DNA of 64,000 nucleotides from positions 7,747,727-7,811,726 of the forward strand of contig JAJEKV010000049.1 of NCBI GenBank assembly GCA_021234155.1, written 5' to 3'. This stretch comes from Isoetes taiwanensis. Its lineage: Eukaryota > Streptophyta > Lycopodiopsida > Isoetales > Isoetaceae. The translations under genes were made by a program, and so were the position numbers. The notes beneath the pieces are model-generated. The model was not told the DNA's origin, did no database searches, and saw nothing but the letters and a program-made list of their open reading frames with translations. Shown in pieces: positions 1-64,000 of the stretch; within the stretch, counting starts at the first letter, position 1, and each line of letters opens with the position of its first letter.

Positions 1-459
1 TGACCATAAAAGGGGTTGTCATGAATTGCCGAAGGAGCTTGAAACTAGCTAAGCTACATTTGTTCATACAAGTTTGATCTAGGAACTAGGAACAAGTTTA
101 ATCTACGTTCTAGGAATTCACTTTGCTATTTGATAGGCTTGGCGTGATCTATTTTTTGTTTCCTCGTGTATGACATTGATTGATTTGCACCCGCGTAGAG
201 ACACTCAAGATTGATTTGAATTTGTCTAAAACTGATCCACGTCCATGTATCATGGTTGCATGTCCTAACTTCTTGATATACAAACATGACATGTTGTCTA
301 CAACTTGCTAATGATGAACTAGATGATATTGCACCTGATATAAGAGATGAAGTGGCACTTTGGAGTTTGCCCTAATAGAATCTTTTTGTTTTCTTGTTCT
401 AATAATATTATTTATGTACTTTATCTATGGGAGTTTGAACAAGGTAGAAGCATTAACAC
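1..459. other. Unassigned left edge
   Basis: AT-rich sequence without a recognisable coding region, repeat or structural RNA. It may belong to the poly(A)-ended insert that stops at 1,847, whose left end I could not find. Confidence 0.4.
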
Positions 460-1020
460 TTGTATATCATTATCAAAATTACAACTATTGATCGTAAGAG
501 TGATATAAGTTGTGATATTATCCATGATGCTATTATCGACATATATAGCACTGATATAGTATTGTCACTATGTGATACTATAGATGAAGCTATGGGTGAT
601 ACTGTAACTGGCATAAGCTACAACACATATATTATCATTAACATTATTGGCGCAATAAATGATGATAAAGTTGATGCAATATGTGATATTTTTCATAATG
701 CTAGCACTGATATAATATTGTCAATATGTGATACTATAGATGAAGATATGAGTGATATTGTAACTGGCATAAGCTATACCACTTATATTGTCATTAACAC
801 CATTGCAGTAATAAATGATGGTAAAGTTGATGCAATATGTGATATTATTCATGATGCTATTAGTAACACATATATTATCATTAATTAGTACTGATATAAT
901 TATTGACCATATTTATGACATTATTGATGATGCTATAAGTGATAGAATCTTGTCATTGGTAGTGTCACTATACCGTGAATATCATTATTTATATCACTTA
1001 ATACTTTTTGAAATTTTAGG
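460..1020 (+). repeat. Imperfect tandem repeat, unit about 156-184 bp
   Basis: Two clear units and a weaker third begin near 550, 706 and 890. They share the stretch from actgatata through tgtgatactatagatgaag to gtaactggcataagcta. The first step is 156 bp, a multiple of three, so one frame stays open over both units (460-888), giving a low-complexity Asp/Ile/Thr-rich translation. I read it as a decayed minisatellite, not a gene: composition is extreme and no domain is recognisable. Confidence 0.6.
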
Positions 1021-1818
1021 TGATATTAAAGTGATGAAAAATGGCTATTCTCTTGTAGTGAGAGAAGCAGTCTTTAGGTTGAGCATTAAAACTTTAATTT
1101 TCTCCAGGTTTATTCTATCAGGCCGTTGTTTCCTTCTCCCGCTCTTTCTTACTAGCAAGAAAGATCTAGATTTATAGTGATATGATCATAAATTTTCATG
1201 TATGGCAGGAGGTCTTGTGGAATAATTTTAGAAACTTTGATATATTGATTGAAGAGGAATAACAGATTGGATGGCAGGGCAGAAAGAGGTTTATTCACTC
1301 AAGTACTGAAGCTTGAACGGATTTCTAAGCGCCCTGGCGCTATTTCAAGAACTGCTATGCTTGAATAGCTACTCAAGTACTAAAGCTTGGGTGTTTTTAT
1401 TGGTACTGATATGCCAAATACCAGGTACTATCCAAGACTGATTTGGATCACTCGAATACTGTCATGTTCGAGTTGATTAGAATTCCATGCCTTTTCTGAT
1501 AATGCCTACATTATTTGGTGCTCAGCAGCGAGCAAGGACTCGTCACTTCTTTCGCCCCCCCATTGTTTCTAAATGTTCTATTCTGGCCTTCTAAGATTAT
1601 TTGAATCTTTCGAGAACTTTCTTTCCTTGCATCTTCTGTATAATCTGGTTATCAAGTTGGAGGATTTATGCGCTTAATGTATATCAGCTTTTAGAGCAGA
1701 TAATAAGTTTCTACACATAGAGGATGAAGATGTCGAGATTACTCCTGTAGTAATTCTCTATGTGCAATGAAGCATTGTACTCTTTATTTCATATATAATA
1801 TAAAAATCTCGTTCTTTC

Positions 1819-1847
<29 letters not shown>
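1021..1847 (+). mobile_element. 3' part of a poly(A)-tailed retroposon
   Basis: The stretch ends in 29 consecutive A residues (1,819-1,847), placed directly against the coding remnant of the DUF7869-type pseudogene. The bases before the tail (aaaaatctcgttctttc) resemble those before the tail of the second retroposon at about 5,295-5,312 (aaaaatatcttgccttc), so both may be moved by the same LINE machinery. No matching target duplication was found to the left, so the true 5' end may lie outside the window. No ORF of note. Confidence 0.55.
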
Positions 1848-1849
<2 letters not shown>

Positions 1850-3400
1850 GTTTGTATAACACTGAAGGCAACTTCTCTGTTGCCAAAAAAATCTTGTTTA
1901 GTATTATCACCATGATATTAAGACCACTATGTATATTTGGGTACGTCAAAAGTACTCTGCACTCTACCACTCCATGAAAGATCAGAGCATCAACTAGATG
2001 CAACTTCAAAAAGTCAGCCTCATCTAGGAACATTTGCAAAATGTGGAAGTGATGTCTTCTTTTGATCCATTCGTTGATAATACCGGAATGTAATCATTAT
2101 ATACAATCGGAAACATTTTCCATGCCGTCTACTACCACAGAGATATATTCAAGTGGCCTCTCCAAAGATTTCTTTCTGTGTTTTGCCAACTTCTTTCTTT
2201 CCAGGGCTTGAGCCTCTCTGTGATCTTGTAACTGTTGAGTTATTTAATCTGCAACCAAGGCCAATAGTCAATACCTACAAAAAACACTTGTGATGCTATG
2301 CGCGCACGGACATAGTTAGATGATTTTGGTCCCTTGCTATGTGTGCATAGACAAGACCAGAATTTATGAATCATGCGATGCCCCTATAGACAAGGATCCT
2401 GAATTTATGAATTGTGCTATGTGCGGGCATAGACAAGAGTTCAAAATTTTGCGGTCATGCTATGTGCGCATAGACAAGAGACGAGAATTTTGGAGACATG
2501 CTATGTATGCATAAACAAGCAAACTGTATTTTAGAACAAAAAACGCACTTTTTTCTAGAAGATCCTTTGTTGTGGACCTTTTCTCCTTCAATATTGAACA
2601 GGTAGAACATACTGAGAACCGATGCGTCTTTGGAACCCTAACAAGATTAAATTCTTTCGTCCACAATCTTAAAAAGTAGGAGTACGATATAAATTTCTGG
2701 CTTGAACACTGAAAAAGATCTTTGTATATGATATATACTTCCTTCTTAATAATGTTGTTTGTAAGGTGATAAACAGGACGATTGGGTAGCCACTCACATT
2801 TGGAGTCAAATAAGCCTACTAGCCATGCTTCTGCTTCCAGGCGATGCATACCAACTACTTTCTTTAGATGACAAATAGTCGTCAATGCATGGGTTTCTGT
2901 CTAACCATTTTTGTATCCTTGACATGCAACGACTTCCAATGGCATGTATTCTTTTGAATGCCAGCTGCCAGACAGTTATGTTCATAATGTAGTAGGAAAA
3001 ACTGTCACCTCGTTTAGGCCTCATATGATATGCCAAGAAGGATTCCTGCTCACCTTTGGACATTGACAGGAAGGTTTGTCTTGTGTGCCTTGTAGAAAAA
3101 AAAAAAGTAAAGTTCGATAAACACTTCTTCTGACAACAAAACAAGCTGCCTTATATAAGCGAGTTCCATTAGCCGATTGTGCAAAACGGTCCTAAAAGCT
3201 TTTACCTTGGGATCCCTCTTAAATCTTTTTGTGCTGCTGTATGGATTTCTCGAATTCAGTCTCTGTAGGGTTGTTATTCTGGCTAAAGTATATGGTAGGT
3301 CTTTAAGGAGTACAAAAAGGCTCGTCTTCAAGCGTTATGTTGTTAACTTTCTCGCTCTCAACCGAAGATCATGGAAAAAATGTTCTCGACTTTCTCCTTA
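1848..3400 (-). pseudogene. Decayed DUF7869-type gene (left copy of gene A)
   Basis: Several minus-strand pieces match gene A of element M (41,092-44,308) in the same order. At 2,885-3,130 there is a Cys-rich start (MFCCQKKCLSNF) and a stretch FLAYHMRP...RIQKWLDRNP that matches YLAYHVRP...RIHKRLDKNP. At 2,520-2,885 lies VYHLTNNIIKK followed by a CSTCSILKEKR motif. At 1,850-2,200 lie RKKLAKHRKKSLERP, MDQKKTSLPHFANVP and LKLHLVDA...VLLTYPNIH. The match stops at SVLYKQ, where the poly(A) retroposon begins, so the part holding LDN and GHTHDQID in the intact relative is missing here. Frames change several times, and a block with a six-unit palindromic array sits inside. Role unknown; in M the relative is a candidate transposase. 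Confidence 0.75.
2294..2519. repeat. Six-unit palindromic array, period about 41 bp
   Basis: Units begin near 2,294, 2,335, 2,373, 2,415, 2,458 and 2,499. Each holds a near-palindrome of the form tgCTATGTGCGCATAGacaag followed by a variable spacer often containing gaattt. The steps are 41, 38, 42, 43 and 41 bp. The core differs from the TTCCGGAA palindrome in element M, but the period, the palindromic build and the position in non-coding sequence of the same gene pair are alike. Confidence 0.75.
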
Positions 3401-3548
3401 ACATTTGCAGGTCATCCTCATCAATCCTGGGTTAACGAGGGGTATTTAGCACGTTGAGTGTTTACTCTGGGCATTTATCTGCTCTCAAAGATCGAACGAG
3501 AGATAGACCTAATGTAGCAACAGCACCGCACATCAGTGTTGTTGACCG

Positions 3549-5326
3549 GGTCGATGGAAACCCTAGGCGCAGTCTAGGGCGGCGGCGGCCGCCCGTTGCT
3601 TGCAGGATCGAAGTGGTAGAGCGTGGCCGCTGGAAGAGCAGCGATCTAGCTGCTGCTGCTGCTTCTCTGAACTCAGACGGCTGTATCTGAAATGGTATAT
3701 TCCTGGTGGAGATCATTTGCAAAAGGGAAGGTCGGCTGAAGTATGGCCGCTATTTCTGCTACCGGCTCTTGGATGATCCTGACAGGGGTAAGATATGGTA
3801 TTTTAGGCTGCTGTCTATGAGTTTGGTGGAGGTCTGAGCAGCATAAGCTCTGATTCAGCTCAGATTTGTCAGGAAAGTAAGCACATAGCTTATTTAATGT
3901 CTTTCTTTGCTTCTATCGGGCATTTGAGGCGATCTTTTGTTGGCTAGCATGCTTTGTCTGATGGCTGTTACAGGGCAGTGCTTTTGTGGGCTGTCCTTGT
4001 GGATCTTTTCCTTGTGTATACATTGGGCCAGTGGTTTTTGTTTTAACAGATTCTTGGGCACTCAGACGGCTGCACTCACTGCGGTCATGCTAGGGATTGT
4101 TGCACTCACTGCAGGCAGGGAATTTGTTTGCACTCATTGCAATTAATGTTTGTTGCACTCACTGCAGGGCTATGCTTTAGTTGTTAACTCTGGTTCTTTG
4201 TTGCTTCTAGGAAAATTTTGGGTATGTGCTTACAGAGATTCCCCTCAGTTCTTTAGACATGGAAGAAGCATTGTCCTCGTAAAATTCAGGTACTAATGTT
4301 CAAGATTCCATGGGGATGGGCAGGATAAGAACACTGTAGATTCAGTATTTGAGAGTAGCTACTTCACTTGATTATGTTTCAGAATACATTTCTAGTTTAT
4401 TTGGCTGTGAGTATTTGTGGCAGCAAGAAGAGTGCTCTGGATTTATTGAGCCGGCATCTTGGGTGCTTCAATGTTGCAGCATTCATCAAGCAGCTAGAAA
4501 AACTTGGAACGTAGTGACCTCTGTTTTGAGCGGTTTATTTTATGTGATACATTTCGGAGAAGGAGGAAAAAGGTGCATTGAGTAGACTGTTAAAAGCAAG
4601 CAGGCCTTAGTTTTGGGGCATGATTTGGAGAAGTGGTAGGCTTGAGTGCTCGAATTGGCAATATTCTTTAGTTCAGCTCTCTTCAAGAATTCTTGTGCAG
4701 AATATGTGGATTTTGTGAGAGCTTTGTTATTTCATGTCGTCCTCTCCTATCCCAGCTAGGAGGCGATGTGGGATCTTGAGAAAGCTTAGTGAAGGGAAGT
4801 CACGAACAAGCAAGATATCTAATTGCCACTTGGTACGGGAGGATTAAGTGGCATCACAGCTGGTATGAGCATTTTGGGAGACGAAAACTCAATCAAGAGA
4901 ATGCGGTAAGGGCAAGGAAGGTGGACCACCCATTCATTTGGGGAGGGTCTTGGAGACACATGGGCTGGAGAAGACGGTGAGGGCTCTGCACTTAGTACAA
5001 CTTGGAAAAGCGTTGTGCCCTTCCTCTAGTATCCGATGCATGTGGGACTACAGGCTCTAGTTAACGCATGGAAGGAAGCTTTCCTTGTACTTGCTACATC
5101 TACTTGTTATCTTCGGGGTGGAACATTAGGTGGTGTCGTCCTCAGTCTGTCACATGATATTTTGCTTCAAATGATTTTGTGGAGCTATGCTATTTTCTGG
5201 TCGCACATCTGGGTCTATAGTGCAGACACGTTTAGGCTATCTGGCTATTATGGAGCCTTGAATAAATGTATTTATTACATAATATTAATAAAAATAAAAA
5301 TATCTTGCCTTCAAAAAAAAAAAAAA
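3549..5326 (+). mobile_element. 1.78-kb poly(A)-tailed retroposon, 14-bp TSD
   Basis: Flanked by the direct repeat agtgttgttgaccg at 3,535-3,548 and 5,327-5,340, and ending in about 15 A residues after an aataaa-rich stretch, which are the marks of LINE-driven integration. The 5' end is GC-rich (gggcggcggcggccgcc near 3,578). The longest ORF is about 100 codons and resembles nothing I know. It could be a non-autonomous LINE derivative or a retroposed non-coding transcript. It lies inside the ParB-like domain of the decayed gene B copy, so that locus was already present when the insert arrived. Confidence 0.75.
4067..4168 (+). repeat. Four short TGCACTCACTGCA repeats
   Basis: Copies near 4,069, 4,100, 4,128 and 4,154 of a partly palindromic motif (tgcactca[c/t]tgca), spaced about 26-31 bp apart within the retroposon. 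No function assigned. Confidence 0.6.
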
Positions 5327-5364
5327 AGTGTTGTTGACCGTTTTTAGTGCACCTCCAAGAATCA

Positions 5365-5600
5365 GTTTGTAAAGATAGATAGATAGTATTTTAACGTCAC
5401 ACCACTAGGCAGCATCCAACTGGATATGTGACCACACACCACACTACATTGCTCAGTTGGGCCCTGCCCCCAACCACTTTACATTGCGTCTGCAGGTTTT
5501 GACACCCAACAGTTCATAGTGCGATTCTGGGCGGTCTCGAACTTGAGACCTATAGTTGCAAGAACTAGTGTGTTACCACTAGATCAAACACCCAGACGCA
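5365..5600 (-). mobile_element. tRNA-derived SINE
   Basis: On the minus strand, a head reading gtctgggtgtttgatc is followed by an A-box-like TAGTGGTAACA (complement of 5,571-5,581) and a B box GTTCGAGAC (complement of 5,534-5,542), spaced as in tRNA promoters. A body of about 160 bp follows, ending in a (ctat)n-like tail at about 5,375-5,390. An (aatag)n run lies just outside the head (5,600-5,622). It interrupts the decayed gene B copy. Exact ends and target duplication are uncertain. Confidence 0.65.
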
Positions 5601-6535
5601 AATAGAATAGAATAGAATAGAAGGAAGAGGATGAAAATTATAGATATCTTGTTCAGGGGGGCACCCACAACTTCAAAGCGAGAACGCAGCTTTACAAAGA
5701 AACAAAAAGAAAATACAGTTTCTTGCAAATATTTGCATTTATGTACGTGGGTGTCACTAATTTAGAAGCTAAGTTGCTTGCCATGAGCCACAATGTGGAT
5801 AATGAGTATTGGATGAGCATGGACTTCACAGATAAAATCAAGTTCATGCACGAAGAGTATGAACTATTTCGGCAAGAGCATCAGGATGAGAAGGATATCA
5901 AAGATGACTAGAATCTTTACCTGGCCCTGAAAGAGTTGTGCACTACTGAGTGCTGCATAACTTATAACTCTACTGATGTCAGATCCTCTCTTGTGAAGTA
6001 CGACAATTACTTTCAACTAGCTTTTAGGCACAGACATATAAGATATCTCTCTTCTCTTTGATCTTTGTACGCATGGCTGTGAATTTTTTTTTACCCTTTG
6101 TTTCTTTTTTCTGTTTTAGGTTTGGGAACTTCAAGATTTTTTTTTTTTTGATGTGTTTGTTGAGGGGATCCTGAAAACTAAAAGCAAGTTAAAGGAATCG
6201 AAAAGAAAAAGACTTGAAGCTGCAAAGCAAAAGGACATGGGTATTATAGTATGGAGGGAAATGCAGGGTTTAAAAAACACAGAAAAGATTTGTGAGGTGC
6301 TGCAGAAGGTAGTGAATGGCCAATTTACTTTGGAAGAGATGCAGGAGGAATTCAGATAGTAAGCTACATTCTTTTGCCTAAACCCTGCATAAAGCTCTTC
6401 TTGGTAGTTTACAAGCTAGAGAGAGTAAGACTTTCCTTAAATTTGCAGCCAAAAAGATTGTGCACTCTGTCAGCAGCATAAACTTGGACTTGGCGTATAA
6501 AAGCCTTATGAATTCATTGTCAATGGTTCTTGTAT

Positions 6536-7795
6536 GGGGTGATGTGGCAAAATCTTATGAAAGTAGAGTGGTTAAATGAGTGTCTAAAGATGAATGGTCA
6601 AGATTTGTTGTGTAACTTTAAGAGGAGGGGTACGTATCCTCATTCTCTCTCTTCCACTCTTGGAGTTTTCTTGAAGATCTATTGTAGAGTGCATTTTCCA
6701 TGGAAGAAGTAATAATAGAAGCTCATGCTACATGACTTCTACATTTTCAGCAGCATGAGCTTTTATGCACTCTATCTGAAGAGGAGGATGAACCTCCATA
6801 TTTATGTTATCTCTCTTCTCCTTCATCTGCAATTTGTGCTTCATTATGCTAGTAGAACAGGATGAAGTCCATTGCATAGACTTTGCAGTTTGCTTGCCTG
6901 AGTTTCTGATTGTGATCTTACACACGGAAATCCATTAACATGTTTGGTGGCTTCGCCCGGACAGGCAGCATTTTACTGGCATGATTTTATGATAATGATC
7001 TCCACCATATGTAGCAGCATAAAGAGAAAGGAAGTAATTTGCAGACTTATTTCTTCTTTTCCGTCATTATCAAGCATAATCAAAAGGTATGGATCCACAT
7101 TTTTGTTACAAAATTAGCATTTCAGAAATTTTAAGAGAAATTCAGATGGACTGGCTTCTGTTCTTTCTTGTCTGGCATGGAAACCACCATAAAGCTCTCA
7201 TGCCTAAGTTGTTAAGGCATATAACACCCTAGAGCTCAGGTGGTATGCCCGACTATAACAAAATAGTAGGGCACTAGTAAACGTGTGCCCGACGTTGCCG
7301 GGCATAAGTTTGGATGCATCTTAAAGACTTTGTGACATCCAATTTATCAAAAATTGGGATGCATCTCAAAGGCTTCGCGACAGTAGAAACTTATCGTCGA
7401 TTCTACATATTGTTTATGCATAAGTTGGAATGCATCTTACCATTAGAACTTACCGGTTCTATATCTACATTTATAGAGTTCACTTCGTTAATATTGTTGG
7501 TAATAACAAATTGATCTCACACAATAAAAAAATGTGGAAGACACAAAATGGACTCTCAAGATTGATTCAACTAACTCCGAGATCTCTTCCTTAGATTTTT
7601 GCATAAAACAAATGGGCGCCCTAAGGCTAAGTTTCAATTCAAACCTGGCAATTATGCCATAATAATAAGGGGCAACCTGATTTATATTTTTTATTTATCA
7701 CTAAGACAACATCCATAAAGGTATATAAGACATGTATGCATAGCTCGAGACATTGACATTAAAATTTAGGGCAACCTTATTTGCATGTTTATAAT
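6536..7795. other. Unassigned stretch with small inverted repeats
   Basis: No gene recognised. A hairpin-like pair gctcatgct/agcatgagc lies at 6,720-6,760. At 7,245-7,310 there are GC-rich inverted pieces (tgcccg...cgggca). A motif ggatgcatct[t/c]aaag is repeated near 7,313 and 7,368 with a weaker third copy near 7,430. The missing methyltransferase end of the left module would be expected here but is not visible. Confidence 0.4.
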
Positions 7796-9500
7796 ATAGA
7801 ATAGAATAGAATAGAATTATTGTCCCTAGTGCCCTGAGGCCCCCGGGCTGATGTAGCATGGGCGAGCTCCCAATGGGTGCTACTAGCGCTACACGCTGAT
7901 ACATTATAGCCCTTTCAGAGGGCTTCTCTTATTTTCTATTGATATTGGCACGCCGTTTATAATCGGCATCGTGGCCGTGCGGTGGTGCGTCGTTATCATT
8001 AGCTTTTAGCTGAACTTTTGCGGGCTTCAATGTCCCACCTTTTCAGTGGTTCATATTACCAGCCCTCTTTCCTTGTGCACCTCCCAGTGTCTATTTATCA
8101 TCTTCCTGATTGCGTCTACCAGATCTGCTTTTGTATCTGCCCTTGCCATTAGGAAATGTGCCGGTTGTCCCTACATTATATGCTTGTATTTGTTTCTGAT
8201 GTCTTTATATGTTGTACAATCGTTGAGCATGTGATTCTGGTCCTCTACTCTCCCTGTGTTCCCTGCCTTATAGGTTTGTACTTACTTTTGATGTATTCGT
8301 ATATTGTACAATCGTTGAGCATGTGATTCTCATCCTTTATTCCCCCCTGTCACATATTCTACAGACTCGAATATGAGAATAATCGTAGCTAACTGCAGAC
8401 ATAGAGCCATTCTCTCGCTTGCTTCTAGACATGCTGCTCATCCTCAATTTCATTCCCAGTACAAGGCTTGCATATCCTATTTGTTCTCGGTATCATTGGT
8501 CTTTCCCATCTTCCTGTTTCGATTAGTAATTTATGACTGTCTGTCCTGAATCTGCACAGTGTTATTTTTGTCCGTTTTGATGGATTACAGTCAGCATATA
8601 GTAACTGTCCTATACTTCCCTCTGGATTCATGTTTTCCCTGTATAGTTTCAGTTTGATGTCTGGCTGCATATCCACCCATGATCTCAACATCCTCTCTCT
8701 TAGTTGTGATTCCCCCCCCCGTAGTATCTGCCATCTTTCTTCTAATCCATGTTTCCATGTCTGTCTTGTACCCTAGGTATTTGTACTCCTGCACCATCTC
8801 CACTATCTTTCCCAAGTACCTGACTGCCCCAAGTAGGCTTGCATATCCTGTTTGTTCTCGGTATCATTGTCTTTCCCATCTTTCCTATTTCGATCAGTAA
8901 TTTATGACTGCCCGTCTTGAATCTGCACAGTGTTATTTTTGTCCGTTTTGATTGATTACAGTCAGTATATAGTAACCTTCCTATACTTCCCTCTGGGTTC
9001 ATGTTTTCCCAATATAGTTTTGGTTTGATGTCCGGTTGCATATCCACCCATGATCTCAATATCCTCTCTCTTAGTTGTTATTTTTTCCCTCTGTAATATC
9101 TGCCATCTTTCTTCCAATTCCTGTTTCCATGTCTATCTTGTACCCTAGGTATTTGTGCTCCTGCACCCCCTCCACTGTTTTTTCCAAGTACCTGACTGCC
9201 CCAAGTACTTGACTGCCTCTTCCGCTTGCTGGTTTGACTGTCATTTTAAGCATTTTAAGCACATACTGATTGCATCCCAATAGTAGTTTTTATTGCTATC
9301 TACCATCTTTCTTCTAACCCTATTCTTGTCTTGACACTTCTGTCTTTCTAGAGTCCGTTGGTTTATTGCTCTGATTGCTTCTAATTATTTCTACTTGCTG
9401 TCAATCTTTGAATGGTTAAGTGGCTCGACTTTCATGTAGATCTCCAGTATCTGCTATAATTGGTATGCATTTTTGTTCACATAGAAGCGCACCTTGGTCT
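7796..9500 (-). mobile_element. LINE relic (3' part of ORF2)
   Basis: Minus-strand pieces have features of the C-terminal part of LINE ORF2 proteins. These are VQEYKYLGYKTDMETWI after the reverse transcriptase, and then SHKLLIETGRWERPMIPRTN and RICKPCTGNEIEDEQHV, the usual end with a CxxC and an EDE.H motif. Frames are broken and part of the region is duplicated. Copies of gtacaatcgttgagcatgtg near 8,213 and 8,307 mark a second small duplication near the end of the coding part. The 3' end may be the (attct)n run at about 7,798-7,817 as read on the minus strand. Catalytic reverse-transcriptase motifs and the endonuclease are not present. Confidence 0.6.
8464..9205 (-). repeat. Tandem duplication, period about 371 bp
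   Basis: The segment from about 8,464 to 8,834 recurs at 8,835 to 9,205 with scattered substitutions. Both start at aggcttgcatatcct and end near tgactgcccc aagta. A short third partial copy (ccaagtacttgactgcc) follows. The duplication lies within the LINE relic and repeats the same coding remnant twice. Confidence 0.8.
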
Positions 9501-10579
9501 AGTAAATATAGCCATAAGAAATTGATGCTCTAAGCGTAAGAGGTGCCTTAAGTATAAACTAATGCCGGAAAAAATGTTATGGGCATGAGGGGAAACCCTC
9601 TAAAAACCTTTTGATTAAGTAGATGAGGTTGCTAAGATTTGTTCAAATCTCTATGCGAACAATCTACCGTTCAAACCAAGTGTATAGGTTAATGTCTTTG
9701 GAAGGTCGATGTTCTAGAATTAGCATTTCGAATTGTTATTATGGGGGTTATAAGTTGTTGTTGGTGTTTTGTTTGTGAGTAAATAAAACATTTATTTGTT
9801 AGAATTTTGTCAATAAATGAACGGGACATGTATTTTTAGGAAAATGTCAAGACACTGGAAATATATAACAGGCGCAGAATGTGCACATTGTAAGATCATT
9901 TGAAAATCTCAGATCTGAGGTTAAAAATTATAAGATAGGATTGTTGTGCATATAGCATGTGGTGACCACCATGTTGGTCACTTTTTCGAACCCTGGGAAG
10001 TGGGTGGAAGAGGAAGAGGGGCACCCTCCTTTAGATAAGTAGATAACACCCGAGTAAAAAACGTGTGAAGCCTGGACAACAAAGAGGAGGTCAGGACATG
10101 CCTGTTCGACACGTGCTTGTCGGTCACCATTTTTTATTTCCCTTTTTCACTGTCGATAGGAAATGCGAAGAAACAGAGGGTTTTTTTCTACCGCCCAAAA
10201 CCTTGCGGAGCTGCGATCCGGCCTGTAGCTCCTACCAGAATCCTCGAGTTCATCCTGCTAGGGCGAAGATATCTTGGCGATGTTGCAGCCATACAAATTT
10301 CCGGCCACAAAGGTAATGGTGCTAGCTATTTTAGCATTGGACTCGGTGATTTTTGTAATACCTCTGTTTAAACTGAAGATCGACCATGCTAATCTCTTAT
10401 CTGTCTAAACTGAAGATGAACCCCATGGAGCTTGAACACTTGGCAGTGATGGCGCTGGGGCGCTTTAACTTTAACAGATACTTTCAATCATTTTCCGGCC
10501 AAGCAGGTTAATCTTGTTGCTGGAGGTTCTTTCGAGTTTGACAGATCTTTATTTTCTGTTTTTCCTTCCATGAAGTTTT
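9501..10579. other. Unassigned stretch
   Basis: No gene or element recognised. A moderately GC-rich block at about 10,060-10,320 has short open frames in two phases, which could be a decayed 5' exon or the head of another retroposon, but nothing supports a call. Confidence 0.4.
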
Positions 10580-10762
10580 TATTAACAGTAATGAATGAGA
10601 TATTAATCTCCCTGAACAAACACAAATGAGATTGTGCTTGTACACATCATCAATCCATGCCAAAGGACATGATGATGTGGAATGTGTCCATTCATGAAGA
10701 GATGCAACTCATGCCTCTTCATACACTATGTAAAGCCATAATCCAGGCTCTTTGGATTAACT
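10580..10762 (+). repeat. Element O, left terminal repeat (minimum extent)
   Basis: Matches 54,838-54,995 apart from a short segment present only in the left copy. The left copy may extend further, towards about 10,830, because the right copy ends early. Confidence 0.6.
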
Positions 10763-11969
10763 TTGGATTAATCTCTAATATATACAATTTTCCGCACACA
10801 ATTCTATAGCCTCGTTAAAAGGCTAAAGAAATCGAGGGCTGCCTTGTACAGCAGCCCAGCCCAAGCAAAAGTCAAGCAAACGATCCTAGACACTGCGGAA
10901 GAAATTAAGGTTTATTAAAATCTTAAATTTTTTTTCTCTAAATCTTAAACAAGCACATATAGCAGCGAGATTATGCTGCCATGATATTGCTCATGGAAGC
11001 AAATTCATAACGGCTTCTGGACAAGATTTTTGAAGTGGCACCCCCCTGCCAAATTCATGTTAAGGTCTCAGCCATGAAGGCTATGAAGACAGAAAATTAT
11101 GCTGACGCCATCAAAACGATGCTCAGCAGTTATTTCCAGTGAACAAGACACTGAGGAACATGCATCAATTTGCATGAAAATCTCCAAGAGAGATGCCTTT
11201 AAGGCAATTGCAGAGATCCATGAAGTAATCAGACCCATAATTCCTTTTTGCAAAGGAAATTGTAAAACGGGCAAATCTGAGTTCTTGGACCAATCTATGG
11301 AGGGCAATATGGATTTGCTACTCCTCTTGAACAACGCCAGCAGAAGAATGTCAAAACCTCCTGTTTTATCAAAAGGAGCAAGGCAGGCCAAGTAAAAGGA
11401 ACGATTTTCAGAAGAACAGCCGAAATCTGGAGCAAGACAGCAGAAGGAGGTAAATATCTTCCTGTCTTCCTTGAAACCAGCCGTATCTGCTTGTAGGCAA
11501 TTCAACTGTTTTCTGGCGAAGCCGAAGATCTGGTTTCTTTGCCCAGACCAGTAACAAATATGGAGTTCGCGGCAATCTGCAGACGTCGCCGAACAAAATT
11601 TTTGTGGCAACAACTTGCCACGTGGCCAAACTCCAGCAAACCAAGAAGCGCGCCCTAACAGATGCACCCCTTCCGGCTCCTTCCTTCTGTTCCAAGCCCG
11701 AAATTCAGATTAACTGCTCCTCCCATCGTGCTACAATTTTTTTTTCTGTTTTCCACACTTGAAGAGCCTGATCACCTCCTCAAGGCTCATATCTTATAGC
11801 AGAAAATCATTCTGATTTTGGAGCATTTTTCCATTACAACAAGCAAGAAAATCCTTACAAGTTTTCCCTTGGTACTGATTATAATGGACAAAGGCAAAAG
11901 ATCTACTGAAGACCAATCTCTTCGAACTCTCAAGGCAGTTCAAAGTACTCATCTCCTCCAAAACGAAAG

Positions 11970-12464
11970 ATGAAGTATTCTCAGAATTTGTTTATGATAA
12001 TGCCAGAACTCTTTAAGACTTCCAATAAAAGAGTTAAAATCATGGATTGTGAATTAAATTCACATAATCCAAATCTGGACTTAAACTCATACTGTTGCTC
12101 TAAGCATCAACAAGAGCTTCAGCAACTGGTGTACATCTTACACCATCCAGGGGGAGAGACCAAGGAACCCAGTTCCTTGAATGGTCTCCGGATTAATGAG
12201 AGTCCTCTTGAGATAATTGAGATCACTTCAGATGATGACACTCCAATTCCCAACGGAATTAATGAGAGTGCTGCATCTCCAATTTCTATCATAGAAATTT
12301 CCAGTGACTCGTCTATTCTGGCAAATGAGTCTTATGACGATTACTCAAGCATAAGTACTCCTGATTTTGATGAAGATTTGGCAAATGATGGCGAATACTA
12401 TCAACTCTTTGAAGCCACCACAACTGGAGCTCAAGAGTATTCGGAGTCATCACACTCCAGCTAA
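11970..12464 (+). CDS. Hypothetical acidic protein with SUMO-interaction-like motifs, inside element O
   Basis: A 164-residue open frame with no recognised domain. The middle holds two similar blocks, LEIIEITSDDD and ISIIEISSDSS, at about residues 80-115. Each is a hydrophobic core followed by Ser/Asp, the pattern of SUMO-interacting motifs. The C-terminal third is rich in Ser, Asp and Glu. It lies in the internal part of a non-autonomous LTR element, so it may be the remnant of an element protein or captured host sequence. A 98-codon plus frame at 11,099-11,395 lies upstream and is equally unassigned. Whether it is translated is unknown. Confidence 0.35.
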   Translation: MKYSQNLFMIMPELFKTSNKRVKIMDCELNSHNPNLDLNSYCCSKHQQELQQLVYILHHPGGETKEPSSLNGLRINESPLEIIEITSDDDTPIPNGINESAASPISIIEISSDSSILANESYDDYSSISTPDFDEDLANDGEYYQLFEATTTGAQEYSESSHSS

Positions 12465-12803
12465 GTTGTTCAATTCTGCAAACGTAATAAAAACCATCCA
12501 TAATAATTTGGATGCATAAACCCACGTATTAGTGGTCATCTACATGATGTTAAAGCCACCTCTAAGTGGTACTCCATAGGGCAATAACTCTTCTAGGTCC
12601 TTGATGACAATGTTCACTTAAGGCCTGCAAACTCTCAACCTAGATCTTGTTGAAAGTTTCCAAGATCAAAAGGGGGAGAAGTTAGGGAAAGCCATATACT
12701 GGCATCACCCATTTTATGTGTGAAGAGTAGTTGGAGTTATTCTGGAAGTTTGATCTTGTAAACTTCCAAAGACTTGAATAGTTCAAGTATTGCAGCTTAC
12801 AAA

Positions 12804-13394
12804 TGTTTGGGGTCTGGGTTCGGGAACTCCTGCAAGACAGCCCTCTGTGAGGACCCATGGATCTAACAGGAGAATCCGGGGACTATGTCACGCGGGATTT
12901 GCAAGAAAACAAAGGAAAGGGAAAAGAAAACAAAAGAACAATGAGACAACAATGATAAGCTTCCTTGATATCAATGATGATGATACATGAGCTCTCGCAA
13001 CCGAGAGAAAACTGAAGTGAGACAAGACTCAAAACTCATCTAAGAAACTCATGTGCTAGCTCTACTCATATATATAGTACAATGGCCTTTGGCCCAATAT
13101 AGACACTCTGACTGATTTCGGTGCCGACTCCTGGAAGGAGGCCTGATTTGCAGGAATGCTGGCGGTGCCTCTTGAAAAGCCTGAAATCACGCTGACGCTG
13201 ACGCGGGCGGTGACGGGCCGTCACTTGTCTGAGCGCCGCCTCTTGTTGACGCCAGGCGTGGTCTTTGTCTGCGTGGTCTGTTGGTCTTCTGCTGAGCCTT
13301 TGATGACTGACCCGCGCCTAATTGTGGATCCTTGGCCTTGACCTGGTCCGTCGTATGCATGAATAGTCCTGTACCAGGAGGCACAGGACTAACA
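12804..13394 (-). repeat. Element W, 3' LTR
   Basis: Direct copy of 22,699-23,111 plus 54,433-54,611. Starts TGTTTGGGG and ends ACTAACA. Flanked on the outer side by the acaaa target duplication. Confidence 0.9.
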
Positions 13395-13465
13395 CTCCCC
13401 CCCACCAAATGACACTCAGTCTGAAGAAAAGGAGGAAGTGCTTCCGAGGGCGGGAAACCAGCAGT

Positions 13466-16413
13466 CTAAAAGTGATCCTCACGGGAATGAGGACGGGCGC
13501 CATTATGGTAATGGGCAATGAGGTCCTGGCGTGTTTGAAGTGCGTCAGGAGTGTTGAGCCCAAGGGCAGGATCGGCATCAATGAGAAAGTGAGAGCGCAC
13601 CATGTCTTCCAGGGCAGCATGTGCGTCCGAAGGAACAAACTGGCACTCCATGAGAAGGCAGGTCTGGAGACCGAAGGCACTGACGCTGGCATTCGGATTG
13701 CAGTAAAAGATTGGACGCTGCCGATTTAAAGAGCTTACTAGGATGCATCTGAGAGCAGCACAGAAACCAGCTTGACGGTGGACGGAAGGGTCTGGTGAGG
13801 TGGCGGCATTCTGCAAGAAGGTATCAAGGCCATGAAGAGCATCGGCAGGCCGTTGCCAACTACGCTCATTAGCAATATAGATCCAAGTCTCAGTGGTGTC
13901 CAAGGTGGCATTATCTTCCCAATCGGAGCGTCTGACAAATCGGGGATCCCACCGGAGATCCGTCGAGATCTGAGGCGGAGTCGACCCAGCGTGGCCATCC
14001 ATGACCTTCGTCCAAAAGGGAAGACGCCAGTCAGAAGAGAGGAACCGTGGGCGGGGAGGTACTCCTAAGGAAGCATATGGAGAGGGAAGCATGCCCGTGT
14101 GCGTGGGTTGCAGAGCCATGTCCCTAAATGCGTGAACAAGATTCTGATCAAGAGCACGACACCAATGGTCCCATTCTGAAGTAGAGAGTAATTGATAGGC
14201 GGGGAGGATTGACCCAACCCGTGGGGATGGTCTTGCTTTCGAAGGCCACGCAGATTGATTGTAGCCTCCCAAGTCTTTGCATATAAATTTGGGGCGAACT
14301 CAAGATCGTCGGGGATCGCCAAATTTTTGTTTACCTGTTCCAAGGTTTCAGCCTGCCACAGAGGTAAGTGCTGAGCAAGTTCAGGCATGTACTCCTGTTC
14401 AAAAGTCTGAGACTGATCAGGATTCTTGAAATATGGGTTGGTTGGGGATAACAACCAAGCAGCATTGGAGTTGCCTCGAAAAACACAATGGGCCTCATCT
14501 CGGAATTTATCATGGAGATCCACCAGGTAGAAGTCATGAAAAACATAAGCCATTGGCTGAACAACACGGAAAGTGACCAAGTCGGGGTCTTCAGAACTGA
14601 GCTGATCAAAGACTAAGAGTGCACAAAATAAACCCTTGTCTTCGATAGAAAGATCCGGCCAGATCCGAAGGAAATCCGCACTTTTGAGTGGCTGTTGATG
14701 AACATTGCCATTGGCCGCGTACCACTTCAAAAGGAAAAGGTGCCGTCGGGCCACCACATAGTCAAGATAGCTGGAAGGAGTAGAGAAGTCCACAGGGATG
14801 TTGGTAGCAATGTCGATATATCCCTCCTGTTTGTTTTGGGCTTCATCAGCAGACTGAACTGCTTGCTGGAGCTGATGTTCCAGGTCACGGATCCGGTTCT
14901 CCTTTTCTAACAGAAGACGGGACTGATCACGGACCCTTTTAATAGGAAGCGTGGCATGTGAAGAGGATTGCCATGGAGTTTAGAGTCGAAGCGTGGCAAT
15001 CTCAGCGTCATCAATGACCTTCTGTTTCTGAGCCTCCGAAAGCTGATCCTGGATGGACGTTAGCTGATTGGTCAGCGTGGAAAGCTGAGCTTCGAGGGAG
15101 GTGAGTCTAGCGTCACGCTCGGTAAGGTCATGAACTTGAGTGCGGTAATTGTGAGAAAACTCCGTGTACAAAGTGTCTAGCTTAGCAATGTCTTTCTCCT
15201 TGTCACCCAGGATGGTATCCTTTGTCTTGTTCTGCTCCAACAAGTCCTGGATGGTGGTTTGTAACTGAGCCTGTTGATCTTCAAGTAGGCTGGTCTGATC
15301 CTGTACATTTTTGAGGTCTACACGGGCCTGTAATAGAGCCGCGTGCTTTTCTTGAAGTTGGGCCTCCAAGTTTTGAACTTGTGCAGTGGCAGCTTGAAGG
15401 TCTCGGTGAACTGCCTCCAAAGCCTCTAGGGGCGCCTGAACACCATTCATGAGAGCCTCTTGTGAGGCTTGTAACTGCATGGCAGCGGCTTGAACATCCT
15501 GCTGGAATTGGTACAGGAGCTGGCGAGGATGTGGAGGGGCAGGGCCCTGTTGCTGCCTTGTCTGAGATTGTTGAGAGGCATGACGGGAATTGGAAGGCGT
15601 GGCTTCAGTGGAGGAAGAGGAGACAGTGACATGCGTGGTCCGGTTTTGAACATGACCAGGGGAAGTCTGGCGTGAAGGTACAGTTTGTTGGTTTTGACGC
15701 TGGGAATGCAAAGATCGCTGAGTGGAGGCATGAGAAGTGGAAGGGCTCTCAAGAACCGGAAGATAATGACGGATGAGTGCCTGAAGATGGCCACCCACTG
15801 AAACTTCAGAGACAGAGGAGGGGGTAGCCCGAATGCGGTCTACTTCTTGAAGAAGGCGGTAGAACAACAGCTGTGGCCAATCAATATGGAGATTGGAGCG
15901 GATGGCAGTGATGACCATATTATAGAACGGCTTATTGATATGGGTGTTCTTGATGGAATACCCAAGCAATTTGCGCCACAGAAACTTCACAAAAGTGTCA
16001 TGTGACTTGGCAATATTTGTGAGGCGATGCTGGTTGGCTTGATAAGCAGGAGCACCAAACTGAGTGACGTCCATGTCCTGTAAAGCAGCCCAAGAGACAG
16101 AAGGTTTTTGCAAAGGAATACGGAATACCTCAGAAATCAAAGGCTGAGTAAGTAAAATGGTGGTGCCATCGACCACCGTAGCAAATCCTTCCGGGCTGTT
16201 GACGATGTGAGTGATGAACTGCTTCAATTGCTCCGGATTTGGGGCCGGGAGCTCCATGTGCGAGAATTCGTAAAGCTTGTGGCGTTTCGCTACTTCCCGA
16301 CTCAGACCAACAAGGGCCTCACGAAAGGTGGGCGTCGAGAAAGACACAGACCCGAAAAGAGTCGCATCCCTTGGAGCAGAAGCTTGAAGGGTAGGAAATT
16401 TGGGTGCAGCCAT
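13466..16413 (-). CDS. Element W accessory coding region (coiled-coil protein and downstream frames)
   Basis: A minus-strand frame of 477 codons (14,980-16,413, starting MAAPKFPTLQ) is followed by further open frames on the same strand to 13,466. The first 200 or so residues look globular and somewhat resemble the putative plant transposon protein domain carried by some plant retroelements. A Ser/Thr/Gln-rich linker follows, and residues of about 310-470 form a long coiled coil rich in Gln, Leu and Glu. The downstream frames (for example SADFLRIWPDLSIEDKGLF and WDHWCRALDQNLVHAF) match nothing I know. The position downstream of pol is where Athila/Tat-like elements carry extra ORFs. Broken as a whole; function unknown. 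Confidence 0.5.
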
Positions 16414-16872
16414 GGCGAAGAGCGTCGGAACAGAAGGAACTGTCTGGAGGAGGCGGAGAGCAGAGAACCGAAGACGAAGGCGCAGATAGACGAAAAGGTT
16501 TTAGGGCGCGCAAGTGTAGGCGAAGGGGCATGATGAGGGCTAAACGGCAATCGTTGATGATGCCAGGTGGCGAGAGATGCGAAGGAGGCGATTGAAAGGC
16601 AAAATTTTGGCTAAGTCCCCAAACGGTAAAGGGAGAAGCAAGGAACGGTGGAGATGAGACGTGAGAGAATGATCGGATGTGACAACTGGCGAAAGGATGC
16701 ACATTAATGTTCGACGGGCGTGAAAAGAAAGAATGTCATTTAATGCTGGCAACTCGAAGGGGGATATCATTAAAACGAAGGTGTCAGAAGGTACCATGGC
16801 TAGATATGCGGCGGGAGAAAAGATTCTCCATTTAGAAACAGCCTTGCATTGCAACCACGTTGGCGAATTTTC

Positions 16873-16917
16873 TGATTGGTCCATGTCGACAGGGAGGTCC
16901 TCGGTTGGCTATATAAG
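16873..16917 (+). promoter_or_regulatory. Antisense core promoter in element W (CCAAT-like and TATA box)
   Basis: A good TATA box (ctatataag, 16,909-16,917) lies about 30 bp downstream of an attgg (reverse CCAAT) box and about 30-37 bp upstream of the ATG at 16,947. The initiation site would fall near 16,940. It points against the element's own gag-pol strand. Confidence 0.5.
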
Positions 16918-16946
16918 ACGAACAGTGAGCGAAGCGGAGACACCCG

Positions 16947-17213
16947 ATGGCGCTCAGTATGTCTGCTGCTGGATTGCACGACAAGTGCACTATGCCGTCT
17001 AACTGTCTGGAGTGGATTACTTGTAAAATGGACTGCCTAGACCTCTGGCGGTGCCACAATCGTGGCATTGCCATGGACGGGTGGTGTGCCGGCATGGCTG
17101 AGCATGCCGATCCCCATACCAACGGGATGGAGGTGATTCTGCACCTGCGCTGGGACCCTGAGAACAACTGGTACCACATCCTGCGTATCACCTCTGCTCC
17201 AAACCTGGAGTAG
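16947..17213 (+). CDS. Small Cys-rich ORF antisense to element W
   Basis: An 88-codon frame beginning ATGGCGCTCAGT, with a second in-frame ATG four codons on. It is the only ORF directly behind the TATA box at 16,909. The product is rich in Cys and Trp (for example MDGWCAGM and WDPENNWYHI) with no signal peptide or membrane segment. An A/T-rich stretch with tataatataaatatg near 17,325-17,340 could serve as the 3' end. It sits between the accessory region and pol in sequence that is not otherwise coding on the element strand. No family recognised; could be a captured gene or a chance frame. Confidence 0.4.
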   Translation: MALSMSAAGLHDKCTMPSNCLEWITCKMDCLDLWRCHNRGIAMDGWCAGMAEHADPHTNGMEVILHLRWDPENNWYHILRITSAPNLE

Positions 17214-17347
17214 AGGGTTTTTCTTCTTAGGACTTAGTAGATAGGGCTCTGAGCCCGTTTTTGTAAATAGGGCTCTGCCCATAGCGGAAATAGATGGGCT
17301 CTGCCCACATTTTGGAAAATTTCACCTATATAATATAAATATGCCGC

Positions 17348-20300
17348 TTAGTCACTATCTGTTGTGTCTGTGTCTGGAACAGCATCTGGTGGATGATTGT
17401 CACTCTTTATCCTTGCCCCTTTTGTAAAGATGGCCTGCAACCATGGTGTAGTCACGGACCTCGTGGAGAAATTGGTGTCGACGGGATTGACGCTTGGCTG
17501 GAGAGAGCGTGGCGTCCTCTGGTGGAAGAGCACCTGTGAGGAGATACTGCTGAAAGTTGTGGAACTAATGTGACATTGCCGTGACCAGAAAGAGTTGAGC
17601 GTCAGGAAAGGCGTCTGAGACTCCTGTGGAGGGATCATCTGTATGGATGCGTGAAAGATAATCCGGGACAACATGAGATTTGCCTGCCTTGTGAACAATT
17701 TCATGTTAGAATTTGAAAATAATGTATTCAATAAACTGATACTCAATACACTGACAACAAGATCAATCAGGCGCTTAAACAATCTCCTGCTCAAATTTCG
17801 ACCTGCAAGCCCCTTGTCTATGCCTTACTCCAGTATTTATCTCCATATTTACCTTCTAATCCGGGTGCATCCACTTGTCAAATTGTTCATCCCCTTCATA
17901 TAGAAAGTTCTTCAACTTGCCTAAAAATCAGGAGTAGATAGACTTGCCTTCCTTAAAATTCGGCCCTAGTTGACTTTGACTTTGACTGGTCAACGCAAAC
18001 CCTAAGTGGCGGGCAGGGGGTATCTGTGTGTTTCTAGCGAGCCCAGCAACACCCGGGTAGGGGGTGCCCGCCACTTTGACTTTGACTTTGACTTTGACTT
18101 TGACTTTGACCTACTGCCACTGCTTCTCATAGGTCTCCCAAATAACATGACATTATTTAACATTTCAAAGGGTGCAAATTCTTGCAGAAGGAGGACCCAA
18201 CGAGCAATGCGGCCCGTGGACGAGGATTTGTTGATCAAATAAAGGAGTGCTTGGTGGTCAACAAAGAATTTGATCTGACTGCCTAAAAGATAGTGACGGA
18301 AGCGTTGGACACAGAAAATCAAACCCAAGGCTTCCCGCTCTGTGGCAGAGTAGTTGCGCTCAACAGGATTGAGTTTTCTGCTAGCATATCGGTTTGGTTT
18401 GTCAGTGTGCGCATCATATTCTTGAGAAAGAACAGCTCCAATAGCGAACGCCGAGACATCAACATGGACATGAAAGGGCTTGTCCCATTGAGGAGGAACA
18501 AGAACCGGGGCCTGAGTAAGCAAAAGCTTCAACTGTTGGAAAGCAGCTTCCGCCTGGGAATTCCAAGCCCAGGTGGATTCATCACCCGTGAGTTTATGAA
18601 TGGGATCTGCAATGGCTGCAAGTCCAGGAATGAAGGTGGAGTAATAATTTACCTTACCCAGGAAAGAGCGTGTCTCCTTGATATTGGCTGGTGCTTGAGC
18701 CTTGAGCACACAACTGATTTTGGCAGGATCCGTGGTGATACCTGCTTTGCTGACAACGTGTCCTAACAGAACACCTGAAGTGACGCAAAAGGTGCATTTC
18801 TCGGGATTGAGACTAATGCCGGACTCATGACATTTTTGAAAGACGAGTTCCAATTTATCCAAATGGTCAGCCATGGAACTGTAGGCAGAGAAGTCATCTT
18901 GAAAAATTTGCAAGAAGGGATTTACCTTCATAAAATCATAAAAAACTGAGAGCATTATGCGTTGAAACGTTGATAGAGAGTTTGATAATCCAAAAGGAAC
19001 CACCTTGTAGGCAAAAGTGCCCCACGGGATGGTGAAAGTTGTCTTGAGTTGATCAGATTCTTTGATTGAGATCTGATTGTAGCCAGAAAGACCATCCATG
19101 AAGGAGTACATCTCATGTCCAGCGACCTCTTCCAGAACCTGGTCTGTGAAGGGAAGTGGAAAATGATCACGCTCCGTGGCCTGATTTAGTTTCCGGTAGT
19201 CCACGCAAACGCGGATCTTTCCATTGTGTTTCAGTGCAATGACAATGGGGCTCACCCATTCAGAATGTTTGACCTCATAGATCAAACCTGCAGCAAGGAG
19301 TTTGTCAATTTCTGCCTTGACGCGATCACGGTATTTGGGGTTGAGCCGGTACTGTCGTTGCTACACGGGACGTGCATCGGATTTGGTAGGAATAGTGAGT
19401 TCCCCCAAGGTTTTGTTGATCCCCCGAAGGTCTTTGTAGCTCCAGGCGAAAATGTGTTTGAACTTTTTGAAGAGCGTGACGGCCCTGTTACGATAGGGCA
19501 TCGGAAGATTGGCAGCAATGCGGACAGGCTGATTGTTGCCCACGTCCACAATCTCAACTTCAGGAGTCTGAATATGTGGGATAACTTCCGTGTCTTGGAC
19601 AATATGAGCAGGAGATTGAAGCATGACAGGATGAGTGGCGCTCTGCGTGGTGAAAAAGAGAGGTTGCTGATTTTCATCCAGCAGAGGTTGCTTCATGACA
19701 GCGTGTACGTCAACAGGATCAGGAGGAAGTTCGGCATCTGAAAAGTGATCAACACGTTGGATGCGATTGCAATGAGCCAGGTAGGGGTCAAGCAAGGCCG
19801 CCACAGCCTGGTCCTGATCAAGAGTCATTTCTCCCCAAGGATCAGCATATTCGGGGTAGGAGGACAGAGGCAAACTCGCAGGTGGAGCCTGAACTTGATA
19901 GATATTCTGGGCGTCCTCAGAATCGGTGTCGGAGAGAGAGGGTTCAGCATTGTCGACCAAAATGATCTTACCTGTTTCCAAGTCCATAGTGGCATTGAGG
20001 TGACCATCTGTGATGACTAACTGATCCGTGGCCCAATAATGGATACTCTTGGCCTGGCGGAGAAAAGGTCTGCCGACCAACATTTCATAATCACCAGGAT
20101 CTTCTCCAGCCTTCCAAACACCAAATTCTAAGGGGAATCTGAGATCACCAATGTTGATGTGAAGAAGAGGTGTGACGTCTTGAGGTCTCGTGATATGGCC
20201 ATTAGCCAATTTGATGTCATATGGGGCACGATAGAGTTGTTTGATGCCCATTTGTTTGCGGAGTTTATCCGTGATGAGATTGACAGCGCTACCTCCTTCA

Positions 20301-20746
20301 ATTTGAACATGATTGACTTGTTGATTTCCCACCGTGGCATGGACCGTGGGTGTAGAGGTAGCAACAGCCCCAACCAAAACGGTCGGGAGTGGTAATTGTT
20401 CCTTGAGAGCAGGACATAGTTTCAAAATTGTTGCCAAACTTAAGGGAATTTTGATTTTTGTCAGCTCCTCTTGGAGTTCCAGAGGTACATGAGAAAAAGG
20501 ATCTGCTGGATCCACGGGTGCTGGAGTGTGTGGTAATGAAGCAGCAACTTCTTTGAGTAAGTCGACCTCTGCAGCAATATTCGGATATGTCTGAGAGCGT
20601 GGAGGTTGAGATGTGGAAGGTGCATCTTGTCTTTGCTGAGCTCTGGTGGTGGCATGAACATTAGCCAACGTGCGGCCTTCAGCAGCTTGCATGAGGTTCA
20701 AAATGCTTTGGCGTACTTTAGGCATATGAGGCATGAGTTTTTCCAA
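17348..20746 (-). CDS. Element W pol region (protease, reverse transcriptase, RNase H), broken
   Basis: Fossil pol region on the minus strand. The protease part (about 20,100-20,330) has the motif QIEGGSAVNLIT. The reverse transcriptase (about 18,750-19,280) has VCVDYRKLNQAT, MDGLSGYNQI and the catalytic-site region FQDDF. RNase H follows (about 18,120-18,560) with HVHVDVSAFAIGAVL and SATEREALGLIF. The stretch down to 17,348 resembles only the linker that normally precedes integrase. No HHCC or DDE integrase core can be seen. The order and motifs are those of Ty3/gypsy elements, nearest in style to the Tat/Athila side. Confidence 0.75.
18073..18110 (+). repeat. (TTTGAC)n microsatellite
   Basis: About six uninterrupted hexamer copies, with two more at about 17,970-17,985, within element W. 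On the minus strand they read as a Lys/Ser repeat. Confidence 0.85.
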
Positions 20747-20854
20747 GCCAGGTGCAAAGTGAACCTTTTTGTCCTATTCATGAGGGACTGTGTCAACTGC
20801 AAAGGCAGGTTGCGTGCCATGAGGAATAATGGTTAAGGGACGTGACGCCCTGAT

Positions 20855-22651
20855 CTAGCGTGAAACCAAACCAACCCAATTTGACGGCTGGACTGGAGGA
20901 TTAAGAGCCTGAAAAATTTCTTCCTGTGCTTGTTGATCCATCTGAGGTTGATTGGCAGGAGCTGGTTGATAGCGTGATTGCTGAGGCACGCGAGGTGGCT
21001 TCCGAAGAACGGGACGCGGGCCTTGTTTGCCATTGGCAATCCAAAGTTGGTAAGCCGTGAGGCGGACCGAGGTGGTCTGATTGGTGCCAGGAAGCTGCAC
21101 CTGAACTTGTGGAAGTTGAGGACATGCCATGGTGGTATGACCCCATTCGTGACAGTGATAACACTGAGCTTTAGAAGGATCAAAAGGGGGGCATGTGTTG
21201 GGTCCCCGTTGTTGCTCCTGTTGCTGATAGAGTTGATTGGGTTGAGCCGGCAGTGGTTGCGGCTGATATTGCGAGTGTTGCTGAGGTGTTGTTTGCACTT
21301 GATAAACCAGCTTGTTGCGGAAAGGTGTAAGATGAGTGCGAGTGCACTCTTCCGTGGCATGATTGCACATGTTGCATCTTTTACAATGAGGCGGGCCATT
21401 GGTGGAGTTGCACTCATTTGCCAAGTGGCCTTGATGTTTGCAGATATGGCACCAGATCTGACTGCGCTGCGGATTGGCGTATTGAGGTTGGACAGCCGTC
21501 TGTGGAACCATGACTGGTGGGATGAAAGGAAGCTCCTGAAGAGCCACGCCACGGGAGGAAACATTGACGGAGTGATTGACAAGGTCGATAGCCTGCTCCA
21601 AAGTCTTCGGGCGCAGGTATTCAGTCATGAGTCGGATAGCTGGAGGAAGTCCTTGAAGAAACCAGACCAAGATCTTGCTCTGTGTCGGGTACTCTTTGAG
21701 TTTGCTGAGCAGGATGTGAAGTCGATCTGCAAAATCCCTGGCGGACTCCGTGGGCTCTTGTTGAAGGTCATTGAGTTGCTTGAGATGAAGTTGATCATCA
21801 TCCGTGGTTCCATAGTGAGAAAGAAAAGCCGTTTTCATTTCTGACCAATCTTGTTTCCAGTGGCTTTTGTTGGACATAAGCCATTGATGAGGAGAGCCAC
21901 GCAGTGTGGTGGAAAAGATATGGAATTTCAGTTGAGGTTGTGCATGACCATTTAGGACAGCCAGAGCCTCAAATTCTTCCATGTGGGCCTGAGCACTTTG
22001 GTCCAATGGTTTGCCTTTCGTGTTGCCAAAGGTTGGATAAGTCAGCTTAAGGGTCTGAAAGGTAGAGGTGAAAGTGCTTGGCTGGACAGGAACCGGATAG
22101 GGATTATATTGAGGTGGAGTTGGAGGTGGCATGGTGCCTGAAAGACCCTGATGAAGGGGTGACTGAGGAGGAGGTACTTGAGGTGCTTGATCATTGGTTT
22201 TGAGGTCGGTAAGGTTGTAAACAGGGAGAGCGGTGGGAAATGTAGGGAAGGGAAATTCCTGGGGAGGAGCAAAAGAGACATGTGGATATCCCTGTCCGCC
22301 CGGAGGAGATGATGGTTGTGAAGGCAGAGGCGTATGGCCAGAGGAATGATGGATGTAGGCATGTTCGGGGGTATGAAAGTAAGGTTGAGAAGGTTGAGCC
22401 TGATAGGGCTCCTGATAGTGATGAGGTGACTGAGGCTGTGAGCAATGTTTGCACGCTTGAGGCGGGGAACTGGGACGAGACATGACACGAGGGGTGGGTG
22501 GCGCCGACTGAGCCCTAGACCGAATGTGGCCTCCCTCAATGTCATAAGCAGATCCATACATGTCGCGAACAACTTCCCGTCGATGATGGCGCTCCAAGCG
22601 AGACGCCGTCTGGGAAAGAAGTTCTTCTGGCGTGAAGTTTCGGGCAGACAT
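20855..22651 (-). CDS. Element W gag
   Basis: A 598-codon frame beginning MSARNFTPEELL. Residues of about 225-385 form a retrotransposon gag capsid-like region (HMEEFEALAVLNG, DFADRLHILLSKLKEYP, WFLQGLPPAIRL). Two zinc knuckles follow, CHICKHQGHLANEC and CYHCHEWGHTTMAC, with a third Cys-rich block between them. The N-terminal 200 residues are Pro/Gln-rich. It lies directly inside the 5' LTR. It looks whole. Confidence 0.85.
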   Translation of the reverse strand: MSARNFTPEELLSQTASRLERHHRREVVRDMYGSAYDIEGGHIRSRAQSAPPTPRVMSRPSSPPQACKHCSQPQSPHHYQEPYQAQPSQPYFHTPEHAYIHHSSGHTPLPSQPSSPPGGQGYPHVSFAPPQEFPFPTFPTALPVYNLTDLKTNDQAPQVPPPQSPLHQGLSGTMPPPTPPQYNPYPVPVQPSTFTSTFQTLKLTYPTFGNTKGKPLDQSAQAHMEEFEALAVLNGHAQPQLKFHIFSTTLRGSPHQWLMSNKSHWKQDWSEMKTAFLSHYGTTDDDQLHLKQLNDLQQEPTESARDFADRLHILLSKLKEYPTQSKILVWFLQGLPPAIRLMTEYLRPKTLEQAIDLVNHSVNVSSRGVALQELPFIPPVMVPQTAVQPQYANPQRSQIWCHICKHQGHLANECNSTNGPPHCKRCNMCNHATEECTRTHLTPFRNKLVYQVQTTPQQHSQYQPQPLPAQPNQLYQQQEQQRGPNTCPPFDPSKAQCYHCHEWGHTTMACPQLPQVQVQLPGTNQTTSVRLTAYQLWIANGKQGPRPVLRKPPRVPQQSRYQPAPANQPQMDQQAQEEIFQALNPPVQPSNWVGLVSR

Positions 22652-22698
22652 GGCGACAGAAGAAAGGAAAATCGAATCAGACCCGGCAGCGGCGACAG

Positions 22699-23111
22699 TG
22701 TTTGGGGTCTGGGTTCGGGAACTCCTGCAAGACAGCCCTCTGTGAGGACCCGTGGATCTAACAGGAGAATCCGGGGACTATGTCACGCGGGATTTGCAAG
22801 AAAACAAAGGAAAGGGAAAAGAAAACAAAAGAACAATGAGACAACAATGATAAGCTTCCTTGATATCAATGATGATGATACATGAGCTCTCGCAACCGAG
22901 AGAAAACTGAAGTGAGACAAGACTCAAAACTCATCTAAGAAACTCATGTGCTAGCTCTACTCATATATATAGTACAATGGCCTTTGGCCCAATATAGACA
23001 CTCTGACTGATTTTGGTGCCGACTCCTGGAAGGAGGCCTGATTTGCAGGAATGCTGGCGGTGCCTCTTGAAAAGCCTGAAATCACGCTGACGCTGACGCG
23101 GGCGGTGACGG
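22699..23111 (-). repeat. Element W, 5' LTR (first part; the rest is at 54,433-54,611)
   Basis: The LTR begins at 22,699 with TGTTTGGGG and is split by element Z, whose target duplication gacgg is at 23,107-23,111 and 54,428-54,432. A primer-binding-site-like stretch resembling those of other plant Ty3/gypsy elements (tgtcgccgctgccggg on the minus strand) lies just inside it. Confidence 0.9.
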
Positions 23112-25559
23112 TGTTAGCCTAAAACCTGGAATTTTAGTCTAACCTCAAGGGAGCTCAAACAAATTGGTTAGGACCTCCAGATCACTTAGGGTGATCAATC
23201 CTCAACATATGAAGCGAGAAAAATCATTTTGAAATAATGGTTTCTTCAAAATCACTAGAGTCCCTGAAACTGAAAAAACTGTCAGAGCAAAAATTGGTTT
23301 TGCAGACACACCTTGTGAGATTTTCGAGATGTGATTGGTGGTATAGATGACCAACAAGCAGGGGAAACTGATGGTGAAGATTTGACTTGATTTGAATAGG
23401 GGGAGGCTGAGAAAATCTAGGTCAAAGTCGGGTCAAAAAGTTGGCCAGTGCCAAAACAGAGAGCCAAATTTTGCAGATGGAGCTTGATAAGGAATTTTGA
23501 GTTGGAATCTGTGCAGGCAACTTCAGAATAGCCCCTAGATCACGTGCATAGGGTTTAAATAGCAAAAGATGTTTTAGTTTTTCTCTGTAAGTAGCCAAAG
23601 CCTCGAGAAAAGCATAACCACTGTAACAGTCATGGAAGAGAAGTTCTTTTATATGTTTTCTTTGAATGTATAGGTTTCTAATGTTTTTGTGAAGATGGAA
23701 TGCAACTTCCTAAAGAGAATATAACTTGGAATAAATATTTTTGGCTTAGCTTGTTTAGTTTTAGCTTTAAAAGAACAATGCAGAATTACCAAAGATGAAT
23801 GTATAATGATGACAATAATTTTCCAGGCAAAGACTATGCATTATCATAATATAATAATGTAATACAAAAATTTAATAGTGTCAACCAGGCATTACCAAAG
23901 CTTAGAATATAATAGTACTTGAGGGCGAATTCCAGGTCTGTCTGAGCCTCTAGAGAATCTCAGATCTACCAATGAAGCTAAATGAAATGATTATTTGAGT
24001 TGTAACTGAAGTGCCTCAATGTCGAACTAGTCACACCGGGACAGATCATTCAATTTCGAGCAGAACAGAGCAAAATCTGAGTAGAGCAGATCAAGATAAT
24101 AGCAGTGCACCAAGATCACAGAGGTCTATCTCTGAGGGGACGTCCCGATTTGATCTGTAATGCTGGTTTAAGAACTGTTCTTCCCACAAAACTACCTCGG
24201 CCGAGTGATTTAAGGTCAAATTTGAGCAATTTCTCATGGGTCGAGTGCCACAGAGGGTCCCCAAGGTCTCGGAAAAGGTTCAGGAGTTGATCTCGGGAGA
24301 AAATTGGTGGGATTCAATCAAATTATGGCACGAATTGGCCGAATTTAGCAGCTTCCCTATTTTCTAGGGTTCGTCGAAAATTTTCGAATGTGATATATCC
24401 CACAGGCAAAAACGAGTCTGGCAGCTTCTGTATATAAGGAATAGTGTTGACCCCACTATTAAATTTACGTGCCACGCAGAGGGGACACCCACGTGTAACC
24501 GGCCCCCCCACCCGCCACGTGGAAAAATTGGGGGTGACCGGAACTATGCAGAAATAGACAGGGTAGATAGGCTAGAATAGGTTTTTTATTTTTTTTTTGG
24601 CACGCATCCCAAGAATCCAATTTTGAAGGCCTTCCCAAGGGTTTTTTTTTCAAATTTAAAAAGGCCAATTAGCTCTTTTTTGCCAAGCTTTCCATCTAGA
24701 AGGTTTTCAGGTCAAACTGAAACATTTGAATTTTTGTCCATTTTGACCCATGGTCAATGAATATTGCAACATAGGGATGGTGAAAAAGTCATGGGAATAA
24801 GATGGGAAAAGGGTGTAAACAGGCTATACTAGGGTTTAGGAAGATGAAATGAGAATGAAAAAAGAGTTTTCTTGCCTTTGAAGTTTTTCAAGATCATTAG
24901 GGGGCAATTCTCAATTGAAGGTAGGATCAATAAAAAAATGGGTAGTGAAATGATGGGAAAAGGTCTCAAAAGTGGAAAAAATGGTGAAAGAAAGGTTATA
25001 AAAGGTTCATAGGACATAAAAAGGTGGATATGGAATGAAGACAAGATGGGTACCTCTGTAGCACTTGATTTCATCTCAGATTGTCTCTAATGCTCAAATC
25101 ATACCTCATAGTGAAGATACGTTTGCTCAAAGCCTAAGGGTCTTCCAAACTTCTATAAGGGTCTTCCAAACTTCAAGGCTAGAATAAGAGCACGTTTCAT
25201 TTCCAAGATGGCATCCTTATGTGTGTGACTTCAAACTACTAATGAAACTCAAGCAAGCTTCATAAGGTTGAGCTTTGGTAAAACATCTTGTGCTTTCTTG
25301 ATAATCTTGCTATAGCCTTTGCCTGGTCTTCAAATCAAAGGAAAATGTTAAACAAATGGGAATGTGTCTAAAAGGTGTTTTACCTCAAGGAAAAGATTAG
25401 GCTATAAAAGGAGATCCCCAATGCCTTCCAAACTTGGTCAAATGTCTTCCAAACTCTAATGGGATCACAATAGCCTGAAACTTTTCCTTAGAGGAAATAT
25501 AGATGAAACAAAAGTTTTTGATAATAGATGCTAGTCCATGTTGCCAGAAATGGGCAACA
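23112..25559 (-). repeat. Element Z, 3' LTR
   Basis: Direct copy of 51,979-54,427 with near identity. Ends TG...CA. The inner side carries the complement of a purine tract (ctcctcaaaggaaag), as expected beside a 3' LTR of a minus-strand element. Confidence 0.9.
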
Positions 25560-26238
25560 TCTCCTCAAAGGAAAGAATAGGCTGGTCCCCTCAGCCTAAC
25601 AGATGTAAACTTAGACTGAGGATCTTCAAATACTGGTGCAGGTGACAGAATGATGTAGAGTAATGAAGTGAGTGGTATGAGTGTGAGATGAACTCTGCTA
25701 TGGTGGAAATGTGGTGCAGAGCATTGTAGGGAATGAAAATAAAAGGATAGAAGGCTGAAATGGAATGTAAGGCAACTTATAGGCAGATGAAAATGGAGGA
25801 GAAAAGAATGAACCTGCATATGACAGTAAATCAAGGTTAGCATGAGTGCCAAGCAAGATGTGGAAAATTATATATGGATAGCACTCTAGAACTCCAATGG
25901 AGAAGCAAGGTCTTATGAAGAATAGGCCAGTTTAGAAGACAGATGAAATGTTTTAACAGATGGTCCTGTCATGACAACATAGAGCCCATTAATAGGTAAT
26001 AATCAAAGTCTTCATCCCTTGTGGTCACATTCCTGCAGCTAAACAGAAAAAACACAATATTAAACCTCAAAGGAAATATGCTAATCAAAAGAAATATTAA
26101 AACCTCAGCTTGGAAATTATAAACTAACATATTCTAAGCTAGAACAAATGCTTATATAGAAGTGAAGAGGCTCAACCAGGCATGCTGAGGCCAATATCTT
26201 TTAAGGTGTTGAATATTAATGGGATTTGGCAGTTCTAA

Positions 26239-27346
26239 TCATGTACCAAGATCTGCCAACCTATAAGATGAGCAGCCAGCATCTCCTAAAATCTGATAGG
26301 GACCTTCCCAGGGATTTTCAAACTTTGAAAGCTTTCCTTCATCTGCAGCATTCCACTTTAAAACTAATTCCATAGGTGCAAACTTGTCTTGTAGTTTGTG
26401 AGCAGCCTTGAAAGCTGCTGCACTCTTAGCCTTCTTCAGCAAGTTGTAATTCTCTGCAACAAACCTTTCTTCATCTAATTTTAACAGAACTTCATACACA
26501 TTTGCTTCAAGGCTTGAGAAAACTCCAACTCAAGCTTGAGTGCCATCCTTAAAGAAGGTATCTCTAACTCATTTGGGATAATGACCTCTACTCCATAAAC
26601 TAAACTGAAGGGTGAGGCATTAGTAGTCTGCTTTAGAAGTAATTCTATGAGCCCAAAGAGCATCATATAATTTCAAGTGCCAATCCCTTTGGTTTTGGCA
26701 AAACCATTTTTCGCAAAATACCCTTAAGCACTTTGTTAGTAGACTTCGACTTGGCCATTTCCTTGAGGATAATAGGCTGAGCTTTTCACACGCTTGATCT
26801 TGAGGCTTGAAACAAGGAAATTAATAACTTCATTAATAAAAGTAGAGCCTCTATCAGTTAAAATTTTAAAAGGAATGCCAAACCTAGAGCAAATATTCTC
26901 ATGCAAAAATCTAGTAGTAGTATGGGCATTTGCTTTCCTTAAAGCTGCTGCTTCTGACCACTTAGTGAACAGATCTGTAGCCACAACAATGTATTCATGC
27001 TGGGATGAGGATGGGGGATTGATAGGGCCAACATAGTCCAATCCCCAGACTTGAAATGGACCAGGGGAGACAATTCCTGTAAGAGGAGCAGGATGCAAGA
27101 TTCTTTTGCCAAAGATCTGGCATTGATGACAAGTCTTTATAATATCATAACAATCTTTAAATAAATGAGGCCAGAAATAACCAGACCTCAATATTTTCTT
27201 GGCAGTTGTGTCTGCTGCAAAATGACCACCACAAACACCTTTGTGATTTTCAGCAAGTACCAGGGCAGCTTCATCTTCATCAACACATCTTAAGAGTACA
27301 CCATCCCTATTTACCTTGCACAAGATGTCACCAACCAAGGAGTAAG
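26239..27346 (-). CDS. Element Z integrase region, broken
   Basis: Fossil integrase on the minus strand. It has an N-terminal zinc-binding remnant (HKGVCGGHF...CHQCQIFGK), the core motifs GLDYVGPI and LTDRGSTFINE with YYPQGNGQVE, and C-terminal strands such as FENPWEGPYQIL. It stops at the insertion of Y at 27,346. Confidence 0.8.
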
Positions 27347-29820
27347 TGTTGCCCCTTTTTGGGCAACATGGACCATCATGATACCTAGAGTTTCAAGATT
27401 GGAAGATACTTGTCAGAGTTTGGAAGACTTGTGGTTTCTTTTGAGGTTTCATCTTAAGTTACTTTCCTACTACTCATATGGTAAGAGTTAGTGTTATTTT
27501 GATCCTGCTAGAGTTTGGAAGAAATTGGCTCAAGTTTGGAAGACCCTTGGGATCTTGGTTGTATAGCCTAATTCTTTCCTTTGAGGAAATTTTCTAGTTA
27601 CATTCTTATTTCTTGAAGACCAGGCAAAGGATATAGCAAGCTATACAAGGAGTTATAAGCATGTTGCTCATATTCACTCATATGGAGCTAAATGGAGTTG
27701 CACCAATGGTTTGGAAGTCACACCTATGAAGATGTCACTTTAAAGGTGAATTTTGCTCTTGTTTAGGCCTTGAAGATTGGAAGACCTTTTTAGAAGTTTG
27801 GAAGACCCTAGGGCCTTGAGCAAAGTTATGAGGTATGATTTGAGCTTTGGAGATAAGATTATGTGCTACTGGGGGTTTCCATCCTTTATCCATTTCATCC
27901 ATTCCATATCCACTTTCTTTTCATCTTTTTATACCCCATTTCCACCTTGTCATGCCTTCTTTCATTACTTCACTACCTATATTTTTATTGGCCTCACCTC
28001 CACTTGTGAATTGCTCTCAAGAGATCATGAAAAACTTCAAGAGCAAGGAGGCTTGAATTTTACTTTCATCTTATTTCCCTAAATCCTGCCATAGCCTTTT
28101 TTTTTTTTCCTATCTTTTCACCCTCTTCCTATGATTTTTTCACCATTCAGAGGTTGAAAACTCATTGACCATGGTCAAAATGGGCAAAATTTCAAGTATC
28201 TCAATTTGACTTGAAAACACTCTAGATTTGGAGCTTGGCAAAAAATAGCTATGTTGGCCTTTCCAAAATTCAAAAAAAGACCTTGGAAAATTCCTCAAAT
28301 ATTATTTCTTGGGATGCGTGCAAAAAAAAAAAAAAAAAAAAAAAAAAACCTAAAAAAGCCTATTCTAGCCTATCTACCCTATTTTTCTATTTTCCACCTC
28401 AGCCTAAATTCCACCTCAGCCCCCATTGGTCCACGTGGTGGTGAGGGCGGGGCCTCGAACACGAAGTAGGCACAACCCTTCGTGGTGGCACAAATTCAAC
28501 ATCGATTTTCGGATTATTCAATTTATATCCTTATCTTCGAGAATCATTCAGGGCTGTGGGATATATCGAGCTTTGAAAAAAAAAAACCCTAAACTTCGAG
28601 CACGCTAAATCGGCAAATTCGCCCAAATCGATTGAATCCCGCCCTTTTGCTCCCGAAATCATCTCCGAACCTTCTCCCGAGACCTCTGGAACCCCCGTGG
28701 CACTTGATTCAAGGGAATTTGCTCAAATTAAGCCTAAAATCACTCAACCGAAAGCTGGTTTTGGGAGGGATTTTTATCCAAGAATGGACATCATTTTCTT
28801 CACCCCCTCGGAGATATACCTCGTGATCCGGCTTTCTATATCTTTGATATTTTATTGATCTGTTCTACTCCAAATTCAGCTAATCCTCGTTCGAGATTGA
28901 AGATTATTTGTATTTTGATCGAAGACCGACTGTGTTGTGACCTACCTGACACCAAAACTTCTACTGCAATTCAAAATTCCTTATTACTTTCTCTTCCAGA
29001 CAATTTCTAGATTATCAGAAGCTTACTATGCTTTGGGAGTTACTCTCAAGCATTATTTTGGATATTTTCTCCTGAGATTTCTGAACTCCTGTGATATTTT
29101 ATGATCTTAATGCATATTCTTTGCCTGGAAAAATAGTGTTGCCATCTTCTCAAGTTATAAATCTGTTAATGCCTGTCTAGACCAATAGAAATCAGATATT
29201 TTAAGATGAATCCCAGCTAAATAGTTGTGTCCCAGCCTTAAATAGGATTGAGTATTGTTTATATGCAAAGAAAACAAAGAAAAAATAGTTTTTTTCATAT
29301 CTGTCACAAACCGTGATGTAATTCAAGACTTTGGTCAATCTCCTCAAAATATCATAGTGTTTGCTTGTCAGGAAAACCCTATGCACGTGATTTAGAGTTC
29401 ATTCTGAGGTCATTTGCACAAATTCCAACTCAAAATTCATCACCAAACTCCATTTGCAAATTTTGGCTCTCTGTTTTGGCTTTGACCAATTTTTGACTGA
29501 ACCTTGACATTGATTTTCTTGGTCTTCCCCTATCCAAATCGAGACAGACTTTCACCAGTAGTTCCCTCTACTTGTCTATAACTCATACCAAAAACCAAAA
29601 CTCAAAAATCTTAAAGGGTGTGACTGCAAGATTGATTTTTGTTCTGACAAGTTTTTTCTGCTTCAGGGACTGTAGTGATTTTGACAAAACCAGCATTTGA
29701 AATTGAGTTCTTTTGCTTTATATGATTAAGGATTGATCACCCTAAGTGATCTGGAGGTCCTGACCAGTTTGTTTACACTTCCTTTGAGGTTAGGCTAAAA
29801 TTCCAGGTTTTAGGCTAACA
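27347..29820 (+). repeat. Element Y, 5' LTR
   Basis: 2,474 bp, TG...CA ends. Followed within a few bases by tggaggtcctaccgagat, which occupies the primer-binding-site position. The tRNA is not assigned. Confidence 0.9.
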
Positions 29821-29822
29821 TT

Positions 29823-31170
29823 TTGGAGGTCCTACCGAGATCTTTTACGGAAATTGAACTCAAATGGGGCCAAAGAAGCATCTTTGAGCCCTTTGAACCA
29901 CCTGAGGAGACAAATCAACCAGAATTAGTAGGAGTAAGCATGAGAGTGGTTACCAGATCTATAACCAATGCCACAAACACTCCCAATGTGCCTATTCCTC
30001 CACAAGCTCCTCTCTATCAGTCTACCAATGTTACAAATATTTCTACCTTGCCCTCGTCTTCACAAGTTCAAAATCTTTTTGAGCCAACTCCTCCACCAGC
30101 CCCTTATCATTTTGAGCTAATCTGCACTGTTTCTCCTCCTTATTATGATTCTTCCATGAATGCCAACCATTTTTTGAAGAATTTTGAAGAATACTATGAG
30201 GAGCATGGGAGAAAAAAAAGGCTCAGATTTTCTCGAGTTCACCAAGTGCATGAAGGGTGATGAGGCCGTGTCTTGGTTGGATTTTGAGCTCTCCATTGGT
30301 ACTAAGGGGATGAATTGGAACAAAAGTTTCTATCAAGGTTTGGTAAGACTACTTAGCCTCGGGATCTTGTTTTTGAACTCAATTCTTTCTCTATTAGACC
30401 TGGTGAAAGTGTGAAGCAAAGATGTGGAAAGATTTAACTCTTATTTGCTAGTTTGTAACAGAACCAAGTCTCTCACCCAACTTTGCATTTGGTTGCTTCT
30501 TTTATCAAAGGTTTGATGCCCGGACCGTGGATTTATAGGAAATTGCTAAAACTTCGGAGATTTGGTGAACTAGATTCTATTCATAAAGCATTTGTAAAGG
30601 CTGTGGATTTAGTAGAATTGCTAAGCTATTTGCCCGATGAAGAAATCCGAGACCCATTCTATCCTTCTCATCATGATTCGAGCATGAGCTACACTATACT
30701 AATCTTTGTTCCCAGATATGCAGTTCAGAAAGAAAAGAAAAAGCCAAAAGATGAGGAATTAAACCCTCAGGTTTCAGAGATGAAATCTGAGATAAGTAAA
30801 GTATCTGAAGCTCTTTTAGAGGTGACTAAACAACTCATGGAGTTGAAAAATGGAAATGGTACTTCTTTCTTCTAGCTCGCCTCACTGATTGTACAAACCG
30901 TGGTAAGCCTTTTCATAGGGCTGAGAATTGTTATGCTAGGCCTTGTCCTAAATGCAACAGAAAGGCCATTTTGGTAGAGAATGTCCTGTCTGTTCCTTTT
31001 GTAAAGAGGTAGGTCATGATGACAGGTTCTGCAGTGTCAAGAATTACTTTGCAAGACAAGAAAAGGATAAACAGGTGTCAAATGTTAGTTTTATTGAGAC
31101 TTGTGCAGGGGGACAAGAGGAGCAAGATGTTATGGTTGTGCGCACACGTGCGTGCCTTATTCAGTAACCC
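29823..31170 (+). CDS. Element Y gag region, broken
   Basis: Fossil gag. It has an N-terminal Pro-rich part, a capsid-like stretch (NHFLKNFEEYYEEHG, SIHKAFVKAVDLVELLSYLP) and a Cys/His zinc-knuckle region ending near CSFCKEVGHDDRFC. The same arrangement is present in element Z at 50,878-51,960. Confidence 0.75.
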
Positions 31171-31449
31171 CCGCAGGTTCTATTCCACCAACTACACCCC
31201 ATAAGGTAACATTTCAACCAGATCCCCCAGTATAGCCCCTCCTCCTGTCCAAAGGTATAAATGAAGGATTCCGAACTTGATGAATTTGAATTGCTCATGA
31301 AAAACTCCAAAGTTATGTAGACTTATTAACTCTCACGAGAATTGCACCATCTTATAGGGAAAAGCTTATCAAGAGCACTCAAAATGTTGAAGAAACTGTT
31401 GCAGAGACTTGTCACAATATTTCTGAAGCCCTACCTGAGCAAACTGAAG

Positions 31450-34400
31450 ATCCAGGTGCTTTTACTTGTAATGCCACCATAGGTACTTTCCATCTGGATA
31501 AGGTTTTGCTAGATGGAGGTTCCTCTCTAAATGTCATGCCTTACCATGTCATGAAAGCATTGGATCTCAAGGTAGAAGACAATACTTCTATTGTTCTAAA
31601 ATCTTTTTCCAATGCTAAGGTAGTGCCAAAGGGAATTGTGAGGAATGTGTCCATTATCACAGAGGTATTATTGTGCTAGCTACATTTGTGGTTGTTGATT
31701 TTGAGAATGTTCATCATTCTAACATTTATGATTTATTATTGGGAAGAAGATGGATGAAAACAAGAGATGCTAGGCCGATATGGTCGAAGGCATCTCAGAC
31801 TATTTCAAATGGAGCAACCTCCATTAAATTGGTAAACAAGACTGATCCCTCTGCTAATATTAGGTTCATAGATGTGGATATTTTGCAGGAAGAGGAGCCA
31901 GGAATTTATAGTTTAGGTCTGGATGTTGGTATAAAAGAAGAAGTGGTCAACTTTGCTCATCTTTGAATCTTCTCGACTGAAGGAAATAGGGCCTACCTTT
32001 GGTTTGATGGAGGTATGTCCAAAAATTAGGAATTGCTTCTTCTGGCTGCTATTCTAAAGGATACAAATTTAAAACTAATGACCAAAATAGGGAGAATTCA
32101 TCCTAATATTTCCTCTAATGCAGCAGAGAATATAGAGCCCTCATTGCAGGCCTACAGAAGCAAAAATTCATGAATATTTCCTATATTATTATTTATGGAG
32201 ACTCACAGCTGGTTTGCAGACAGATTTTGGGAGAATACCAAACAAAGCATCATGAGATGGAGGATTTGAACACTCAAGCTCGAGATTTGTTAACTTTTTT
32301 TGATCATTGGGAGATTCATCATATTCCAAGATCTAAAAACTTTGAGGCTGATTTATTGTGCAGGGAAACATTATTGGAGCACTTATCTGAAGGAGCTATC
32401 CAAGAAGACTTCTTAGATGAAGACGAGCTTTCTCAACTTCATCCTATCTTAACTATAAACTTAGCCCAAGAAGAATCATACAAGGAGCTTAAAGTGAATA
32501 AAGAAGGTGTGCCTAGGACTTTGCAAATGGGAGACCTATATGAAGAGGATGACAGAGGTAAAATGGTTGAGTTGTTTGAGGATTGGGTGGATGTTTTTGC
32601 TTGGGAATATTCAGAACTAAAGGGGATTGATAAAAATATTTGTGAGTTTGAAATAAAAGTTCGAGAAGATGCTAAACCTGTTATGCAGAAATTGAGGAGA
32701 ATTAATTCTTCACTCTTGGATCTTATCAAACAAGAGTTGTCTAAAATGCAGGAGTCAGGTCTGATAATGCCTATTGTGAATCCTTCCTGGGTTTCATGCA
32801 TTGTCCCAGTTTTAAAAAAAAATGGTTCTTTGAGGATTTGTGTAGATTATAGAGATCTTAATAAGGCTACCATTAAAGATTGTTATCCCTTGCCTTTTTT
32901 AGAAGAAATCCTTTATGCAGTAGCTGGTAAATCCATGTACTCATTTTTGGATGGTTTCTCTGGGTTCAATCAGATAAGCATTAAACAAGAAGATCAGCCC
33001 AAGACATCTTTTATCACCCCATGGGGAACTTTTGCAATGAAAAGGATGCCTTTTGGTTTAATGAATGCCCCTGCTACATTTCAAAGGGCCATGGACACTG
33101 TCTTTGCAAGCATGACTCCGTAAGCAGTTTAGAGTCTTCCGGATGATTTATGCCTAGGTAATCTGAAGGAAATGACCATGTTTGAGCTAACAAGAATATT
33201 TATATTGTGCGCATAAGCTGGAGTTAATCTAAATCCAAAGAAGTGCATCTTTTATCATCTAGAGGCCAACCTGTTAGGCCATGAAGTTTCTGCTGTGGTC
33301 TTCAAGTAGCCGAGGAAAAAATCATTGCCTTAAAGAAGCTTCAGACCCCCAAGACACTTAGAGATGTTAAAGAATTTATGGGGATGACTTCTTTTTTTGA
33401 GAATTTATGTGCCTAATTTCTCTCACCATGTTAGTCCTATTTCCAAATTAACGAGTGGGCCATGTTAGTAAAAAAGAAAGTAAATACAAAGCTATTGTTT
33501 GGGTGATGAATGTGAGAAGGCTTTTGTGCATTATAGAAGCTATTTGCCATGCCACTTTCGATTGAAAACCCCGGATCTCTCAACGCCATTCACAATTTAC
33601 ATTATTTGTTACTAAAAGAGCTGTTGGGATTGCTATTTTGCAGGAAAAGCACCCCATTGCTTTTGCAAGTAAACAATGGTCTCCAACCGAGGAGAGGTAT
33701 CCTAAGATAGAGAGGAGTGCTGCTTGCTCTCTTTTTTTTTAATAGAAAGGCAAGGACATCTTCTACAAAAATCCCAAGCTACCGTTTATATGCAGTGAGA
33801 ATCCCATGCCTTTTTGTATGGTAAGAAATTGGAAAAACCCAAGCTTCATAGGTGGGCTTGTAGGCTCCAGTCTTATGATCTAAAGGTTAAGGTCATCCAT
33901 GTGGTGAATAATCCGAGTTTGTATTTACCCACGCCTATTTTGAGCATGAAGAAGTTGTGCGGGGAAGAAGGAGAGATGGCTAATCTTGTGGCAAATGAAC
34001 AAGATCTTTCGGATAAACAAAGCTCAAGGTTGGCAGCAATCTATTAGAAAATTCCTCAAATATCAAGAGATACCTCCTGAATTTTCTAAAAGTCAAGCTT
34101 ACAAGTTTAGGCTGAAATGTTTAACTTACACTTTGATTGGAGATATTTTGTGCAAGGTAAACAGGGGATGGTGTTCTTTTTAAGGTGTGTTGATGAAGAG
34201 GAGGCTGCCTTAGTGCTTGCCGAGAATCATAAAGGTGTTTGTGGTGGTCATTTTGCAGCAGATACAACCAAAAAAAAATATTAAGGTCCGGTTATTTCGG
34301 CCTCATTTATTTAGAGATTGCTATGATGTCATTAAAACTTGCCATCAATGCCGATCTTTGGTAAGAAAATTTTGCATCCCCTCTTCTTTGGGATTGTGTC

Positions 34401-35309
34401 CCCGTGCCCATTTCAAGTTTGGGGGCTAGATTATGTTGGCCCTATAAATCCCCATCTTTCGCTTTCAAAGATGAATACATTGTTGTGGCTACGATTTATT
34501 TACCAAATGGTCGGCAGCACCCTTGAGAAAAGCAAATGCATATACTCATCGCTAGGTTTTTGCATGAAAATATTTGTTCTAGGTTTGGAATCCCTTTCAA
34601 AATTTTGACCGATAGAGGCTCTACTTTTATTAATGAGGTTATTCAAATTCTTGTCTCAAGTCTCAAAATCGACATGTGAAAAGCTCACCCTATTATCCTC
34701 AAGGAAATGGTCAAGCCGAGTCTACTAACAAAGTGCTTAAGGGAATTTTGCAGAAAACGGTTTGCCAAAACCAAAAAGATTGGCATTTGAAATTATATGA
34801 TGCCCTTTGGGCTCATAGAATCACTGCTAAAGCTGCCACTAATGCTTCTCCCTTCAGTTTGGTTTATGGTGTTGAAGCAGCTTATTCTGTTGAGTTGGAG
34901 ATTCCCTCTTTGAGAATGGCACTCAAGTTGGATCCGGAGTTTCATCAAGCATTACAACACGTGTATGAAGTTTTGCTAAAATTGGATGAGGATAGATTTG
35001 ATGCGAAAACTTCAATCTACTTAAGAAGGCTAGGAGTGCAAGTGACTTTTAAAGCAGACTCACAAGCTCCAGGATAGATTGGCTCCATTGGAACTCGTGC
35101 TCAAATGGGATGTTGCAAATGAAGGTAAGCTATCTAAATTTGAAAATCCTTGGGAAGGCCCTTACCAGATTGTAAAAGAAGCTGGCTGTTCATCCTATTG
35201 GCTTAAGGATCTCAAAACAGGTTTGGAATTACCAAATCCTACAAATATCCAGCATTTGAAAAGATATTGGCCTCAACATGCATGTTTAGGCCTTTTTGCT
35301 CCTATATGA
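31450..35309 (+). CDS. Element Y pol region with an RNase H before the reverse transcriptase, broken
   Basis: Fossil pol. The protease motif LLDGGSSLNVMPY lies near 31,510. A first RNase H (WFDGG, IIIYGDSQLVCRQIL, HIPRSKNFEADLL) lies before the reverse transcriptase, which has ICVDYRDLNKATIKD and LDGFSGFNQISIK. A second, retrotransposon-type RNase H and an integrase follow (YYPQGNGQAESTNK, FENPWEGPYQIV). An additional RNase H is known in the Tat branch of plant Ty3/gypsy elements. Here it precedes the reverse transcriptase, and element Z shows the same order. Confidence 0.75.
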
Positions 35310-35539
35310 ATACTTATTTTAACTTAGAGTAGGTTAATTGTTGTTGAAAATTGAAGATTTAAAACTCTTTTGATTGGTTCTGTTCATTTCCCTTTAGGCT
35401 TAAGCTGTAGATTCTTGTTGATTGGATTTGCTAAGTTGTTTTGGTTAGTTGTATTCAAGGTTCTTAATAACTGTACCATCAAGACCATTTTTCCTTTGAG
35501 GTGAGCTAATTGTGTGTTCTGTTTGAAGCAGAAATATTT

Positions 35540-36560
35540 TTTTCAACACCACACAATTTCAAAAAGAGCAACAGAATTTCTATTCGGCAAAAAAAAAAAA
35601 AAAAAAAATTTTGGATGATCGATCCTCTCATAGGAAGCCAATGCTATCGGTATTCCCCGAAGGGATAGTAGGAATCTTGTGCGAAGGAGAGCCATCCGGC
35701 GGCATCCAAGAGACCATTATATCGGTAAAAAAAATGTTCATGGTACCAAAACATAATCGATCTTCACTCCGGAGATTCTCTTTTCAGAGTTTGAAATGCA
35801 TCTCTTTTATCATGAGAAGCATCAAGGAACCATAGCTATCCGCTAGCATCCCGTGGGAGTAGTATAACCGCCTATACTGTCAATTTGAGCATCTGTCTGG
35901 GCTCATGATGATGCTTACACAAAAAGTGAAGTGCATATGTAGCATCCGAATGCATTCCCTTGTAAAATTTCGCCCCTGAGCCTTTGTGTTTCGATACGTG
36001 GTAATCTTTGCTAGTTTCTCTTGATAAGTCTTTTGCCCAAGGAAACACTCCATGGCAAGGTGATCATGGTTCATGTCTTTTTGTAGAGTTCCTTTTGAGT
36101 CGAGGGTAGTTTTGGTCAACATTTGTGCCTTCCCATATACACTCCTCTAAATGCATGTGCACCGAGTAAATTTCCACGAGGAAGAGGTTCTTCATTAATT
36201 AAAACATTGTCCCATTCTCAGATCTCAGATGCAATTCTTGCAATGTGTCCGATTACACCATAAGGAATAGGTACTCCTCAGAGCTGGATCAAGCTCGGGA
36301 AGCACTCCTAAATTGCTCTCGGATCAGCTGTTACATTGTCCCGGATAGGTGTATGGTAAGAAAAAGGAGCCATGATCGGCAAGGGAGGTCGAGTTTTTTC
36401 CGAAAGCACGAGCAGAGGAGGAGCAAATTAGGGTTCGAGCTCGATGGTTTGAAATTTTTGGTTTGAAGGTTTGAATTTTTAGTTTGAAATACATTCAATG
36501 GTTGTATGAGCCAAATTTCTTGAATAGTAGAAGTTTAGTTAAATAGGGTAGAGATTTGCT
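35540..36560. other. About 1 kb found in element Y but not in element Z
   Basis: Downstream of integrase, Y and Z run parallel up to about 35,530 (complement near 26,070 in Z) and again from about 36,560 (gttgtcat..caggaccat). The intervening sequence has no counterpart in Z. It begins near an A run (35,590-35,608) and contains no recognised gene. It may be captured sequence or a separate insertion. Confidence 0.4.
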
Positions 36561-36970
36561 ATGCTTTAACAATTTTGAGTGTTGTCATTTCAGGTCCATT
36601 TGCTCATTACTCTTATTTGTCTTAAGTTGGCCTCTTTCCATCTAGCCCTTGCTTCCATATGAAATTTTAAGAGTGCTAATCCTACATTGTTACTCATCCC
36701 TTTATTTGGCACTCATGCTAATTTGATTATCATTGTCATATGCAGGTTCATCCACTTCTTCTCCATATTCACCTGTCTTGAGTTGTCCTACCCTCCATTT
36801 GATCTTATTTTCTTATCACTCTCTCCATTACCTTATATACGCCTCATATTTCCCACCACCGCAGAGTAATTCTATTCCCTCCACCACTTGTTGATATTTT
36901 GAAGACCTTGGGTTAGCATTTTTTCCTTTGAGGCTGAGGGGACCAGCCTCATTCTTTCCTTTTGAGGAGA

Positions 36971-39447
36971 TGTTGCCTTTTTTTGGGCAACATGGACCAT
37001 CATGATACCTAGAGTTTCAAGATTGGAAGATACTTGTCAGAGTTTGGAAGACTTGTGGTTTCTTTTGAGGTTTCATCTTAAGTTACTTTCCTACTACTCA
37101 TATGGTAAGAGTTAGTGTTATTTTGATCCTGCTAGAGTTTGGAAGAAATTGGCTCAAGTTTGGAAGACCCTTGGGATCTTGGTTGTATAGCCTAATTCTT
37201 TCCTTTGAGGAAATTTTCTAGTTACATTCTTATTTCTTGAAGACCAGGCAAAGGATATAGCAAGCTATACAAGGAGTTATAAGCATGTTGCTCATATTCA
37301 CTCATATGGAGCTAAATGGAGTTGCACCAATGGTTTGGAAGTCACACCTATGAAGATGTCACTTTAAAGGTGAATTTTGCTCTTGTTTAGGCCTTGAAGA
37401 TTGGAAGACCTTTTTAGAAGTTTGGAAGACCCTAGGGCCTTGAGCAAAGTTATGAGGTATGATTTGAGCTTTGGAGATAAGATTATGTGCTCTGGGGTTT
37501 CCATCCTTTATCCATTTCATCCATTCCATATCCACTTTCTTTTCATCTTTTTATACCCCATTTCCACCTTGTCATGCCTTCTTTCATTACTTCACTACCT
37601 ATATTTTTATTGGCCTCACCTCCACTTGTGAATTGCTCTCAAGAGATCATGAAAAACTTCAAGAGCAAGGAGGCTTGAATTTTACTTTCATCTTATTTCC
37701 CTAAATCCTGCCATAGCCTTTTTTTTTCCTATCTTTTCACCCTCTTCCTATGATTTTTTCACCATTCAGGGTTGAAAACTCATTGAACATGGTCAAAATG
37801 GGCAAAATTTCAAGTATCTCAATTTGACTTGAAAACACTCTAGATTTGGAGCTTGGCAAAAAATAGCTATGTTGGCCTTTCCAAAATTCAAAAAAGACCT
37901 TGGAAAATTCCTCAAATATTATTTCTTGGGATGCGTGCAAAAAAAAAAAAAAAAAAAATAGCAAAAAAAACCTATTCTAGCCTATCTACCCTATTTTTCT
38001 ATTTTCCACCTCAGCCTAAATTCCACCTCAGCCCCCCATTGGTCCACGTGTGGCAGCCAGGCGGGGCCTCAACACGGTGGCACAACCCTTTCAAGGTGGC
38101 ACGCAAATTCAACATGCTGACTCGGATTATTCAATTTATATCCTTATCTTCCAGAATCATTCAGGCCTGTGGGATATATCGAGCTTTGAAAAAAAAAAAA
38201 AACCCTAAACTTCTGAGCCTGCTAAATCTGGCAAATTCGTGCCCAAATCTGATTGAATCCCGCCCTTTTGCTCCCGAAATCATCTCCTGAACCTTCTCCG
38301 AGACCTCTGGAACCCCCTGTGGCACTTGATTCAAGGGAATTTGCTCAAATTAAGCCTAAAATCACTCAACCGAGCTGGTTTTTGGGAGGGACAGTTTTTA
38401 TCCAAGAATGGACATCATTTTCTTCACCCCCCTCGGAGATATACCTCTGTGATCTGGGCGCTTTCTATATCTTTGATATTTTATTGATCTGTTCTACTCC
38501 AAATTCAGCTAATCCTGTTCGAGATTGAAGATTGACTGTATTTTGATCGAAGACCGACTGTGTTGTGACCTACCTGACACCAAAACTTCTACTGCAATTC
38601 AAAATTCCTTATTACTTTCTCTTCCAGACAATTTCTAGATTATCAGAAGCTTACTATGCTTTGGGAGTTACTCTCAAGCATTATTTTGGATATTTTCTCC
38701 TGAGATTTCTGAACTCCTGTGATATTTTATGATCTTAATGCATATTCTTTGCCTGGAAAAATAGTGTTGCCATCTTCTCAAGTTATAAATCTGTTAATGC
38801 CTGTCTAGACCAATAGAAATCAGATATTTTAAGATGAATCCCAGCTAAATAGTTGTGTCCCAGCCTTAAATAGGATTGAGTATTGTTTATATGCAAAGAA
38901 AACAAAGAAAAAATAGTTTTTTTCATATCTGTCACAAACTGTGACAGAATTCAAGACTTTGGTCTGTCTCAGTAAATATCATAGTGTTTGCTTGTCAGGA
39001 AAACCCTATGCACGTGATTTAGAGTTCATTCTGAGGTCATTTGCACAAATTCCAACTCAAAATTCATCACCAAACTCCATTTGCAAATTTTGGCTCTCTG
39101 TTTTGGCTTTGACCAATTTTTGACTGAACCTTGACATTGATTTTCTTGGTCTTCCCCTATCCAAATCGAGACAGACTTTCACCAGTAGTTCCCTCTACTT
39201 GTCTATAACTCATACCAAAAACCAAAACTCAAAAATCTTAAAGGGTGTGACTGCAAGATTGATTTTTGTTCTGACAAGTTTTTTCTGCTTCAGGGACTGT
39301 AGTGATTTTGACAAAACCAGCATTTGAAATTGAGTTCTTTTGCTTTATATGATTAAGGATTGATCACCCTAAGTGATCTGGAGGTCCTGACCAGTTTGTT
39401 TACACTTCCTTTGAGGTTAGGCTAAAATTCCAGGTTTTAGGCTAACA
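36971..39447 (+). repeat. Element Y, 3' LTR
   Basis: 2,477 bp, copy of 27,347-29,820. Preceded by a purine-rich tract (ttttgaggaga). Confidence 0.9.
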
Positions 39448-39452
39448 GTAAG

Positions 39453-40737
39453 TCAAACATTTTAACTTAAACTTGTAAGCTTGCCTTTTTGAAAATTCAG
39501 AGGGTATCTCCTGATACTGAAGGAACCTCCTAATAGGTTGTTGCCAACCTTGAGCTGGTATAGTTGACAAGTCCTGCTCATTTACAACAAGGTTAGTAAT
39601 TTCTTCTTCTTGTATCAACTCCTCATGTTCAAAGCAGGCAGCAGGCAAGTATAAACTCGGGTTGTTCAATACATGAATAACCTTTACCTTTAAATCATAA
39701 GATTGAAGCCTACAAGCCCACCTATGAAGCTTAGGTTTTTCTAATTTCTTACCATACAAAAAGGGCATGGGGTTCTCACTTGCATGTAGATAGTGGCTTG
39801 GGATTTTTGTAAAAGATGACCCGTCTCTCTATCAAAAAAGATGAGAGCAAAAAGACTCCTTTCTATCTTAGCATACTTCTCTTCAGTTTGAGACCATTGT
39901 TTGCTTTGCAAAAGCAATAGGGTGTCTATTCTCGCAAAATGGCAACTCCAGCAGCCTTTTTAGTGATAGTTATGTAAACTTTAAATGGTAATGAAAGGTC
40001 CGGAGTTTTTAAAAGTGTAGAATCATAAATAGCCTCTATGATCTGCAAAAAGCTTTTTTCACACTCATCACCCAAACAACAGACCTATATTTGCTTTCTC
40101 TTTTACTAACTTGACCTACTCTAGTCAACTTAGAGATAGGACTAATAAGGTGAGAGAAATTAGGCACATACACTCTTAAGAAAGAGGTCATTCCCATAAA
40201 TCCCTTGACTTCTTTAATTGTCCCGGGTGTTTGAAGCTTTTTTAAAGCTATGATCTTCTCTTCAGCCTACTTGAAGGCCTTTAGCGTAAAACCTCATGGC
40301 CTAAGAGCTGGCCTTTGGATGCCAAAAAGATGCACTTCTTTGGGTTTAGATTAACTCCAGTTTTGTCGCACAATGTAAATATCCTTGTTAGCTCGAAATA
40401 TGATCACTTGTATCAAGTACCTAAGCATAAATCATCAAGATAAACTCTGAATTGCTCGGGGAGTCATGTTTGCAAAGACGAGATCCATAGCTCTCGAAAT
40501 GTAGCGGGGGCATTCATTAAGCCAAAAGGCATCCTTTTCATTGCATAAGTTCCCCATGGAGTAATGAAGGATGTCTTTGGCTGATCTTCCTTTTTGATGC
40601 TAATCTGATTAAAACCAGAGAAACCATCCAAAAATGAGTACATAGACTTGCCAGCCACTGCATAAAGTATTTCTTCCAAAAAAGGCAAAGGGTAACAATC
40701 TTTAACAGTAGCTTTATTTAGATCTCTATAATCCACA
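39453..40737 (-). CDS. Element Z RNase H and 3' half of the reverse transcriptase, broken
   Basis: Fossil coding remnant between the insertions Y and M. Minus-strand stretches include DYRDLNKATVKDCYPLPF, LDGFSGFNQISIK and the linker KLHRWACRLQSYDLKVKVIH. The remainder of the reverse transcriptase lies on the other side of M. Confidence 0.8.
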
Positions 40738-40761
40738 ACAAAGTTGCGTATTAAACGGGAG
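40738..40761 (+). repeat. Element M, left terminal inverted repeat
   Basis: Reads acaaagttgcg then tattaaacgggag. The complement of the right end reads acacgattgca then aattaaacgggag, about 19 of 24 positions alike. A further shared block, aaagattccc, lies about 32 bp inward on this side. Confidence 0.8.
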
Positions 40762-41091
40762 CAAATCATTGAAACGAGAGCAAAAGGAATATTCCTCAAA
40801 GATTCCCTTTTTTTTTTACAAAAAAGGGGGTAAAATGAGGTTAAAAAAAAAAGATGCATGAAATTCTATTTTGACCCCCCCCGAAATGACTAATTTTTTT
40901 TTGCAACGAAGGAATTGACTTTTTTAAAGTGTCACTTTTCTTAGCAAAAAGAATGTTCTTAAAGTATGTTTTAAGAGAGAAACTCTAATTTCAGAGGATA
41001 AAATATTTAACAAAAAATTGAAGTAAGTCTGTAATTGAAACTGTAGTATTCTCAAAAATTCACATCAAAATTTACAGTCTTTTTCTAAGAC

Positions 41092-44000
41092 TCAGTTATG
41101 TGCAAAAGTGTGAGGAGTGATGAGAGAGGGATCCAGGACGTCCTCATGTTCATTTATGCCATCGTCATCACCTTCACTTCTTTCACTGTCACTCGAGGAA
41201 GTGCTTGAGTTATCTTCCTCATCACTATCAACAGACGGTGAAGCATTGTCACCACCTTCTTCATCATCTTCTTCATAATTACAAGCTTTTTTAAGCAAAT
41301 TGATAGTCTTCTGGCGTAGACGATTGTCAGATTTCAATTTAAAATCATAGCACAATATAGTCACGTCATTAAGGTTCAGCTCGTCCCTACAACCCACCTT
41401 CTTGGACTTTCTCCCTTTTCCTTGGCTTCTCATTTCTAACTCATATCTACCTTCAAAAGCATTTTCTGAGCGTGTTGCAAGCCAATGAATCTTGAGTTTA
41501 GTGACTAAGCCTTCCTCCTTGACTGTGTCAAGCACTTTTGCTATCCAGAACGGTCGACCTTTGTCATCCTCCTCGGTCCGGAAGAGCAATTAGCATACCT
41601 TTGGTAATTTTACGTGATATTACCTTGGGGCTCATTCTGCGCCTTGGTCCGAGGTACATGACTCGGTCCTCCTCGTCTTTCTCTGCAGGTGCAAATGTAG
41701 CTTTGCTTGGACCCGCTTTGGTCTTTGGGGTTGATGGAAGGTGTTAGGCCATTGAAATGGTTCTTGCAACTGTCTTAGAGCTATATTTTGTACAACAATT
41801 TTTTCTGTTCGAGAAAGAAATTACTCCACCACATCCGATCTTCTTCTAAGAAGTACTTAAAGCCCGAGGAAATTCCATTTTCAATGGCTTTTAAGGATGA
41901 CTCTGGGGTACTTTTCTTCTGCTTGGACTCCTTAGGATTTTTGAGAGGAAGTTGCTCAGCACGTTCTATGAAGGAAGTGTCTGGAATATATTTAAGGAAG
42001 CGTAATCCCTCTGGCGGACTCCAGTCCTTAGTTGTGGTATACTTCTTCCCCTGTAAGAAGCTTTGGCCATCCTTCAAGTAGAACTTGATATGATGTTGAA
42101 AGGTGAGATCATTCAACTTGTTCACAGCTTGTTCTCTGTTTGAACGTTGAGAGAAAACAAACTCTCTAAAATCAGCAGTCTCTTTAAGAAGATCGACCAC
42201 TGGAGTAGGAGTGTAAGAATCTTCAATAATTCGAACTAAAGAAGGAAGACAGAAAGCCTTCTTCCTTCTAAAGGCGCATTTAAAATCTCTTGAACATTTG
42301 GTCAATCTGATCATGAGTGTGGCCTACAAGTAAGAAACCGAGCTTCACTTTTCTAAAGATCCCTAGCTCCACTAACATGGCACAGTACGCAAAGAGTGTT
42401 TGATTCTTGTTCTCCCTTGTAGTATTGTCAAGTTGCAGATAAAGCACTGGTGGTAATTGCTCTTGCTCGCACAGGACCTTGTTAAGAATTGTAATTGTGA
42501 GGTTCGGGTCACCATGCAAGTTTGGATACGTCAAAAATACTTTGCACCTTAGACTTCCTTTGAAGACCATAGCTCCTACAAGGTGGACCTTAACAAAACA
42601 TTCCTCTGGCACATCTTTAGGAATGTTCAAGAAATGTGGTAGAGTTGTTTTTTTTGGTCCATTCCATCAATCACAAACAGACATGTATTGGTGGACGTTC
42701 AAGAGCTTTTTTCTATGCTTGGCAAGCTTTCTTCTCTCACGCTTGTTGTTCACGATGTCCGGCAAGGTTCTCGTTGCACAATATCTCGTAGAAGAAATCA
42801 GGTCAAAGCATTTTTCTCAAAACAAGTGAGAGATTGGAGAACATGAACTTACTCCTTTCGACCTCTGTCTTTGCGGTTTCTCGTTGACTCTTTAATTTCG
42901 CACACCTCGAGCAAACGGACATTCTATGTTTTCTAGGAATTTTCACAAGACCGAATTCACTTTTCCACACCCGGTGAAGTGTGAGTAAGAGATGTCAAGC
43001 CGAGTGCAAGTCTCTTTGTACTCATTAAAACATCTTTTTGGTGATGTTATCGGTTAAATGATACATGTTCTTTGTTAGGTAGCTTCTCACATGTTTCTCT
43101 AAAATATTTCTCCATCCATGACACAAAGAAGAAGGGCATGCATGGTTACAACTCTTCTTGGTCCACAATGATCATCGATTCTTTGGATTTTTGTCCAGTC
43201 TTTTGTGTATTCTAGACATTCTTGTGGACCCTAAACGGTGGACAACCATAAAACATTTCTCGCAAACTTCTTGACGGTTAATGTAGTGCAAGAAGGTGTT
43301 GCGGTCTGGTCTTACATGATAAGCTAAGTAGGCATTCTGATCCGCCAATGTCATGGAACTCAGTAGTTGTCTCTAACTCGCCGTAATTTAGCCATGTTAA
43401 ATCTGTTGATGCAACCCAATGAGCAGCATTTAGTTCTCAAAAGTCTCCTCATTTTCTGTTCATCCATAAGATTTCTTCTTCTTACAGAGGAGCAAGCCCT
43501 CAAACCAAAATCCACCTTGAATTTCTTTGAAGATTGGCTGGAGAACATGTAATCTCTTTGTTCCTCGTTGGTGTCTTCATCTTCTGATGAAACTTCTACT
43601 CTGGGGGTGACTTCCTCTGTCCTGAGTGGTGTGCTTGTAGAGGAAAACAGACCATGTGAAGTTGTTCCCGGAATAGGCAGGGGTACAGTGTTAAAGGGTG
43701 GTGATGGCCCATAAGAGGTTGTGGCATCAGCTGTTCTTGTACCATCTTGAAAAGGAGTTCTTGCAAACATCTCCTTTAGAGCGGACTGGAATTCTGCAAA
43801 TCCATGTGTCACAACCGTTGTTGTGTGAAGAGGAGTGCATGCTGGAGCTTCGTCTTCATTTGTAGTGAAGTCCTGGTGAGAGAAATTGTAGTGAATCTCA
43901 CAGTCTTCTGTGTTTTCTGTGTTCCTTGTATGTTTGCACGAAGGAGGCGAAACTACAAAAGGCGGGGGTAGCTTGTTCTTGAGCACCCTTTGTTGTGGAG

Positions 44001-44308
44001 CTTCTGTAGGTCCCGGGGATGGAACAAAGGGTGGTGGCAACCTGCTCCGAACTGGTGGTGATTCTTTGGAAGGAGATGCCAGTGTGCTGTCTACAGGACT
44101 TGGTGACGGTTGGAAGGGTGGTGGAAGTCTGTTACGTGCTGGACTCGGTGACTTTTTAAGAAGCAAGAACGATGAAGTAGAGGTCTATAGGAGTCGGAGA
44201 AAACCGGTCTTCAGAAGAAACGACGTTGGTCCCGAGTGTGTCCTCAGAACTAGACGAGCTTGAGACAACGAAAGGTGGTGGAAGTTTGTTGACGAAGCGG
44301 TTTGTCAT
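41092..44308 (-). CDS. Gene A: DUF7869-type protein, candidate transposase of element M
   Basis: Start ATG at 44,308 (MTNRFVNKLPPPF), stop at 41,092; about 1,070 codons. The N-terminal part is Pro/Ser-rich with four repeats of the pattern KLPPPFxxS. A Cys-rich block follows (TKCCSLGCINRF), then YLAYHVRPDRNTF, a CSRCAKLK motif and VIDGMDQKK. Next comes the core VFLTYPNLHG...LPPVLYLQLDNTTRENKN...GFLLVGHTHDQIDQMF, which I recognise as the DUF7869 signature. The C-terminus has GRPFWIAKVL and an acidic Ser/Asp/Glu tail. Asp residues in IDGMDQ, QLDN and HDQID are spaced like an RNase H-fold triad, so a DDE-like transposase is my inference. At least four frame changes (near 41,590, 42,290, 42,650 and 44,160) mean this copy is damaged or the assembly has indels. 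No introns are evident. Confidence 0.75.
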
Positions 44309-44642
44309 CTTAAGAACTGCAAAACAGTGTAGAGTTTAGATAATGTTTCTCTACTGCAGAGCTTTTCTTATTCCAGAATACAAGCCCGCCTACTACAAGT
44401 AGAAGTTCCTGCAACAATTAAGCGAAAGGCAAACTAAAAGCTATTCCCGAATACACTAGAGCAGAACAATAAGGCCAAACGTATTCCACTTCACATAGAA
44501 AACGAGCAAGACGGAATGGACACCTTTAAAAGGAAATTTTGGCGCCTTCAGTTGCGTATTCCAGTCTCTGAGCTGAAGTCGCCAGCGCCAGCGCCTTCGA
44601 TTATAATATTCAGAGCTGTATTCCGATACTCATAGAGAAAAC
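44309..44642. promoter_or_regulatory. Divergent promoter between genes A and B, with palindromes and an E2F-like site
   Basis: The 334 bp between the two start codons hold two full and several partial copies of the element's palindrome (tattccagaata at 44,369; attcccgaatac at 44,443; halves near 44,480, 44,559 and 44,618). TTTTGGCGCC at 44,537-44,546 fits the E2F consensus, and a TATA-like ttataatatt lies at about 44,600, roughly 40 bp before the gene B start. Co-regulation of the two genes, perhaps in S phase, is an inference. Confidence 0.5.
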
Positions 44643-47600
44643 ATGGAGAGGTGAGTAAGAAAGTACAAGGTACAATCATTTGTGTGTCTGTTTCTTTTCG
44701 CCTTCGAGGGAAGGCGAAAGTGTATTCCGGAATACACTTACGCCTTCGAGGAAAGGGGTAAGTGTATTCCGGAATACACTTACGCCTTCGAGGAAAGGCG
44801 AAAGTGTATTCCGGAATACACTTTCGCCTTCCCTCAAAGGCGAAAGTGTATTCCGGAATACACTTTCGTGTTCTTATGTTTTGTAAGGTTATTTTTCCGT
44901 GATTTTTGTAGTAACTTTAGGTGTTTTTTCTGCTTCTAAAACTTGTTTAGACCTGTTTTTTTGTCAAGATTGCAGTGTTGTTTTGGCATTTTTGTCCTCT
45001 TTTTGCCCTTGTTTTTTCCTTTTCGCAAGACATTTTGTATTCTGGAATAGTTTTTTGCCACTGCTTTCTCTAACAAGATCGTGTTTACACACAATTTGCA
45101 CAGACAAGAAGGCAGCAAGAAACAACACAAGAGGACCGTTAAAATTCCAACGAAACCGCACCCACAGAGAAGGGTTGAGGAGACATCTGCGCCTGCTATT
45201 TACGAAAACTTTCAAACTCAATGGTTTTTTACAAGGGGTACTTCTGGAAAATACAGCACACTTACTTTCCTACATGTCTGTCGGAGTGCTGGAGCAAAAA
45301 GGTACGATGAGAGGGAATTTGTCTGCATGGGCACCATCCAGGCCGTGAGTGAAGTAGCTGGGGAGGTCGGCCAGCGAGGGAGACTGTCGTTTCAGACATC
45401 CCAAGGCTTTATTCATGTTGATGAATCCTATTTTAGAGTGGTGAAAGTAAATCCTCATCCTCTATATAAGTATGTTTCTCACTACCTCAGCAAGAGGTCG
45501 CTCTGTGCCATCATCAACTACGTTCGTTAACAAGAATTAAGACTTCCCCTACAGCGAGTCATCACAAGGGGAAGAGGATGACCAACCGAGCCCGAGCAGT
45601 GCATCATCACAATCTGGGAGTCCATCACAGTCCGGCGAAAGGCCACCGTCACCACCACCAAAGAAGCGGCCAAGGGAAACAGTTGCTGCTAAAGAGCCTA
45701 AAAAAAAGCAGACGGCTTTAATTGCAGCAGAGGATATTTCCGAGGAACCTAAGAAGAAGAAGGGGAAGGGTAAAGCACCTGGTGTTGCTATTAAGGAAAA
45801 AAAAGTTGACAAAACAGCTGAAAAGATGGAAGAGATTAACCTGCACAAGTTTGTGCAAGGTGTCATTTATTTGCCAGTCACTTCAATGAAGCTTCCACCG
45901 AAAAATGAAGCTGGTGAAAGGCCACTTCAGGTTCGCAAAATTTATGCCGATCACTTAAGGAACCTGAAAGACAGAATAAGGAGCAATCCAAATGCTCATG
46001 TGGCCCCAATAGTTGTCCTTGTTGACAGGGAAGAGTGCAAAACCCCCGGGACTATGATGAGAAAAACGCAGAGACCTACACTCACTACGCCTTGGGAGGC
46101 AATCACGACTTTAAGGCAAGAAGGCAACTTTATAAAGAGAAGAAGAACCCGAGGTACCTCTCTCAGTCCTCGCTTGTTTGTCTCATCGTGGTCTTCTTCG
46201 ATGAAGAAGCGAAAATCGTTGCCAACACCCACAATGCTGACAACGAATATAAACTAAAGATGAGCTTCGTCGACAAGATCCGGTTCATGCACAGGGAGTA
46301 CGTAATTTTCAAGGAAAAGTACGGTGAGGACCTGAAGAAGCCAGCATTTTCCTTGGAGCTTAAGGAGGCGTGTGCCATTGAATCTTTGCGAAATATGACG
46401 AGGCCAACAAAAGGCAGTCTCTCATTGGCCACGACAACTGGTTCCAGTTAGCTTTTAGAGATGGCAAGGTAAGCACAAAATGTATTCCAGAATAGCAAAT
46501 CAACTATTTAACGTGAATCTTCTTGAACAGATTTGGGAACTTCAGGACCAGATATTTACAATGTTCGAGCGAGGGGAGTTAAAGAGCAAGGGAAAGGAGA
46601 CAGCTAAGAAAAAAACCTCAGACGTACCCAAAAAAGAAATGACCATTACCGTCTGGCGGGAAATGCAGGGCTTCTCCGACACGGAGCTTCTCGAGCAGCT
46701 TCTCCAAAAAGTTGTTGATAAGGAGTTTAGCCTAGAAGAAATGTCAAAGGAATTGCACAAGTAAGTTCTCTGACACAAACATTAGTTATTGCATGTTAGA
46801 TTCCCAAAAACATCGGCGTAGCTAGTGTATTCCAGAATACACATGCCTTCCTTTACACGGGTAATGTGTATTAGGAATACACATTGCTTGTCTCTAGAAA
46901 GGCATTGTGTATTCGAATACACATTACTGTGTGAAGGAAGGCATGTGTATTCGAATACACATTGCTCCTCCTCGAATGTTGGCACGTGGTATTCGGAATA
47001 CGCATGCGTTCCTTTAGAGAAGCAATCTGTATTCCGGAATACACATTGCTTTTCTAGAGACAAGCAATGTGTTTGTCCTGTAGCAGAACTATTTTCTGCA
47101 TATTGTTTCGAGGTAGCATCACAAGTTAACCGGTTTGTATTCCAGAATACAAATAGCTTGACTTGTATTTGTTTTTCTTTTACGTTGCCTTCATTCTTTC
47201 GTTTAAACTCATTGTTTCCTTAACGTCTTGCAGCCAAAAGAACGTCATAACATGTCAAACATGTTTGATGGAGCAGCTAAACGTCGACACATGGGAAAGG
47301 TGCAAGGAACTCTACCCAATTGCCACATCCGACGAGCGCATTGTGCAATATTCACCAAATTTTGAGGGCTGGGTAATTACACTTAGAATTCCTTCTCTCT
47401 GCACAAACGATCTCTTGACAGTTGTTGTTTTGTTTTTCTTTAGAGCAAAAAGAAAAATAAAGACCTACCCGAGGGCTTTATGAATTTGGTTAGAACAGCA
47501 CGGGAAGAGAGGTCGTTAGCTGAAAGAAGAACTGTTGAGCCAGAACCATCCGACTACGAGAGATTCTGCATGTTTGATCAAAACAATTTATATTCAATCA

Positions 47601-48688
47601 TTCATGGTGATTGCACGAACCTTGTCGGAACGGTTAAGCCACAGGACTTTACTTTGGTTATTGCTGATCTTCCCTATGGGTTTAAGCTTAAAGACAGCAG
47701 ATACGACGACCAGCCCTTCAAATTTTCAGAGTTTAATGCTTTCATTGAAGGAATCAAGCAGATCTCAACGGCCAAACATTGGCGTTTAGTTACCTTCCAT
47801 TCGAGCATGCAGTCTGGCTTGGTGGAATCAGCTTTCAAAAATCACTTTGGTTCTCCAGTTCAGGCAGGATATGAAAACCTTGTCTGGTAAGTCTTATTCC
47901 AGAATACAATTACTTTTCTCTTTAATTACGTAGTGTGTATTCCGGAATAGTATTTCCTGTTTCTGGTTTTCGAAGTGTTTTCTTGTTTTTGCTAACATCA
48001 CTTTAAATGCTTCACTAGGTACAAAACGAACATCAACTACCATGGTGGAGGACCAAGGTTGCTCAGCAAGGTAGAGTACCTTCATGTAGCTTATTGGAGT
48101 TTTGATGGGAAGAGGACCATGGATCACTTTAACACTGCCGCCTGTCAAAACTTTTCAAACGTCCTAGAGTTTCCAGCAGTCTTACAGAAATTGCAGGACC
48201 CAAGTGCACAAGGCAGGATTGTGAATCACTACCAGAAACCACAAAAGCTCATCAACCATCTCCTGGACATGTTCTCGCGTCCAGGAGATTGGGTGCTTGA
48301 TGCTTTCTCTGGTTCTGGTACTACTATCGCATGTGCACTTAAGAAGGGCCGCAACTGTGTAGCCGTGGATATTGATAAGGAGGCTGTGCATTTTGTGAAG
48401 ATGAGACTGGCTGCCTTACCTACTTTACCAGATGAAAATCAAGAGTTAGGGGCCAAGTCTTCATCTGATTATGCTAAACTAACGTCCTCAGAGATACAGC
48501 CTCCATTCTCCAGCTCACTAGACGATGAGGCAACCTTTGCAGAGCTTAAAGAAGTAGCTTTAGCTACCATTCCAGAGGACAAGGAGGATAAAAAACTCAA
48601 GTCTCCAGCAAAGGAGCAGATAGAACAGAAGGACGAGATGGCAGAGAGCAGCAAAAAGAATGAAGAGGACTATGATGTAGATCTTTGA
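44643..48688 (+). CDS. Gene B: ParB-like domain plus beta-class DNA methyltransferase
   Basis: Exons by GT-AG signals: 44,643-44,650, 45,104-46,468, 46,531-46,760, 47,234-47,372, 47,444-47,886 and 48,019-48,688; about 950 codons. Exon 2 has an unknown N-terminal domain, a Ser/Pro/Lys-rich basic linker and a ParB/sulfiredoxin-like domain (PLQVRKIYADHLRNL, PIVVLVDRE, YALGGNHDFKARRQLY). Exons 5-6 hold the methyltransferase: LYSIIHGDCTNL, motif IV ADLPYGF, and later KPQKLINHLLDMFSRPGDW with motif I VLDAFSGSGTTIACALKKG. Motif IV before motif I means the beta class, like CcrM, which methylates adenine N6 or cytosine N4. DLPY instead of DPPY leaves the target base open. The C-terminus is a charged tail. 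The methyltransferase exons are intact. Exon 2 shows frame changes near 45,530, 46,035 and 46,395. Likely nuclear. Confidence 0.8.
44700..44870. repeat. Four-unit palindromic array in intron 1 of gene B, period 42 bp
   Basis: GTGTATTCCGGAATACAC occurs at 44,720, 44,762, 44,804 and 44,846, exactly 42 bp apart. The units are separated by a spacer that is itself nearly self-complementary (cgccttcgaggaaaggcg). As 42 is a multiple of three, two frames stay open across the array and give spurious repeat proteins. A lone fifth copy (tgtattctggaatag) lies at 45,036 in the same intron. Confidence 0.9.
46469..46530 (+). other. Short intron of gene B holding one palindrome
   Basis: A 62-bp intron (gtaagc...gaacag) whose main content is one copy of the palindrome, tgtattccagaatag, at 46,481. 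Confidence 0.6.
46822..47152. repeat. Seven-copy palindromic array in the third intron of gene B
   Basis: Copies of [t/c]gtattcNggaatacac with variation lie near 46,825, 46,866, 46,905, 46,945, 46,988 and 47,028, about 39-43 bp apart, with a seventh at 47,135. Several extend to gcaatgtgtatt...aatacacattgc. The spacers resemble each other in alternating orientation (ttgtctctagaaaggca; gcttttctagagacaagc). Some copies have lost the central base pairs while the flanks stay complementary. Confidence 0.85.
47887..48018 (+). other. Intron of gene B between the two methyltransferase exons, two palindromes
   Basis: Begins gtaagtc and ends cttcactag. Holds tattccagaatac at 47,894 and tgtattccggaatag at 47,936. 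Splicing joins TG to GTAC, restoring Trp-Tyr and keeping the methyltransferase frame. Confidence 0.75.
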
Positions 48689-49014
48689 CTACTGCATATA
48701 AAAAGTATCATTATTTATTACAATGAATCTTCAATATTGATGTACAACAATTTATTAAAAACATAATACTTTTTTTTCCTTTCTATTCTGGTGCTTTTTT
48801 TTGTAATGCTTTCAGTCTCTTCAAGTCTATGCCTAAATTTCGCTATTTTTATGATTTCTATTTCATAAGTACAAAGTTTTCGTCTAATGATGGGCCAAAA
48901 TGGCATGAAAAAAATTGCGAACCTCCATAAATTCTCAACAACTATCAAAAAAGGCTTATTTTAGAAACATGGTATTTTTTTAAAGGGAATCTTTGAAACG
49001 GGAGTGATGCAACA

Positions 49015-49038
49015 CTCCCGTTTAATTTGCAATCGTGT
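49015..49038 (-). repeat. Element M, right terminal inverted repeat
   Basis: Plus strand reads ctcccgtttaat then ttgcaatcgtgt, followed by the tccaca target duplication. Just inside, gaaacgggagt and actcccgttt form a further small inverted pair. Confidence 0.8.
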
Positions 49039-49044
49039 TCCACA

Positions 49045-50400
49045 CATATTCTTAGAGAACCATTCTTTTTTAGAACTGGCACAATACAAGAAACCCAAGA
49101 AGGGTTCACAATGTCAACTATCAAACCTGACTCCTGCATTTTGAATAATATAAGATCTAAAAGTGAGGAATTAATTCTTCTCAATCTCTGCATGACAGGT
49201 TTAGTATCTTCACGAACTTTTATCTCAAACTCACAAATGCTCCTATCGACCCCTTTCAATTCTGAATATTCCCATGCAAAAACATCCACCCAATCTTCAA
49301 AGTACTTAATCATTTTACCTTTGCAATCTTCATCATATAGATCTCCCATTTGCAAAGTCCTGGACATACCTCCTTTGTGCACTTCAAGTTCTTTGTGTGA
49401 TTCCTCTTGTGCTAGGTTGATGGTCAAGATAGGATGAAACTGAGAGAGTTCATCTTCATCTAGGACATCTTCCTTGATAGCTCCCTCAGAGAGATGCTCT
49501 AAGAGTGTTTTCCTGCACAAAGAATCAGCCTCAAAGTTTTTGGACCTTGGAATATGATAAATTTCCCAATGATAAAAAAAAGTTAGCAATTCTCGAGCTT
49601 GTGTGTTCAGATCCTCCATATCTTGATGTTTTGTTTGGTATTCTCCCAAAATCTGTTTGCAAACAAGTTGTGAGTCTCCATAGATAACAATATGGGAAAT
49701 ATTCATGAACCTTGCTTCCTGTAGGCCTGCAATGAGGGCCCTATATTCTGCTGCATTAGAAGAAATATTAGGATGAATTCTCCCTATTTTAGTCATCGAC
49801 TTAAGATGCAGCATCCTTCCGAATAGCAGCAGAAGAAGCAATCCCTAATTTTTAGACATACCTCCATCAAACCAAAGGTAGGCCTTGTTTTCTTTTGGAT
49901 CAGGGAACTCTACATGAGCAAAGTTGATAACTTCTTTATTTATATCAACATCTAGACCTAAACTGTAAACTCCTAACTCTTCTTCCTGCAAAATATCCAC
50001 ATCTATGAATCTAATGTTAGCGTAAGGGTCGGGTTTGGTTTACCGGTTTAATGGAAGTTGCTCCATTTGAAATAGTGCAAATACCTTCGGACCATATAGG
50101 CCTAGCATCTCTTGTTTTCATCCACCTTCTTCCCAATAATAAATCATAGATGTTAGCATGGTTAACATTCTCAAAATCAACAACCACAAATGTAGCTAAG
50201 ACAATGATTCCCCCCAGATAATGCAGACACATTTCTCACCACTCCCTTTGGTACTACCTTAGCATTGGAAAAGGATTTTTAGAACAATAGAAGTGTTGTC
50301 TTCTACTTTGAGATTCAGTGTTTTTTCATAACATGATAAGGCATGACATTTAGGGAGGAACCTCCATCCAACAAAACCTTATCTAAATGGGAGGTACCTA
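49045..50400 (-). CDS. Element Z protease, extra RNase H and 5' part of the reverse transcriptase, broken
   Basis: Fossil pol remnant to the right of M. On the minus strand the protease-side stretch includes VVVDFENVNHANIYDLLLGRR. The extra RNase H follows (NAAEYRALIAGLQ, VIYGDSQLVCKQIL, HIPRSKNFEADSL), then the start of the reverse transcriptase (QESGLIVDIVNPSWVSCIVP, KKNGSLRIC), which stops where M begins. Confidence 0.8.
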
Positions 50401-51960
50401 TAGTAGCACTACAAATAAAAGCACCCGGATCTTCAATTGTGCTCTCGGTAAATTTCTTGAAATGTTGTTGCAAGTTTCTGCAGCAATTTCTTCAACATTT
50501 TGGGTATTCTTGATAAGCTTTTCCCTGTATGATGGTGCAATCCTTAATAAAGTTAGTAAGTCTACAGTAACCTTGGAGTTTTTCATAAGTAATTCAAATT
50601 CATCAAGCTCAGAATCTTTCTGTTTATACCTTTGAACAGGGGGAGGAGCTATATCCTGAGGATTTGGCTGAAATGTTACCTTAGGAGCTACAATTGGTGG
50701 GACAGAACTTGCAGATGTACCTGAATGGAGCCTAGCACGTGTTTGCACAACCATAACATCTTGTTCTTCTTGTTCTTCTGCACAAGTCTCAATAAAACTA
50801 ACATTGGACACCTGTTTACCTTTTTCTTGCTTTGCAAGGTAATTCTTGACACCTTCTTGAGAACTTCTCTTCATGACCTATTTCTTTGCAAAAAGAACAA
50901 ACAGGACATTCTCTACCAAAATGGCCCCTTTGTGGCATTTAGGACAAGATCTTGCAAAGCAGTTTTCAGCCCTATGATAGGGTTTACCACAGTTTGTGCA
51001 TTCAGGTATGGCAGAGCTAGAAGAAAGAGCATTATTACTATTTTTTAACTCCATGAGTTGTTTGGTAACTTCTAAAAGAGCTTCAGACACCTTACTTATC
51101 TCAGATTTCACTTCTAAAACCACGAGGGTCTAGCTCTTGACTTTTGGCTTTTCTTTTTTCCTTCCGAACTCGCATACACGGGCAGCATTAGCATAATGTA
51201 ACTTCGTGTTTCGGTATCATGATGAGGAGGGTAGAATGGATCTCTGACTTCTTCATCAGGCAAATAGCTTAGCATTTCTACTAAATCTACAGCCTTTACA
51301 AATGTCTTATGGATTGAATCTAGCTCACCAAACTTTTGAAGTTTTAATAACTTTCTATAAATCTTAGGCCTGGACATCAAACCTCTGATAAAGGAAGCAA
51401 CCAGATGCAAAGTTGGGTGGGAAACATGGTTCCTATTACACACCAGCAAATAAGAGTTAAATCTTTCCACATACTGTTTCACACTTTCACCAGATTTAAT
51501 AGAAAAGGAATTGAGCTCAAAAACAAGATCCTGGGGTGAAGTAGTCTTACCAAACCTTGATGTAAAAACTTTGTTCCAATTCATCCCACTTAGTACCTAT
51601 TGACAGGTTCGAAATCCAACAGGATCTGGCCTCATCACCTTTCATGCATTTGATAAACTCAGCAAACCTGGTACCTTTCTTCTTTCCATGCTCCTCATAA
51701 TATTCTTCAAAATTTTTCAAGAAATGGTTAGCATTCATGGAAGAATCATAACAAGGGGAAGAAACAGGTATAGTGAGCTCAAATTGGTAAGGAGCTTGTG
51801 GAGGAAAAGGCAAAGCAGAAACATTTGTAACATTTGTGGGAACTGGTAGCCACTTTCATGCTTACCCCTACTAGATCTGGTTGACCTGTTACCTCGGGTT
51901 GCTCAACAGTGCTCAGCAGTCTTTCTTGGTGCCATGGAGTTCAACTTCCGGTGAAAATCT
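50401..51960 (-). CDS. Element Z gag region, broken
   Basis: Fossil gag on the minus strand. It has PYQFELTIPVSSPCYDSSMN, NHFLKNFEEYYEEHGKK, a capsid-like stretch (SVKQYVERFNSYLLVCNRN) and a Cys/His cluster (CTNCGKPYHRAENC, CPKCHKG). It matches the gag region of element Y throughout. Confidence 0.75.
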
Positions 51961-51978
51961 CGGTGGGGACCTCCAAAA

Positions 51979-54427
51979 TGTTAGCCTAAAACCTGGAATT
52001 TTAGTCTAACCTCAAGGGAGCTCAAACAAATTGGTTAGGACCTCCAGATCACTTAGGGTGATCAATCCTCAACATATGAAGTGAGAAAAATCATTTTGAA
52101 ATAATGGTTTCTTCAAAATCACTAGAGTCCCTGAAACTGAAAAAACTGTCAGAGCAAATATTGGTTTTGCAGACACACCTTGTGAGATTTTCGAGATGCG
52201 ATTGGTGGTATAGATGATCAACAAGCAGGGGAAACTGATGGTGAAGATTTGACTTGATTTGAATAGGGGGAGGCTGAGAAAATCTAGGTCAAAGTCGGGT
52301 CAAAAAGTTGGCCAGTGCCAAAACAGAGAGCCAAATTTTGCAGATGGAGCTTGATAAGGAATTTTGAGTTGGAATCTGTGCAGGCAACTTCAGAATAGCC
52401 CCTAGATCACGTGCATAGAGTTTAAATAGCAAAAGATGTTTTAGTTTTTCTCTGTAAGTAGCCAAAGCCTCGAGAAAAGCATAACCACTGTAACAGTCAT
52501 GGAAGAGAAGTTCTTTTATATGTTTTCTTTGAATGTATAGGTTTCTAATGTTTTTGTGAAGATGGAATGCAACTTCCTAAAGAGAATATAACTTGGAATA
52601 AATATTTTTGGCTTAGCTTGTTTAGTTTTAGCTTTAAAAGAACAATGCAGAATTACCAAAGATGAATGTATAATGATGACAATAATTTTCCAGGCAAAGA
52701 CTATGCATTATCATAATATAATAATGTAATACAAAAATTTAATAGTGTCAACCGGGCATTACCAAAGCTTAGAATATAATAGTACTTGAGGGCGAATTCC
52801 AGGTCTGTCTGAGCCTCTAGAGAATCTCAGATCTACCAATGAAGCTAAATGAAATGATTATTTGAGTTTATGGCAAGTGCCTCAATGTCGAACTAGTCAC
52901 CGGACGATCATTCAATTTCGAAAGCGTAACAGCGAGCAAAATGAGTAGAGCAGATCAAGATAATAGCAGTGCGCCAAGATCACAGAGGTCTATCTCTGAG
53001 GGGACGTCCCGATTTGATCTGTAATGCTGGTTTAAGAACTGTTCTTCCCACAAAACTAGCTCGGCCGAGTGATTTAAGGTCAAATTTGAGCAATTTCTCA
53101 TGGGTCGAAAGTGCCCACGGAAGGGTCCCCAAGGTCTCGGAAAAGGTTCAGGAGTTGATCTCGGGAGAAAATTGGCGGGATTCAATCAAATTATGGCACG
53201 AATTGGCCGAATTTAGCAGCTTCCCTATTTTCTAGGGTTCGTCGAAAATTTTCGAATGTGATATATCCCACAGGCAAAAACGAGTCTGGCAGCTTCTGTA
53301 TATAAGGAATAGTGTTGACCCCACTATTAAATTTACGTGCCACGCAGAGGGGACACCCAGCTCAGAGGTTCCGCCCCCCGCCCCGCTGCCACGTGGAAAA
53401 ATTGGGGGACACGGAACTATGCAGAAATAGACAGGGTAGATAGGCTAGAATAGGTTTTTTATTTTTTTTTGGCACGCATCCCAAGAATCCAATTTTGAAG
53501 GCCTTCCCAAGGGTTTTTTTTCAAATTTAAAAAGGCCAAATTAGCTCTTTTTTGCCAAGCTTTCCATCTAGAAGGTTTTCAGGTCAAACTGAAACATTTG
53601 AATTTTTGTCCATTTTGACCCATGGTCAATGAATATTGCAACATAGGGATGGTGAAAAAGTCATGGGAATAAGATGGGAAAAGGGTGTAAACAGGCTATA
53701 CTAGGGTTTAGGAAGATGAAATGAGAATGAAAAAAGTTTTTTGCCTTTGAAGTTTTTCAAGATCATTAGGGGCAATTCTCAATTGAAGGTAGGATCAATA
53801 AAAAAATGGGTAGTGAAATGATGGGAAAAGGTCTCAAAAGTGGAAAAAATGGTGAAAGAAAGGTTATAAAAGGTTCATAGGACATAAAAAGGTGGATATG
53901 GAATGAAGACAAGAAGGGTACCTCTGTAGCACTTGATTTCATCTCAGATTGTCTCTAATGCTCAAATCATACCTCATAGTGAAGATACGTTTGCTCAAAG
54001 CCTAAGGGTCTTCCAAACTTCTATAAGGGTCTTCCAAACTTCAAGGCTAGAATAAGAGCACGTTTCATTTCCAAGATGGCATCCTTATGTGTGTGACTTC
54101 AAACTACTAATGAAACTCAAGCAAGCTTCATAAGGTTGAGCTTTGGTAAAACATCTTGTGCTTTCTTGATAATCTTGCTATAGCCTTTGCCTGGTCTTCA
54201 AATCAAAGGAAAATGTTAAACAAATGGGAATGTGTCTAAAAGGTGTTTTACCTCAAGGAAAAGATTAGGCTATAAAAGGAGATCCCCAATGCCTTCCAAA
54301 CTTGGTCAAATGTCTTCCAAACTCTAATGGGATCACAATAGCCTGAAACTTTTCCTTAGAGGAAATATAGATGAAACAAAAGTTTTTGATAATAGATGCT
54401 AGTCCATGTTGCCAGAAATGGGCAACA
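51979..54427 (-). repeat. Element Z, 5' LTR
   Basis: 2,449 bp copy of 23,112-25,559. On the inner side the minus strand continues ttttggaggtccccaccgag, the primer-binding-site position, as in element Y. Confidence 0.9.
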
Positions 54428-54432
54428 GACGG

Positions 54433-54611
54433 GCCGTCACTTGTCTGAGCGCCGCCTCTTGTTGACGCCAGGCGTGGTCTTTGTCTGCGTGGTCTGCTTG
54501 GTCTTCTGCTGAGCCTTTGATGACTGACCCGCGCCTAATTGTGGATCCTTGGCCTTGACTTGGTCCGTCGTATGCATGAATAGTCCTGTACCAGGAGGCA
54601 CAGGACTAACA
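54433..54611 (-). repeat. Element W, 5' LTR (second part)
   Basis: Continuation of the LTR that begins at 22,699, from gccgtcac to actaaca, followed by the acaaa target duplication of W at 54,612-54,616. Confidence 0.9.
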
Positions 54612-54616
54612 ACAAA

Positions 54617-54995
54617 GTTAAGGGTAAGTCCACAACCCTAGTGGCGTCTAACTTGTAATTTGGGAATAAGCCCACATTAGATGGCACCCATAGTAATGAA
54701 GACCACGTTATGGTGGTAATGTTTATCATGAAGCTGCAAGTATGAAAAGGAGCAATGAAGACTCCAAGATAAGAAGCCCCACAAAATTCTTAAGAAGAAG
54801 ATCATATGAAGGTTTCTTCATGAAGATTAAGGGGGAGTATTAACAGTAATGAATGAGATATTAATCTCCCTGAACAAACACAAATGAGATTGTGCTTGTA
54901 CACATCATCAATCCATGCCAAAGGACATGATGATGTGGAATGTGTCCATTCATGAAGAGATGCAACTCATGCAATCCAGGCTATTTGGATTAACT
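54617..54995 (+). repeat. Element O: end of the internal part and right terminal repeat
   Basis: The internal sequence resumes after W and ends in a purine tract attaagggggag (about 54,826-54,837). From tattaacagtaatg at 54,838 the sequence repeats 10,580-10,762 to about 54,995. Confidence 0.65.
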
Positions 54996-56097
54996 CTGAT
55001 AACCCACAATAGGACATACTAAGTTAGTACAGTACCATGAGGAGAGTTGGACTAATCGTTTAGTGTCCATAGCCAAGAGCTTAGATAGTGTGGCCGAAGT
55101 CCAAGGCGAAGGCGCTGGAGCTGAGGCACTTAATTGGAGGTAGGAGGAGCCAAAAGGTAAAAGCAACAAATGAGAGGCTCCACAAATAGTCTGGCAAGCT
55201 ACTATAGTACATGGATGGGGTAACGTTAGCATTATCCAAGAAAATAAAATGACCAGCTGCATGAAAACATAAACAGTCTTGTAAGGTTTGACAGAACAAC
55301 ATAAAAGGTCTAATGCTAATATGTGAGTGTATTTTACAAAGAAAGAAGGAATTGAGATTTATTAACGTCTATGGCAGGCCGATGCAGTCTATAAGAATAC
55401 AATTGTAATGTATCAACAGCTAGGAGCAAGTAATGTGCATCCTAATAACATGTAATCTTAGGCAAAAAAACAAATTAAAACTTGAAAATTAAGGTAACTC
55501 ATGCATTTTCTCTAGTAGGCAAAATATGAGGTAATCCACGTTGTTCCTGTTCTGTTCTTCTGAGCTGCCTGCTTAACTCTTTTAGCAACCCTCAAGGAAA
55601 CTGCTTTAGAGCCAGTTTGTCCCTGAGTTTATAGCCCGTAATTAATCATGTTTTTTTTTTTCGACAACAGATACTTAAATACCCTGGATGTTCAATAAAC
55701 CCTGACCAGTGAAATTGAAGAAACGATCTCTGTAAACTGCATTTTTTAAGAAGCTGTTTCAAAATTATCCATGTTTGTGCTAAATATGACTGCTCAAAAT
55801 CATACCAAATAAGCTAGTTTATCTCTTGTATGGAGAGATCAAGCAATTACAGGAGTGCATTTGCGAGCAGATGAATGGCCTTGAGGGTCCAAATTGGAAA
55901 CATGGCAGCTGATGAACCAGCCTACATCATGATTTGAAGCAGCTTTACTTTCAAACACCTGCATAAATCCTTCTACAGAGTTATCTACTAAAAGGAAATT
56001 TTGCAAGAACTTTCTAAGTCTTTCAGCTGATGCATTTTATAACAAGACCAGGTTATCTTGGCATGGACATTCCAAATACGGTGAGATTCTCAATGGG
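54996..56097. other. Unassigned stretch
   Basis: No gene, repeat or structural RNA recognised. All open frames are short and lack familiar motifs. Confidence 0.4.
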
Positions 56098-56106
56098 GTA
56101 ATTTAA

Positions 56107-56518
56107 GGAGCACCGTATTCCTACTCCGGGAAGTGGTAAACCCGGACACATGTCCGGGTTAACCACTGCTGCTCAGTTTCAAGCTCAAAAGACAACAGTT
56201 TCTACATGTTTTTTCACTGATCTTGCTTGATGCATGCTCAAATCTCTTGCTCTTTTGATAGAATGAGGTTTTTAGGGGCTGCCAAGGTGATTCCAATGAT
56301 GTTTGAACCGGATTGAACCGTTCAATAAGTTGATTGCAAGCTCTATTCAAAGATTAGCATGCCAAAACACAGTCCCATGCTCAGTTCACCGCGTGGTTAT
56401 CCCAGCAAAAAAAAAAGTGGTTAACCCGGACAAAAGTGTGGTTAACTCGGACATGACAGTGGTTAACCTGGACATGTGTCCGGGTTTACCACTTCCCGGA
56501 GTAGGAATACGGCGCTCC
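56107..56518. mobile_element. Mutator-type MITE, 412 bp
   Basis: Terminal inverted repeats of about 60 bp start ggagc[a/g]ccgtattcctac. The 9-bp direct repeat gtaatttaa stands at 56,098-56,106 and 56,519-56,527, the size typical of Mutator-like elements. The TIRs contain the palindrome ggacacatgtcc. Near the right end there are further copies of gtggttaacccggaca-like units (about 56,417-56,470). No coding capacity. Confidence 0.85.
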
Positions 56519-56527
56519 GTAATTTAA

Positions 56528-57492
56528 GATGTTCACAAAATGCCAACAAAAACCTCATTCTATAGAAGCTATATAATAATTGAGCTGTGTAATGGTGGAA
56601 AACGGACATTACCTAGTTTGTATTACAGAGTGATTCATTATGGTGTGGAAATCAACAACAGGTAGCATCCATTGTTGCAGTTGTTGCTTGATTTTCGTAC
56701 AAAGATATCTGCTCATAACGAACAAAGTACCAATGTATGCTAGCAACAACTCATATGTAAAAACTCTTTTTCGATTGTGTTAGCATGCTATAGTTCTCTG
56801 TGACCTATGTCTTAAACATGTTCTTGCCAGCATATAGCCAGATAAGAAAACGTACTGAGACAAAGGATTAGGAACTTAATTCGAGCTAAATAGGCATTTA
56901 ATTATTCCACTCTTAGCTTGTTCTGCCCAATATCTCTAAATTTTGCCTCTAAAATGTATGGTAGTGCCAAGCCCGTCTCGACTACTGACTTCATCATTAT
57001 GTACAGAAATTAGCAATAACACTTTGAAGAGGTCACATGTTTATGGGCTCTAGTTTCTTCTATGCTGCTCTAAGAGAGCTGATCTGGGAGTCCATAACAT
57101 GAGCAAGATGCCTACAATTGCACAATTTATAGATACTATCAGTAAAGGACACGATTGGCATGCTAACTCCTAGCTGCATACCTTCGTATACTATCCCTGC
57201 CATTAAATATTTCAGAAATCAATTCAATAGGTACTGCACTATAATCATCTAGGATCAACTTAAATCCTGGATGTTATTTCAAATAACTGCGCAATCTTCT
57301 AAATATGCAGGGGCTTCCTGAGCTCACCAACACTTTGCAAGGAGGCCACAGCTATCGGCATCTATCATACACATGTTTCCAGCTGATTAACATGAGAAAT
57401 AAGGATTCCATTGTACCCCCGGGAAAATGTAGAGCAGCATGATCTGCCAAGACATCATGCACAGGAATGATGTTATGAACTGATATGATATT
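56528..57492. other. Unassigned stretch
   Basis: AT-rich sequence with no recognised gene or element. Confidence 0.4.
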
Positions 57493-57497
57493 ATTCT

Positions 57498-58024
57498 TGT
57501 TACGAACTGCAAGTGAAATCTCACTAAGTCCACAAAGAACCTAGGTGACTGCAAGGAGAGGTAAAGGTCTCGCCTCCCAACCGTAGATCCAACCAATGGA
57601 TCACCCACCGAGCTGAGAACTAGCACCGGACATAGCCAAAGGAAAAGTCTCCCCTAGAATGTGACGTTCCTTCCTTCATAAAGGCCTCCTCTTAAAATAG
57701 ATCTAGTTGCCCTTTTACCTCCTCCTTCTATCTTTGGCTTTCACCTTTTGGCCAAAGATGACACACAAAGACAACGTATGATTGGGGTCATGACTCCCAA
57801 TACATACGACTGTATTACGGCATTTACCATCCTAATACCGTATTAGGGCATTGACCTTCCTAATACCATTCTTGTGTACACGTTTAATATTTGGCGCCCT
57901 CTGAGTGCACAAAGCTTAACTCAGACTGATCACACAGATCACCTGGCCACACAGATCCCTTGGTCTCTCTACACAGACCGGCTTCACCCTTGATGTCTGG
58001 ATTTTTTAGGTTAGAATCGTAACA
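57498..58024 (-). repeat. Element V, 3' LTR
   Basis: 527 bp, copy of 62,948-63,457. Confidence 0.9.
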
Positions 58025-58050
58025 GCCCACCAAGGTAAAGACAACTGACC

Positions 58051-59470
58051 TCAGTTGTTGGAACTCCCAATCGTTCCAGATGGATCTGCTTCATATAGAA
58101 TAGGCTTTCCACATTCAGAACGCAGATAAACTTCCCTGTAAGCTTCCAATAAAGATAAATGATCACGGAAGTATTCTTCTTTCTGCAATTCAGCTTCTGT
58201 ATGCGGCGCATTGAGATACTTAACCAAATACCACCTCCATTGTCCCTTCCTTTTATGCTGAACAATCATTTCTGGAACAAACACAGATTCAACCTCCTCC
58301 AATTCTGGTTCTGCTTCAACAAGTAATAATTGTGGATTAATTCCTTTGAACGGTCTCAAGTACTCAATGTTGAATGCATTATGTATCTTCCATTGTGGCG
58401 GAAGTTCAAGTCTGTATGCATTACTATTAATCTTCTCAATTATCCGAAATGTACCATAATTCCTTGTCAGCAACTTATGCTTCTTCCTATCAGGCTGAGC
58501 TCTTCGCTCCTTAATAACACGCACAAAAACCCAGTCATCTACTTCATATTGTACTTCCCATCTTCTCTGATTTGAAGCAGCAACATACTTTTCTTGAGCC
58601 GCTTCTATTGAAGAACGAACTTTCTCTAACACCTGTTCCATGTCCTGCGCCACTTTGTCCGCTTCCATCACACCTTCAGCCACTTTGATCATTGGTATTG
58701 GTGGCAGCCGACCTTGAACAATTTGGAAAGGCGCTAACTTCGTTGCTGAATGTGTTGCCATATTGTACACGAACTGTACCATAGGTAGATAATTCTCCCA
58801 TTCCCCTACGTGCTCATGGACATAACTCCGCAACATAGACAGTAATGTTCTATGAGTTACCTCAGTCTGCCCATCTGTTTGAGGGTGAAAAGCAGTGGAG
58901 AACTGCAACTTTGTTCCAAGACTTGTGAACAATGCACGCCAGAACTTACTACAAAACTTTGAATCCCGATATGATATTATCACCTCGGGAAGTCCATGAT
59001 TTTTTAACACTTCCTTAAGGAAAAGTATTGCAGTTGCAGATGCTTTCAGGGACTTCTTACAAGGAATGAATATGGCATACTTGCTGAATCTGTCCACAAC
59101 AGTCCAGACTTGATCATTGCCTTGGACACTACGTGGCACGGAAACAAAATCCATAGTCACATGCTGGAAGGGTTTTTCAGGCACACACAATGCCATGAGC
59201 AGTCCAGGAGTCTTGGCGTGTGAATCTTTTGTCTTCTGACAGGTTACACATCTTTCCACAAATGTGATCACATCACTTCTGAGTGAATCCCAATAAAAGT
59301 GTTAGTTACCATATCAAGAGTATTAAATATATACCTCTATGCCCTGCCTTGGAACTTCATGACATTCTTTCAACACAATATCACAGAAGTTCTTCGTTAC
59401 GCACAAACAATCGTTGTGGAACAAGTATCCCCTCCGAATGTAGTGATTGTCAACTACTCTGCTTTGACTT
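58051..59470 (-). CDS. Element V integrase with C-terminal chromodomain
   Basis: Fossil region. An open stretch of 406 codons (58,051-59,271) begins in the integrase zinc finger (CVTCQKTK). It continues with the core (VTMDFVSVPRS, VVDRFSKYAIFIP, FHPQTDGQTE), a GPY-type module (LTRNYGTFRIIEKINSNAYR) and a chromodomain near residues 325-380 (VPEMIVQHKRKGQWRWYLVK, EEYFRDHLSLLEAY). The chromodomain identifies a chromovirus and is known to steer integration towards particular chromatin in this group. The finger continues to about 59,470 in decayed form. Confidence 0.85.
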
Positions 59471-61131
59471 TCATTGAGCAGCTTCGCTAAACTCTAAATC
59501 ACCTTCATATTCATTCTTCATGGCTTGTAATGTACGCTCCTTCCAAGTGGAAAAATTATTCACCTGAATAATAGAATGGTTTGAAGGATCAGGGCGTCTG
59601 CTCAGTGCATCGGCAACTTTATTTGTGCTGCCTGGCAAATACTGGATCTTATCCACTCCAAATCGTTGTAAATATTCGGCCCATTTAATTTGACGAGGGG
59701 TTGCGGAAGCTTGTGTAAGAAGGAATTGTATGCTCTGCTGGTCCGTTTTGATTTCAAAACGGGATCCCATCAGATAATGCTTCCATGTCTTAAGGGCATG
59801 AACAATAGCAAGTAATTCTTTTTCATAGACTGTGTATTTGAGCTCATTCGGAGTCAATTTACGACTTTCAAAAGCAAGCAGCATAGCTTTTTGGATCTGT
59901 GGTCATCATGGCAACGGTTTTTCCCCAGTGGGGTTTTTTAATCCGGGCCATGGTGCTCACGGGCTTCGGCCCATGCAATGTATTTTTGTTTTCTTTGTAC
60001 TTGTGGTCGCATGTCCTTCGTGACGCTGCCTTTGTGGTGCGACGTAAAAATATACTTCCTTCCTTCCTTCCTTCCTTCTAAGATGGCACCAATAGAGGAT
60101 CCACTAGCATCTGTGCAACAAACGAAAAATTGTGCATCAAAACCTGGTAGCTGCAACACTGGGGCTGATATCAACCTGTGTTTCAAATGCTCGAAGGCAA
60201 CCTGCTGTGGCCTATCCCAATAAAAGATAGTTTCTTTTCGTAGCAGCCGAGTCAAGGGCAAAGCAATCTGGGCAAAATTCCGGACAAAGCATCTATAATA
60301 ACTGCATAAGCCCAGGAAAGATCGCACATCTGTAATATTCTGAGGAATAGGCCAATCCTTGACAACCTTGACTTTAGCTGGATCTACATGAATACCAGCC
60401 GCTGACACGATGTGACCAAGATATTCGATATGTGTCTCAAAGAAAAACTTTTCTTGCGGTTAATAAACAACTTATTAGCATGCAACGTGGCTAAGACTTG
60501 GCCCAAATGTTCAATATGCTCTGCTTCCGTGTGGTTATAAATGAGGCTATCATCAAGGAAAACTACTACAAAGTGTCCAAGAAAAGGACGCAAGATCTGA
60601 CTCATCATACGACAGAAGGTGGCTGGCGCATTAGTAATACCAAAGGGCATCACAAGAAACTCAAAATGACCAAAAGTTGTTCTAAAAGCAGTTTTTGGAA
60701 TGTCAGACTCAAAGACTCGTATCTGGTGATATCCATATTTGAGATCTATTTTGCTGAATATCTTGGCACCTCGCAAACGATCCAGAAGATCATCCACCCT
60801 TGGCACAGGATATTTATTTTAATTGTGGCCTTGTTGAGGGCTCTGTAATCAATGCACATCCTGAACGTGCCGTCCTTTTTGGTAACAAGTATAACTGGAG
60901 CGCCATAAGATGAACTACTCTCTTGTATCAAGCCACGATCCAGCAACTCCTAAATTTGCTTCTCAACTTCGTGTTGACCTGCTGGAGAAAGACGATATGG
61001 CACCCTGGCAATAGGTGCAGTTCCTGATTCGAGATCAATCTTATGATCTTCTGGCCTACAAGGATGTGACCACATCATCATGAAACAGATCATCATACTT
61101 GTGTAAAACCTCCAACCGTTTTGCATCTAAT
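59471..61131 (-). CDS. Element V reverse transcriptase and RNase H, broken
   Basis: Fossil region. The reverse transcriptase has [46 protein letters not shown] and the catalytic FLDD motif ([11 protein letters not shown]). RNase H has [29 protein letters not shown] and [17 protein letters not shown] short insertion separates the RNase H parts at about 59,900-60,080. Confidence 0.8.
59900..60080 (+). mobile_element. Short SINE-like insertion with a (cttc)n end
   Basis: About 180 bp unlike the surrounding RNase H sequence of V, ending on the plus strand in five to six copies of cttc (60,056-60,079). It contains gtggtcgcatgtccttcgtgacg and gacgtaaaaatata before the tail. No clear tRNA promoter boxes or target duplication, so the class is uncertain. 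Confidence 0.4.
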
Positions 61132-62919
61132 TTAGACACTTGTGTCTCTTGCTGTTGTGTGGGGAATACATAGACAAGATAGGCGTGCAATGGGCCCTGC
61201 CTGTCCCACTTGTAAAATAGGATTTTTGGACTTAATGCCCCTGATTTGAATAGTCCCTATCTGTGCAACCAAGGTTTTATAATTGACCAGGGGATCAAAG
61301 TCTTGCCACCAAGGTATGCCCAGCACAATATCCACATTTCTTAGGTTGGGAACCACTTGGAAAGTTCGTGCAGTTGCAAATCCTCCCATGGAGAAAGGCT
61401 GATGTAACACCTTCGCCGAACATGATCCAAACATGTTGGTACAGATTCCTGCCATCTGCCTATCCCAGAAACGAACAGTGGGCAATCTCAACTTCTTCAC
61501 TAACGCCTCAGAGATTAAATCATGGGAGGAACCATTATCTAACTGCACAATGATAGGGTGATTCCCCACAGCTCCATCAAACAATAACAGATCATGACTT
61601 TCATCGTCACTACTTGTGGTGTCCTCCATTTCCAGTTCCATTGCAGAAGATTTCACTCGAGCTTTAGAAGCTCTCACTGAAGTTTTGGCATCATCTTTAT
61701 CACTCTTATCGCCACCTCGAGATCGTGGATCCTCCCCTCCACGTGCCCGCTTATCCTCGTGTGTGCAATCCCGAGCAAGATGCCCTGGACGACCGCAGTT
61801 GTAGCAATTGAAGGATCTTCTTTTTCCTAGACGTGAAAATACCAAACCCTGCTTTGGTGTGGTTCAGTCAAAGACCTTGGTGCTGCTAACAACCACCTTA
61901 GAAGTGTCCTTTGAGGAATCCTTTAATTTGTACCACTTTTTCCGAAAATCCTTATATCCTGCTTTCATTTTGGCATCATTCTCCATAGATAATGCTGCTG
62001 TCCTAGCATGCTGCAGGGTCTTAGGACGTAATAACTTAATCTGGGATGAGAATTCCCTTCGCAATACTGTAATGAAACGAATACGCCTATCATGAGAAGA
62101 GATCCCTGGCAGGAGACTCAAAAGTTCATTGAAACGACTAGTAAAATCTTTCACTGTCTCATCCCGTCCCTGCCGCAATGTCTGCCACTGATCTTTCAAG
62201 GTATCCTCATAATCATCTGGCATAAACTCTCTTCTCAAGAGCTTTTCCATACGTTCCCATGTCTTCACAGGATATCCCTCCGCCTCTTCTTCCTTCATCA
62301 CTCGGGACCACCATAACACCGGTTCACCTTTTAATTGGAATTTTGCTCAATATAGCTTTTTTTTCTCTGTATGCTTATGTTCTTTGAAGAAGTCATTCAT
62401 CTTCGTCAACCATTGCAGCAATGTGGTTCCATCACGTTCTCCCATAAAGAAATCAAGGACTTCCTTTGGATCCTTAGGCATTTGCAATTTACTCTTCTTT
62501 TTCTTCTTGTGATTGCTCTCGGAATCACTAGAACCGTCATCTCCATCTGGCGAATCATCCCTTGGAGGGCTCCGTGGTGGTGTTCTTCTGGACTCTTCAC
62601 TGTCCGAGGAATCATCTTTATGCCATCCTTTACCCTTATTCCAAGCTCCACCAACCATACTGCGCTCAAGTGTTTGTACTTGAGCTGTGAGCTTCTGCAG
62701 CATCTGCACCACCACAGAGTCTACACGATCCTCCTTGGTAAACTCTTTGGTAAGCTCCTTGGCTGACTCTCGCGATGCAAACTTTACTTTTCGCTGTTTA
62801 GCTTTAGTACGTGAAGAACTACCTCGTTCCAGATTCTCAAACAAACCCTGCTCTTCACCATCGCCTGCACTACGCTCAACATCCTCAGCTCGCTTCATCA
62901 TCTTGCCTCCGTACACCAA
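61132..62919 (-). CDS. Element V gag, zinc knuckle and protease, broken
   Basis: Fossil region. An N-terminal gag stretch with charged and Ser/Pro/Asp-rich parts (62,347-62,919) is followed by a capsid-like part at 61,864-62,319 (WERMEKLLRREFMPDDYEDT). A zinc knuckle CYNCGRPGHLARDC and a protease with VQLDNGSSHDLIS lie in 61,132-61,845. Confidence 0.8.
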
Positions 62920-62947
62920 CTCAAAAAGCTCTCAGTGAAAGCACCAC

Positions 62948-63457
62948 TGTTACGAACTGCAAGTGAAATCTCACTAAGTCCACACAGAACCTAGGTGACT
63001 GCAAGGAGAGGTAAAGGTCTCGCCTCCCAACCGTAGATCCAACCAATGGATCACCCACCGAGCTGAGAACTAGCACCGGATATAGCCAAAGGAAAAGTCT
63101 CTCCTAGAATGTGACGTTCCTTCCTTCATAAAGGCCTCCTCTTAAAATAGATCTAGTTCCCCTTTTACCTCCTCCTTCTATCTTTGGCTTTCACCTTTTG
63201 GCCAAAGATGACACACAAAGACAGCGTATGATTGGGGTCATGACTCCCAATACATACCGTTGTATTAGGGCATTTACCATCCTAATATCGTATTATGGCA
63301 TTGACCTTCCTAATACGTTTAATATGTGGCGCCCTCTGAGTGCACAAAGCTTAACTCAGACTGATCACACAGATCACCTGGCCACACAGATCCCTTGGTC
63401 TCTCTACACAGACCGGCTTCACCCTTGATGTCTGGATTTTAGGTTAGAATTGTAACA
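62948..63457 (-). repeat. Element V, 5' LTR
   Basis: 510 bp, copy of 57,498-58,024. Flanked outside by the attct target duplication. Confidence 0.9.
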
Positions 63458-63462
63458 ATTCT

Positions 63463-64000
63463 AGGCCACCACTCCATAACATTGACTCCTTCATAATGAT
63501 ATAACTGCTAAATTATAATTATGTCAATCGAATTGTAGCCCATTGTGGCAAGCACTAAGCCACATTGCCAATTTACGAATGATTGTTGTTTGGGATGCTA
63601 ATGTTCTATGCTCTGCACTTGCAAACCAGAAGCTCCACAACACATAGTTCTCACCTGCATAGAAAATCCTAAGATACATCCCTTTCGAAATGGTTTTAAA
63701 GCATCACTTTACCTTCTGAACAAATGTCTTACACGGATTGGAATTTCAAACTGTTTCACTTTGTGTTCAAGCATGGACCCACAAGCCTTTTTTCCCTGTT
63801 CAAATTTCTGCACGGCTCTCCACTCAAGCCACAATAGAGTGTTGATGCCTTGGGTGGCTGGAAAAACAAGGACTATGTTAGTAGCTAATTACATATTTTT
63901 AGGCCAGAGCTTATACACATGCTTTTATGTCCTTTTGAAGCGAATCTACCAAAAATTGTGTTTGAAATTGCACGCATCTGAGATTCATTGAGCTTGTAAT
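63463..64000. other. Unassigned right edge
   Basis: A 127-codon frame (63,608-63,991) is open, but its composition and lack of motifs give no support for a gene. No element recognised. Confidence 0.35.

Follow-up and report, generated by a model that had tools for sequence, protein, structure and literature searches.

The DNA analysed here, a window of 64,000 nucleotides from the genome of Isoetes taiwanensis, contains an 8303-bp DNA transposon with two divergent genes, one with a DUF7869 domain (gene A), the other for a DNA amino-methyltransferase (gene B), and with arrays of the 16-bp palindrome TGTATTCCGGAATACA. Its ends, 4-bp target duplications and empty site, the recurrence of the gene pair, purifying selection on both genes and the conservation of the palindromes were observed directly. 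These data are combined here in the reading of a cut-and-paste transposon with gene A as transposase and gene B as accessory gene, whose palindromes would be bound and whose DNA is predicted to be methylated; we consider this reading probable, with considerable reserve. The conserved palindrome arrays in the promoter and in the introns of gene B are the new element of this report. The boundaries and the target site are as follows:

40737..49039, unstranded: complete element of 8303 bp with the termini AACA...TGTT, its limits taken from alignments to other copies and to the unoccupied site of element Y
40733..40736, unstranded: left target duplication CCAC; a perfect 4-bp duplication in 17/18 copies
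49040..49043, unstranded: right target duplication CCAC, from the comparison of 4-bp duplications among 18 copies
40737..40761, plus strand: left terminal inverted repeat, 25 nt, 80% complementary to the right arm
49015..49039, minus strand: right terminal inverted repeat, 25 nt, 80% complementary to the left arm
32842..32845, minus strand: unoccupied target site, CTAC, of the related retroelement Y, from the alignment of Y with the flanks of the element

An earlier note on this DNA had described a transposon of 8,301 bp with a 6-bp target duplication. The transposon was confirmed, as were its imperfect terminal inverted repeats; its bounds had to be corrected. Perfect 4-bp duplications were found in 17 of 18 copies, including that of the window, versus 0/18 at every one of six control offsets, and since the duplication is 4 bp long, the element ends one base further out on each side. 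A 6-bp direct repeat, TCCACA, is present at the window's copy; repeats of this length occur at the corresponding place in only 2/18 copies, and a 6-bp duplication is thus ruled out. The duplicated targets are mixed (CCAC, TGCA, GAGG, AAAT, ACTC, CTCG and others), which rules out piggyBac-type transposons, whose 4-bp duplications arise at TTAA targets only; KDZ transposons, with duplications of 8 bp, are ruled out by the length. The insertion lies, as had been stated, within a region coding for reverse transcriptase/RNase H (RVT_3 match of 1.6e-16, ORF at 48945-49844), and element Y of the same window does keep the site without the insert, with a single CTAC and alignments on both sides (30089-32846 to 51805-49039; 32837-34129 to 40742-39448). 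Common ends, flanking duplications, an empty site and multiple copies, by which a DNA transposon with terminal inverted repeats is recognized, were all found. An assembly chimera was rejected, because separate copies concur on the ends and on the empty site.

A genome search with the gene B region, in which 40 of 1950 candidates were scored, gave at least 116 matching pieces, the long ones being 85-97% identical, and 17 of 24 fetched copies could be delimited at both ends. Other copies as well as an empty site being present, the transposon reading stands. In the search for DUF7869 the best 150 of 9902 first-look candidates were scored, all of which exceeded the cut-off. The two genes recur together, a point which the earlier note had proposed for checking: among the 150 x 150 matches listed, at least 22 pairs of DUF7869 and methyltransferase lie within 20 kb of each other, versus 0.54 expected, with divergent orientation in 21 and a spacing of 5.5-6.1 kb in 17 of the 22 pairs listed. 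Among the same matches, 128 of the 150 for DUF7869 are without a methyltransferase partner, and copy L033 showed no methyltransferase match within the stretch examined. Three subfamilies were distinguished, between which the DNA of gene A differs by up to 23%. All 15 aligned full-length copies, the window's included, contain length changes not divisible by three, and therefore none of the 15 is shown to be active. Of 1572 length changes counted over these copies, 1069 concern one base, and one-base losses are only partially enriched in runs; the frame-breaking changes may represent decay, errors of long-read assembly or alignment noise. A scan of viral contigs with one ORF per gene yielded no relatives.

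Gene A comprises the following features:

41092..44308, minus strand: gene A, likely transposase, with DUF7869; from profile match and reading frames, the window's copy being interrupted by frame changes
42036..42606, minus strand: DUF7869 domain in two pieces in different frames (PF25273, 6.9e-39; next ORF 1.3e-4, 22 bits, below the 26-bit cut-off)
42666..42668, minus strand: first candidate acidic residue, D of VIDGMDQ, from the translation; the motif is also in the L033 protein
42427..42429, minus strand: second candidate acidic residue, D of LQLDN; LDN in 18/19 aligned copies, the remaining one gapped
42301..42324, minus strand: third candidate acidic motif, GHTHDQID; GHTHD in 18/19 aligned copies, the remaining one gapped

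The Pfam profile search upheld the description of two divergent genes, one of them with the DUF7869 signature. Gene A is most likely a DDD-type transposase which would catalyse the movement of the element. That gene A mobilises the unit had been suggested before; the defined ends, the 4-bp duplications, the recurrent gene pair, purifying selection and the conserved acidic motifs argue for it indirectly, and a transposase fold was not confirmed, since an AlphaFold model of a 128-residue fragment from the window reached a pLDDT of 36 and was unusable. A solved structural relative of gene A was not found, none of the ten ORFs of the unit matched a known transposase family above the Pfam cut-off, and DUF7869 was not mentioned in the literature searched. 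L033 carries an unbroken relative of gene A of 987 amino acids. Counts of acidic residues refer to codon-aligned copies; a tblastn read-out of the window and 24 copies, which mixed reading frames and was set aside, had D at all four positions in 8/25; the remaining sequences showed different residues, stop codons, gaps or no reading.

Gene B was delineated as follows:

44652..48688, plus strand: gene B, amino-DNA-methyltransferase with N-terminal domain, ParB-like part and several introns; gene model inferred from reading frames, the window's copy being interrupted by frame changes
47666..47680, plus strand: methyltransferase motif IV, DLPYG; unchanged in 20/21 copies, DLPYV in one
48299..48325, plus strand: methyltransferase motif I, DAFSGSGTT; exact in 8/21 aligned copies

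The assignment to the beta-class DNA amino-methyltransferases proved correct: matches were obtained to N6_N4_Mtase (PF01555, 1.1e-17), to the structure of CcrM (6pbd, 8.1e-11) and to phrog_67 (1e-23), and motif IV precedes motif I, which is the order defining this class. Motif I is shown for 19 of the 21 copies. Six of these 19 carry a substitution: in five the last G is replaced by R, one of them having R in place of the first G as well, and in one the first D is replaced by A; the other departures are gapped codons. Of the designation as a ParB-methyltransferase gene the second half is firm, and the ParB part is suggested by weak matches to NCBIfam ParB (0.0064) and the ParB-like phrog_723 (0.043), with no match in Pfam. 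Gene B appears to be a maintained accessory gene in divergent orientation to gene A, and its methyltransferase is of the type found in bacteria or phages. The idea that it marks or protects the unit fits the conserved catalytic motif and the selection described below; methylation would be its presumed activity.

Both genes are under purifying selection. Among 18 copies dN/dS was 0.49 (0.39-0.60) for gene A, with 0.71 and 0.82 in the wrong frames, and 0.33 (0.28-0.39) for gene B, with 1.12 and 0.97 in the wrong frames; the constraint on gene A between such close copies is thus modest, and in two of its five segments, A2 and A6, the right frame and one wrong frame were alike (0.59/0.60 and 0.47/0.48). 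Across subfamilies values of 0.12-0.29 were obtained for gene A and of 0.19-0.20 for the first part of gene B, versus 1.07-2.63 in wrong frames. Frames were taken from the translated reading frames, codons overlapping or bordering a length change were masked, segments A1, A4, A5 and B4 were excluded as short or broken, and L025, L027 and L028, which are without gene A segments, were left out of the 18-copy calculation.

The palindrome TGTATTCCGGAATACA occurs at 14 sites in the window's copy, mostly 40-43 bp apart:

44309..44651, unstranded: promoter region between the divergent genes, containing three degenerate sites (44367, 44440, 44617)
44721..44862, unstranded: array of four perfect palindromes with 42-bp spacing, gene B intron 1
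45036..45051, unstranded: single site with 3 mismatches, gene B intron 1
46481..46496, unstranded: single site with 3 mismatches, gene B intron
46826..47151, unstranded: second array, gene B intron (sites 46826, 47028, 47136)
47893..47951, unstranded: two sites 43 bp apart, gene B intron

All 14 sites lie outside exons, in the promoter and the introns of gene B, and both the terminal regions and gene A of this copy are free of them. Shuffled sequences gave a mean of 0.65 sites (20 shuffles), and the window outside the element (55.7 kb) contains 2; genome-wide the exact palindrome is present 3392 times and the reversed pattern not once. Chance is ruled out by these numbers. In 19 sequences, 104 of 152 neighbour spacings below 130 bp were 40-43 bp, a distance found also in 46 of 57 neighbour pairs closer than 60 bp with dissimilar flanks, and the core is kept in three subfamilies with differing spacers. 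Among the best-150 gene matches in the contigs covered, three of four have a palindrome within 3 kb (methyltransferase on C3 and C23, DUF7869 on C46), and the DUF7869 match on C16 has none. We propose that the protein of gene B or gene A is the putative reader of the palindrome, by which the element would be found and marked.

In the preferred reading the element is a cut-and-paste DNA transposon that belongs, in its plant host, to a large family. Gene A would cut at the AACA...TGTT ends and join them to staggered 4-bp targets, the phased palindromes in the common promoter and in the gene B introns would be bound by gene B, through its ParB-like or N-terminal part, or by the gene A protein, and gene B would methylate the DNA of the element itself, giving N6-methyladenine or, with lower probability, N4-methylcytosine. 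Such a mark could tune expression or mobility of the element or counter silencing by the host. The narrower prediction, that the ParB-like methyltransferase itself binds the phased 16-bp palindromes and writes 6mA or 4mC on the element as its own address-and-mark system, is put forward tentatively, as plausible rather than probable. Functional adenine or N4-cytosine methylation in the nuclear DNA of land plants is disputed; an element of many copies, with a conserved methyltransferase of bacterial type and one candidate recognition palindrome present in thousands of copies, is a specific target in which such methylation can be sought. If the reading is true, a vascular plant has a transposon-encoded, sequence-addressed DNA mark outside the 5-methylcytosine system of the host.

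The palindromes of the same transposon could instead be sites of host transcription factors or enhancers of the divergent promoter, with gene B acting without reading them. A host factor could be the reader because the core TTCnnGAA resembles a pair of heat-shock-factor half-sites, and the location of 14/14 sites in promoter and introns would suit such a role; however, a two-unit heat-shock site is shorter than the 16 bp of the palindrome, the 40-43 bp spacing persists between neighbours with dissimilar flanks, the exact 16-mer is so frequent in the genome, and it accompanies three of the four gene matches, if not the fourth. We regard this explanation as somewhat unlikely. Alternatively, the sites could belong to the gene A transposase, for regulation or assembly, while gene B methylates elsewhere, e.g., at the termini. 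Internal repeats are bound by several transposases, and the sites are indeed concentrated between gene A and gene B and in the element's interior, but their absence from the terminal regions and gene A of the window's copy speaks against this, and it is unlikely.

Two further explanations concern the genes themselves. The element could be a non-autonomous relic moved by another transposase, DUF7869 being no transposase at all, as the unconfirmed fold, the lack of a solved relative among those searched and the frame breaks in 15/15 full-length copies might suggest; yet selection on gene A reaches 0.12 across subfamilies, all 150 DUF7869 matches scored passed the cut-off, and the ten ORFs offer no known transposase family above the Pfam threshold in its place, which makes a relic very improbable. 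Gene B could likewise be a captured passenger without a role for the element, since mobile elements have captured methyltransferases more than once (PMC12477816, PMC5890265), and L033 is without a methyltransferase match in the stretch examined. Against this, gene B is more tightly constrained than gene A across the 18 copies, motif IV is kept in 20/21 copies, and the pair has remained divergent at similar spacing; because of selection on both genes and the recurrence of the pair, an idle passenger is held to be the least probable of these explanations. The preferred reading remains that of a transposon with its own transposase and a maintained methyltransferase.

Target duplications of 4 bp are typical of the Sola superfamily as a whole, and 17/18 copies of the present family have them. 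Sola elements also share with it short imperfect terminal inverted repeats, a likeness by description and not by sequence, and a common transposase part beside an exchangeable accessory part (PMC3627910). Sola2 is described there with 4-bp, AT-rich duplications, whereas those of the window's family are mixed, and with chimeras with Fanzor (PMC3627910). The earlier note knew of no plant transposon with terminal inverted repeats and such a gene pair; the kind is already known, however: Sola1-1_Ec32 of the brown alga Ectocarpus carries a gene for a ParB-like and N4/N6 DNA-methyltransferase protein on the strand opposite the transposase, and this protein has been suggested to bind and modify the sequence of the element that encodes it (PMC12477816). 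That element is 21.5 kb long, as against 8.3 kb in the lycophyte Isoetes; palindrome arrays, a selection test and DUF7869 are not named for it in the passages of PMC12477816 considered, and the algal proposal thus gains a candidate binding site and a selection test. Similar ParB-methyltransferase proteins are reported from transposons of green and red algae (Iyer 2011 and Petroll 2025, as cited in PMC12477816), which differ in host lineage. Retrotransposons with captured C5 cytosine methyltransferases likewise join a mobile element to a DNA methyltransferase, of another enzyme class and in another class of element (PMC5890265).

A phage search with gene B gave distant matches in 15 records, 13 of them with 23-26% identity over 35-40% of the query and two with 37% identity over a piece of 14%; none covers 80% of the query. 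Gene B is homologous to phage and bacterial beta-class methyltransferases (phrog_67, CcrM) in its methyltransferase part, and differs from them in being split by introns and in having an extra N-terminal domain.

The unit at positions 40737-49039 (8303 bp) is most likely a Sola-like, not a proven Sola, cut-and-paste transposon; the probable target of its maintained methyltransferase is the element itself. The following features of the window are concerned, among them two related retroelements, nested one within the other, with long terminal repeats of about 2.45 kb:

18002-22777 and 58051-59301, further Ty3-type retroelement genes (gag, reverse transcriptase with RNase H, integrase)
23112-25559 and 51979-54427, one pair of long terminal repeats, 97.7% identical
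27347-29820 and 36971-39447, other pair of long terminal repeats, 97.2% identical
30089-34129, retroelement Y, which carries the empty target site
40737-49039, the transposon
41092-44308, minus strand, gene A (DUF7869, likely transposase)
44652-48688, plus strand, gene B (beta-class amino-DNA-methyltransferase)

The coordinates of the earlier note (40738-49038) hold overall, but alignment of copies placed both ends one base further out. An inverted-repeat search of the window yielded terminal arms of 25 nt (40737-40761 and 49015-49039) with 80% complementarity. The two ends could be found for 14 of 20 copies of a first set and 3 of 4 of a second (17 of 24), which with the window gives 18; one end each of copies L017 and L026 was placed by eye. 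The target duplication, formerly described as 6 bp, is 4 bp instead: a 6-bp repeat was present in 2 of 18 copies, a perfect 4-bp one in 17 of 18, window included, and L017 has three of the four bases, whereas none of the 18 matched at any of six control offsets. Target sequences vary between copies; thus, this is not a TTAA element. In a self-comparison of the window, retroelement Y aligned to the flanks with the entire unit absent; Y has a single CTAC, and the filled site has CCAC at either side. Since the transposon is situated within an LTR retroelement, its insertion would be the later event; the repeats of the surrounding retroelement agree at 2382 of 2437 aligned bases (97.7%).

The DUF7869 signature of gene A was recovered with Pfam (6.9e-39 in one ORF); a second match in a neighbouring ORF (1.3e-4) was below the cut-off. 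A relative in locus L033 has an unbroken frame of 987 residues (DUF7869, 4.4e-51) and no other Pfam domain at E up to 1. Structural work confirmed no fold for the gene A protein. Candidate acidic motifs are, in order, VIDGMDQ, LQLDN and GHTHDQID; codon-aligned counting, which covered the second and third, found LDN and GHTHD each in 18 of 19 copies, the remaining copy being gapped in each case.

For gene B, the methyltransferase domain was matched as proposed (N6_N4_Mtase 1.1e-17, CcrM 8.1e-11, phrog_67 1e-23), while the ParB label is based on weak matches. Of 21 copies, 20 have the motif DLPYG and 8 an exact motif I; among the 19 copies listed, 6 have a residue change in motif I, the others gapped codons. 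Under the usual rules for such enzymes, DLPY and the similarity to CcrM favour N6-adenine over N4-cytosine as the predicted product. Copy L018 has an unbroken 511-residue frame spanning the end of intron 1 and the N-terminal and ParB-like part. The N-terminal domain (YENFQTQWF..., window 45102-45527, L033 7284-8024) gave no significant Pfam match; it is strongly divergent, with about 70% DNA identity between subfamilies, yet under purifying selection. In L033 this part is followed, at 8025-9401, by no methyltransferase match within the fetched stretch; gene B may be truncated there, or a nested insertion may be the reason.

Further copies, and both genes recurring together, were found in the genome (1,658,258,908 bases, 1110 contigs searched). 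The gene B region, used as a DNA query, gave at least 116 matching pieces (best 40 of 1950 candidates scored), the long ones 85-97% identical. When the best 150 of 9902 DUF7869 candidates were compared with the best 150 of 3647 candidates for the last exon of gene B (77-100% identical), 22 pairs lay within 20 kb, against 0.54 expected by random placement; 21 were divergent and 17 spaced 5.5-6.1 kb. The other 128 of 150 DUF7869 matches had no methyltransferase partner among the matches listed.

Sequences were fetched for 24 copies (20 and 4) from the gene B search and for one further DUF7869 locus. Judged from their alignments, the subfamilies are mosaic. In the left half, which takes in gene A, the promoter and intron 1, L029-L031 are 82-84% identical to the window. 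Their identity is about 70% in a stretch of 220 bp within the N-terminal part of gene B, and 91-93% in what remains of that gene and at the right end. In L032 the left side is rearranged and the right part matches at 92%. Over gap-free columns, mean identity was 0.946 (gene A core) and 0.911 (gene B core) inside the first subfamily, and 0.908 and 0.911 between subfamilies. Among the first 20 copies, L025, L027 and L028 have gene A partial or absent in the fetched stretch.

Each of the 15 full-length sequences in the alignment, the window's among them, has frame breaks; over these sequences 1572 length changes (1069 of one base) and 6533 substitutions were counted. The abundant one-base changes are perhaps uncorrected long-read errors in repeats. 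According to PMC8566536, the Isoetes taiwanensis assembly (1658.30 Mb; 204 scaffolds and 909 contigs, 1113 pieces) was made from Nanopore reads by miniasm, racon and pilon. Decay and assembly error are both compatible with the frame breaks.

Selection was estimated from 18 sequences (window and the 17 of 20 first-set copies holding all segments used), with intervals from codon bootstraps, pairs of copies not being independent. Gene A gave a dN/dS of 0.49 (0.39-0.60; wrong frames 0.71 and 0.82), although in segments A2 and A6 the right frame was not separable from one wrong frame; gene B gave 0.33 (0.28-0.39; wrong frames 1.12 and 0.97). Between the window and L033, L030 and L029, values were 0.12, 0.28 and 0.29 for gene A and 0.19, 0.19 and 0.20 for the first part of gene B, with wrong frames at 1.07-2.63; for L033 the synonymous distances (0.94 and 1.55) approach saturation. 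Copies L031 and L032 did not enter this comparison. Given the purifying selection on both genes, the copies most likely descended from elements in which both proteins were functional.

This kind of element is already known: according to PMC12477816, a Sola-1 element of Ectocarpus carries, opposite to the transposase, a 1104-residue protein with ParB and N4/N6 methyltransferase parts; green and red algal cases are cited, and the authors suggest binding and modification of the own element. A report from vascular plants was not found in the literature surveyed, most subscription journals being outside its scope; nor were, in the accessible portions of the same literature, a DUF7869 link, a palindrome array or a selection test for such elements.

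The best candidate for an address of the methyltransferase is the palindrome TGTATTCCGGAATACA. When up to 4 mismatches are allowed, the element in the window has 14 sites, 5 of them exact. The 55.7 kb of the window outside the element contain 2, and 20 single-base shuffles gave 0.65 on average and never more than 2; in the 14 other full-length copies the number ranges from 4 to 19. By the inferred gene model, each of the window element's 14 sites is either in an intron of gene B or in the divergent promoter. Among neighbour spacings below 130 bp, 104 of 152 were 40-43 bp (19 sequences). Four helical turns correspond to 42 bp. This spacing was also found where close neighbours have dissimilar flanks (46 of 57), so tandem duplication alone would not be its source. 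L030 and L033, the latter with gene A DNA 77% identical, have the same palindrome core with different spacers. Genome-wide, 3392 exact sites were counted and none of the reversed pattern, which is palindromic too; the first 50 listed group into 19 clusters, and many of the short distances between them are close or equal to 42 and 84 bp. Four of the best-150 gene matches lie in contigs covered by the site listing; the palindrome was within 3 kb of three (on contigs C3, C23 and C46) and absent within that distance of the fourth, on C16.

The genome is very rich in DUF7869 genes, all 150 scored matches (best 150 of 9902 first-look candidates) being above the cut-off. Three of these have open frames of 784-987 residues, and such long frames may reflect recent activity of the wider group.
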